Assembly (NCBI RefSeq): GCF_032362555.1
Contig: NC_083508.1
Span: 11,623,001 to 11,687,000, forward strand
Reading direction: 5' to 3'
From: Amyelois transitella
Taxonomy: Eukaryota; Arthropoda; Insecta; Lepidoptera; Pyralidae
DNA length: 64,000 nucleotides
Of the stretch, positions 1 to 64,000 are shown piece after piece. The notes beneath the pieces were generated by a model, which was given only the letters and a program-made list of their open reading frames with translations, was not told where the DNA came from and searched no databases. Positions within the stretch are counted from its first letter, which is position 1, and each line of letters opens with the position of its first letter. The translations under genes were made by a program, and so were the position numbers.

Positions 1-45
1 GCAAAGTGATAATTTATATAACTTGTCAGTCAGAGGCCTTTCTAA

Positions 46-180
46 TCAGTACGTTTTGAGGGTCTTCTTCCTCCTAGGGTTAGTCCTGGTTACATCTTCA
101 CCTTTCTGGAGACGAGCCCGGTGCGCGCCATTTGACCATGATTCTGGAATGGCCGCCGCTGCTGTACAAACTGTCATCAT
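46..180 (-). repeat. Degenerate interspersed repeat fragment (family F)
   Basis: Intronic sequence of DHX8 with the pattern ...GGTTAGTCCTGGTTACATC..., ...GACCATGATTCTGGA.... Related copies occur at 13715-13890, 26220-26395 and 28345-28560, sharing motifs such as GATCCTGGATT, AAGCGAC(T)CCC/G and CTGACCTCCGCAAC. This is an old dispersed repeat of unknown class; boundaries are approximate. Confidence 0.5.
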
Positions 181-192
181 GTTGTTACCCAC

Positions 193-3054
193 CTGCTTGA
201 TCTCCCAGCGCTCGGGGCTGGAGATCCTGGTGACCCGCTTCCTGCTGGAGTCCTCGTCGGGGTCCAGCGCGCCCTGCAGCCCCGCCAGCACGGCCGCCGC
301 GGGGGCCGGCCGGTCTGGATTGCGCCCTTCGCGCTCCGCCTGATGGAAATAAACAGCGATTATGAAAAGAAATGCTGTGCCGAGTACCACAAACCGATGA
401 GGTTGTATGCAAAATATTTATGTGGCAGAAGCAAAAAAGCTATGCAGTTTTAGAGTATAATACGCCTGGGACTCGATCCCCGTAAAACGCCCTTTCATTT
501 CGGGTTCCTTGGGAATTTCGAGTGCATTCATTCAGTGTCCTCTTTATATAAAGGAAAATATTTATATCCAAAATAGATATGAAGATATCAATCAATGACG
601 TTCGCCAATATGTCGCTTCAACTTATTCTATTTTATCATTGTATTCTTACCTCCAAATGTGCATGCGAGGTGGGATTCAAATCTTTGCCACTCTCTTGGC
701 ACACATCCTTCATGGTGAGGGAGACTTTCTGACCAGTCACTGATAGTACTTTGATCTGCAAATGAAGGTAACATAAATTTTAATTATCACATTCAAATAT
801 TGGTTTATACATCTGAATCATTTCAAAGAAACAAATTGATAAGTGTTTAATAATGTGAACTACACTTAAAAGCCATACTGGTATATTTGTTTCAAAAAGT
901 CCCAGACCAGAATATGCATAGTAACTCTTTGGTAACTGTGTGTTTATATGAGTACCTTCGTTGAAACAACTGGGTGGCAGTAGCTTTAGTTTTATTTTGT
1001 GTCTTAATAATCCTTTGGTTCTCTTGTGATTTTAATTTTTATATTTCACAGGACTAGGACAACAAGACTTCATGTTTGATATATGGACATCTGTAGGCAA
1101 ATACTATTCCTGCGTATTCCAATTTCAACATACCTTAACTTTGTCCCCTCTAGACACCACGTCGGAGACATTGGTGACTCTTCCCTCAGATCTGAGCTGT
1201 GATATGTGAACCAAACCCTCCCATCTCTTCCTCACACCTTCTATTTGCACGAAACACCCAAACGGTACAATGTTCGCGACCCTGCCATTATATATCTGAA
1301 AAAGAAGTTTTACATCAACATACATTCATATATTTATATACTAAGGCTTGTAAACTTGGGATTCTTCTTTTAGGCAATTGTTTAGCAACCTGGCACTATT
1401 TGAATCTCAATTCTATCTTAAAGCCAAATAGCTGAACGTGGCCTATCAGTCTTTTCAAGACTGTTGCTTCTGCCTACCCCGCAAAGGGATATAGACGTGA
1501 TGATATGTATGTATGTATGTATTTATATATTTATTATTCTTAAATTTTGAGGGATTTTACCGTGCTGATGTGTGAGCCCCATACATATGATAACATCTTT
1601 ATCCCTCAAGGGGTATACAGAACAGTCATGAAGACAATAAGGCTGTGTTCAGCTAGTCTTCTAACCCATCATTTAAAAGAAGAATCCCAAGTTACGCCTT
1701 TTCCCCTTTAATCCATGTTTGTAGCTGATCTTTCCATGATTGACTTTCATCGTTTGCTGGGAGGAGAAGTTGTCACACACATAGATGAATATGTGTCTAT
1801 TCTCTTTGTCGCCTTTTTTGTCATCCATGAGAAGAGTGGTTCTATTCTAAAATTCCAGAAACCACAAGGCACCATTTAGAAAATATGTCTACTTACTTTT
1901 CCTGGTTCAGGGTCATCACTCATCTCCACCTCAGGGCTACGTTTTCTCGGCCTCTTTGTGTAATCACTATATTTATCCTCCCTGCCACGAGAATGTGACC
2001 TCTTGCCGCGTGACCTCGACCTCCTCTCCCTTGACTTGGACCTTCTGCGTCTGTCTCTCTCTCTAGATCTCTGCCTTTCCCTAGACTTCGACCTATGCCT
2101 GTCCCTAGATTTAGATCGATGTCTGTCCCTCGAATGAGACCTCTGCCGATGTCTACTTCTAGATCTCCTCTTTCTGTCCCTACTTCTACTTCTCCTATCT
2201 CTACTCCTGCTTCTCCTACCTCTGCTCCTACTACGTCTACTCTTCCTGTCCCTAGAACTGTCTCTTTTACGACTGCGGTCTTTACTCTCCTTTAGCTCAT
2301 CCTTTTTTATATCAGGTCTGACTGCTTCAACTTTGGCATCAGATTTAGAAGGGGCTAAAGCTTCCAATTCCGCCATAGCAGCATCAACAACAGCATCATT
2401 CTTGATAGGCTTTGACTCATCTTTGAAAACATCCTTGGCAGTTACTCTTTTTATCTTTTTATCCTCTTCCTCTTCACTACTCTCATCATCTGATGAAAAC
2501 ACAGGTGGTTTCTCATTGGGTATTGCCAATCCAGGAAATTTGGATGCTAAAGGATTTTTATGAGTGTCTAATTCTGTGGTGTCGGAAGAAGTATTGGCTG
2601 GTTTCATGTGCTGTATTATACGCAGGAGATTCGTCATGAATGAGTCAGAAAATTCGGCCCCATTTTCAATCAATGCCTTCTTAAAATCGTCAAAATTTGG
2701 ATTCTTGTCCGCTAAATCTATGATAAACTCGGCTGGAAACAAATAAGTAGTGTTATTGTTAACTAATAATTAACAACAAAACAATGAAGTTGAAATTGAT
2801 AAATGAACAAGTATTGTGCCCAAAATGCATGTGGAAGAAGACCGATATATTTAGTAAAGATTAAAAAAGTGCGGATTCTATCTATTGGCAGGTCAAAATA
2901 GTAAAGGACACAGGGAAGAAATAGAATCAAAAATATTATACAAAATGGTAAACAACCCACCCAAGTCCTTGTCATTTAAACCCAAGTGATTGTCTAATTC
3001 AGTACACACTTTTGAAACAAGGGACAAATGTTCTAATTTAGCAACTTCATCCAT
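193..3054 (-). CDS. DHX8: ATP-dependent RNA helicase DHX8/PRP22, 5' portion (partial, runs off left edge)
   Basis: DEAH-box helicase that releases spliced mRNA from the spliceosome in the nucleus. Five exons are visible on the minus strand: 3054-2961, 2732-1897, 1295-1134, 755-651 and 339-193. They encode the first ~448 residues; the helicase core lies beyond the window. The start is the ATG at 3054, opening with [17 protein letters not shown], the DHX8 N-terminal helical domain, which continues over the exon 1/2 junction ([14 protein letters not shown]). Residues ~150-290 are an Arg-Ser/Arg-Asp repeat region typical of splicing factors. Exon 3 (residues ~311-364) is the S1 RNA-binding domain ([20 protein letters not shown]). 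Exon 4 finishes S1, and exon 5 carries the conserved linker [12 protein letters not shown]. Phases agree at all four introns. S1 followed by the [10 protein letters not shown] linker is specific to DHX8 among DEAH helicases, so identity is firm. MED9 is divergent on the other strand. Confidence 0.95.
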
Positions 3055-4075
3055 TTTTGTACTAATTTACGAAATATGAACTATGTTAAATAACAACAAT
3101 TTTATTTTAGGATTTATTTCACATTTCACATCACTCAAACAAGGAATTGGCCAAACAAGAAAAATGAGGTGAAAACGGTTGACAACCAAGATTGACATTG
3201 ACAGCACAAAAAAAAGATTAGTGACAGTGACAGAAAAATAGGCAATGTGTTAACCTTATACACACACCAGGAAATGTTAAACAATAGAGGCGGAGCCACC
3301 GTTGATCCAGCATGCTTAAGTTAAGACTCACTCTCACGAGTATTATTGGATAAAACGTAGTTTTTGAGATGTTCACATTTTATCAAATTGTTAGCCGCGA
3401 ACCCGAAGACCTACCGGAATATAAGTGTGTTAAGTATCTATACTATTTTTATAAAGCTGAAGAGTTTGTTTGTTTGTTTAAACATGCTACTCTCAAGAAC
3501 TACTGGTTCGAATTGAAAAATTATTTTTGTGTTGAATAAACCAATTATCGAGGAAGGCTTAAGGCTATATAGCATCATGCTGCAACTATTAGGAGCGAAG
3601 AAATAATGGAGAATGTGAAAAAAATTATTCATACTTGAGGGCTTTAATGATGCGCAAAATAACTGTTCCACGCGGACGAAGTCACGGGTACAGCTACAGT
3701 ACTATATTATGTCCAGTTAGACTTGCGAGTCTCAACTTTTCGCGCAGGCCTACAGTGACCACAGATATTAGTATATAAACTTGAGCGGTAACTACTTAAT
3801 TTATTTCTATGCTGACAGCTAAAAGCTCCTGAGCCCGAAGAACTACAAAGAACTTAAAAAGAATGAAATTTAACAAAATTGACATTGACAGTTTTTTTAA
3901 TATTATTTTCTTTCCTGGCTGGTTTTCACTTCCCTAGTTTTTTCTTGCAAATATGAAGCGACTCCACGTAGTTAATTTTCATGTAACACTAATTTAATTG
4001 TTTATTTTGGTTCTCCTATCTACCTTAAATTTTAGGCAAGTGGCTTTTCATAATTTGTGTGCATTTACACGTATC
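3055..4075. promoter_or_regulatory. Divergent intergenic interval between DHX8 and MED9
   Basis: About 1 kb separates the two oppositely oriented start codons, so both promoters must lie here. The middle (3437-3697) is occupied by a Helitron-like element. No TATA box is convincing. No other gene is seen in the interval. Confidence 0.5.
3437..3697 (+). mobile_element. Non-autonomous Helitron-like element (Lep1 type)
   Basis: Begins TCTATACTATTTTTATAAAG, continues with GCTGAAGAGTTTGTTTG and ...GCTGCAACTATTAGGAGCG..., and ends near CGCGGACGAAGTCACGGG..CAGCTA. The same ends recur at 15940-16202 and 39108-39379 and, reversed, at 8091-8997, 27206-27496 and 35930-36165. A 5' TC and a 3' CTAG without terminal inverted repeats or evident target duplication are the Helitron signature. 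No Rep/helicase ORF is present, so it is non-autonomous. Confidence 0.7.
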
Positions 4076-4629
4076 ATGGAAAACAACACAGATCATTCCG
4101 ACCAAAACAACTACAACCCGCTGTCTGTCCAAGACGTAGATGTTGATTTTTTACCGATTGTGTATGAAATTATACGAAGGTATTTCATTTTCACCCTTTA
4201 ACGCATTGTACCGTACAAAGATTTTGAATGTTATTTAATTGCTATGTTAATTATAGCGTTGAGCGGGACTACCACGACAACTCTGCAAAGGCTCGCGAGT
4301 CTGCGGACTGCAGTCACAAAGTCCTAGAGCTTCAGAAAAAGCTTGACATAGCGCGTTCCCAGGTAATTTTAACTTTACCTTCTCATGAAATATACATTTA
4401 TTTATTTTATATAGTACTATTAATACATTCTATGCCGCTGCCAAAATTTTGAAATTGATCATTCTTTGTATTATATAATTGTTTTCAGATCAAGCGTCTT
4501 CCTGGCATAGACTACAACAAGCAAGATCAGCTAAAGCAGTTTGAGATTCTACGCACACAGTTGCGTCTGAAACGTGAACTCCTGCAGAAGTACTGGAACA
4601 TGTGCTCATTTGAGACCTCATTCAAGTGA
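4076..4629 (+). CDS. MED9: Mediator complex subunit 9
   Basis: Middle-module subunit of Mediator, which links transcription factors to RNA polymerase II in the nucleus. Three exons, 4076-4179, 4257-4362 and 4489-4629, encode 116 residues, close to the size of metazoan MED9. The start is the ATG at 4076; the N-terminal ~20 residues are acidic and Asn-rich. From about residue 24 the family core appears: FLPIVYEIIR in exon 1, a charged coiled-coil helix (KVLELQKKLDIARSQ) in exon 2, then the linker KRLPGIDYNKQDQ and the C-terminal helix RLKRELLQKYWNMC. The PGI turn followed by the ELLQKY helix is diagnostic. All junctions are GT-AG and in frame. The stop is only 11 nt before the next ATG (NCBP2AS2-like) with no intron or promoter between, suggesting a shared transcript. 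Confidence 0.9.
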
Positions 4630-4640
4630 CCATCGTGAAA

Positions 4641-4880
4641 ATGCCGCTGCGTTCTTTGTTCAGATACTTGGCCAACAATGAACACCTTGTGCAGAAGTTA
4701 GCAGAGTCTTACCCGGTAAGGCGGGCTGCTCAGTTGGCAGTCTCCATATTCTATAGAGGAAAGGAAAAATTGTCTGAAGTGGACCCACAAAAGGTCAATA
4801 GGATAATGTCATTTGTTAAAAAATTTAGTGAAAACTTGAAGGAGGGTATTGAAGATGCCAAGAAACAAATAAAGAAATAG
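4641..4880 (+). CDS. NCBP2AS2-like small protein, probable second cistron of the MED9 transcript
   Basis: 79-residue single-exon ORF starting MPLRSLFRYLANNEHLVQKL and continuing with ESYPVRRAAQLAV. Human NCBP2AS2 has the same layout: M-x-LRxLxxxL near the start, a V/Q-L-x-E-S-x-P-[IV]-RRAAQL core and a basic C-terminus. The core match is strong for so small a protein. The remainder is a Lys-rich helix ending in KKQIKK, without a transmembrane segment; the molecular role of the family is poorly known. An in-frame GTG lies at 4626, but the ATG at 4641 is the sensible start. It follows the MED9 stop by 11 nt, with an AATAAA poly(A) signal at 4943 serving both. Orthology is confident, function is not. 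Confidence 0.8.
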   Translation: MPLRSLFRYLANNEHLVQKLAESYPVRRAAQLAVSIFYRGKEKLSEVDPQKVNRIMSFVKKFSENLKEGIEDAKKQIKK

Positions 4881-4942
4881 ATAAATGTATTTTAGTTCAG
4901 TTTAGTTAGTACTTATAATATTTAGTAATTTAGATATTATGA

Positions 4943-4948
4943 AATAAA
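4943..4948 (+). other. Polyadenylation signal AATAAA
   Basis: Canonical AATAAA 63 nt after the stop of the NCBP2AS2-like cistron. It is the first such hexamer after either MED9 or this ORF, consistent with one mRNA carrying both. Confidence 0.6.
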
Positions 4949-6594
4949 ATGTATCAGCTTACTTTGTAGCTAGTTTAATTTCTCTCACTCTGAACAAATC
5001 AATAAAAATATAATCTTATCACTTATACTATAAAACAATCACAATCTAATATTGGTACTGTAATGAAATACTGAATAATGATATGGAAAGAGCAGCTAGC
5101 CTCACTATACATTTAGAGTTGATACTATTATCAGTGACAATTCAATATCTGAATTAATCCTATGACAAGATTGTCATATCACAAACTGATTAATTTGCAC
5201 ACAAATATAAAAAAAAACCTCAAAACAATCTTATCTACTACTCTAAATCAAAACATGAGGAGCCACACAAAATTTTTACCCTTAAATGATATTTCAAAGA
5301 AATGAAACATATATATAATTTGATATACAACAAAGTAATATGATATTCCTCATGAAAATAAAAACCAATATAAAGTACTGTTTCAAACAGTTTAATTTTG
5401 TATAATAAATTCTGTTAGTGTCGACAAGTGAAAGGAACTGCTACACAACAAACAAAAATAACAAACCAAAATAATTTCAATAACACCAACCGAACTCCAA
5501 CACTTTTTAACATTTTTTTTTCAAAAATTAAAAATCACTATATTTTTTTTTGTTGGTTTACCTATATAACAAACTAATTGAGTTTTATACCATTTTTGCC
5601 CAAATAATATTATTTGATAAGAAAAAGTATTGATATCAAATGTTTCTGACTGATCCAATTGCACAATAATTGTCCTGCATTATAAAGAATTCTTACTCCT
5701 TCAAATTTTTCATTCAGACATCAATAAACTTGAGACATAGATTGGATATATAAATTTTAAGTATTATTATGTATATTCATGAATAAGGCGGACCCCGGGC
5801 CCCGAAACACCTCTGTGAAGGGTGCAACCGGGAGCACGCAGAGATGAATAATGATTATCAAAGTACTTTTATGTCGTGAAACAAGGTATTTTATCTTGGG
5901 CACCTTACTTGGAAAGACAGATTCACGTCAAAGTATTTATCTATACTAAAGAATCTTCCCAAATATGGTAAACAAACAAATTCACCACCTGCCAGTATAC
6001 AGTTGTATTGAAACCTTACAGATAGTAACAGCTTCATGATCTATTAGTATTTATAAATGTTCTACAATAGTAAAAAATATTTATATGTAACTATGTCAGT
6101 TGGCTAATAAATTTTAAGAATCAATGCCTATTTGTAAAGAATCAAGAATATTTTATTAAAAAATATGGAACTCTTTTAGAGACTTCGTTAAACCACGAAT
6201 GATAATATCTAATGTACTTTTCACACAAACTATTCGAAATCGCGTCCACTCTTCATTGAAGTTCAACCTAGCGGTATGTCTAGTCTATTTCGTTGAGCGC
6301 TTGAAGGGTTTAGTTAGGCGGTAAATGTTGTAAACGCATGACGGCAGGATTTGCAAATTGCTGGATATGCATAAACAATCGATTTGTTGGCTTTGGCCAT
6401 TTGGCTTCAAATGTTCTGTTTTTGTTAGGTTATTTTGTTCTCAAATCTAAGCCGTTATGCAGAGACAAGGAATAAAATTGTTAAATTGTACTTATTTGCG
6501 TTACATTGAAATTGATATAAATTTTTTACAGTTTGCCTTTTTCAATCTGACATTTACCACATATAACCACTCTGATCAAACATACAGATCATTT
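4949..6594. other. AT-rich intergenic region, no gene recognised
   Basis: Very AT-rich sequence with no credible ORF. One short GC-rich patch at about 5785-5850 (GGCGGACCCCGGGCCCCG followed by GGGTGCAACCGGGAGCACGC) stands out and looks like a fragment of a retroelement or structured RNA; it was not assigned. Confidence 0.6.
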
Positions 6595-6867
6595 TCACTT
6601 AGTAGGTATAGGCGGTGGCGTGTTAATACCAAGTTTATTAAAGAGCTTACTTATTCGCTTCACCATTCTAGTTGATAAGATACGTAATACGATACAAATA
6701 GAGAAAGCAGATGAGACAGCGTAATAACTCCAAAATTCTGATATTTTCACTGTTCCTAACAAGATCAGGGATAAAAAATAATGCAGGTAACTACATAGCG
6801 GGATCCTTGTATCTACTAAAATATACTTTAATATTTTTTCGTAAATATATTGGCGCCCAAATGCCAT
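6595..6867 (-). CDS. Small two-helix membrane protein candidate, unrecognised
   Basis: 90-codon uninterrupted ORF beginning MAFGRQYIYEKILKYILVD. Hydrophobic stretches at roughly residues 25-43 (SYLHYFLSLILLG) and 48-63 (YYAVSSAFSICIVLRIL) suggest a hairpin of two membrane segments. A basic segment (RMVKRISKLFNKLG) and a Pro-rich tail (TPPPIPTK) follow. The start context (ACCCAATGG) is acceptable, and a GC-rich patch with CpGs at 6885-6930 could be its promoter. A minus-strand AATAAA-type signal is possible near 6150. I recognise no family. In AT-rich DNA a chance hydrophobic ORF is a real alternative. Confidence 0.4.
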   Translation of the reverse strand: MAFGRQYIYEKILKYILVDTRIPLCSYLHYFLSLILLGTVKISEFWSYYAVSSAFSICIVLRILSTRMVKRISKLFNKLGINTPPPIPTK

Positions 6868-7529
6868 TGGGTACCTAAGTTTGAAATTTCCGAAACGTCA
6901 CCGGCTTGCGCGGGCCGAGCAGTAAATCAAAGAAAAAGTGCCTCATCTCCTTTCTCTATTTTCATGGTGAGCATGTGTTTAATCTGTGTAAAATAAATGT
7001 ATCGATAGTATGCCGATTGGAATCATGACATCAGTGAATTCGTAAAATATTTGACATTTGAAAGTTTATATCATTATTAATATATCACCCAATGTCAAAA
7101 ACCACTTAATTCTAGACGAGTATGTTGAACTAACGCCACATTTAACCTATTGCTGAGAAAATGGTGGCATTAATAATCCATTTTTTTGGGTACTGAAATA
7201 AAGGTAAACAATCTTGATTCCTTTTATGAAATTATTTTTAAAATAAAGTATAATTAACAATAAAAGTAATTCATTGCCATACAAAAAAAAAAAAAATTAT
7301 CACAACTGACATTTTATATTTCTTTCTCCCCTCCTGCCTAAAAATAAATTAAAAAAAAAAACAAAATTGTTTACCTTTATTCCACAAGTGGCCTATACAC
7401 ACATATACTTATCAAACGTCTATGCTACTCTGAAGGAGGGATTTGCTCTGTATCGACGCACTATTGGTACATTTATATTGTTCAGCCCCTGGCCGGTCGT
7501 GGTGGTGATGTGGTCAGTAAGTCAGCGAG
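6868..7529. other. Intergenic, no gene recognised
   Basis: Contains a GC-rich patch (6885-6930) just upstream of the 6595-6867 ORF, AT-rich DNA with poly-A runs near 7282 and 7350, and the 3' flank of GTPBP1. Nothing else is seen. Confidence 0.5.
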
Positions 7530-10500
7530 TCAGTTGGCGGCGAGCGCGGGCTGGTCGGGCGCGGCGAGGCGCGCGGCGCGCGGGCGGCGGCCGCGCTTGT
7601 CCGCGGGCGCCTCGAACGGGGACTCCGGCCCGGGCACTTCGCTCTCTTGCTGTTGGACCAAATTTTTATATACACTAGAGGCCGCCCGTGACTTCGTCCG
7701 CGTGGAATCATTCCCGCGGGGAGTCCGGGATAAAAACTAGCCTATATGTTATTCTGGGTCTTCAGCTACCAAATTTCCCAGTAATCGGTTCAGTAGTTTT
7801 TGCGTGAAAGAGTAACAAACATCCATACTGACATACTCACAAACTTTCGCATTTATAATATTAGTAGCATATATGTATATATATATATAGTTATTCTCCA
7901 TTTCGATTGCAATCTGTCAGTATGGACATTCTGCAACATTTTTTGTTATGCGGATTTTCTGTGAGGCACATAACGGCTACATTTAGCTGTAAGGCTTGAT
8001 GATAGATTAGAATTGAAAGGTTTTATTATAACGAAGTGAAATGTTTGTTTGGTTTGTTACAAGAAAAAAAGGCGTGATTTTATGTATGTACTAGCTGTGC
8101 CCGCGACTTCGTCCGCGTGGAATAGTTATTTTGGGCATCATATTTATTTTTGCAAACATCCTCCTCGGCTTTATCAATTATAGCTGCTAATTGTTATGAG
8201 ACTTGGCGACGACTTGGCTCACATCATTACCCGCGACGGAACGGAGACCGTATAGTGAGATGAGAGGCCTTTGCCCAGTAGTGGGATCTTACAGGCTGAT
8301 ACTTCACTTTAGTTTAAAATAGTAATATCTTCTAAGATGTTCATTGAAATTAAGTGATATCAAAGACAGTTGTGTTTACAATTAAATACTCATAATCAAC
8401 AACAATCTTAAAAGATAAACATAATCAGAAAGAACGCTGGTTCGCCGTATTAAATGTTTCGCTGCAAATTGCTTATAACGACTATATCTCAAAATCTATT
8501 CGTCTGATTTATATACTGTAAATGGCAATTTTAGTCTACATGAAAAGCCGAAAGTAATGAACATATTTATTTGGATAAGGATTAATACTGAATTAAAGAA
8601 AATTGGTTTCAAAATAACTTATGTTTATAATGAAAAAATAATCTTAAAAAATGAACATAAAAGTGGTTATTGTAAGTAAACCTTGAGATAGATATATGCT
8701 CTCGCGGACTTTTTTTGTGGCAAAAAATGAGTACTTCACATCTTTAGTACATTGTTTTACTATATCTTTGTTGGGTTCGCGTGGAAAGCTCGCCGATGGC
8801 CGACTCATTCAACTTTCACCTGCATTGTTGACGTTTCCCGTAGGAAATCCGGCATAAAATGTAGCCTACAGCCTTCCTCGATAAATAGACTATCTAACAG
8901 TGAAAGAATTATTCAAATCGGTTCAGTAGTTTCTGAGATTAGCGCGTTTAAACAAACAAACAAAACAAACTCTTCAGCTTTATAATATTAGTATAGACTA
9001 GCGACCCGCCCCGGCTTCGCACGGGTGCAAAATTATATATGTTATTATACATAAAAACCTTCCTCTTGAATCACTCTCTACCTGTTACAAAAACCGCATC
9101 AAAATCCGTTGCGTAATTTTAAAGATTTAAGCATACAGACAAACAGACTAAAACTTTGTTTTATACTATGTAGTGATGTAACCTCCCCCCCTTTCCCCAC
9201 TCACCAGCAGGCCGTGCTCCTGGTGGCGGCGGTCGGCGCGCGGCGCCCGCGGCGGCTTCAGCAGCGGCTCCGGCCGCAGCACGTTGCCCACCGCCTTGGT
9301 GCGGCCCTCGCGGAACACCTGCCCCGCACGGACATACATAGATACATTCGTTCATTCATATGGTCACGTCTATATCCGTTGCGGGGTAGACAAAGCCAAA
9401 AGTATTGTAGAGACTGGTAGGTTCAGCTGTTTGGCTTTATGATAGAATTGAGATTCAAATAGTGACATGTTGCTAGCCCATCGCCAAAAACAAGAATCCC
9501 AAGTTTACAAGTCCGTCCCTTGTCGCCGTTTATGGGAAATGAGATGGAGTGGCCTTATCCGTTTTTATGTTGGTGCCGGAAACCACACGGCAGTAGATAG
9601 AAAAATTAATAAAAATATAAGGGACAAATTACACAGATAGAGTTAGCCTCAAAGTAAGTTCGAGAAATGTGCATTTAATACAATAACATAAATAAATCTT
9701 TAATTCACATTTTTACTCATAGAATGTGGCCTTTCACTCGTATCAATACTTTTGGCTCTGTCTACCCCGCAAGGGATATAGACGTGATTATAAGTTTATG
9801 TACTACTCATAGAACGTGGCCTTTCACTCATTTCAAGGCTCTGTCTACCCCGCAAGGGATATAGACGTGATCATAACTATTTATGTACTCATACATAGTA
9901 ACAGCACTAACAGTGACTGAACACGAGACTCACCATCCTCTGCCCCCGCCTGAGGTACTCCGGGTGCTTGATGAACCGGAACCGCACCCGCGCCTTGTCG
10001 CCGGTGCGCAGGCAGTCGCGCGACATCGACAGGATGGACGCCGTCTGCCTGATGCTGCCGCAGTGCACTGCGGTGGTGTGACAAGTCCAAATTATGATAT
10101 AGCACACCGAAATACCAATACATACATACATTTGTTTTGTAACGCGGATACCTGTCAAACGGCCGCTGTGATGTCACGCGTTATAAAATATTGTCGAAGT
10201 TGTATGCAATGAATAGTTATTTCATAGTTGTGTGATAATAATATGAATTCAAAATTTTATAAATATTGTGCGGTGCCGCAGTGTAAAATTACAACTATTA
10301 AAACACCTGAAAAACTGTTTATTCACGTTCCACGTACAAAAACGATGCTGAAAAATTGGCTTCAATTAGCCCGTCGGGATCCGGCACTTGTATCTACACA
10401 AAGTAAAATGTATTTCTGTGAGGATCATTTTGATGTAAGTTTGATAATATTTGTTACATTTACTTGTATTAAAATAATTTAACTCTTCAAGTTTTCAAAG

Positions 10501-13500
10501 ACGAAAACTCGAATTTTTAGGTTAGAAATAAAGTAAACAATGTTTCGTAGTTTCGTTATAGTTGCCAATGATATGGAGAATTCCAGAATATCATTTGATG
10601 GGCACAGTATCCCAGATCAGACTAAGAGCAGGTTGTGTGCCAAGAAAGTTTGCATGTCAACCCGATAGAAAAGACGAACCGAAAACATAACAACTCGACT
10701 ATTAGCAGTTAAAAGGCAAAGATTGGAATCAATAGCGGAATGTGAAAGAGAAAAAGAACAGACTCATTCTAAACAAAGTATTTCCGTGGCTAAGATAATC
10801 GGACGGTTATCACGGTAATAATATGATCCAAATATCAACAAACACCATAGTATTTGACAGCGAAAATTCTTGTATTGCAACACGTGACATCACGCATTTT
10901 GATTGGTGTTCATTGTCACGTGACTTGAGGGTGAAATATTTAATTACATTTTATTAAATAAAAAAATAATCCCTTGTTTATTGAGGAAAATATTGTGTTT
11001 TTTATTATTTTTACTATAGAAACTACCTTTTCGTGGTAAAATTTTATACTTATTTGAGTACAGTCCACATCCCTATTATCGGCATTTAAATAATAACTTT
11101 TTCTTTTATACCTGTACTGTAAAGCTGTTAATCTTCTGAATAAATAAAAATAAAATAAAATAAAATCACGCCTCTTTCCCGGAGGGGTAGGCAGAGACTA
11201 CCTCTTTCCACTTGCCACGATCCCTGCATACTTCCTTTGGTTCATCCACATTCATAACTCTCTTCATGCAAGCTCGGCGATTTCGGGTACTTTTGACCTG
11301 ACCCTTTACCAGGACGTCCTTAATAATAATTCCGTAATTAAAATACCAATTATTGCAAAAATTTATAAGAAAAAATAAAAATATATGCTCTATATAATTT
11401 TTTAAATTTTTTTTTCATGTCGACATACTGACTTATATATAGCGCACCGAAATTCTTCTACACATGCGCTTCGGAAGCGGTAGTAGTTATAATTAGATTT
11501 TAAGTTATGTGACGTCAATAAGTGATACCTTGTATCCAATTTTGAAAATAAATCTATTCTATTCTATTCGAATAGTCATTGACGCCATTGTGCCGTGTGG
11601 TTCCGGGCACCAATACAAAAAAGAATAGGACCACTCCATCTCTTTCCCATGGATGTCGTAAAAGCCGACTAAGGGGTAGGCTTATAAACTTGGGATTTAC
11701 TTTTTTAGGCGATGGGCTAGCAACCTGTCACTATTTGAATCTCAATCTATCATTCTATCTATCATTAAGATAAACAGCCGAATGTGGCTCTGTCTACCCC
11801 GCAAAAGATATAGACATGATTATATATTATGTAATGTTGTTTTTAATAAATTGTAGATAATAAGAAGCATCAATAATCAAAGATGGAGTAGTCGAGACGA
11901 TAGTTCAGGCTCGACCGCCACAAAGGGAAGATCTTCCGCCAGGCTATATGTTATGCCTTGGGAACCGCGCGACAGACGATGTCTATTTGAATTTTTGTAC
12001 CTCTCATTCTCATTATTACCTTAATTTGGATCATGATATCTGAATAATAAATTAATTAAATTATGTCATCCAATTAAACCTGGTATTCGAATCTCTTGGA
12101 AACTATTGGAACTAATTATCTACCGTGTAATAGATGAACACATCACAATCACATTACCCATGGCCTGGTACCGCGACGAGATGGTGGTGGGGTGGTGCAG
12201 CACTAGGATCTCCCCCTCGAACTGCCAGCACGCCTGCGGGTTCAACGCCGGCGACACCATCACCATGCCCTTGCGGATTTGGGACCGCTTGATCTGTTAA
12301 TATAATAAATATTTTCCATCGAATACGTCAACGATGAGGGAAAACATCTTGATTGAACCTGCACATTCAGGTAGCTTGTCATGCCAATGTTAATCTTGAA
12401 AAGACTGCAATTTTGACAAGACTTATAGGACACGTATTAAAACGTCTGACTTATTTATACAAACCAGGATCATGGTCCAAGGCGCAACGCCGTGATCCTC
12501 TCCAGAAGATGTAACTAAGATGACCATGATATGGTGTTCAATTATTCATTTGAATTTAATGTTTCTTAATTTGATGTTAATCAATTTGTTTTTATCGAGT
12601 TCATGCAAATAATTGATGCTATTGACTGTGATAAATTGAGACCTTTTTGTAATGTGTGTATTACTAAATTAAATGAACAAGTAAAAAGTAGGTAGACGCG
12701 CCGTGTTGAAAACTTTTTTGTACTTGTTATTTTGAGGTAATAAAGACTTAGCATTGAAACCATCAACACGATTATTCTATCTCATAAAATCAATAATTTT
12801 ATGTCCCTGTCATCTCATCCTCTCTACATACGGGTCAAAATGTTCGCTTACAATTTAAAATCCACTTAATCTTTAAAGCGATAAGAATCAAAGCCGTACC
12901 TTCTTGAGAGCGAAGCTGGCCGTCTGCCCGCCGCGGACCTCGGGCACGGGCATGCGCTTGCGGTGGATGCTCTTGACGGCGATGGGCGTGAAGCGGCCCA
13001 GCGGGTCGGGGCCCAGCAGCAGCGTGTCGTTGAGGCGGATCACGCCCGCCAGCGTCGTGCCCGACACCACCGTGCCCACGCCCTGACCGCATAGAATACA
13101 TACATACATATGATCACGTCTTTATCCCTTACGGGGTAGACAGAGCCAACAGTCTCAGATAAGACTGATAGGCCACGTTCAGCTGTTTGGCTAAATGATA
13201 GAATTGAGATTCAAATAGTGACGGGTTGCTAGCCTATCGCCTAAAAGAAGAATCCCAAGTTTATAAGCCTATCACTTAATCACCTTTTACGAACGAGATG
13301 GAGTGGTCCTTTTCTTATTTTTATTGGTGCCGGGAACCACACGGCACCACCGCATAAAATATCATATTTTATATTCAATCACGGAAAACCTTGGCATCTT
13401 TGACGGCATCTGTGGCGCAGCGGTAGTAGTAGATTTATTTATGTTACTGTATTAAATGCTCCTGTATTTAATTTTGTAGTACGTCTCTCTGTGACACCAG

Positions 13501-16500
13501 AGGTCCCGGGTTCGAATACCCGCCAGGGCATGATGAGAAAATAACTTTTTCTGATTGGCCTGGGTCTTGGATGTTTATCTATATAAGTATTTATTATAAA
13601 ATATAGTATCGTTGAGTTAGTATCTCGTAACACAAGTCTCGAACTTACTTCGAAGCTAACTCAATCTGTGTAATTTGTCCCTTATATATTAATTAATTTA
13701 TTTATCTTCCTCATTCCTCAAGAGACCGGGGTATGCCTTTGACCATAGATCCTGGATTGGGTGAGTCAGGTTTTTACACGAAGCGACCGAATCTGACAGG
13801 TGAAACTTAACCCGTATTGGATCGATCATGGTTACACATCCAGTTGCCTGAATGTTCAGGTTTCCTCACGATGTTTTCCCCCACCGTAACCCTCACTCAC
13901 TCGCAAGCGAGCGACTCGTCCGAGCGTTTTCACCACTTTGGTTCACACCACGAGATACAAACTAGAAATGCTGGTGATATCAGACTCTGGCAGGGATTCA
14001 ATCGTTTTCCATCGAACATGGTGTGAAACTAAGTTTGTTAAGACATCAAAACGATAAGCAGACGGGACGCGTTCTCTAGTCAATCTTTTTCGTTGTAAAG
14101 ACAATACTCTCATCATTCTCAGTGCCAGAACTGAACCCGACTAACTTGGATCAGATTTTCCCACACCAGCCCCTTAAGCGTGGCACGCGCGACGCCGTTG
14201 TTACATACATACATAAAATCACGCCTCTTTCCCGGAGGGGTAGGCAGAGACTACCTCTTTCCAATTGCCCCGATCTCTGCATACTTCCTTCGCTTCATCC
14301 ACATTCATAACTCTCTTCATGCAAGCTCGGCGGTTTCGGGTACTTTTGACCGTACGTCGCCGTTGTTATCGCTCGGAAATCTATCGCTGTTTCGCTTTTC
14401 ATTTTGACGTGAAACAGGATAACTATAGTGTTTCTGGGGCTGGATTATGATCACAGCGGATACGGAAGATCCAGATTCTTCATCTGAAGAATGAAGACAC
14501 AATAGAAGACTTGGAGCTGGCAATTCTGCTGGCTTGTATTCCTGGTTTTCAGCAGGTTGAGGAACATGGTCAGCAGATCCAGGTCCTCATCTCCAGGAGC
14601 TTGAAAACACAATAGAAGACTTGGAGATGGCAATTACTCACAGGCACGGAGTATGTATCATCTATCTGGAACTCTGCTGGCTTGTCTTCCTGCGACGGCA
14701 TCCTGGTCTTCAGCAGGTTGAGGAACATCGTCAGCAGATCCAGGTTCTCACCAGAGACGTTGGAAACTTGGAAGATTGGGCATAGCCTGTAAAAAATTGA
14801 GAAATGATGATGAAGTAATCTAACGATCAGTTAATGTCAAAATATAATTGGATTTTCTAGCATCGCCTAAAAGAAGAATTCCAAGTTTATAAGCCTATAC
14901 CTTAGTCGCATTTTACGACATCCATGGGAAAGAGAAGGAGTGGTCCTATTCTTGTTTTTTATTAGTGCTGGGAACCAACCACACGGCATTGTCTGTAAAT
15001 CACACCGATCATCTCCATGACGCGACGCCATTACACCGACTGGGCGAACGTTCTAGAATATAAAGTCTCCTACCGCCTTATTTCTTTACACTAACCTCTG
15101 AGAAACAAAGTTGGTAGCGCTCACGATCACATCGTCTTTGCTCTTGACCATGACAGGCACTTTCCTGCAGCCGGAAGACTTGAGGATCCTGATCAGGAGT
15201 TTGAGGTTGTCCTGCAGGATTTTCGGGGGGCACATGTCTATTTTTGTGACCACAACGAAGACGGGCACGGAGAGTGCTAGGGCTAAACCTAGGTGCTCTT
15301 TAGTCATGCCGACGATGCCAGCGTTGGCGCCGATCTGATGAAGACAAACCAATGAATATTTTACATACATATAGTCACGTCTATATCCCTTGCGGGGTAG
15401 ACAGAGCCAAGAGTCTCGAAAAGACTGAAAGGCCACGTTTAGCTGTATGGCCTCATGATGGAATTGAAATTCAAATAGTAATATGATGTTGCTAGTCCAA
15501 AAGTCTAGGCTAAAAGCCTATCCCTTAGTCGCTATTTACGACATCCATGGGAAAGATATGGAGTTGTGCTATTTTAAAACGCAGGAAACCACACGGCACA
15601 TGAATATTTTAGATGTTCTAAAACATATCAGAAAAGGGATAATGTTCAGAACTTAAGTTGATTTATAAATCAATGCACGATTTCTGTTGGGCTGTGGTTG
15701 CACGGCACAGATTTTTCTGAGACCACCTACCAAATGCATTTTATTATCTTTTCTCTCTCTCTCTCATCAGCCATTAGCTGTACCTCCCCTAATAGTGATG
15801 TAAAATCAATATGACGCATTGGATTGCCAACATATCCTAGGTCTGGTATTAGTTGATTCGAAAAGTTAGACCTGATGACTAATCAAGGATCCTCCACCAG
15901 CCCATGGCTATACCACTAACCTATCCGACTCCGGATTTATCTATACTAATATTATAAAGCTGAAGAGTTTGTTTGTTTGAACGCGCTTATCTCAGGAACT
16001 ACGGGTTCAAATTGAAAAATTATTTTTGCGTTGAATAGAACATTTATCGAGGAAGGCTTTAGGCTATATAACATCACGCTGCAACTATAAGGAGCAAAGA
16101 AATAATGGAAAATGTGCAAAAAACGGGGAAAATTATTCATCCTTCAATTCAATGATGCCCAAAATAAGTATTCCACGCGGACGAATTCGCGGGCACAGCT
16201 AGTTTTCCAAAATTGGATTTATATCCAATTTTGAAAAATTAATCTAGCTAACCTAGGTAGCACTTATTGACGTCACATCACTTAAATCTAATTATATCTA
16301 CTACCGTTTCCAAAGCGCATGTGTGCAAGAAGCGGCGGAACTAACTACACTGCAGATATGAGCCAAATACATACATACATATAATCACGTCTTTATCCCT
16401 TACGGGGTAGACAGAGCCAACAGTCTTGAAAAGACTGATAGGCCACGTTCAGCTGTTTGGCTTAATGATAGAATTGAGATTCAAATAGTGACGGACGGGT

Positions 16501-19500
16501 TGCTAGCCCATCGCCTAAAAGAAGAATCCCAAGTTTATAAGCATATCCCTTAGTCGCCTTTTACGACATCCATGGGAACGAGATGGAGTGGTCATCAGTG
16601 GTCCTATTCTTTTTTGTATTGGTGCCGGGAACCACACGGCACATGAGACTAATCATTGAAAGAGTAAGCTACTCACCATCAGCATGCCGAAGTCAGGAGC
16701 GTGCCCCGTCATCCCGAACACGGTGGTCTTGAGGTATCGCTCGTGGCCGGCCAGGTCTATGAACGTGATGACTTTCGATGACTTCTCGCAGATCTTCACC
16801 CAGTCCAGCGTGCCGTGGTCGGGCTTGTTTACCACGTTACCTTAAAAATATATATATATATATTGAATAAAGCTAACATACTATACAAATAGACAATTCT
16901 ATATCCCTTGCCGGGTAGACAGAGATAACAGTTTTAAAAGGACTGAATCTCTATTATCTACTTTCTATTTGTGGGCTACAAATAGAATAGAATGGATTTT
17001 TTTTCAAATTGGACACAAGGTATCACTTATTGAAGTCACATCACTTTAATCTAATTATAACTACTATCGCTTTCAAAGCGCATGTGTAGAAGAAGCGGCG
17101 GAACAAACTACACTGCAGCATTTTCACTGGACGTCAATTGAGTCCACGTTCAGCTGTACAGCTAAATGATGAAATTGAGACTCAAATAGTATTAAATTGC
17201 TTGCCCATTGCCTAAAAGAAGAATTCCTTAGTTTATAAGCATATCCCCATTGCCTAAAAGAAGAATCCTAAGTTCATAAGCCTATCCCTTAGTCGCCTTT
17301 AACGACATCCATAGGAAATATATACTTACTTACTTACTTACTAAAGCTTGGTGGCCATAGACTACAAACAATGAAGCTATCTCACCCAGGCTATCGAACC
17401 CGAGGATGTCGTTCCCCACGGAGCTGGTCCTTCCGCTCTCCATCTCGTGTTTGTGCCGGAACAGCCTCTGTCTCGCGTACCCACGTCCGTTGTCCAGTTC
17501 GCCGTGTGTGAGAACGCCCAGCAGCGTGGACTTGCCGGCGTCCACGTTGCCCACTACTGCCACTCTGGTGCCAAAATATTAAAAAAAAACCATTATTTAA
17601 AAAAAAAAATATTTTAATCTTGCTGTCTGTTTTAAGTTATTTCTAGAAAAAAAAAATGTTAAGGGTGGACAACCCTTATGACTAAGGATATGAAAAATAG
17701 ATGTTGGCCCATTCTCAGACCAATATGCTCACAAAATTTTTATGAGAATCGGTCAAACCGTTTCGGAGGAGTACGAGAATGTGACACGAAAATTTTATTT
17801 TAAAAGAAGGATGGTATAAGGTGTATTATACCTCACAAGACAGCTTTTTACCCCATCCAAAAACAAAATGTATGAAATTATTTTGCGAAAAATTTAGATT
17901 GTCGAGGAGTTCTGTTGTAACATATTTAAAATAATACAATTACGGTGTCGTCTTTTTCTTAGTTAAAACTTTAACTAGCATCAATACAATCAGTATTTCA
18001 TCTAGATGGTTTATAAAATCAGTCGGACATATCACCTAATCTCCATGAAGTCGGTGTGGTCGACCTCTGTCCGCAGCAGGTACTGTCCCGTGAGCCCCGA
18101 GCCGCACTGCCACCGTCTCAGCTCCACACACGAGACTCGCTCGGCGCTCACCAGGGACTGTAGGGTCGCCACACTAGCGCTATATTCGTCTTCAGTGAGA
18201 CCGCGCCCATCTGTCATACAATCGCTATACATTTAGACTTCTACAAGTTAGAAATCAAAATTTATAATTGGGAAAGTGAATTTGTTTGTTTGTTGTCTCT
18301 TCAGGAGTTCTTTTGGACAAATCTTCTTGAAATTTAGAGTCTGGAGAAGGAATTTTTATCATGGTAAAAACTATAATTCCCGTGGGATATGCGAAGAACC
18401 TGTAGTCTTATGTAGGTGGCGCTAAATTCACGCGGACGAAGCTGCGGGTAAAAACTAGCACTATGATAAAACGTGTATGTCTACCAATAAAAATACTACT
18501 CTCTAACAGATCTCTACTAAAAGCTAAATAGATTTGAATCTTTTAATGACATCCCAGACAGGAGAGGAAAACAATGATTTCATTATTTTGTTTCTACACA
18601 TATATATGCAATTGGTAATATATGTATGCAAGCAAAGAATTAGTCAACATGGTGTTGTAATTGCAGAAAATGTAGAATATCTCGTCATTATTGACGCAAC
18701 TGATAAACTGATAGAGATATCATGTTTCATAGGAAATCATACAATTCTGAAAAAAGTTGTCATTAACAGGTATTATAGATAATGTTCTAATTTTGAACAT
18801 TATTAAATTACTAGCGACCTGCCCCGGCTTCCTACTGGTAGTATTCTGTAAAAAGCTGCATTTGAAAGAAACTGTGCACAAGGAATTTGATGCAGTTTTT
18901 TCTAATTATTTTATTAATTGTATACATACATACAAAGGGACAGATGTGGGAAGCAACTTTGCTTTACACTATGTATGTAGTGGTTCAAAAGTGTGTAATA
19001 GGCTCATAAGCATGGGGTGTCCCAATTCTTATTGTCTCTTAAGGGTTTTATAGGAAGCAATTAAAGGCGAGACACATACAACTAGTGCATCAAAAAATTG
19101 CCAAGGAAAGTAAATCTTGGCTGTCATCAAATCTTCTTTGAATCTTATTATTAAATATCTTAACTGGAATTTGATTGTTGAAACACACAGGTTAGAATAC
19201 ATAATTGGGAATATTTAGAGAGTACACTCATTTGGAATTTAGAATGTTAATCATAAAATTACCAGTTACCAACGGAAACACAAAACTTTTCTAATTTTTA
19301 TAGTTAAAAAACTATCTCACCTTCTCCTTGTCCGATATCGTAAATTATTTCTCCATTCCCCGCTTCGAGCCTCTCCAGCATTTGCTTCCTTAGAAGTTCA
19401 TACTGGTCACTGGTAGGGCTCACTAACACCATCTAGAAGGAATACACATGCATATAACCGTATCTTTATCCCTTACAGGTTAGATCTATCCGTGGAGTAA

Positions 19501-20548
19501 CAAGAAAGAAATAAATATTTATTGGACAAACAGTACAACTAGTTAGCTCAAAAAAAATTGTGACAATGATGTTATTGAAGAACATGCTTCAGTGTAGTTT
19601 GTTACTTATTCTTCTGCACTGACACTTTGGAAGGGGCAGTAAACTTAGTTTTAAGTAATTTATTTGATGTCAACAAATGTTATGAAATCAAATGATATGA
19701 CAATTATTAGTGATGTTAAAATGTCCCATAATAATGAAAAAAAAATTTGAATTTGAATTTATAAAGTAGGTTGGTTTAATACTTGTATTAGGGGTGTGGA
19801 TTTGAAACTTGTTATAATTCAAAAAACTCACTTTCACATCTTTGTATATTTTTAGTTGCAACTTCTGCCACAAGACTTCAATATCACTCAATAATGAATA
19901 TTTTTTTTTTAAATATGATGTAATATCCAAGAGACTTGTTAATCAGAAAAAGTTTGTGACGATCATAACTTGACCAGGGGTCTCAATTAATGTAAAATTC
20001 ATACGTAGACTAAATTGAAATGAATTTTTCAAAGTAAGATATACATTTATCACATCAACAGACAAGAACAGAACCACTGGATGTTATAAAAAGTGATGTG
20101 CCTCAGTACTAAGGGACTAAATATTATCTGAGAGAAGCACTAAATAAAAACTTTAGACCTTTGTTAACGGCATATATAGTTGCTTCATAAATATGTTACA
20201 TTTAATCAACTCTGCATCATAAATTTGTAACATTTAATATTATGAGGCAACATTCTTGCATATTATTGTGGAACTTTTTGCAAAGTTCCACTTTTATAAG
20301 CTTACTTTGATATACAAAAGTATCTATATATTGCGGATAATCATTGAAAAGAGATATTATCTTAAATAGTTAATTGATTGAAAGTTTGGCATTATACCAG
20401 ATGTTAGTAAACAACAACATTAAATAGCTGAAGGTTTATAGTGTCATACCTTGCCTCTGATACTAGAGTAATCAGTTTCACTTTCCAAGTAGCCTTCAGG
20501 TTGGCCCAGCGGGCTAGACTTAGACGGAGATTCCAAAGTGTTGTCCAT
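7530..20548 (-). CDS. GTPBP1: GTP-binding protein 1 (translational-type GTPase)
   Basis: EF-Tu/eEF1A-superfamily GTPase implicated in mRNA turnover and ribosome rescue in the cytosol. Twelve exons on the minus strand: 20548-20450, 19432-19321, 18210-18036, 17564-17386, 16840-16677, 15334-15096, 14786-14642, 13082-12900, 12293-12158, 10067-9934, 9318-9205 and 7649-7530. They total 1800 nt, 599 residues, with consistent phases. Motifs: [16 protein letters not shown] (exon 2); P-loop GNVDAGKST (~134-142); switch region [23 protein letters not shown] (G3, ~217); TKID (G4, ~273); then the family-specific domain 2/3 segments [28 protein letters not shown] and [14 protein letters not shown], and [10 protein letters not shown] near the C-terminus. 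The tail is a basic, Pro/Ala-rich low-complexity segment, shorter than in mammals (669 residues). GTPBP2 is the alternative; the sequence matches GTPBP1 more closely. Introns are packed with repeats and hold a nested THAP pseudogene. FMBP-1 is divergent 0.8 kb upstream. Confidence 0.95.
7674..7867 (-). mobile_element. Short Helitron-like element (second sequence type)
   Basis: Read on the minus strand it starts near CTACTAATATTATAAATGCG and ends CACGCGGACGAAGTCACGGG..CTAG. The interior (ACTGAACCGATTACTGGGAAA) differs from the Lep1 type; a related copy is at about 49490-49640. It sits 25 bp upstream of the acceptor of the last GTPBP1 exon. Confidence 0.65.
8091..8997 (-). mobile_element. Full-length Helitron-like element, ~0.9 kb
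   Basis: Plus-strand start CTAGCTGTGCCCGCGACTTC and end TTTATAATATTAGTATAGA are the reverse complement of both Lep1-type ends, so it lies inverted. It is about 650 bp longer than the ~260-bp copies and carries an unrelated AT-rich interior without ORFs. It lies in the last GTPBP1 intron. Confidence 0.7.
8998..9178 (+). repeat. Dispersed repeat CTAGCGACCCGCCCCGGC...TATGTAGTGAT
   Basis: About 180 bp beginning CTAGCGACCCGCC, directly abutting the preceding Helitron. An interrupted copy flanks the nested block at 29038-30855 and a partial one is near 18811. Class is unknown; the CTAG end again suggests a Helitron relative. Confidence 0.55.
9332..9592 (-). repeat. (CATA)n-tailed SINE-like retroelement, family A
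   Basis: Family A sense strand: GCCGTGTGGTTCCCGGCACC at the 5' end, then CCCATGGATGTCGTAAAAGG, GGCGATGGGCTAGCAACCTG, AGCCAAACAGCTGAACGTGG, and finally CAAGGGATATAGACGTGATT followed by (TATG)n. Full length is about 260 bp. A non-coding body, variable 5' truncation and a microsatellite tail indicate a SINE, or the 3' end of a LINE. More than 20 copies lie in this window. This copy's tail reaches to within ~14 bp of GTPBP1 exon 11. Two further truncated copies (9722-9803 and 9813-9895, opposite orientation) are in the same intron. Confidence 0.7.
9605..9700 (-). repeat. tRNA-SINE 3' end fragment (family D)
   Basis: GGGACAAATTACACAGATAG followed by GAGTTAGCCTCAAAGTAAG matches the reversed 3' body of the complete copy at 13397-13700. 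Similar fragment at 28905-29000. Confidence 0.5.
10243..10818 (+). pseudogene. THAP-domain protein gene, decayed and nested antisense in a GTPBP1 intron
   Basis: Exon 1 (10243-10434) encodes an apparently intact THAP zinc finger of the C2CH type: YCAVPQC, the invariant Trp in LKNWLQLAR, and FCEDHF, ending at a GTAAGT donor. An acceptor at 10560-10561 leads to a segment encoding [12 protein letters not shown] and [16 protein letters not shown], the conserved extension after THAP domains in insect THAP proteins. That segment appears frameshifted at its start and hits a TAA at 10688-10690. A further open stretch ([15 protein letters not shown]... to a stop at 10816) lies in another frame. THAP proteins are often derived from P-element-like transposases. 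The DNA-binding exon could still be expressed. It lies on the opposite strand between GTPBP1 exons 9 and 10. Confidence 0.65.
11164..11325 (-). repeat. Dispersed repeat family E
   Basis: AATCACGCCTCTTTCCCGGA, then GGGGTAGGCAGAGACTACC and CTTCATCCACATTCATAACT, ending ...CCAGGACGTCC. Further copies at 14205-14350, 33878-34060, 48125-48222 (inverted) and 62086-62168. Most carry an adjacent CATACATA run, so a retroelement 3' end is likely. Confidence 0.6.
11430..11573 (+). repeat. SINE-like family C, TATTC-tailed copy
   Basis: Body CTTCTACACATGCGCTTCGG, GGAAGCGGTAGTAG, ATGTGACGTCAATAAGTGAT, then AATAAATCTATTCTATTC as tail. Same family as 16204-16360, 16985-17125, 19560-19765, 35200-35290, 40800-40997 and 49026-49260; some copies instead end in a TTTGAA tail. 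Confidence 0.6.
11588..11827 (+). repeat. Family A SINE-like copy
   Basis: Near complete from GCCGTGTGGTTCCGGGCACC to GATATAGACATGATTATAT, with a short tail. Confidence 0.65.
13097..13346 (-). repeat. Family A SINE-like copy abutting GTPBP1 exon 8
   Basis: Inverted full-length copy. Its CATACATACATA tail starts about 13 bp upstream of the exon 8 acceptor, so the tail forms part of the 3' splice-site region. Confidence 0.7.
13397..13700 (+). repeat. tRNA-derived SINE (family D)
   Basis: Contains a pol III A-box-like TGGCGCAGCGG and a B-box GGTTCGAATAC in the order of a tRNA head. A unique body follows (GGCCTGGGTCTTGGATGTTT, GTAACACAAGTCTCGAACTT, GTGTAATTTGTCCC). About 50 bp are inserted between the boxes compared with the copy at 34810. 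Not a functional tRNA: acceptor-stem pairing and a proper anticodon arm are absent. Confidence 0.7.
13715..13890 (+). repeat. Dispersed repeat family F
   Basis: Best preserved copy: GGATTGGGTGAGTCAGGTTT, then TTACACATCCAGTTGCCTGA and TTCCTCACGATGTTTTCC. The latter motifs are common in lepidopteran intergenic repeats. Confidence 0.55.
14205..14350 (-). repeat. Dispersed repeat family E copy
   Basis: ACATACATACATAAAATCAC followed by CCTCTTTCCCGGAGGGGTAG; ends near GGTTTCGGGTACTTTTGACC. Confidence 0.6.
14450..14641 (-). pseudogene. Decayed tandem partial duplications of GTPBP1 exon 7
   Basis: Immediately 3' (minus sense) of exon 7, the block 14526-14602 repeats the exon sequence encoding [13 protein letters not shown], with an altered context and no splice site. 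A 33-bp arm (ACACAATAGAAGACTTGGAG and flanks) occurs at both 14494-14526 and 14603-14635. A third, weaker partial copy occupies 14455-14493. This points to tandem duplication of an exon-intron segment of about 110 bp followed by decay. Confidence 0.7.
15363..15598 (-). repeat. Family A SINE-like copy
   Basis: Inverted, tail toward GTPBP1 exon 6 (acceptor at 15335). A partial copy is at 14870-14990. Confidence 0.6.
15940..16202 (+). mobile_element. Helitron-like element, Lep1 type
   Basis: Clean ends: TCTATACTAATATTATAAAG at the left and CGCGGGCACAGCTAG at the right; 263 bp, apparently complete. Confidence 0.7.
16204..16360 (-). repeat. Family C SINE-like copy
   Basis: Inverted copy inserted directly at the Helitron's 3' end: ...GACGTCACATCACTTAAATC... 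and GCGCATGTGTGCAAGAAGCG. Confidence 0.55.
16369..16641 (-). repeat. Family A SINE-like copy
   Basis: Inverted, complete from the (CATA)n tail to CCGGGAACCACACGGCA. With the three preceding elements, repeats make up most of this GTPBP1 intron. Confidence 0.65.
16985..17320 (-). repeat. Family C copy followed by truncated family A copy
   Basis: 16985-17125 is family C (CGCATGTGTAGAAGAAGCGG). 17126-17320 is a rearranged family A segment in which the AAAAGAAGAATCC..AAG motif occurs twice, a local duplication. Confidence 0.5.
18290..18458 (+). repeat. Helitron-like fragment
   Basis: TTTGTTTGTTTGTTGTCTC at one side and CACGCGGACGAAGCTGCGGG..CTAGC at the other. The interior (GTAGGTGGCGCTAAATTCAC) resembles an inverted stretch at about 47075-47290. 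Confidence 0.45.
19560..19765 (+). repeat. Family C copy with TTTGAA tail
   Basis: AACATGCTTCAGTGTAGTTT through TAATGAAAAAAAAATTTGAA; in the first half of GTPBP1. Confidence 0.55.
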
Positions 20549-21357
20549 TTTTAGTATTGATCTTCCAGTTTTTGCAATATTGACAACAATTACACCATTA
20601 TGTCATCACGCAAACCCTGCAAATTTTCGAGGTTCTAAGGATTACACTTTGTTTTATTAAAAATTAAATAATAAGTAATCAATTCCTATTATAAACAATA
20701 CAATATTATCGGGAAACGGACTGTAATACACTTTGAAAGATGATCAGCAAGAAACCAACATATTGAAACATAAAAAAACTGTTATTTTATTTCACAGTAA
20801 GAATTCAACGATTATTAATGAAACTTTAATAATTTTTAATTACACTCACTCAATTAGCAATTGGGTACTGAATGTAATTTATATAGATTTCAACCAAATA
20901 TAACTAAAAACAGACAGCTGGAACAGCGCACAGGTAGAACAAATGCCAACTTTTTGACTGTTTTTGACAACTCAGCCATTTACTACTTTCCACAACAAAT
21001 CGAAATGTTTTTTTTGCTTGCTCGAAACGAAGAAATCAAATTATACAGGCAAGATGACATTTGGAATATGTCTTGGTGGCTATTCTATTTCTATTGCTCC
21101 TCTTTTGCCTTTCTCTACTTCTCTATAGTTTATGGTTTTGTTGACAAATGCTTTGACAAAAGCCGACAAAAATCCAAAAGTAAATCGGAAGCGAAACCTT
21201 TAGAAACCACTATTTCTTTTTTATTTTTATTTATAAATAATCCTGGACTGTTTAGTTTCTTATGTACTTTTTACCAATCCCTGTAACAGTGATTTATTCG
21301 TCGAGTTATATATCGTGGTAATGGTTCTGTGGATTACACTTTCCATGAATAATCAAT
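20549..21357. promoter_or_regulatory. Divergent interval between GTPBP1 and FMBP-1
   Basis: About 0.8 kb of AT-rich DNA between the two opposed starts. It contains an open frame from a TTG codon (20861-21286), judged spurious. Promoters for both genes are expected here; no clear core element is visible. Confidence 0.5.
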
Positions 21358-22020
21358 ATGGGTGATTTAAATTCATCAGATTGTTCTTGGAAGAAAATGG
21401 TGATTGCAAAAGCAAATCATGAATGGATTTCTAAACTAAAATGTGAAAATCGTGAAACATTGGTTGTTGTGGAGGATGATGACGAGGATGAAGTAGTAAA
21501 CACCAACAATTTCAGCATACCTGAGGATAGCTCTATGAGCAATGGTCTCAAAACTGAAAATGTAGACGTAGACGCCGTCCAAAGCGGACAAATACAAGGT
21601 GAACCAGAGATATTCACTCAAAATTTAGACCCCCTATTAATAACAGCACCTAAGCAACGACGTCGTTCTGTTGTAAGGAGTCCCAAAAACGAGACGCCAG
21701 AAGAAAGAGCAGCCAGATTAGCAAAAATGTCTGCATATGCTGCTCAAAGACTTGCAAATGAATCTCCTGAGCAGCGAGCAGTAAGGTTGAAGAGGATGTC
21801 TGATTATGCTGCAAGACGTTTAGCACAAGAGACAAGTGAACAAAGAGAATTAAGGCTGGCTAGGATGTCTGCATATGCAGCAAAGAGGCTCGCTCAGGAA
21901 ACACCGGAGCAGAGACGCACTCGGCTTACACGCATGTCAGCTTATGCGGCCAGGAGACAAGCTATGAGGAAAATTATGGACACCGCAGCAAAGACCAAGA
22001 AAAGTTTATCTGAAAATTAA
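21358..22020 (+). CDS. FMBP-1: Fibroin-modulator-binding protein 1 orthologue (STPR protein)
   Basis: 220-residue single-exon protein; silkworm FMBP-1 is 218 residues. The C-terminal half holds four consecutive 23-residue repeats at 111-133, 134-156, 157-179 and 180-202, each of the form (N/Q)ExxEQRxxRLxRMSxYAAxRLA. This is the STPR (score-and-three-amino-acid peptide repeat) DNA-binding domain, mostly helical and Arg-rich. The N-terminal half is acidic (EDDDEDE near residue 40) with a short basic stretch ([12 protein letters not shown], 99-110) before the repeats. In Bombyx the protein binds AT-rich sites in the fibroin heavy-chain gene and is a posterior-silk-gland transcription factor; STPR genes also occur outside Lepidoptera, so a broader role is likely. 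Start: ATG at 21358, the first in frame. No intron is needed. Divergent from GTPBP1. Confidence 0.95.
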
Positions 22021-24561
22021 GTTTATCATATAAAGTTTGTACTAACATATTGTTTGCATGCATTTTATTGTCAGGAACACAATGCCTGCTAAAATAATAA
22101 TTTTCTCTGGTGTTTTATACAAAGTGAAACTGCACACGTCTGTAAGTAAGGTTGGGAGTATGGGAGGTGTAATTACTTGTTTTTGTAAGTATGAAAGTGT
22201 GCACCCACTCCATGTGGACCACAGCTATCTTTTTCTCATACAAATTTCACCTTCATGCTCCCCGTTTTTTGTGCTTGTAGTAAAAAATATTTATTTATAT
22301 TATGTTTGCAGAGTATGAATTCGGCAAAAATATTTTTTGCTACTAAAACTTTTTGTGGTTTGTTTAGATAAATTTTACCACCAGGAAATGTGATTAACTC
22401 CGTATTGCTGTCACAAATTGACAACATTTCAAATAATTTTTTTTAAAATTTATTATGTAATTTTAACCATAGTTTAAAGACTCCCATTTTTACTTTTTGA
22501 TTTGAGGACCTATTAATAAATTTTTGTTTTTGCTTTTTGTGATGTTTAAATACAATACTTAAAAAATATGTATTGTAACTAACTTCTCTTCATCATAGAG
22601 ATGAAATCACAGCCTTGATATTGATTTTATTAATTTACTCAAAAATTAATTCACAAAAATGTTTTTTTGGTGGTCTGTAAAAATATGAAATGTTGTCTAG
22701 TGAGACAGTATAATAATTAGTCACATGTCTCCCAATGTTTTGCACTCAATCATCACAAATTGAATATCACAATATTAGTAGTCACTATTCAATCAACTCA
22801 TAAGAAAATCAATATAAAACCATGAGAAATAAAATATATTTTAATTATATTGTTAAATGTACATGGAAATAAAATACATTTATACCTAATTACAAATTGA
22901 AACAACCAAGTTATGCACAAGCGACATATTATCAAGTTACCCCACACAGACAACTTTTGATAACAGTTTATAGTTTGTCAGGGACTGGTACCACAGAGTG
23001 CAATAAAATAAAATTAATTGTAAGCACAAAACGCCAGGGCAAGGATAATTTTCGCACTGGATGTATCCAATGTTAGCAAGCCCAGCCCAATTAAATAGAT
23101 TTTCAATGTCTCATGAAGTAATTTGATAAGATGTTGTCAACATTTGGCAGATGAGATTCAGCTAGTCGAGGAATGTTATCTCAGTCCGAACCTACTTTTA
23201 CAATAAAGTAACCCTACACCTAATAGAAATAAGAACATTATTATATTTTTAACAAATATAGACAAACAAAAAAATTTTTGTTTATTTAATGTTTTCCTTA
23301 ACTTAGATCATAATTTTTCCAGTGTCCTTATTTTAATAGCAGCAAATAAATTGCACAACATTATAACATTATCATTATCACAATAATACTTATTTATCAT
23401 ACACACTTATTTTTTTAAAATGTCAAAATAATATAGTTTATACATGAAACAAAAGTATCATAGTCACACTTAAAAATATGACTGAATTTTTTATACAAAT
23501 TGTATAAATTTAACAAACAAAACATTTTCAGTAGGCCTTCCGACCATTCTTGGTGTTTGAGCATGACTTAATTTTCTTACATCCAAAGAAAAGTAAGATG
23601 CACAGTACAATTTATACTTGTCCATGCATAATCAATGCATACTTTAATAGGTGTTCTAAACCTACTTTTTTATTTAATACTTTTAAGAAATTACAATGAA
23701 ATAAAATATTTATTTACATTTATTATTTATATAATTTAAATTGTCAATTGTAATGCTCATTGAATGTAGTTTCTTTATTTTCCGGTAAAAATAAAAGCAA
23801 GAGATGTTCTTATCAGAATTATCATACCTACATATTGTGATGATAAATGTATTGAAGTTGGGTACCATTTGCACGCAGATGCACTGCGGCCCTTGCATAT
23901 GCTCTGTTTGTACTGCTCAGAAACGTGGATTTTCTCTCAAGTCGTGAAAAGATAATTTTTACTTTATAACAAAATGTAGCCCAACCCAAAGTTTGACCAA
24001 CACTCAAGTATGAAAAATAAAAACTAAGATTAAACCTCAACAGACCTAAACTTAATTCCGGTTATGAATTAAGAAGGCACAGAAATGCAATGACACAATT
24101 TGTTCACATATTCTGATTTTAAGTGTTCCAGGTTTCCATACTATCTTCATTCGTAACTGGTGTATAACGAACTCACGGTTTTAAGGTTAACACAAGATTT
24201 TGAAAGTACTTTTAAGCATTTTAAATTTAGAATCTTAAATTCATTAGCGCCTAAAGTCTTCATGGGTTAGGGTTGTCAGAATACAGAAAACTACCATTTA
24301 CTTTTGGTCAATTGATATCCATCGATGGTTCTGGAATTTTTTCCGTTTCCGTTTTGACAACGGCGTTCACAATAAGCAACTAGCGTACCGCCGACTAAGC
24401 AAGCCTTGAATTTTTTTTAATAAAGGATGTTGATGTCAGTAGAAGTCTAATGGAGCAGCTCATGGCTCTAGAGAATTCCAATCGAGGTGACCTTTATCCA
24501 GCAGTTGAAAAATGAAGGCCAATGTAATAGTAGTGGTAATTAAAGGTCCTGTATGTATTGT
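22021..24561. other. AT-rich intergenic / 3' UTR region, FMBP-1 and MGRN1 convergent
   Basis: No ORF is credible. Possible poly(A) signals on the plus strand for FMBP-1 occur at AATAAA ~22829 and ~22868. The opposite-strand 3' UTR of MGRN1 also ends somewhere here. No repeat family of the window is obvious except poly-A/T tracts. Confidence 0.5.
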
Positions 24562-27500
24562 TTAGCGTGCGGGCTCGGTGGCCAACGCGGGGGCGGTGAG
24601 CAGCTGGCGGGTGGACGATGTGGAACTGTACGAGTCGCCGGACGAACGCACGCTGGACTGAGATAGGGGGGTACCTGAAAAAATATATATATCATACTTA
24701 AGACAACGGCAGACATACGTGATTCCCTGTTCAATTAAAAAAACCAAATTGAAGTTGCTCTACAGTGACTACCTTTCTGATGCAAGAAAATGACACTTGC
24801 CTTGTTAAATAGCATCTCGGGCTAATAAAAAATAAACGCTATCTCTTTGTCCAACTAATTGAAAAAACCGTATCCAAGCGGTATATAACTGTTAACTTGA
24901 TTAAACACAACTAGCTGTCATCCGCGCTTTCATCCGCCACAAAGTTTATTTCTTTTTTTAAGTTTTTCATAATCTTAGGTTTCTATCTTTTTACAGTTTT
25001 TACTAGCTTTTACCACACGAATTAAAAAAATACATGTTTATCGCAAATATGAAAGAGAACTATAGTTTTATATAAAAAAGTATATACCGTATGTCCTTCA
25101 TCAGACACTTAATTATATGTACGCAAAATTTTAAGAAGATTGGTTCAACAGATAATTCTTGAAGAGGCAACAAACAAATAAACTTACTAACGCAATAAAT
25201 CAAAGTGAAATAGTGAATATGATATTACTAGGTACTCTGTTAGAATTCAACTCGTAAAATATACCTTACAATCTTAGCAATAAGACACTCGACATACCGG
25301 GTAACGACGTCACGTGATGCGGCAAAGCCCACCGCTGTGGCGCGCACTCCACTACACTGTTAGCGGGCTCCTGCGAAAGAACCTAATTTTAATACTATTA
25401 TCACCTCAACGGTAACGACCAAGCACCAAGGGAAAGATATAACGTGTTAACAATTTAATTATTATTTTTACTTAGTGCTTGTGTGCCCGTACCCTTAGGT
25501 AGTTTTTATGACGGACGGCACACAACACAAGATAACTGTTTCAATTCGCCGTAAAATCGGGGAGATGACAGTCTAATAAGGTATGCGTTTCAGCCCTTGG
25601 TCGTAAATTCAATAGGAGATACATTGAAAATAATATAAGATACTAATGAAACAGTTACATGAATGATTGCGCAAATTATATCAACGGAAGCAAGTAAACA
25701 CACAAAATCAAATCCATTTCCTTACTTTTGTTTAATTACTAAATAATACTTTTTACTTTATTTACCTTTGGACAAAAAAACTATTAAATATATACAAATT
25801 CAATATAAAATGATTCACCATTTGTTGTCGTTAATTTTAGTCCCTAGTTATTCGGAATAACAGCATAGATACAATAAAAAGAAACACCAAGTTACTCTGA
25901 AACTAAAGTATCTACTTATTTTAACACTATTTTTAAAATTGAATATTGCTTACCAACAAATGGTAAAACTGTCATTCAAACAACACAAAGCCGAATCAAA
26001 TAAAAAAAAACACACACACAGACAAAAAGACAAAGAATAACTCTGCACGAACAAAAATGGCGGATGATTTCAAGATGGCGGCGATGCGAACAGCTGACTT
26101 ACGGCGGGCTTCGGCGACAGCAGCGTGGTGGCGGGCTCCTCCGGCGTGAAGTACTCGGAGTCCGACGCGGCCGGCGGGGACTCCGCCACGGCTGCCACCA
26201 AGCCACCATATAGCTATTATTTCTACTTTCTTCTTACCCCTAGCGTTAATTCCGATTACATTCTAACCTCTTTGGAGGTGAGACCAGCGTACGTCTTTGA
26301 CAATGATCCTATATTGCGTCAATCAGTTACACCAAGCGACTTCCGTCTGACCTCCGCAACCTTTGCAGGAAAACCTAACCCGTACTAACTCATGGTGAAA
26401 TCCGCACTTGATGAATGTACCTAATCCCTCAGTAATATTACTTCGCCTTTGACAACATCCGTAGGAAAATTTTGGAGTGGTCCTATTCCAAAAAAGCCGG
26501 GAACCACACGGCTATCATTTCTACTTTACCCAAAATAGCATATAGTATGCTCACAGCGTGGACAACATTACACATCTCTTATACAGCATATAAAAGCGAT
26601 GATATTTCTCAGCAGAATACGCTTAAGGTTATACAATTTTATGGTTAGTCCTTGATAGAAGTGTAGCATATGTAAAGAAATCTGAATCTAGCAGGTGCAT
26701 GTTTCCATACTCATGACAAATGAAGTTAATATAAGCGTCAAGCAAGAGATCCATTAACATGACTACGTATGAAGACTATTGAATGAATAATAACATTTAC
26801 TGTATAAAACGGAGACTTCATTTATCAGTACTCTCATCTTCCTCCTGGCTTTAGACCCAGTTGCATCCTCACCACTATGGAGAAGGAACTTCTTTAAGGA
26901 AGTTTGCGATTGTTGTCAAAATTCAAATATAACATTTATGCAACCCTGGTTTACAACAACAAATGCGATAGCTTACTCACAGTTAGCGGTGACGTGTGGT
27001 TCTTCGGTGTCTGTGTCGTCGATGTGCGCGAGCGAAGGCGCGGACAGCCGCAGCGCTCCGTTGCCGGTCTTCTCGGACGGCGGGGTGGACACGACCTCGC
27101 ATTTTGTCGGCTGAATACAATACATGTCACGTTTTAATACCGAAACAGATGTAAAAGTAACAATTGTACCTACCCTTCGTGGAAAGAGGCTTTTATGAAT
27201 GTATTAGTTTTGCCCGCGACTTATCGTAAGTGCATCTATAATAATGTTCGTTTCGTGGAATAGTTATTTTGGGCATCATTGACGCCCTCAAGGATGAATA
27301 ATTTTCCTCGTTTTTTTCGCAGTTTCCGTTATTACTCTGCTTCTTATAGTTGCAGCGTGATGTTATATAGCCTAAAGCCTTCCTCGATAAATGGTCTATT
27401 CAATACAAAAATAGTTTTTCAATTCGAACCAGAGTAGTTCCTGAGATCAACGCGTTCAAACAAACAAACTCTTCAGCTTTACAATATTAGTATAGATGTA

Positions 27501-30500
27501 CATAGCAATGATCTAGGATCTAGGCTTATAAACTTGCAATTCTCCTTTTAGGCGATGGGCTAGCAACCCTTGTCGCTATTTGAATCACAATCGATCCTAA
27601 AGCCAAACAGCGTCGCCTATCATCAATGAGCCTTTACAAGACTGTTGGCTCTGTCTACCCCGCAAGGGATATAGACGTGATTATATGTATGTATGTAGCA
27701 ATGATGTGGCCTATCATCAATGAGCCTTTACAAGACTGTTGGCTCCGTCTACCCCGCAAGGGATATAGACGTGATCATATGTATGTATGTATGTAGCAAC
27801 AATCTCACAGTGTGCGTGAGCAGCGGCGACAGCCTCTCGGTGTCGCTGTCGGGCTCGGCGTCGTCGCGGCGCGGCTCCGAGCGCGCGGAGACAGACTCCA
27901 GCGAGCCCGAGGCTGAGCGGAGCGAGCGAGTCTCGCCAGGGTATTCCAGGCTAAGAGAAGACTGAAAAGTTTTTGAGGTACAGTCAATTTTCTAAAAAAA
28001 TATATATTTGGAGCCGTGTGGTTCTAGGTACCAATAAAAAAAACAATAGGATCACTACATCTCGTTCCCATGGATGTTGTTAAAGGAGACTAAGCTATAG
28101 GCTTATAACCTTGGGATTCTTCTTTTAGGCGATGGGCTAGCAACCTGTCACTATTTGAATCTCAATTCTATCATTAAGCCAAACAGCTGAACGTGGCCTG
28201 TCAATCTTTTTAAAACTGTTGGCTCTGTCAACCCCGCAAGGGATATAAACGTGATTATATATATGTATGGAACCTTAAAAGGGAATATAGACGTGATTAT
28301 ATGTATGTATGGAGCCTTAAATAAAAAATAGTAACAAAACATTATCATCCTTCTGTCGTTAGTCCCGACTGGATCCTCACCACTCAGGACAGAAGCCCAG
28401 GGTGCGTCTTTGATCATGATCCTGGATTGAGTGAGTCAAGTTTTTACACGAAGCGACTCCCGTCTGACCTCCGCAACTTTTGCAAAGGAACCCATGTTGT
28501 TTTATAGTTAGTTACATCCAGTTGCTTCAAAGTGCAAATTCCTTAATAATGTTTTCCCTCACTGTCAGAACACCGGTTAGCAACATATACATATAACAAT
28601 AACGATACTTTTAAAAATTCGGCAGAAAATTATCCATAATCATGTAAGCAATTAGAATAGAATATTTATTTGCTTTTGACTAGGGTGTAAAAAAAAAATG
28701 TGTAAAACAAAACATATTTCCTTCTGGTCAGCCATTTATTATAGTATGCAAATTATTATAAAATTACACATAAGTCTTAAGTCAAATTAATTAATTCTTA
28801 ATAAAATGATGATAATTTTATGTCAATTTGTTACAATAAATGAAAAAAAAAAAACTTCATACTTGTCAATATTTGATTTCGATAAAATAAAATAGAATAG
28901 TAAATATATACGGGACAAATCACACAAATTGAGTTAGCCTCGAAGTAAATTCGAGACTTGTGTTACGAGATACTAACTCAACGATACTGTATTAATAAAT
29001 AAATAATTATGAATAAATTAAATTTTTATCTAAAACTAGCGACCCGCCCGGCTTCGCACGGGTGCAAAATTATAAATGTTATCTATCTATCTTCTTCTAT
29101 CTATACTTATAATAAATCTGTAGAGAGGTCAATTCTGTACATAGAATATATTTTCAAAATAACTATCAGGGGGTGATTAGTGATCGATACTGATGCCAAA
29201 AATGCAATCAGTAAAATTTTTGTCTGTCTGTCTGTCTGTCTGTATGTTCTTTATAGAAACAAAAACTACTTGATGGATTTGAACGAAACTTGGTACAGTT
29301 ATTCTTCATACTCCTGAGCAGGTTATAGTATACTTTTCATTACGCTACAATCACTAGGAGCAGAGCAGTGAAAGGAAATGTTGGGAAAACGGGAGAAGTT
29401 ACTTGATTTTTTAAGCTTCCGTCGCGTGTGCAGCCTTAATGGTCAAAGATACAGCAAAACCATGTATAACGGAAATATTCTACATGAAATTATTAAAAAA
29501 ATATCCCAAGACAGCATAAGTCTATCTTTTATGGTTGACTCACAATAACACGTGTAATTCCTAATAGCTTAGCAGTTCGGAGATTTCTGATTATATTTCT
29601 TTACTCTGATGTTTATAATACCAATAACACTCACACTCATTCGTAATTCTTAAAAGTTAATATAAGTACCTATTCAATAAAAAAAGAATCATCGAAATCG
29701 GTATAGAAACACCAAACTTATACATGAAATGAAATACGCTAGCAAGCCATCGCGCGTAAATACTGAATTATGCTATAAGGATTATTTTTGCGTAACGGTT
29801 ACCGCGCTCGACGCGGCTAGCGACGGCAGGGTAGAAAAGGGGCGGGAGGCGAGCGCAAGCTTCATGACCAAGGCAGCCAGGGGGAGACTTCACGCAGTTC
29901 TCTTCTCCAGCCTCCCCCTGAGGACGAAGCTCGGGATCTACCAAACGTACGTCAGATCCCGCCTCACGTACGCGGCCCCGGCGTGGTACGCATTCTGCTC
30001 TGAGACCAACAGGAGAAGACTCAGAGCCCAAGAGAACTTAAGTCTCAGAGCAGTCGTCGGAGCCCCGCGCTACGTGAGGAACTCGACGATCCTCAGGGAC
30101 CTGAAGTGGGAGAACCTAGATATTCGAGAGGGCAGACGCGTCATCACACAGCCACCTGCGCGGCATCTCGCCGCTCCAGGCCCGCCCTCCGGGCCGTCGT
30201 GTGAAACTGCCCCTCGCTGCCTTGCGGCAGACGTTGTCGACCAGTGACAACGCCGCCGCCGATGGGAACTCCCAGTGTATGAAGTCGTGAACACCCATGC
30301 CGTCACGGCCGCCCCATCGACCTGCCTACAGTCGTAGGCAGCGATGATGCCATTGAAGAGGGCCAAAAGCCCTGACCAATCTACTTCGACTCCCCTAAGG
30401 GAGTATGGGAAGATTGCGTGGGATTTTGCGTGATGCGCGTACAAACATACAGACAGACAGACAAAAATTCTAAAAAAAATTGTTTTGGCTTCTATTGGCC

Positions 30501-33500
30501 CTAAAAAGACCCTTTATATTTTTTTTTCTTAAATATTTTCACAAGTTCAATGTTCAGTTACAGTTTTATTATATGTTTGGATAACGTCTAGCTGCAACTA
30601 TTAGGAGCGAAGAAATAATAGAAAATGTGAAAAAAAATCGGGGAAGGAGCATCCTTGAGGGCTTCAATGATGCCCAAAATAACTATTCCATGCGGACGAA
30701 GTCGCAGGCACAGCTAGTTATACATAAAAACCTTGCCTCTTGAATCACTCTACCTGTTACAAAAAACCGCATCAAAATCCGTTGCGTAATTTTAAAGATT
30801 TAAGCATACAGAAAAACAGACTAAAATAGCGACTTTGTTTTATACTATGTAGTGATTTAATTTATTACCTTAGATTTGACGTCGTTGTGATGGTTATTCA
30901 AGAGCGGACTGCTTGCGGCGGCCTTCTCTTCGCACCGCTTCGCTTCTTCTTCACGCGCCAGCAACACGGACATGCGGAACTGCAAACATACACACATAAA
31001 GTCACGTCCATAGACGTAGAAAAAAAAACGGACAGAGTTTTACTATACGGCAAAATGAAGCAACAATGGTATGCCGGCCAACTGTATATATATATGTATA
31101 TATACACGCCTCACGCGCACACTCTCACTAATAGTGTGACAGTCGGCCGCCATTACGTCGTAGATGCGTCATGCTGTCACTCACGTATGCGTACAATGCC
31201 GCCATTATGATGCTTGTAATATAATATTTTTTTTCTTTTTTATCAAAAAATACTTTATTATTATTAAAAAAAATAACATTGCATTGTTATTTTTTAATGT
31301 TTTTTTATGTACTACTAAGAATTTGTTATGTAAATTAATTTATTTATAAATACATAAATATTTATAAATATAAAGTATTTAAAAACAAACAAATTTCTAA
31401 AAACTAGTTAAAAAAAAATGTTGACCCTTGTAAAACAAAGTAATGTGTTACCTCCGGCGTGGGCGCAGCGTGCCGGAGCTTGCCGCTGCCGAGGCTGGTG
31501 GACTCCAGGTTGCTGCGGTTCAGGATCTCCGCCGCCTGGACACATTGCATAGGTAAATTGGAATGGAAAAGATCTGATAAAAAAAAATGGCCAAGTGTGA
31601 GTCGGATTCGCGGACGAACGGTACCATCATCATTTGTTAAGGTTCAGCTGTCTGTCATCAGACTATCTCATAAACCGAGAATGCTAAGATTTTCTCATTT
31701 TTTTAAGGTTTGTTTCTTTCTACCTGTTTATTAAAATCGACCTAAAAATTGCTTAAAATTACGTTGTTGTATGGGAACCCCTTTTAATAATAACTTTATT
31801 AGAATTAAATTATTTATTTTGAAAGATAACATACCAAATTCTATGAGTCTACCTGTAACCGTTATTAATATTGAACAAAATTCTGAAGACATCATTGTCA
31901 CGTCTTGTTGTTATAATCGGTTTCAAAAAAGAAACAAATACAAAATGGCGTTATGTACTTGCAGTGACAGATCGTAGCGTTAGCAAAAAATGTGTTTGTT
32001 TAGTTAAAATATTTTTGTTAAAAATATAAAAAAAAATGTACATTGAATATATATTTACCTAAAAACAGAAGTAGAATACGAATTTAAAAAACCTCTGTCG
32101 GAATTACATAATTACGACGCGAAACAATTTTTTTTGCTTGCAGTACCGCCGTATATGAGTAAAGATGGCAATAGATTCGTTTCTTTATTGAAAATCAAGA
32201 TCAATATTCTCAGAAAATAAGCCTTCGCAGGCAAATATTCGCGTCATTTAACATTTTAATAAAAAGTTCTATCTAATATACCTATTGGTATTCGTCAAAT
32301 AACTACAAGCTAGAAGGTATAGAACGAAATGCTCCTCAAACTAACACACGTGTGGTTCCCGGCAGTGCCGTGTGGTTCCCGGCACCAATACAAAAAAGAA
32401 TAGGACCACTCCAACTCTTTCCCATGAATGTCGTAAAAGGCGACTAAGGGATAGGCTTATAAACTTGGGATTCTACTTTTAGGCAATGGGCTAGCAACCT
32501 ATAACTATTTGAGTCTCAATTCTATCTTAAAGCCAAACAGCTGAACGTGGCCTATCAGTATTTTCAAGACTGTTGGCTTTGTCTACCTCGCAAGGGATAT
32601 AGACGTAATTATATGTATGTAACTGACACCCTATCCAACAGGGTGCTTGTACTTGGGCCAAACAAATCGGCAGACCACTGTCAATCAAAGATGCACCAGC
32701 TCCTGAAGGTGTTCCAGTGTAAGCTATACCTGCTGAAGTAAGTGTTCCAGGGTAAGCTATACCAGCTGCTGCAAGTGTTCCAGTGTAAGCTATACCAGCT
32801 GATGCATGTGTTCCAGTGCAAGCTACACCAGCTGCTGCATGTGTTCCAGTGCAAGCTATAATAGCTTTACCTGTTCAGCGGTGTCGGTGTCGGGGCTGGC
32901 CATGGCGGGGCGCGGCGCGGGCGAGCCGGGCCCGTTGAGCGCCTCCAGCAGCGACACCGGCTCGTAGCCCGCCGGGATGTTCTCCATGCTGCCCTGCGGA
33001 CGCGGTGCAATCGTACGGTGTGTCAAACGTCGCGGGTAACACGAATGAGAGATGATTAATGACAATCGTATTGAGTAATTTATTTGACACTTATTAAGTG
33101 ATATGAAGTGTGCCATAATAATAAATAAAAATTTTGAATTTGAACAATCGCGAATCATCAAATAACCGCTAGAGGATAGCGGGCTACGGTAAATGCTAAC
33201 AGTCCAAAGGGGCCGTGGCGCGTGCGCACTCTTTTATAGGCCCCCCAGTCACAAATATCACCTTCTTAGCATTAACCCTGGTAAGTATTCTGATGCAAAG
33301 CTAATATCCTGAAGCAAATCTTGTTAGTAATACCATCAAATAGGAGAGCGCTGTCAGTGTATTCGGTGGATTTTTTTTACACAAGTGACTGCCGTCCGTA
33401 ACGCCAGGGCATTACTATCTCCTAGACGCGGATTGACAGCAATATATGATAGAATATATGGGGCAGTTGTCGGTATAGTACCGCAAAGAGTCTGCGCACG

Positions 33501-36500
33501 AGTTGCACAAACAAAGATAGCGGCACCACAAGATGATATAATACGGTATTCGTTGAACAAACGGTAATACTTTTTTAACTCTTTTATTTACTCACATCGG
33601 GCGGACTAGCGGCGGGCATCAGCGCGGGCGCAGTACTAACTCTCTGCAGGGCTCTGATTTGCAGCAAGGCGCGGAACGGAGCCCTACATATCGGACAGTT
33701 GTTGGCCTGGTACCGCAGAGAGTCTGCGCAGGAGTTGCACAAACAAAGATGGCGGCACGGCAGGATGAGAGTGTCGCGCACGTCGCACATGCAGATCACG
33801 CATTCCGAGCCACCGTCCTCGGTTTCTTCGTCGGAGGTCGCCTATCAATGTTAAAATAGGTCAAATTTTACAATGATACATACATACATACATACAATCA
33901 CGCCTCTTTCCCGAAGGGGTAGGCAGAGACTACCTCTTTCCACTTGCCACGATCTCTGCATATTTCCTTCGCTTCATCCACATTCATAACTCTCTTCATG
34001 CAAGCTCGGCGGTTTCGGGTACTTTTGACCTGACCCTTTACCAGGACGTCCTTAATTTGATCAAGATACGTTAGTCTAGGATTTTAGACATAGATTCAAG
34101 ATAAGACTGTGAGGTGATTTTAAGATGCCGTGTGGTTCCCGGCACAAAAGAATAGGACAACTTCATCTCTTTCCTATGAATGTCGTATAAGACGACTAAG
34201 TTAGTTAGAAGGACAACAAAAACTTGGGATTCTTCTTGCAGGCGATGGGCAAGCGACCTGTCATTATTTAAATCTCAATTCCATTAGGTATATAGCCAAT
34301 CAGCTGAATGTGGCTTTAAGGTTTTTTCAAGACTGTTGGCTCTGTCTACCCCGCAAGGGATATAGATTAGAACAGAATAGAAGAGAAAAATTATTTACAT
34401 AAGCGATTTAAATTCAAAACCTATATCAAAGTGCTGAACTTACTACCTCTTTTATCTAAAGGTACATTTCCAGAAAATGCAATTTTGGTAAGCCGTAAAA
34501 ATGATTAAAATCACTTAAAACATCAAGCTCAAATATTAGCTCACCTTGGTATCCAAGTTCTTGTTCTCAATGCCGTATATTTCTTGTAGGAGGTAGCACA
34601 GGCCGTCCACAAACAATTTCTGTTTAAGCGCCTTCAACACGTACGTTCCGTCTGAGTGCTTCTCAACGATGGCTATGGTTGTGTGGGACTGTCTTATCTC
34701 TGTAATTTTCAGATACCAACGTATTAAATTCTGGATGGACGTTGCAAAAGACGACATGTGAAGTGGCAAGCGAGCGAAGAGCGGGAAAGTATCGAGTATC
34801 TTTAATTTTATTGATAGCCTCTGTGGCGCAGGGTAATACGCGTGTCTGTGACATCGGAGGTCCCGGGTTCGAATACTGGCCAGGGCATGATGAGAAAATA
34901 ACTTTTTCTAATTGGCCTGGGTCTTGGATGTTTATCTACATACATATTTACACATAAGTATTTATTATAAAATATAGTAAATAAATATAAAATATATTAG
35001 TATCTCGTAACACAAGTCTCGAACTTACTTCGAGGCTAACTCAATCAGTGTAATTTGTCCCGTATATATATATTATATATGTCCCGTATATATCTTTTCT
35101 TTTTTTAATTGGTTAAACATTTCGCCTAATGAAAATGGAAGCTGTATGGTCTACGACTTAGATTTAAAAGATCTATACTTGTAACTTGATGTCCGTCGAA
35201 AATGCTAGACAATATTAAATTTAAGTTACATATGTGACGTCATTAAGTGTTACCGTGTATGGAATATTTAAAAATAAATCTATTCTAATCACACTCACCG
35301 TCCTGTCCCTCGTCGACTACACAGTAGACGGCGATGGGGATGATCTCCCTGTCAGCATTGTACACCAGGTCCTCTTCGGGGTGGCGGGACGGGTCGAACA
35401 CGTGGCTGATCTGGCAGAACTGCTGGTTGGCGCCCTTTTTGTAGTGGTACGTTTGCGACGTCATGGCCGGGTCGCGTGGGTAGTAGCTATATTTCAAAAA
35501 AAAAAAATATCATGGGTCTATAAAATTAACATACAGTATAAGTTCAAATTTTTAATACTGGTTTTTTTTTTATTTGACATTTTTTATGGAGCTATAAAAC
35601 AATTAAAAATTTGAATTTAGTCTATTATTACACAATTAGATATTATGATAGAAAAAAATTGGTATTAAATTTTTGTAGCACTTGATGGCTAAGAAATAAA
35701 TCAATGTTACTTTGTAAACTTGGATATTTGCGGAGACCTTTACAATATTTAAATTAAATCCACTACCTGTCAGTACAAATATTATACAAATGCGTGAAAG
35801 TGATTTTTGTAACATGTTTCGAAACGTCCAAGTGAAAATAAAGGTACATATTATATTGCCGGTACTTGCGCTTTAATATCTGCAGTATTTATAAATAGTA
35901 ATTGCATGAAATATATTAATACATATAAAACGTGAAATAGATATTTTGGGCATCATTGGAGCCCTAAAGGATGAATAATTTTCCCCGTTTGTTTTTTTCA
36001 CATTTTCCATTATTTCTTCACTCCTTATAGTTGCAGCGTGATGTTATATAGCCTTCCTCGATAAATGGTCTATTCAACACAAAAATAATTTTTCAATTCA
36101 AACCAGTAGTTCCTGAGATTAGCACGTTCAAACAAACTCTTCAGCTTTATAATATTAGTATAGATGTAACACCCAATTTTATACCGCATTTATAGCAAAT
36201 AAAGCAACATTTCAAACTGATGGTAGGTATATGATTCAAGACTGCTACTTACACAACTCCAGCCGGTGTGACCTCCTCAGTGCAGAAGTAGAATATTGTG
36301 ATAGCGCAGCGAGCATCGCAGTCAAACGTAAACTCTATGTTGTAGTAGGTACCTTTTCCATTACTGGAAAAATGGATTTGTTAATTGGATAGGGTAGGTT
36401 TCTACGTATGGCGATAAAAAATTTAGAATGCCTCAATTTTTTTATGTAAATTCAGTTAAGAGTTTTTTTTTATGTAAATTCAGTTATTTTCATGCCCTGC

Positions 36501-37523
36501 ACATACATATAATCTCGTTTATATCCTTTGCAGGGTAGACAGAGCCAACAGTCTTAACAAGACTGATAGGCCATGTTCAGCTGTTTGCTTAATAATAGAA
36601 TTGAGATTCAAATAGTAACAAGTTGTTAGCCTGTCGTGTAAAAGAAAAATTCCAAGTTTATAAGCCCATCCCTTACTCGCCTTTTACGACATCTACGGGA
36701 AAGAGATGACGTGGTCCTATTCTTTTTTCTATTGGTGCCAGTAACCACACAGCTATGCATGTCCTATCTTTAGCTATTTTGAGAACATAACATTTAAAAA
36801 TAGAATGAAATTGTTGTAATAACTCACTCTTATTTATTGATTCATCCTTATTAGAGAAACAAACACTCATATGAATGTTAAATTAGGTATTTAAGAAATG
36901 ACTTCATGAAATCAAATCGTAAACCATCAAGAACTTTTATCTCTTTAACTAACCTGTCCACAGATTTCAATACACCATCACCAATATTATTCTCAGCTAG
37001 TTTAGCCACGGGATCAGGACAGCGAACAAACCTCAATGACTCTTTTCTGATGTTTACAAGACTCTTTAGAGTTTTTGTTGGCTCATTTGATTGTGGTGGG
37101 GGGTATGGGAACTGAAAGGGAATGAGAAAAATAAAATTTATTTGTAAAATGTAATTTTTCTTAAATATATAAAAGTAAAAAACCTTTCAATATTGAAAAT
37201 TTATAGTAATTTACATCAAAAGTGTTCTTTATGCATAAGAAAAATATTGTTTTTGACTTAATTTACATTTGTGGGTAGATAAACATTTTATCTTCTAAAC
37301 CATTACCATATCATAACTTGTAACATACTCACAGGTGTAGGCCTACTGCCAAGAAAGTTAAGGTCAGCATTTTCTCCAAACAAATATGCTTCGGGCTGAG
37401 GAGTATCAAATCTTTCGCCTCCCATTATGAAGTGGCTCCCAAAGTAGTTTCCTAAAGATAGTTGACTTCTTTGTTAGTACTATATATGAAGTTCAGTAGA
37501 AAATGCCTTCATATGGGCATGAT

Positions 37524-37570
<47 letters not shown>

Positions 37571-37716
37571 TATATAGTAAGTGAAGTATAATGGTGATAG
37601 ACAAAATATCCACAAAAAGTTAACTTACCTGATCTTGGTGGGTACTTATATGCATGATTCGAGACCACATCAGCCTCCTCAACTCCCGCATTCTGTCTAC
37701 TAGTTAAAGCACCCAT
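24562..37716 (-). CDS. MGRN1: E3 ubiquitin ligase MGRN1/RNF157 (mahogunin)
   Basis: RING-type ubiquitin ligase of endosomal trafficking (TSG101 ubiquitylation in mammals). Fifteen exons: 37716-37629, 37451-37333, 37111-36954, 36363-36253, 35486-35299, 34699-34545, 33841-33596, 32993-32871, 31535-31452, 30979-30869, 27961-27809, 27110-26981, 26191-26103, 25370-25298 and 24674-24562. They total 1941 nt, 646 residues, all phases consistent. The start MGALTSRQNAGVEE resembles the N-myristoylated start of mammalian MGRN1 (Gly2). NYFGSHFIMGGERFDTP, YLFGENADLNFLGSRP and KTLKSLVNIRKESLRFVR are hallmarks of its N-terminal domain; QKLFVDGLCYLLQEIYGIEN precedes the RING (~287-326: CVIC..CRHLCLCNSC..CPIC). 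NIPAGYEPVSLLEALNG follows. Residues ~400-646 are Ser/Pro/Glu-rich, low complexity and GC-rich. Divergent from RpL10; introns hold nested transposons. Confidence 0.95.
26220..26395 (+). repeat. Family F copy
   Basis: ATTCCGATTACATTCTAACC, then CAATGATCCTATATTGCGTC and CTTCCGTCTGACCTCCGCAA; begins about 30 bp upstream of the acceptor of MGRN1 exon 13. Confidence 0.5.
27206..27496 (-). mobile_element. Helitron-like element, Lep1 type, inverted
   Basis: TAGTTTTGCCCGCGACTT at the left and CTCTTCAGCTTTACAATATT followed by AGTATAGA at the right. Confidence 0.6.
27518..27797 (+). repeat. Family A copies, one and a half units in tandem
   Basis: Unit 1 (27518-27700) ends in TATGTATGTATG. Its last ~95 bp, including TATCATCAATGAGCCTTTAC, are repeated at 27701-27797 with a longer tail. 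This looks like tandem duplication of the 3' part. The second tail ends about 5 bp from the donor of MGRN1 exon 11. Confidence 0.65.
28011..28560 (+). repeat. Family A copy, short tail duplicate, then family F copy
   Basis: 28011-28268 family A (GAGCCGTGTGGTTCTAGGTA start). 28275-28312 repeats only its last bases and tail. 28345-28560 is family F with CGCAACTTTTGCAAAGGAAC. Confidence 0.55.
29038..30855 (+). mobile_element. Nested transposon block in an MGRN1 intron
   Basis: The CTAGCGACCCGCC repeat (intact form at 8998-9178) is split: left part 29038-29084, right part 30718-30855 (resuming at TATACATAAAAACC). Between them is a Helitron-like insertion, starting with TATACTTATAATAAATCTG at about 29098 and ending GGCACAGCTAG at ~30716. 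It itself contains a Jockey-type LINE fragment. At least three insertion layers can be ordered from the interruption pattern. Confidence 0.65.
29790..30440 (+). mobile_element. Jockey-like non-LTR retrotransposon ORF2 3' end (fragment)
   Basis: An open frame encodes the segment after the reverse transcriptase of insect Jockey-clade LINEs: LPLRTKLGIYQTYVRSRLTY, AAPAWYAFCSETNRRRLRAQ, then RAVVGAPRYVRNSTILRDLK. The frame is lost after ~30130, and the remainder (to ACAGACAGACAGACAAAAA) looks like its 3' UTR. Only the C-terminal ~120 residues of ORF2 remain. Confidence 0.75.
32364..32623 (+). repeat. Family A SINE-like copy
   Basis: Complete: GTGCCGTGTGGTTCCCGGCA to AGACGTAATTATATGTATG. Confidence 0.65.
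32696..32860. repeat. Minisatellite, five tandem 33-bp units
   Basis: Five contiguous units at 32696, 32729, 32762, 32795 and 32828 around the consensus CCAGCTGCTGCA(A/T)GTGTT then CCAGTGYAAGCTAYA. Divergence between neighbours is a few bases. The array ends 10 bp before the donor of MGRN1 exon 8 (exon end 32871), inside the intron. The period is a multiple of three, but a stop follows read-through of the donor. Confidence 0.85.
33400..33545 (-). pseudogene. Decayed duplicate of the MGRN1 RING exon
   Basis: The stretch around 33455-33540 (GTCTGCGCACGAGTTGCACA, ACAAAGATAGCGGCAC) mirrors 33685-33771 of the RING exon at a constant offset of ~230 bp. On the minus strand it still reads CLCNSCADSLRYY..NCPIY in one frame. 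Several zinc ligands are lost (second Cys of CPIC is Tyr) and no splice sites remain. Similarity extends weakly to ~33400. Confidence 0.7.
33878..34370. repeat. Family E copy (33878-34060) and family A copy (34124-34370)
   Basis: The family E copy carries a CATACATACATACATACA run on its left edge. The family A copy runs from ATGCCGTGTGGTTCCCGGCA to GCAAGGGATATAGA and lacks a tail. Confidence 0.6.
34810..35085 (+). repeat. tRNA-derived SINE (family D), second complete copy
   Basis: TCTGTGGCGCAGGGTAATAC (A-box region) and GGTCCCGGGTTCGAATACTG (B-box), then the same body as 13397-13700, ending in an AT-rich tail. Inserted ~110 bp upstream of MGRN1 exon 6. Confidence 0.7.
35200..35290 (+). repeat. 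Family C fragment abutting a splice donor
   Basis: TATGTGACGTCATTAAGTGT then AAAAATAAATCTATTCTAAT; its tail ends about 3 bp from the donor of MGRN1 exon 5 (GTGAGT at 35298-35293). Confidence 0.6.
35930..36165 (-). mobile_element. Helitron-like element, Lep1 type, truncated
   Basis: Retains TATTTTGGGCATCATTGGAG to CTTTATAATATTAGTATAGA; the CTAG end is lost. Confidence 0.6.
36501..36752 (-). repeat. Family A SINE-like copy
   Basis: Inverted: ACATACATATAATCTCGTTT at the left, GTAACCACACAGC at the right. Confidence 0.6.
37530..37577. repeat. (TA)n microsatellite
   Basis: About 48 bp of nearly pure TA dinucleotide in the first intron of MGRN1. Confidence 0.9.
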
Positions 37717-38326
37717 AGTGATTCTCTAACTTTATACCAAAAACAAATTTTTATAAGAACAAGTTCATTGCTTTTTATCTGGAATAGAAAATAATGAAAT
37801 TGATTTTGTCGAAGAAACCTTCTACTCTATTGTGTTTTGACAACGACCAAGAAAGAATAAACTGATTGACATTGACAGCGCGTTGACGCTGACAGCAATG
37901 AAATGACAGTGTCAGTGTTGACAGCAGTCCTTAGAGTGTCGACTTGCTGAAATATAAGCAATAATAGAAAGAAAAATCGAAAAAGGGAAAAATAATGAGA
38001 AAGCTTTTTAGCTTTGAAGACGGCTCACGATAGGACTTGTTGGTTTGTTTCAATGATTTTTTTTGTCTTTCACATCCATGTCCGCTGAGATTTCATTCTG
38101 AAGTGTGTAAATAGGCCTTAATGTTGGCAACATTTACCTAAAAGTCAAAAAGCTGTCAACGTCAAGTTTCTAAATTCTCTTCTTTGGTGCCACTTGTGAA
38201 GGTGCGTGTTTTTCCTTATTAAATCTATTAAAATCTCATAGATTGTTTTAAATTTTACTGTGATAAATTGAAAACGTTGTTTAAGTTCAATATTGGAATA
38301 ATTTAATTTGTTTATTTCAGGTCACA
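37717..38326. promoter_or_regulatory. Divergent promoter region MGRN1 / RpL10, including the RpL10 leader exon
   Basis: The RpL10 side has a pyrimidine tract TTCTAAATTCTCTTCTTTGG at about 38169-38188, compatible with a TOP-type start used by ribosomal-protein mRNAs. A leader exon ends ...CACTTGTGAAG at 38201 (donor GTGCGT) and a 5' UTR intron closes at 38320, six bases before the ATG. The MGRN1 side has no obvious core element. Confidence 0.55.
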
Positions 38327-40732
38327 ATGGGGCGCCGGCCAGCTAGGTGGTAAGTTTACAATCAATTTGTCGGATTTTAGGGGTCATTTATATCCAATTT
38401 TATACCTTATGTTATCTCGTATAATTTCAGTTACCGGTACTGTAAAAACAAACCGTACCCAAAATCGCGGTTCTGTCGCGGTGTGCCCGACCCAAAGATC
38501 CGCATCTTTGACTTGGGAAAGAAGAAGGCCACAGTAGATGACTTCCCACTGTGCGTGCACTTGGTGTCCGATGAGTACGAACAGCTAAGCTCTGAGGCGC
38601 TCGAGGCGGGCCGTATTTGCTGCAACAAATACCTCGTTAAGAACTGTGGCAAGGACCAGTTTCACATCCGCATAAGATTGCATCCATTCCATGTCATCCG
38701 CATCAATAAAATGTTATCGTGTGCTGGAGCTGATAGGTGAGTCAATTAAAACTTTCTAATGTGCTTAATAAATAATAAATTAATTAACATTTTTAAGAGT
38801 TTGTTACTTTTGAAAGCTGAGGTACAGTCATGACTCAGTCCTCAGTAAGAGCTCTTTTGTGGCCTTGATTGATAAGTTATAAACTTTTTCTTATCTTGAT
38901 TTTCGAAAGATTCAACGAAATTTTCAATCTTCATGCATGTAGTTATATATGTAGCAATATCCAATACCTGTTGTCAGTTTTAGAATTTTGCAGTAATATT
39001 GCACAACATTACAGTAACAGTAATCTAGAAGAAACCTACACATTTAAGTAATTGTTCTTGTTGATCTTCAAATATGACTCTTTGATATATCAGTGATTAA
39101 TTATAAATCTATACTTATATTATAAAGCTGGAAGGTTTGTTTGTTTGTTTGAACGCGCTAATCTCAGGAACTACTGGTTCGAATTGAAAAATTATTTTTG
39201 TGTCGAATGGACCATTTATTGAAGAAGGCTTTAGCTATATAATATCACGCTGCAACTATTAGGAGCGAAGGAATTATGGAAAATGTGAAAAAAAAAACGG
39301 GGAGAATTATTCATCCTTGACAGATTCAATGATTCTCAAAATAACTGTTCCACGTGGACGAAGTTGCGGGCACAGCTAGTAAATAATAAATGACAATGAA
39401 AATGCTAATGCTAACCGCACTCATGATCCATAATCATAACAATTGCAACAAAAATAGAATAGTTGAAATCATTCTGCCCCCTAATTCACAAAATTGACAA
39501 GGTATATTTCTTAACTACCTTCTCTCTCTATCTTTAAGTCAAGAGTTAAAGAAAGATAGAAGATAGCAATTGGTTTCCAGCACTTAAAACTAGGACCTTT
39601 CCATAACTTTCCCATGGATGTCGTAAACTTGGGGGGTTTACAACATCAATGGGAAAATTCCTCTGGTAGGCGATGGTCAGCAGCTTGCCACTATTAGAAT
39701 CTTAAGTTTGAGTCTGGCTGGGCAAAAAAAGAAATTACAATAAATATTTGTAACACAATTATCATTTATCAATTTCAGGCTCCAGACCGGGATGCGCGGT
39801 GCTTTCGGCAAGCCGCAAGGCACCGTAGCGCGCGTGCACATCGGGCAGCCCATCATGTCCGTGCGCTCCAGTGACCGCTGGAAGGCGCAGGTCATCGAGG
39901 CTCTGCGTCGTGCCAAGTTCAAGTTCCCTGGTCGCCAGAAGGTATCCAAATCTTTTCTTTCTCATTTAAGATTCTCATTTAATCCTGGACCCTTTGATTT
40001 GACATGAGAAAGCTTTGGCAACTTGGCTTCAGGAAAAACAACACATCTGTGGCAGGAATATGATGAAAAACATTGCATATCATCAAACGCTGTGATCTCT
40101 ACCTTGTTGAGTGTCTATTGTTCAGAGATACAAGTATTACTTAGTTCAGACAGCAGTCTTTCACAATCTTACACTGATTGTTACTCAATATTAATCAATA
40201 TGAAACCTGAAAACTATTCACAAGTATATTTTTAAGATTGTGGAGAAAAGTAATGCAATGGTTGATTTTTGGTTGTAGATGCAAATTTTTAAAGTCCATA
40301 ACACTAAAACTCTTCAATAAAAAAGTATGTATATAAATTTGACATCACCAAATACAACAAAAAGTAGATTTCCTTCCTGCTGGACAAATATTTTAATAGG
40401 ACCAATAATTTCTAGATTTAGTAGCCATAGTCCACACTGTTTACTCAATCCAGGAGTCATTGGACGATGATGGTTAGTCATTAATCCACACTTTGTTCTG
40501 CCATTTCTGTGGGAGGTTTCTAAAACATGTTTCTCTTTGCCTAATCCTAAATTTGATTCCCCAGATCTACGTTTCCAAGAAGTGGGGCTTCACGAAGTAC
40601 GACCGCGACGAGTTCGAGCGCCTCCGCGACGAAGGCCGCCTCGCCAACGACGGGTGCAACGTGAAGTACCGCCCTGAGCACGGCCCGCTCGACGCCTGGC
40701 GCAAAGTGCAGTACGAGATCCACAATGTATAG
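38327..40732 (+). CDS. RpL10: 60S ribosomal protein L10 (uL16)
   Basis: Large-subunit protein near the peptidyl-transferase and tRNA sites, loaded last in 60S maturation. Exons 38327-38349, 38431-38736, 39779-39941 and 40565-40732 total 660 nt, 219 residues, the normal eukaryotic length. It opens [20 protein letters not shown] and contains [38 protein letters not shown] and [19 protein letters not shown], near-invariant in animals; the C-terminus ends EIHNV. The ATG lies six bases after a 5' UTR intron acceptor. Codon use is strongly GC-ending, as expected for a highly expressed gene. The second intron carries a Lep1 Helitron-like element. Divergent from MGRN1, convergent with POLH. Confidence 0.97.
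39108..39379 (+). mobile_element. Helitron-like element, Lep1 type
   Basis: TCTATACTTATATTATAAAG to TGCGGGCACAGCTAG; apparently complete, inside an RpL10 intron. Confidence 0.7.
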
Positions 40733-40799
40733 ACGTTTTACAATTATATACTGTGAAATTTATTTGCTGTTTTATTTTATTCTATTCTAAGATTAATTA

Positions 40800-40997
40800 A
40801 TATTGTAAAGTTGACGTTGTTGAAGAAAATGCTGCAGTGCAGTTTGTTACCGCTTCTGCACTGACGCCTTGGAAGCGGCAGTAAACTTAGTTTTTAAGTA
40901 ATTTATTTGACGTCAACCAATGTTGTTAAACCATACGTTTTGACAATTATTAAGCGATATTAGTATCCTATAATAATGAATAAAAAATTTGAATTGG
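40800..40997 (+). repeat. Family C copy with TTTGAA tail
   Basis: TGTAAAGTTGACGTTGTTGA to TGAATAAAAAATTTGAATTG; begins about 70 bp after the RpL10 stop, so it may form part of the 3' UTR. A near-identical copy is at 49026-49260. Confidence 0.65.
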
Positions 40998-41973
40998 AAT
41001 ATCCTTTTCGTGATTTAGTTACCTGAAGAGTTGAGGTTCTGGGTGAAAATGGATCTATTGATTGAGGAAAGGCTACCCCTTGTAACTGAATTTCATCTTT
41101 CGTTGCCATTATAGGTACTAGTGATAAATAATGCAGGTTAACGCGCACGTTACGTGTCGAAAATAAGTTCCGTGTGATTCCTAGAAATTTAGGATCACTA
41201 TTTCCCATGATATAAAAGACGAAGAAAATGGTGTGTCGTGCTAACAATAAACAATTGCCATGTTTCGTAAACAATCAAATATGCATAACAAACATTCGAG
41301 GCCATCATAAGGATCTTGTTCGTACTACCGCCGCAAAAAGGGGTCTCGCTCTCTGCCATTCTACACTCAACATTGTATCTTTGTCATTATCTCTCCTTCC
41401 AGACAGATCGGTAATTTTTACATCTTTCCACTAGTCACCATCTCCATGACTTAGGTAGGTACCTCTAAAGTATACCCCTTATTATGAATCTCTCAGAATT
41501 ACCTTTTCGCTGAAAGACAACTTCCAAGAAAAGAAAAGGGTCCAGATAGCCGAAAGGCAATTCAGCTACATCCTAGCTTACCAGTGCGTAATATATGTCT
41601 TATCTTTGCGTATTCCCAGTTGCACCCTCCGCCACAAAGCTTCGGTGCCCAGGGTCCACTTTCCAATGCTTTTCCCTCCACTGTACGATTAGGGGCGTCT
41701 TCAGCTTAGACCATTGCAACGCCCGCATTGCTCTTTATCAGTACTCTGAAACGTGGTCACATACTAGAGGACTGTTAATGTGGTACAGAGAACGATTTAC
41801 CCTTAAAGCTGACGTGCTTGAAAACTACCCATTACTTTTTGTAGCATTAGTCTGACTGATGTGATTAACGGTGTTTTATATATTTTGAAGTCTAAAACTA
41901 TTACAATAAAATCATTACATAATTATGTTGAAGTATAAATATATATTTTTAAATGATTTCATAATAAATTTCA
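40998..41973. other. Intergenic, no gene recognised
   Basis: Several short open frames on both strands, none with a recognisable motif or splice structure. Convergent 3' flanks of RpL10 and POLH. Confidence 0.5.
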
Positions 41974-44900
41974 TCAAGATTTAAAAAACGAGTCAATAGA
42001 TTTACACGATGGCATTTTATTCTTTTTCCTAGGCGACGCTGGGGATTTCTTTTTTCTCTTCACGCTATTGCTTGTAAAATGACCCGGTGTGGATTTCATA
42101 TTCAAACTCCTACTCAACCTTTGGGCTTCATGGAAATCCATATGTTCACTGAATTTTTCGACTGAAACTTTTTTGCCACATTCCGCACATGTTTCCGTGG
42201 GCACTGTGTTATCAATTTTGACAAGAAATCCAGCGATAGACGAAGTAGTGTCATGTTTCAACTTCTCGACAGGTTTCTTTGTACTGGTTGCCTCAGATTT
42301 TTCTACAGATCTTTTAGAATTACCTATCTCATTTTTAACCACTGTTTTTCTTTCTTTTATTTCATTTCGAACCTGTTGTCTTTCTTCTTCTCTTAGTCTG
42401 AGTGCCAAATGATAATCAGAGTGAGTTTCAAACATGTCTATAGTTAAAATTTTCTTACAATCTGGACACTCAAAGGTTTCTAAACAATTATTGCTGTTAC
42501 CTCTAATATTATCTAGACTTTTTCCTCGCGAATTATTGTCTGCATTATGTGGTTCACGTGCTTCCTCCAATTGATCAGATGTGTCTTCATTTATAGCATT
42601 AGAAGTTTTTAATAGTTCTCTCATACTGCTAACGCGCGCTACACCTTCTGGGTCTTCTTCAAACAAGGCTATACTTTTATTGATTTCATTGTTTATTGTG
42701 GAACTAGAATAATCGGAATCGTTGCTGTTCTCGCCACAGTTAACAACTTCGCAAGTAGGAGTTGTTGGAGGTTTTATTTTACTTTTATCAATATCTTCCT
42801 TACTTTTAAGGCCATTGTTTAAAAATTTGGCAAAAAACGATTCCTGCTTGTCCAATGTAGACGCAAGAACAGATTCATTTTTAACAGCTTCTGTGCTATC
42901 GTCATTTCTTTTTGGTATCACTAATTCATTTTTAGCTGGTTTGGTATCGGCGTGAAAGAACTTCTGAAATATATAATCTTTTCCATTGCACAATTTCTTG
43001 GACTTACTATTATCTGCAAGTGTTTTTTTACTGTCTCCTTTATCGCTGGTTATATTTTTCTTCTCTGTCATGTCTTTAGATGCTCCAGCACCAAAGTAAT
43101 CATTAATCTTTTTTATTTTTTTGCTTTCGGAATTATCTTCAAACTTTCCTACACTTATCCCCAAGAATTTAATGGTAGATTTTAGTTTTCTATTAGGCTC
43201 ACCATCTGAAAAAGTAAATATAATGGCGTTTTCAAATCTTGCTGGGCTGATATAATTTCTATCAACTGTATATAATTTCTATCAACCTGCTATTAAGTAA
43301 TAAAATAGATTACCTTTCAACTTAACTCCTTCCATACTATCCATGACCAAATCCAAGGCTTTGCTGCAGAAAAGTTCTCCACACAGTTCATCGTCAACTG
43401 CGAAGTTATAGGACCTTGAACTTCCTGAGTCCCTGCCGTCAGGCAACTGCGTGGTGAAACTGACGACCATCTGACGTGGAGTCCTGTTGTTTTCTAGTGC
43501 ATCCTTCTCTAACCTATCTTCTATCTCATCCCCCAAGTCACGGAGCCACTTCTTCAAGCCATCAAGATCTGTTAAAGCAGATTTGCCTCGCAGTTGCTTA
43601 CAGCATCCAATGCTTTTCGCGTTAAATCTAGCTTGGACTGGCTCTAAGTCGACGCCGCGCGCTATGTTGTAGAGCCACGTTCTGGGATTGTGAAAACATA
43701 TTAGTATGTGGGTTTTATGTAGTAAAATTAATTATTATACAGAGTAGAAGCTATTCATGTGACTTGCTATAGCCATTTCTAAGACGATCGGCATCAACTG
43801 AGTTAGCATGGACGCTTCGTGAATTACTTTACACAGTCCAAAGAATATATACTACAATAAAAATATTACATTTAAAATAAAGGATGGTGTGGAAATAGAA
43901 ACAGCCAACTTAAAAAAATAAACAATCATAAAAGTGGGATCCAGAAGATGTATCAATTCTAAGAAGAAAAATAAGTGCCTTACCCATTTTTTTCATCAAA
44001 TTTCGTTTGTAACTGTTTCTCTGTAAAATTTTGTAGCTCTGACATTTTACTGATTTTCAGAGTTTCGCAGACCGTGTCTCCAAATTTTCCGCCCAAATGC
44101 TTTACCTTCTTAAGTGACAGAGTCCTGTTAGTGAAGTTAAAGATATATAATTTTCATTGCATGTAGTAACAATAATCAAGATTTTTTGTTATAACACTCA
44201 TATATCACAAAGAAATTTGAGAAAAACATGTAAACTTATGCACTATGCACAAAAAATGTGATAAAAAAATTGAAATCAAATTTAAAAGTAAAACGATTTT
44301 ATAAAAAAAAATTACCTATATAAAATGTTAATGGAGTGTTTAGGTAAAATTGTCTGTTTGTTTGGCTTGTTCATTCCACAGACCAGCTTGGCCAGGATTT
44401 TGTTATGTGCGATGCCTGCTGAACATGTGTAACCTGTAACATTTATATAAATAAATAAGTAATACGATACTGGCAAATTATACATACATATAATCACGTC
44501 TACCTCCCTTGCTGGGTAGATAGAACCAAGTCTTGAAAAGACTAAAAGGCCACGTTCAGCTGTTAGCTTAGTGGTAGAATTTATGTTAAAAAAGTGGCAT
44601 GTTACTAGCCCATCGCTAGAAGAAGAATCCCAAGTTTACGTTTAAGTTTAATACCTACAGAACAGTTTATTATAAGGAAATATAATTTTTCTAAGAAACA
44701 ATTTATATAAAGAAGGTGGGATTATGTAGAAGCTTAAAGATTCACCTGTTTCTTCAAATACAGCAGCTCTTATTTCACTGACAATCACCGCGCCCACTAG
44801 AAGTCTTTTAGCATGCTCATAATCAAACTCTATGGAGTCAGCGCCACAGTTATGAACATCCTGGATAAACTCTGCCAAACTGTCATAACCCAGAGCATAT

Positions 44901-45697
44901 GCATTAGGTAACATGTCTGTATTCACCAAGTTAGTGTTAAGTGTCTTCAGTCTTTCTTCAACCTGAAAATTGTTATGTTAAATTTATATTAAGAAATTCA
45001 ACGCCAAAGGGGTTAATGCTTTGTCCGTTTAAAAAATACTGACAGGTCTGGTGATGTCTAAATAAGCTTCATCAATAGAAGCCCTCTCCAAAAGGGCAGT
45101 GAACTTTTGCAAAACTTTGGCCACTTCTATTCCTGCATCTCTGTACCTGCCAAAGATCAACAGTTTTTCTTAATATTAATTAAATAAATAAACAATATTT
45201 TAAATGGACTTTAATTAATAATATAATAAATGAACACAAACAGTTCATTAAGTCGTGTGTTTTCGGGCAGAGTTGAATAAGACCACTGCATGTAGTTCTG
45301 TATATGTCAAAAAAATTAAAAACCTTGGTTTTTATCTTTTCGAAAACTAACTTTGAAATATCTGCTTTACCCCTCAGGCAGGGCACAGATGGCAATTGGA
45401 TTTCAGGGCATTTCTCCTTGGCTTCGTCTCCTCGCATGTGCCTGCTCACTCCCATTGCCCGGGCTACATAGTTCACAGCTATTATACTGAAAAATAGATA
45501 GCAATTTAAAGGTTATGTTCTAGTAAAATATAGAATTAATCATATTCCGCCATGAGTGATTACCCTCCTCCTTTCCAAGGGTTGTATTGGACGACAGCTA
45601 TAGGTTTACCACGCAAATCTAGATTAAGTTTCTCTTCAACTTGACAATAAAAACAATCCATATCTATAAGAACGACAACACGATTTTCTTGTTCCAT
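41974..45697 (-). CDS. POLH: DNA polymerase eta
   Basis: Y-family translesion polymerase that copies past UV dimers in the nucleus. Eight exons: 45697-45564, 45486-45352, 45146-45044, 44962-44746, 44433-44316, 44124-43984, 43681-43314 and 43205-41974. They total 2448 nt, 815 residues; human is 713. Catalytic motifs: DMDCFYCQVE at the start (metal-binding Asp12) and SIDEAYLD, with D115/E116 at the human numbering. Also conserved are NPWKGGGIIAVNYVARA.MGV, CSAGIAHNKILAKLVCGMNKPN (palm/thumb) and KVKHLGGKFG. The last exon (residues ~406-815) is disordered and charged. It holds two C2H2 ubiquitin-binding zinc fingers: C652/C655/H667/H671 and C745/C748/H760/H764. The very end, CKSIDSFFKS, is a PCNA-binding PIP box. 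Further FF-type motifs are INDYFG, IFQKFF and ESFFAKF. FIGNL1 lies upstream on the same strand. Confidence 0.96.
44482..44640 (-). repeat. Family A copy, truncated
   Basis: TACATACATATAATCACGTC to AAGAAGAATCCCAAGTTTAC, in a POLH intron. Confidence 0.55.
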
Positions 45698-46458
45698 TGT
45701 GAGCGCATGGTTTAATTCACCACTTTTGTAGGTGTAACATGGAACTTCACAAATCCATTACTTATAACAATTTTTTTGAAAATAAATAAAATTTCATTGA
45801 AACACGAAATAAAGGCGGGAACAAAAGTTTTTGCAATCAGCTGCTGCTGCTGAGGATTTGAAACTGTCAATGTCATCTCTACCTCCGTTGTTGTCAATAA
45901 TAAGTATGCATCTTTTAAAGCTAAAACATAAACGTGCCTACAGCCTTACAGTTGATTTAAATCTAATTCCTTTAAATGTAAAAGTGTGCTTCTTTGTATG
46001 TCTTTCATTAATCACCTGGATGATCAAAGTGGAATAAACCGTTAAACCACTGAACCGATCTCCATAAAATTTTGCGTATATCGTAAGAGTACGGGGAAAG
46101 ATATAAGAAGGGTATTTTTTAGACTAGTGAAAGCTAATTGAAGACGCTCTAAAGCTTAGTTGCTGGCTTTTAAGGAAGAGAAAGTAGGTACACTCACAAG
46201 GGCGGAGAGCCGAAGGTAAGGTAATTAAAGTCCAATCTATTCTCTTACGAAGCTTGACAAGGCTTATGTCTTATCTCCCTTTTCATATCTTTAGTTATCC
46301 GAACTAAAAGAAGGCGAGGGAGCACATGCCTTGTCAACTTAAGTGAATTTTGAACTATACCACTGAGGTACAACTCATTTAGTTGACTATGGAGGGGATA
46401 AGGGGGTAGGGATAACGATAAACAAAAGAAGCTATTGAAAATAAACATTTAATATGTC
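45698..46458. promoter_or_regulatory. Interval between FIGNL1 stop and POLH start
   Basis: 761 bp holding the 3' UTR of FIGNL1 and presumably the POLH promoter. No ORF is convincing. No repeat family is recognised. Confidence 0.45.
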
Positions 46459-52255
<5,797 letters not shown>

Positions 52256-52573
52256 TTTAACGTGTTTCACAAACGACAGTATACCTACAATATTCCGAAG
52301 TTTCACATTCACGTAAAATAAATAAAAGTATTTTTATTTTAAAGCGCGCCACTATAAGTATTGGGCAGCTGTCATGCGTCGTGCACAGACGGCACAGAAC
52401 TTAACCACAGTTTTTATTAATAGGGATAAAAATTTGAAGACAATCGAAAGATCGAATTTTAAAGGTAATTTATGATCCGCTTTTGAAATTGATATGCAGT
52501 ACTAAATCAGGGTGATTTTTAACCTTGAAAAATCATCTTTCGATTTTTTTTTTGGTTTTGGTAAAAACCAATC
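52256..52573. promoter_or_regulatory. FIGNL1 upstream region up to the DIRS element
   Basis: About 320 bp with a moderately GC-rich stretch at 52345-52400 (GCGCGCCACTATAAG). This is the only unique DNA left between the FIGNL1 start and the transposon, so its promoter is probably here. Confidence 0.4.
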
Positions 52574-52728
52574 ATTATATACGGTCTTAACACACAGCAT
52601 AGATAATGAAGAAGCTGTCTATGGTTTTACCATACATACGGTATAAAGCCAACAAATTGTCATTGGTTTAGCTTTCATTTCCGGTCACCGCAAGACATAT
52701 CCATCCTGTCAATGTCATCTCTTCATAG
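52574..52728 (+). repeat. DIRS left terminal inverted repeat
   Basis: Starts ATTATATACGGTCTTAACAC. Positions 52587-52728 match the right arm base for base. The outer 38 nt also match the first half of the ICR. Confidence 0.9.
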
Positions 52729-54499
52729 CGTTTTTGGTTTTGCCGCGCAACGGTTTTTCGCTTATGAAAATTTTTTCATAAACTCAAAATAATTAGTATT
52801 ACTGAATGAAAAGTGTTTCAAAGTGGGTTTTTTATCTACCGCGATAAGAAACCAAGAAAATATTTTAATACTTTTACGTAAGTAATATGCAAAGTGCAAA
52901 ACTTGAGTGGGTTCAAGGGGTCCACATCTGCCGCTCCGAATGGAGAGCAAAATGTGAATCCGGTGGCTGAGGGCAGTAGTATAACTAATTCGTTCTTCAT
53001 CTTCGGAAGATGAAGACAGTCATGCCAGTTTGCCACCAAACAATCGACGTAAGTACAATAAAAAATCTCACTATGCAAGAATTGATTCCGGGATTAATCA
53101 GGTCGCTTGCTTTTCTAATTACATTGTGAACACTGTCCCATATATGCCTGCCATGTCAAATGCTAATCTTTGTAGTGTTATGATGGGGCTGCCCCGTCAA
53201 CATAACATCAGGGCTTTTTGAGAAACCCTAATTTAACAATACTGATTTGGCTTTGGGCGATAAAGGTATCCAGCTTTAAATTAATGTGATTATTCCACCA
53301 ACTGAGGAGAAACATTGAAAGAATTGACAACTTTGCAAAATTTTGTTCTATGTCTTGGAAGGGTATACAATACAAGAAAACATTACAAACCGGCACAGCT
53401 AGTTTGAAATTTGTATCACTACAGGTTAATGAAATCTACCATTTCAATAAACAAAAAAGACTATTTGCTGGCAATAGAAAATTTCATTGCCAACTAATAA
53501 AATATAAATTTAGAACAGTGTAGTATATATCAGGCTGGTCTGCAGAGTTTAGTTGATTGGGGAGCGCTACCAATAAAATAGTAATCTGAATATCAACACC
53601 TTTTTTGACCAAGTTAATTTAATTTTTGGTCAGAGATCACAAATAAAAAATGGTATAATATGCAACTTATTTGTAGTAGAAAAGGTCAGAGTGCATTGAA
53701 CTGAGATGCAATTTAATCTCCAAATATAAATTTAAATTTAGCAAATAAAAGTCTTAACTGATTCATCCTCAAACATTAATCATAGAGCTACATTACAGAT
53801 TAAAAAATTTCTTTCCCAGATTAGAAAATTTGCCCAATTCTGAAATTTTTTATTGGCACAAAGATATGTCTGAATACACCTAACTAATTAAAGGAAAGTG
53901 GCATTGTCAAATAAAAAAAAAAAAATATCAAGTCAGTCTTTATATAATGAGAAAGATAAAGATTGATTGGGTTAATATAATTCTAATAAAACAAAGTAAG
54001 TAATTTAGTAATTGTGTCAATTTCTGTGCAATAAAGATATTACAAACAAACAAACAAACTTCAAATATTTTAAGTCTGATTTAAACGCAAAAATAGTTAG
54101 GCCTTTAGTCACAAATATGTTGCCAATGCATGGAGAAACTTTCTAGAATCCTTAGAATATAGTTTGTTTTTATTATTATTATTTTAAATACATACTCAAC
54201 TTTATTAACTGTGATAATGAAATAAAACAACAAGAAATGTTTTTAAATCTGTTATGAGGACTGACTTCCAATAAGTCAACTCTAGAACAATGACGCATTC
54301 TTTTGAGGTGAGTGCTTGAAAGATCATGTTTTCAAGCATGGGACATATTGGTAGCAAGTAAGTTCATACCAGGGCTGTACCCCCTTTAAGTGAAAACTGC
54401 CTTATATATATCCTTCCAAGAATATCTTTCACAACAAAGCATTTTGAGCATAGGTCTATTATCATGTCTTCATCCAAAAGGGATTTTAGAATATGTTTC

Positions 54500-54850
54500 A
54501 AATCTAACCACAGGTTATTCAAAAAATGTTCCTAGTTCAGAAACTAGATTAGTAGACAACCATTTTGTTTGTACATTTGTATCTCAGATTGATTTTTCTG
54601 TTTTCCTCCAAAAGCAGGATTGCCTTGTAAAAATAGATTTGCAACAAGCTATTTTTCATTTCAATAGCAGAAAACCACAGATGATTTCTGTGGATCATCT
54701 ACCAGGGGCAAGAACTACAAGTAACTGCCCTAACATTTAGTCTTTGAACAGCCCCTCAAATCTTTGCAACAGTCACAAACTGGCTTTCAGAACTTCTAAG
54801 AACCTGAGGTATGAGATTGATAGTTTACTAAAACAACTATTTTCTGTCTG
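54500..54850 (+). pseudogene. DIRS reverse-transcriptase remnant
   Basis: One frame reads VFLQKQDCLVKIDLQQAIF, matching the DIRS RT motif in which FLQxGD precedes VKIDLxxAYFH. Further on, pieces around 54740-54800 (APQIFATVTNWLSELLRT when frame-corrected locally) match the next RT block. Stops and frameshifts intervene and the catalytic YxDD box is not intact. Confidence 0.7.
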
Positions 54851-55044
54851 ATCAGATCAAAATCGCACTGTCTGTCTTGTGTGGTGACAGAGATTCTAGC
54901 AAAAATTCTAGAATTCTCTGGTTGGCAGACAAATTACAAGTAATTGGGATGTCTGTTCAGATAATCGATTATCTAGTTCTCACAGAGGACACCCAACAAG
55001 GAATGTGTATCCTACCATAAGAAAATCTCTTTTCTATAATTAAA

Positions 55045-55132
55045 CCAAACAAACAGCTATCAGTCTTTTCGAGACTGCTGACTCTGTCTACTCTGCAAGA
55101 GACATAAACGTTAATTATATGTATGTATGTAG
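55045..55132 (+). repeat. Family A 3' end inserted in the DIRS element
   Basis: AGCTATCAGTCTTTTCGAGA to TATATGTATGTATG; divides the RT and RNase H remnants and so postdates the DIRS coding region. Confidence 0.6.
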
Positions 55133-55189
55133 TCATACAACAAAGAGGGGACGGTAGTGCAAACTGTCTAAATTAAGAGAATTCTGGAA

Positions 55190-56015
55190 GTTATCCAGGA
55201 TCTAAATTGGTGGCTTGGAGCAATAAACCACGGCTTTACACCATTGAGCAAAAGAGGAGTCACTTACTTCCTAGCCTAGGACGCAGCGGATGCGAACTAG
55301 GACGCTCTCCTGAATGGTCATTTCCTCTCAGGGAAATACAATGTTCAGAAAACTTGGCACTCAAACCTAGAAGAACTTTATGCAGTATATGTGTCAATAG
55401 AGTGCCATCTAGAGGACTTGTTGGGTATTCACAGGCCAATGCAGTCGATCCCTTCCCGGAAGGCTAAACCGGTATTGTCGACGCTCAGTTCTAGAAGAGG
55501 TCGATCAGTGCCCGAGTGGTACTTACACTGGCCTCGGAGGCTCTGTTCAAAATGTGGGGAGCACCCAAAAATAAAATTATTAGCATACAAAGAAACAGGA
55601 GTGGTCAACCTCTATGTTTGACTCTGAAGGGTCAGCAACTTTTTGCGACCCATTCAGTCGACAGTGGGACTACAATTTAGGTTGGATATTTCCACCTGCC
55701 AACCTTATTGACACACCTTAATTGTGCAAAAGGAACTTATATCCCAACAGTCCCTCTTTGGATGCAATGCTTTTGGCTACCAGACCTGCAAACCAGGGCA
55801 CTGTGTGAGCCTGTAGCAATCACGAACCTGCGGAAGGTTCTAATAGGCCAGATCACAGGGACATACTCTCTAATGGTCGGCAAATCATCTCTCCAGGCAT
55901 GGAAGATTGAGGCTAGTCGAGTCAAATCTCACACTGGTCTATTAAAGAATGACATTAATTTAGAAGTACAAGTAGTTGGCGACCATCTACTCTTTCAACA
56001 TATAAAGCTCCTATA
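55190..56015 (+). pseudogene. DIRS RNase H and connector remnant
   Basis: In successive frames: DAADAN and NGHFLSGK, then WHSNLEELYAVYVSIECHLE (RNase H Asp and Glu positions), and near 55730-55890 GTYIPTVPLWMQCFWLPDLQ and RALCEPVAI. These blocks follow RT in DIRS pol proteins. Several stops and at least two frame changes. Confidence 0.65.
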
Positions 56016-56329
56016 GGAGCTTGGTTTTCTTGGGGCCAGCTAAAAAGAATAAATGATAAATAGACTAATGATATTGCTTAATTTTTAGGCAGTTTATTCT
56101 AAAGGAAACACCTAGCTTATAACACAATAGGTTCACACAAATAAGCTATTTTGACCTTTTGTGGAGCTGCTAATAATTAATATTTAAACAATTTCTTTAT
56201 TGACAAGTATTAAAAGTTATACTTAGAGCTTAACCCCAGACTAATAAGAGCCCCCAATTGGGACCTAAAATGGTTTGATTAGTTGATCAAAACCCTTTTC
56301 ATAGAGTCATTATCCCATTTCTCCAGGAG

Positions 56330-56760
56330 AGCAGCTATAGTTGTATATATCACATTAGCTGCGGGAAGTAGAGTTCATGATTTAACACTACTTGTTATAT
56401 CCGAACAAGGTATAATATAAGATGATATAATTATGTGGCCTTAATTTTGAATTTTGTTCTCTAACTGACTCTAGAAGTTATGAGCAGTCAAGATGGCGTT
56501 TATTGCCCCATGCTGAGGAAAGAGTTTGCCTAGTTTAACTTAGAACTTTCAATAAATCCTGAACTTGAGGGTGGAAATTTAATATTATATATATAATTAT
56601 TATTATTTTTTTTTATCTTTTATGGGAGCAATATGCCTGCTCTAACAGCTATGATAGCTGTGTGTATAAGTACTATTTTCAAAGAAATTATTATTGATGC
56701 ATTTCCTGGAAGTATAAGGTCGGCGGTGGCCCTTTCAGCAGTTCAGAAAAATTTTAATTG
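56330..56760 (+). pseudogene. DIRS tyrosine-recombinase remnant
   Basis: Weak but ordered matches: ITLAAGSRVHDLTLLVIS (the LxxxxGxRxxDL box carrying the first catalytic Arg), LTDSRSYEQSRWRLLPH, and PGSIRSAVALS at 56688-56750. The catalytic His/Tyr end is not evident. Called from motif order and position between RNase H and the ICR. Confidence 0.5.
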
Positions 56761-57335
56761 AGGAAATTCATCATTTCACATTAATAGGAATAATCATTAC
56801 TGCTGTCCACATTATTGCCATCCAGTATATAGGTCACAGATTAACTTAAATGACTGTGTACATAATAACTTTTTGAATATTTAAGTTGTTATGTAGAAAG
56901 ATGTAATAACATAATTAATGATGTTGATCATTAACTTCATTTAGTGAATAAAATTATTAAGTATATTATCCTTAAACTTAATAATAATTGTTTTGCAAAT
57001 ATATGGAGTAGTAAAGAGTTAAAACATGTTATGCTTAAATGTTACTTTATTTCAAGCTTGAAATTATCTAATTTAAATAAGATTTTCTTTTGATTTATTG
57101 AGATTAAATGTTGTTTTAACATTTATCAGGTCTATTGGTAATAGGCATGTAAATATGTTGCAAGTGATACTTTTCAATTTCTGTTACCTAGGTATCACAA
57201 TTTTAATTGAAGTGAGTTGATTTAAAAGATATAACATATTTTTTATTTTTTTCAGCTTACAGTTCACATAGCGTTTTTGGTTCCTTTGATAAAGGTTCTT
57301 AATCATTTCTTGTCACCAGCAGATAACAAACAAGT

Positions 57336-57431
57336 CTTCATTATCTATGCTGTGTGTTAAGACCGTATATAATAGAACTGTTTTGCATTACAACAAAACA
57401 GATATTATATACAATTAACACACAGCATAGA
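57336..57431 (+). repeat. DIRS internal complementary region
   Basis: 57336-57373 is the exact reverse complement of 52574-52611. 57374-57431 is the exact reverse complement of 57583-57640. The point where the two meet fixes both element ends to the base. Confidence 0.9.
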
Positions 57432-57457
57432 GCAAGGCTCTTGCTGCTGAAGAACTA

Positions 57458-57640
57458 CTATGAAGAGATGACATTGACAGGATGGATATGTCTTGCGGTG
57501 ACCGGAAATGAAAGCTAAACCAATGACAATTTGTTGGCTTTATACCGTATGTATGGTAAAACCATAGACAGCTTCTTCATTATCTATGCTGTGTGTTAAT
57601 TGTATATAATATCTGTTTTGTTGTAATGCAAAACAGTTCT
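57458..57640 (-). repeat. DIRS right terminal inverted repeat with outer extension
   Basis: 57458-57599 pairs with the left arm. 57600-57640 (TGTATATAATATCTGTTTTG...) has no counterpart on the left and is copied only in the ICR, as known for DIRS-1. Confidence 0.9.
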
Positions 57641-58462
57641 ATTTGCAATTCATATCCGTTGTGAGTGCGTTTTCACCATCATAAGTGATGGGCAAAGCCG
57701 CTTGTATCCCAGTAGACTAGACAGACTATTGTTTTTAACAAGTTTAAGGAAATGTTAAATGTCAATGCTTCATATAGATATGAAGCATACGGAGCTTTAA
57801 CATTTCCATGTAAGAAATTCATTTTAAAAATAAATTCCTTCTTTCATACCAGGTCTGATTTTGTATTGATAATAAAATGATTGTTATTATCGCATTCTCT
57901 GAACTTAAAAACTATTTTGCTGGTAAGAGATCAAAGATATCCATCTTGTGTCTTGTTTTTCATAAAATGGATTTATATTTACATTATGAAGGCAAACCTA
58001 AAAAAAAATAAAAACGATTTTTTTGAAATAAATTGATTAGAACTTGATTTTTTTGTGGACCTTCGTTCGATTCGTAGCGATTTTCATACTATTAAAATAT
58101 TTTTTTTCGGAAAGAATCACATCCCTAATTTATGAAAATTGAAGAAGCATGTCAGACAATCAAGTGTCAATTGCGTTAATAGTGGTTTTAAAAAAAAATT
58201 GACTTCTCTTTTGACGCTCTTTAGTGTCATTGTCACATAATAGCGTCATGTCAGTCGTTTTGCTGCCAGGAGGAGTGTAAATTGTCAAGTACATATATTT
58301 AAGTAGGTATAGGTACCGACTTGCCCCTAAAATCAAAAAAAAATGATAAAGAAATTGTTATTAACATAAAATTTGTGTTCATAAAACATTTTTCAGTAGA
58401 AGAACGTTATAAAAAACTACACTATTAATAATTTTTCTGAAAGGTAATGAAGAAAATGACGC
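57641..58462. promoter_or_regulatory. Upstream region of the Josephin gene
   Basis: About 0.8 kb between the DIRS right end and the start codon, AT-rich, no ORF. The promoter is expected here; no core element is clear. Confidence 0.4.
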
Positions 58463-59951
58463 ATGAATGAAATATACGACATGAATCCGAAACCTACGAT
58501 TTACCATGAAAAACAGGTTAAAGAGCTGTGTGCTCTGCATGCGCTCAACAATTTGTTCCAGGTAAGTTTTTATCTTTATTATATTTCAGTACCATCTGCT
58601 GAAATATGTTGTTTTTGTCCATCAAACCCGTTTACCTTGGTGTTAGGCAAACAAACTCAAAACATTGTATTTACGTATTATTTAGGATATCGCTAATGTG
58701 TAAAGTCATTAATTTAGTGACACAGTTGTGATAAAAGGTTGTTAATTGGGTTTTCAGACTCGTGGAACATTCTCCAAATCCGAGCTGGATTCTATATGCA
58801 GCCGACTGTCGCCAAACGTATGGATCAACCCGCACCGCTCGATGCTGGGGCTCGGCAACTACGACATAAACGTGATCATGGCAGCCTTGCAGAAGAAGGG
58901 ATGCGAAGCTGTGTGGTTTGACAAAAGAAAGTTAGTTTTTTTTTTTAATTATTTTACAACAAAGTTTTGTTTTACATGTTATGTAGCAAACATAGTGATT
59001 AATTAACATGGTCAACTGTATCTTTCAAACTAAATATCTTTAAAAGCTGTCACTCAATAATGATACAAGCTGACACCAGAAGTTATTGCCTCTTGATGTT
59101 CTAAAACTTGGTCAACTTATAGAACTTATAGAATAGAATAGAAGAATTAGGATGTAAGTAGGATTATTTTTTAATCATTTTTGTTATTTCAGAGATCCTG
59201 GATGTCTGGACCTGTCCAACATCTGTGGATTCATTCTCAACGTGCCATCAGACTACAAACTGGGTTTCGTAATGCTTCCATTGCGACGCAGACACTGGAT
59301 CACCATCCGACAGATTCAGGGAAACTTTTACAATCTGGATTCTAAGTTAGAGGCTCCACAGCTTATTGGAAGGGTAAGGGATTGTATTTATTTAACTTTT
59401 AACTTTACTTTACTTGTATGTATTATATGATGCATGTCTTCATATGTATTATCCATGAGCAACCAAAAACCAATATATATTATAAAAAACCAATATTAAC
59501 TTTGTTTATATTGTTTTAAATCATCTTTTGAGAATTTTATCACATGTCAGATCTTAGGGATATCATTATTTCTCAAAGCTAAGGGCTGTTATCTCACAAA
59601 CTTTTCACACATATCAATTGATGATAACCATTTTGTTCGGTTATATTTAATAGCATAAATTTATTTTTTTAATTTCAGAGTATTGATTTAATAGCATATC
59701 TGAAAGAACAGCTAGATAGCAAAGAAAAAGAACTGTTTGTAGTCGTGAGCAAGGAGGTTGAAGAGAAACAGCTCTGGATGAACCAGTACGCGTTGCAGAA
59801 CAACATACAGCACACAAACACCAACCACCAGCAGAACCACTGTGACAGTCCTGACAGTGCCTCAGAATACGACTACCGGAATCGGGACGTAGAGTGCCTC
59901 AAAGTGACAGAAGTCAGAAACTGTATGGTCAGAAGGGAGAACGGATCATAA
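58463..59951 (+). CDS. Josephin-domain deubiquitinase (JOSD1/2-like)
   Basis: Cysteine protease of the Machado-Joseph class that removes ubiquitin. Exons 58463-58561, 58758-58930, 59193-59373 and 59679-59951 total 726 nt, 241 residues; human JOSD1 and JOSD2 are 202 and 188. The Josephin domain fills residues ~10-190: [20 protein letters not shown] with catalytic Cys23; [57 protein letters not shown] with catalytic His125; and YNLDSKL, whose Asp140 aligns with the third catalytic position. The C-terminal ~50 residues are Asn/Gln/Ser-rich and specific to the insect form. It lacks the UIMs of ataxin-3, so it belongs to the JOSD group. The start is the first ATG; MNP further in (58481) is a possible internal start. 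Confidence 0.93.
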
Positions 59952-61686
59952 TAGTGCAAGTTTAATATGTTATCGGACTGTGACGGTTATTTTAAGTGTT
60001 CAAAATACTGCCGTGTTTATGGTTAAAATGGTATGTCAAGTTTTTTTTTATAATAATAACTTTAAATTTTTTACTTAAAAAAAACAGACTCATTATGGTC
60101 TAGCCCAGAGAACACTCAAGTTGTTGTGTATTTAATTTTTTTTATTTATGATCAGACCATGCATAAACAGAGTAGGTCAATTGCGATAATACTTTTTACG
60201 TTACAAATGATGTTTAGCATACAAAGTTTATTTACATATTTTCAGTATTAAAACTGGGCTGTTAACTGTATTTCTACATATGATTGATACTCGTAGTACT
60301 ACTTCAACATATGTTCAGTTTCGTCTTCTTCTTAAATTTAAGAGCTAACTGTTGTCGGAGGAGCTTCCTCCATTCAGTTTCTTATTCCCAGTTTAAGTAT
60401 TTACTATTATTTTTAAAGCTAAATATACTGTTTTCTCAGTGAGCACGGCAGAATGTATGGTATTATTGTGTGTTGTGTGATGATGATGTTCCATGATGTC
60501 TGCAGAGCTAAGTGTCATTTTGTAAGATATACCTGCGTCAAGCCGTTGGGAGGCTGACGAGGTACTTAACACTAAGGTCTTGTTTGTATTATTATTACCA
60601 ATGTTTTGTTTTGTGGTATATTATTTATTTTTCGTTTTACACAAAATTTTTTTTTGATTGTTGACTTTTACGAGTTTTTTAAGAAAAGAAATATTTTTTA
60701 CATTGTTGAGTGAACTATAATTCTAATTGTCTATGGTTTTAAGTTATTTAGAACAAAGTGTGTGTGGGCTTTGACTGTGAAGATTTTCATTCAGTCAAAT
60801 CTACTCCTAAGATATATTTTCTGCACATATTTGAAAATACAATAAAAAAATATAAAGTGGAAAAGGAGAGCTATGATATAATCATCAACATTTGGAAAGG
60901 GCTGTAGCAACAAGTGTGAAATTATATTTTCTGTACAAAAATTAGATCTTAAATATTTTCTCGATCAATTGTTCCAAATAGAATCTTTATAATGTCATCT
61001 GAATCTTATATCTTGGCCTGAGCATTTTACTATAGAGTATGTAATGAATTTTTAATGTAATAGAAATAAGCTAGAATGGAGCGTGGTAGTGTGGCGTCGC
61101 TCCCAAGTGCAATAGGTACAATGCCAAATGTCTTACCAAACTCAACAATAAGTGAACTATAATAATAGTATAAAGCACATTTATATAAAGACAATTTTAC
61201 TGTGTTACGTTTATTTCAAGCACAATATTTTTTTTTATTATTGTTTTTGTTGATCTTGCAACATATCAAGGAGTACTTGGTAATTGATGTGTTGGCATCA
61301 TGTTCTTTTTTATAAATAATTTGACAAATCTCAATCTGAAACTTTGTAAATACAAAATATTTTTCCAAAAAATAGAAAGTTTGATAAAGTAAATGTTTGG
61401 TTTTCTTTTTACGATTAAATTAAGTTATGTTTAACAACTAATGCAGATATGATATGCGTTGTAAAAATGTTTATTGACAAATAAAATCACGATAATGTAT
61501 ATGCCCATATCAGTAAGCCACACGGCAGGAATTGTTTCGTGGCGTATTTAATATTGATAATATCGTCACAGACATTCTGTCTTATAACTATTATACTTTT
61601 ATAGATACACCATAATGATAAAATTCTACCTGTGCGATGTTAGAAGGTTTGTGGTAACTGAAAATGAAAGTGTGTTTAGAGATTAT
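59952..61686. other. 3' UTR / intergenic between convergent Josephin and lipocalin genes
   Basis: AT-rich, no convincing ORF. A plus-strand AATAAA at about 61481 and others earlier (~60841) could end the Josephin transcript. Confidence 0.5.
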
Positions 61687-62979
61687 CTAGTTTATTCCGG
61701 GCAGTTCCGCGGCGGAACAGTTGTAGTTCTTGGAGATGATGAGGCGGTCTGGGTCCAGGCGCAGTTCCATCATCAGCGCGTAGATCTGCGCGCGCAGTTC
61801 CGCTTGGATCTCACGCTCGCGACCCAGTATCCAAATGCGGTCTGAAAGTAAAGTAGAAAGAATTCGATATTCCGTTAATTTCAGCTAAACATATAAAATA
61901 ATCAGTCATAAAGACACAATTAGTAGTTGTAGTATCATATTAATCGGTAAGTGGGTGATAAACAATAAAATAGGTACTAGGCACAGTTATCTTTATAACA
62001 AATAATGTATTGAAGGCATGACAATAGCTGTATGTGAATGTTATCACCAAACAATACGACCTTCCCTACATACATTTAAGGCATACATACATACATACAT
62101 AAAATCACGCCTCTTTTCCGGAGGGGTAGGCAGAGACTACCTCTTTCCACTTGCCACGATCTCTGCATATAAGGCATATTATACTATAAAGTAAAATAAT
62201 AAATTTTATTCGCTACCTACCTGAATGCGCGACGCTGACACTAGTACAGGACCAGATGATCGCGAATTTATCGTAATCTGTGAATAGGATATTATAGAGT
62301 CCCGCGCCCGGCAGCAGCCGCCCGATTATGTACGGCATGCGATTATTGACCTTGTAGCGGAACAACGACGACCCGTTGTGGCTCGGAATGCCTAGTCCAT
62401 ATGTTGTAGAAGGGCTGCCTAGCCTGAAAGTGTAACAAGGCCAAGATGAGAACCTTGGGGGACTCCAAAGAAATTGTAAAAGGCTAAGGGCAGGATCTTG
62501 GGGAACACCAAAGAAAATATAAGGGACCAAGTATAAAACCTTGGGGGACACCAAGTTTAGGACTAAACAATTGCGTTTATTTTCCAGCTAAGAATCATAT
62601 ACAGTGGTATAAATATGGCTTTTGGTACTTTCAGCATCATATTTGGCTTTAGCGCAGTCCGAGGGAATGATGTGTGCCTGACGCCCTGACAGCTTATACT
62701 TTACAAGCATTCTCTAATGGATTTACACTGTGCATATAACGTAAATCACACGTCAAATATTACCTGAAGAAAACCAACTTCTGACAGATGTTATTGCTAA
62801 ATTCTAAAAAAGAGACTTAATTGGATGATACAATAAAAACTAGCTTACCACCTGTTAACAGTGTTGATTGTGATTAAGAGATACCCCCTCTCGTCGATGG
62901 CCAGGTTGAGCTCTGTGCAACTCGCAGAAAGCTCCATGATGTAGAACGAACGCTCCACTTCGAACCAGGTGCCCGCCAT
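61687..62979 (-). CDS. Apolipoprotein D-like lipocalin, 3' portion (5' exons not seen)
   Basis: Secreted small-hydrophobic-ligand carrier of the ApoD/Lazarillo group. Three exons: 62979-62852, 62423-62221 and 61841-61687, ending at TAG. They give ~161 residues with consistent phases. The first holds the lipocalin GxW motif in MAGTWFEVERSFYIMELSAS, with a following Cys. The second has the FTDYDKFAIIWSC strand block (the TDY..Y..x(V/I)W(S)C signature). The third has the conserved helix start RIWILGRERE and a terminal Cys (NYNC). The first visible exon begins at ATG, but an acceptor precedes it and a signal peptide is missing, so at least one 5' exon lies upstream, in 62980-64000 or outside. A family E repeat (62086-62168) lies in the last intron. 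Confidence 0.88.
62086..62168 (-). repeat. Family E fragment with CATACATACATACATA run
   Basis: AAAATCACGCCTCTTTTCCG to CCACGATCTCTGCAT; in the lipocalin intron. Confidence 0.6.
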
Positions 62980-64000
62980 CTGGAATTGTTTTTTTTGAGG
63001 CTTCATAAGCAATTGATAACCAAGATTAAGCAACTAAATCAGGAATGTGAATGAGGACGTTATAAGGTTAAGACAAAACTTTTCTTGATCAAATTGGGGA
63101 CGTCCTGGCGAAAGGTCAGCTCCAGAGCTCCCTTTACTAACTAGCTGGATGAAGCGAAAGGCATATGCACAGATCTTGGCAATGGATCTTGAAAGAGACG
63201 TTATTTTATGTATGTTGCAATCTAAGGTTGCAAATGAGAGTAGGTAATTGATGATTCATTGCATGCTTTTGGGGTCTAAGCAGTTGGATTTGATTGAAAA
63301 TTGCCGCGTTCAAAATCTTTTGTATTCATATTTTGGGAATTCAGGTAACTGTTTGTTTTATATCGTTTTACAATAGCTGAAAATATAAAGTATCAAGTAA
63401 TTCTGAAACAACGTATTCAACCGCGGAGTTAATAATAGACTTGATTTTGCTTTCAAAACCAAGTTGTGTATTAGAATGAAATGGGCGTAGCTTCAGGAAT
63501 GTCATTGTTACGCAACTGTACCTACGGAAGGTAATGTAAACATTATAAATGGAAGGATGGAGAAGGTCGCATGACACATCGCATGAGTTGGCGATGCGGC
63601 TACGCAGTGTCTACGCGCGACTACGTAAGATGACCCCTGAACCGCTTGCTGGAGTATTGCTTGCTTACAGAGTGAATTTCAAGGTTAAACGACCATGCAA
63701 ACCCTGATGTTACTGGCGTTTACAGTTCTCCTCTCCTACCCACGCTCGGTGGAGAAGGTTTACACCGCTGGCAATTTTTTACAAGGCGCCACCGTACTAG
63801 CATAGGCGTATGGGCTATGTCACGGAAGAGAATAATTTTCATCCATTCAGCTTAGCATTCGTCATAGCTCTTTCTGAAATTCACCTACCCTTGCTTGTGG
63901 CGATTTCAGCGCTGGTCACGTTAACTTTTTTATAGTTGATGTGGATAGGTAATAAATCGTTCACCAGATTAAGAAGAAGGTTAGTACCTAATCTCAAAAA
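62980..64000. other. Right edge, no confirmed gene
   Basis: Should be an intron of the lipocalin gene or its upstream flank. A degenerate family E-like stretch (GATGAAGCGAAAGGCATATG) is at 63150-63215. A 36-codon plus-strand ORF at 63695-63805 is described separately. Confidence 0.4.
63695..63805 (+). CDS. Short ORF with a signal-peptide-like start, uncertain
   Basis: MQTLMLLAFTVLLSYPRSVE.. is hydrophobic and could be a secretory signal encoded on a first exon; possible donors (GTTTAC at 63757, GTACTA at 63794) are weak. It points away from the lipocalin gene. Chance is a serious alternative. Confidence 0.2.
   Translation: MQTLMLLAFTVLLSYPRSVEKVYTAGNFLQGATVLA

Follow-up and report, generated by a model that had tools for sequence, protein, structure and literature searches.

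The 64-kb window, that is, the whole stretch of DNA analysed here, carries a DIRS1-like retrotransposon copy with exact ends and a broken, apparently far older interior. The reading we favour, at a probability of roughly 60%, is that a dead DIRS1-like copy was recently mobilised in trans by the enzymes of an intact relative and thus acts as a non-autonomous element. The evidence for it consists of exact termini, a geometry close to that of BmDIRS1 of Bombyx mori, the lack of a target duplication, a plus-strand coding remnant and a diverged SINE nested within that remnant. The anatomy itself is already known; the element is a further member of a published type, and DIRS elements are not new to Lepidoptera. 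The initial annotation of this DNA overlooked the old nested SINE and an interior more decayed than the ends, which pose the real question of this copy.

Boundaries and terminal repeats

The element and its terminal features are as follows.

52574-57643, plus strand: DIRS1-like retrotransposon copy, 5070 bp, with an ATT start and an ATT end fixed by a 3-bp overlap
52574-52728, plus strand: left terminus, comprising a 13-nt divergent outer part (52574-52586) and a 142-nt conserved arm (52587-52728)
57335-57373, minus strand: internal complementary region (ICR), left half, reverse complement of 52574-52612 (39/39)
57344-57360, minus strand: copy of a 17-nt core, one of four
57371-57431, minus strand: ICR, right half, reverse complement of 57583-57643 (61/61), with the AAT circular junction at 57371-57373
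57458-57599, minus strand: right conserved inverted arm, 142/142 complementary to the left arm
57600-57643, plus strand: right outer part, with about 11 nt of divergent inverted terminal repeat (ITR) and a right extension (rE) of about 33 nt

The two arms had been described as 142 bp long and free of mismatches, and in the assembled sequence they are indeed complementary at every position. An inverted-repeat comparison of the window, which had been proposed as a check, identifies them as its longest perfect inverted repeat. The second longest is a 61-bp pair belonging to the same element, and the third, of 53 bp (16440-16492 versus 28147-28199), is formed by dispersed SINE copies. A chance origin of the exact arms and internal block is ruled out by their length alone; the exactness of the arms may be an assembly artefact.

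The internal block does join the reverse complements of both outer edges, as the initial annotation had it, but it is an exact complement of 97 nt (57335-57431) composed of 39 and 61 nt, not one of 96 nt (57336-57431) composed of 38 and 58 nt. The halves share the three bases AAT, and this overlap places the ends of the element in the ATT at 52574 and the ATT at 57643; the left end is thereby upheld, and the right end, previously set at 57640, moves 3 nt outwards. A right outer extension likewise exists, but the stretch past the exact arm measures 44 nt, not 41 nt, and is not unique throughout, since roughly 11 nt can still be aligned to the left edge (97.4% in the alignment of 57458-57610 with 52574-52728). 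The remainder, 57611-57643, is matched by the right half of the ICR only. The 17-nt core is found once in each arm (52587-52603, plus strand; 57583-57599, minus strand) and once in each half of the internal block (57344-57360, minus strand; 57415-57431, plus strand). The right end folds into a single long hairpin (z -16.9, 0/100 shuffles). Examination of the junctions, also suggested earlier, revealed no target duplication beyond the ATT ends in the flanks of 3-11 nt that were compared.

Assignment to the DIRS1-like elements

The identification of the element as a DIRS1-like retrotransposon by its termini is well supported, and the domain remnants agree with it by motif only. In the passages of PMC3266345 that define the type, DIRS1-like elements have ITRs and, at the 3′-end, a pair of ICRs whose overlap forms a 3-bp circular junction, and their right extension is matched only by the right ICR. 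Integration is held there to proceed by recombination at an identical trinucleotide and to leave the target unduplicated; NTT stands at the start and end of 23 of 28 annotated elements, ATT being the commonest form, and a shared boundary segment like the 17-nt core is described. Every one of these terminal features is present in this copy, which bears out the identity first proposed for it, and the ATT termini are complementary to the AAT junction, as the trinucleotide rule demands.

Two other classes of retroelement were considered and rejected. PAT- and Ngaro-like elements have split direct repeats, and the terminal repeats here are inverted; an LTR retrotransposon is discounted by the lack of long direct terminal repeats and of a target duplication. 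Three direct repeats of at least 16 nt are present in the element, two of which are parts of the ICR and ITR, and the third is a 16-nt pair that is too short and non-terminal. This pair (52724-52739 and 57267-57282), exact like the ends, connects the left arm at its inner edge with a site some 50 nt short of the internal block; repeats as long arose in 4/300 shuffles of the element interior, and the pair may be due to chance or be a feature of replication.

It is highly improbable that the copy is some other element with inverted ends, such as a foldback element or DNA transposon, that picked up retroelement pieces. The coding domains, which are without profile confirmation, would allow such a capture, but an internal region that joins both outer edges by a 3-bp overlap is, in the definition of PMC3266345, a mark of DIRS1-like elements. 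The absence of a target duplication also speaks against it. We know of no case of such an edge-joining region outside the DIRS1-like elements.

The geometry is nearly that of BmDIRS1, judged by the dimensions printed in Table 3 of PMC3266345 (2011) rather than by sequence. BmDIRS1 is listed there at 4870 bp, with ATT/ATA termini, an AAT junction, an ITR of 16+155, an rE of 30 and an ICR of 40-62. Both elements have the ATT start, the AAT junction and an extension on the right only, and the copy described here comes close in its ICR (39-61), ITR (13+142), rE (about 33) and length (5070 bp). It differs in ending in ATT where BmDIRS1 ends in ATA, and in having a broken pol with a SINE inside. BmDIRS1 was found by name in PMC3266345 only, within the literature searched. 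With DIRS-1 of Dictyostelium and other DIRS1-like elements, as far as PMC3266345 describes them, the copy shares the ITR, the ICR, the 3-bp circular junction and the absence of target duplication; unlike them, it is coding-dead.

The initial annotation held DIRS elements to be rarely annotated in Lepidoptera, a claim that is weak in the light of BmDIRS1, of the six DIRS copies in two families that Table 2 of PMC3266345 gives for B. mori, and of PMC6327564, where, in a sample that includes four lepidopterans, DIRS is counted with the LTR-type superfamilies that are most widespread in arthropods.

Coding interior

The interior contains the following candidate remnants and a nested SINE, all on the plus strand.

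52994-53197, plus strand: possible gag remnant (weak), an open frame named by position and composition only, with no profile match
54390-54963, plus strand: reverse transcriptase (RT) remnant, motifs by eye, no Pfam match
54618-54662, plus strand: RT motif A-like piece, in one frame
54700-54963, plus strand: RT TAP...YxDD-like piece, in another frame than the motif A-like piece, 3 stops
55024-55134, plus strand: nested SINE fragment, 5′-truncated, within pol between the RT and RNase H remnants
55223-55420, plus strand: RNase H remnant, motif by eye, 2 in-frame stops
55641-56013, plus strand: remnant of the methyltransferase region, split between two frames (DPFSRQW... followed by ...FWLPDLQTRALCEP...), with pieces in both frames at 55641-55845, to be compared with the DIRS-specific motif DLFAS, no profile match
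56259-56758, plus strand: tyrosine recombinase (YR) remnant in two frames, motif by eye
56259-56438, plus strand: first recombinase piece, 2 stops
56633-56758, plus strand: second recombinase piece, in a different frame, holding GSIRSAVA

Open stretches of at least 50 codons on the plus strand of 54380-56020 total 656 codons, a figure reached by none of 500 dinucleotide shuffles; the total on the minus strand was reached by 249/500. The longest single plus-strand frame in this region (116 codons, reached by 36/500 shuffles) is less telling. No excess of open frames is seen on the plus strand of 52730-54379 or 56021-57334 (272/500 and 196/500 shuffles, respectively), and there is one on the minus strand of 52730-54379 (2/500). 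The motif pieces lie in DIRS order; the eight distinct pieces located hold seven in-frame stops, with frame changes between neighbours, and the YxDD box of the RT remnant (54814-54846) reads Y*NN. The names given to the pieces (RT, RNase H, methyltransferase, recombinase) are in part our own assumption beside printed motifs, and the piece with GSIRSAVA is one that we presume to belong to the recombinase. DIRS open reading frames naturally shift frame at the gag/pol/YR borders, and the insertion of the nested SINE itself shifts the pol frame.

Among the motifs printed in PMC2685390, RMPFGL, YLDD and LTTDAS are RT/RNase H motifs common to DIRS and Ty3/gypsy elements, and LGFLIN and DLFAS are specific to DIRS; the interior remnants resemble YLDD, LTTDAS and DLFAS, in that order. 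Pfam searches with six ORF pieces, six pieces with X at the stops and one RT read-through matched no profile for RT, RNase H or recombinase, the six ORF pieces giving three weak unrelated matches (E 0.14-0.24); the first RT piece likewise found nothing in the PDB. The agreement of RT, RNase H and YR remnants claimed at the outset is therefore carried by motifs seen by eye in the right order and by the plus-strand excess of open frames, but not by any Pfam match. Judged from the stops, the frame changes and the nested SINE, coding capacity is apparently gone. Copies of this kind escape domain-based surveys, as here, where the ends alone identify the element; the survey in PMC3266345, by its description, required recognisable RT, MT and YR domains and left degenerate elements out.

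The nested SINE

The fragment within pol belongs to a SINE family of about 270 bp that is dispersed over the window (best E for the fragment, 3e-19). Over the part it shares with them, it differs at 21/94 sites (22.3%) from a consensus built on 13 other copies in the window, which were the longer ones, picked by hand with shorter fragments excluded. These 13 lie 3.0-16.8% off the consensus, so that among the 14 aligned copies the nested one has diverged furthest. Private changes number 14/94 in the nested fragment, 12/98 in copy c44 and 11/100 in copy c27; of the 14, four lie close to the 5′ edge, in the least certain part of the alignment, and the last six lie in the 3′ part. No clear target duplication was found around the fragment, the best candidates being 6-mers.

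Exact ends and an apparently older body

After insertion, the ends of an element are expected to drift as its body does. The paired ends here show no change at all (0/142, 0/39 and 0/61), and the probability of 0/142 differences is 0.06 at a change of 1% per site, 5e-7 at 5% and 2e-13 at 10%. The nested SINE suggests that the body may have changed by well above 5%, unless much of its divergence predates the SINE insertion. The interior thus looks far older than the ends, with a SINE and a decay that go beyond what the ends allow, and exact ends beside a diverged SINE and a broken body most likely mean that the decay and the SINE insertion are older than the most recent formation of the ends.

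This conflict in age would vanish if the insertion were recent and ordinary and its interior old only in appearance, a late-arriving SINE of an old subfamily having landed in a body whose frame breaks are assembly errors or natural ORF borders. The similar counts of private changes in c44 and c27, the natural frame changes of DIRS elements at gag/pol/YR borders and the frame shift caused by the SINE itself are all compatible with such a history, which we nonetheless consider quite unlikely: the seven in-frame stops lie within domain pieces, the YxDD box reads Y*NN, the RT read-through has no Pfam RT match, none of the other 13 aligned SINE copies is as divergent as the nested one, and assembly errors would need to have left the 438 bases of the ends untouched.

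The main rival, somewhat less unlikely, is that an old insertion decayed in place while template switching or gene conversion between the inverted copies kept its arms and internal region free of differences. Conversion could act between inverted repeats separated by 4.7 kb and between hairpin-forming ones separated by 151 bp; the right end folds into one long hairpin, and the decayed interior and old SINE would be explained without trans-mobilisation. Against such homogenisation, three separate pairings would be needed, including 13 nt and 44 nt outside the shared exact arms and down to a tract of only 39 nt, and the adjoining unpaired body is heavily changed. A literature search on gene conversion in DIRS elements gave nothing relevant by title.

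Probable mobilisation in trans

Under the preferred reading of trans-mobilisation, coding loss and SINE gain would have occurred long before the present copy was made, and the ends would have been renewed since. In the published model of DIRS replication, the element RNA would be reverse-transcribed and joined end to end with the ICR as a splint, yielding a circle bearing the ATT junction that the tyrosine recombinase would insert into a genomic ATT, leaving the target unduplicated. With an old dead interior between fresh ends, the RT, RNase H and recombinase of the last round were most likely supplied in trans by an intact relative. Several points weigh on the other side: a single copy is seen, with no second in the rest of the window; the divergence of the SINE may partly predate its insertion if it belongs to an older subfamily, c44 and c27 having nearly as many private changes; no clear duplication surrounds the nested SINE; and the identity of the domains rests on motifs. 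A wider proposal, which we advance tentatively and with less confidence, is that a coding-dead DIRS lineage with a fossil SINE in pol has kept replicating in trans over many rounds, with the splint renewing its ends each time, and that DIRS enzymes accept foreign templates.

The mismatch in age between ends and body makes this copy a natural case for testing whether DIRS enzymes work in trans and how the ICR renews the ends in each round. In the literature searched, whose scope excludes most subscription journals, no report of non-autonomous, nonautonomous or defective DIRS or of DIRS-N1 was found, nor any paper on point about DIRS enzymes acting in trans. Decayed DIRS families are known from Xenopus: passages of PMC9210276 record some degenerated terminal repeats or ORFs in 36 of 75 DIRS-like families of X. 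tropicalis in Repbase, and these passages make no mention of old bodies with exact ends or of mobilisation in trans. Parallels come from other kinds of element. TARE1 of tomato, as described in PMC3701649, combines a mutated body with recent amplification, and TRE5-A.2 of Dictyostelium, in the account of PMC5633606, lacks ORF2 and is mobilised in trans; the former is an LTR and the latter a non-LTR element, unlike the YR element here, of which, again unlike both, one copy only is seen.

Relatives and window context

No second DIRS copy was found in the rest of the 64-kb window, where matches outside the element comprise the SINE family and weak or low-complexity hits; one weak match joins 56862-56961 to 31787-31888 at 68%. 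Searches of sequence collections say little by their misses: three protein pieces gave 11, 10 and 6 pattern matches in viral contigs, none confirmed, the collection being viral; one protein piece gave 105 in bacterial and archaeal contigs, again none confirmed, and one gave none in phages (tblastn). In viral contigs, neither a degenerate motif pattern nor either of two arm patterns had a match, and one arm pattern had none in bacterial and archaeal contigs, misses that say equally little. Protein matches in the window point to an animal, probably an insect, and a lepidopteran host is plausible. These matches are pieces of DNA polymerase eta (IMS_C, UBZ) and an STPRs repeat protein (PF21107).

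Direct repeat and other features of the element body

The DIRS1-like element contains an exact 16-nt direct repeat, one copy of which sits on the inner margin of the left inverted arm and the other shortly ahead of the internal complementary block:

52724-52739, first copy
57267-57282, second copy

Within the window this sequence occurs at these two sites only, and a direct repeat of such length was found in 4 of 300 shuffles of the element interior. The minus strand of 52730-54379, the left part of the element, has an excess of open frame at a level that was reached by 2 of 500 dinucleotide shuffles. Also in the element, 56862-56961 matches 31787-31888 weakly (68%), and is perhaps a further old repeat.

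Dispersed repeats and host genes

A SINE-like family with units of ~270 bp and a (TATG)n tail is abundant in the window; 13 copies, in addition to the truncated one nested in the element, were aligned and show pairwise likenesses of about 70-88%. Copies of a second dispersed repeat share 96-97% identity in most pairs (87-89% in pairs with 48131-48231), and those of a third are 80-89% alike.

Repeats and host genes in the window

16370-16642, 32365-32621, 28013-28269, 48757-49011, 13101-13347, 36501-36753 and others: SINE-like family
11160-11324, 14202-14351, 33876-34056, 48131-48231, 62083-62170: second dispersed repeat
15939-16177, 27254-27500, 35931-36168, 39107-39380, 3436-3696: third dispersed repeat, ~250 bp
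41974-43731, minus strand: parts of a gene for DNA polymerase eta, with IMS_C and a pair of UBZ fingers
21349-22020: STPRs repeat protein (PF21107)
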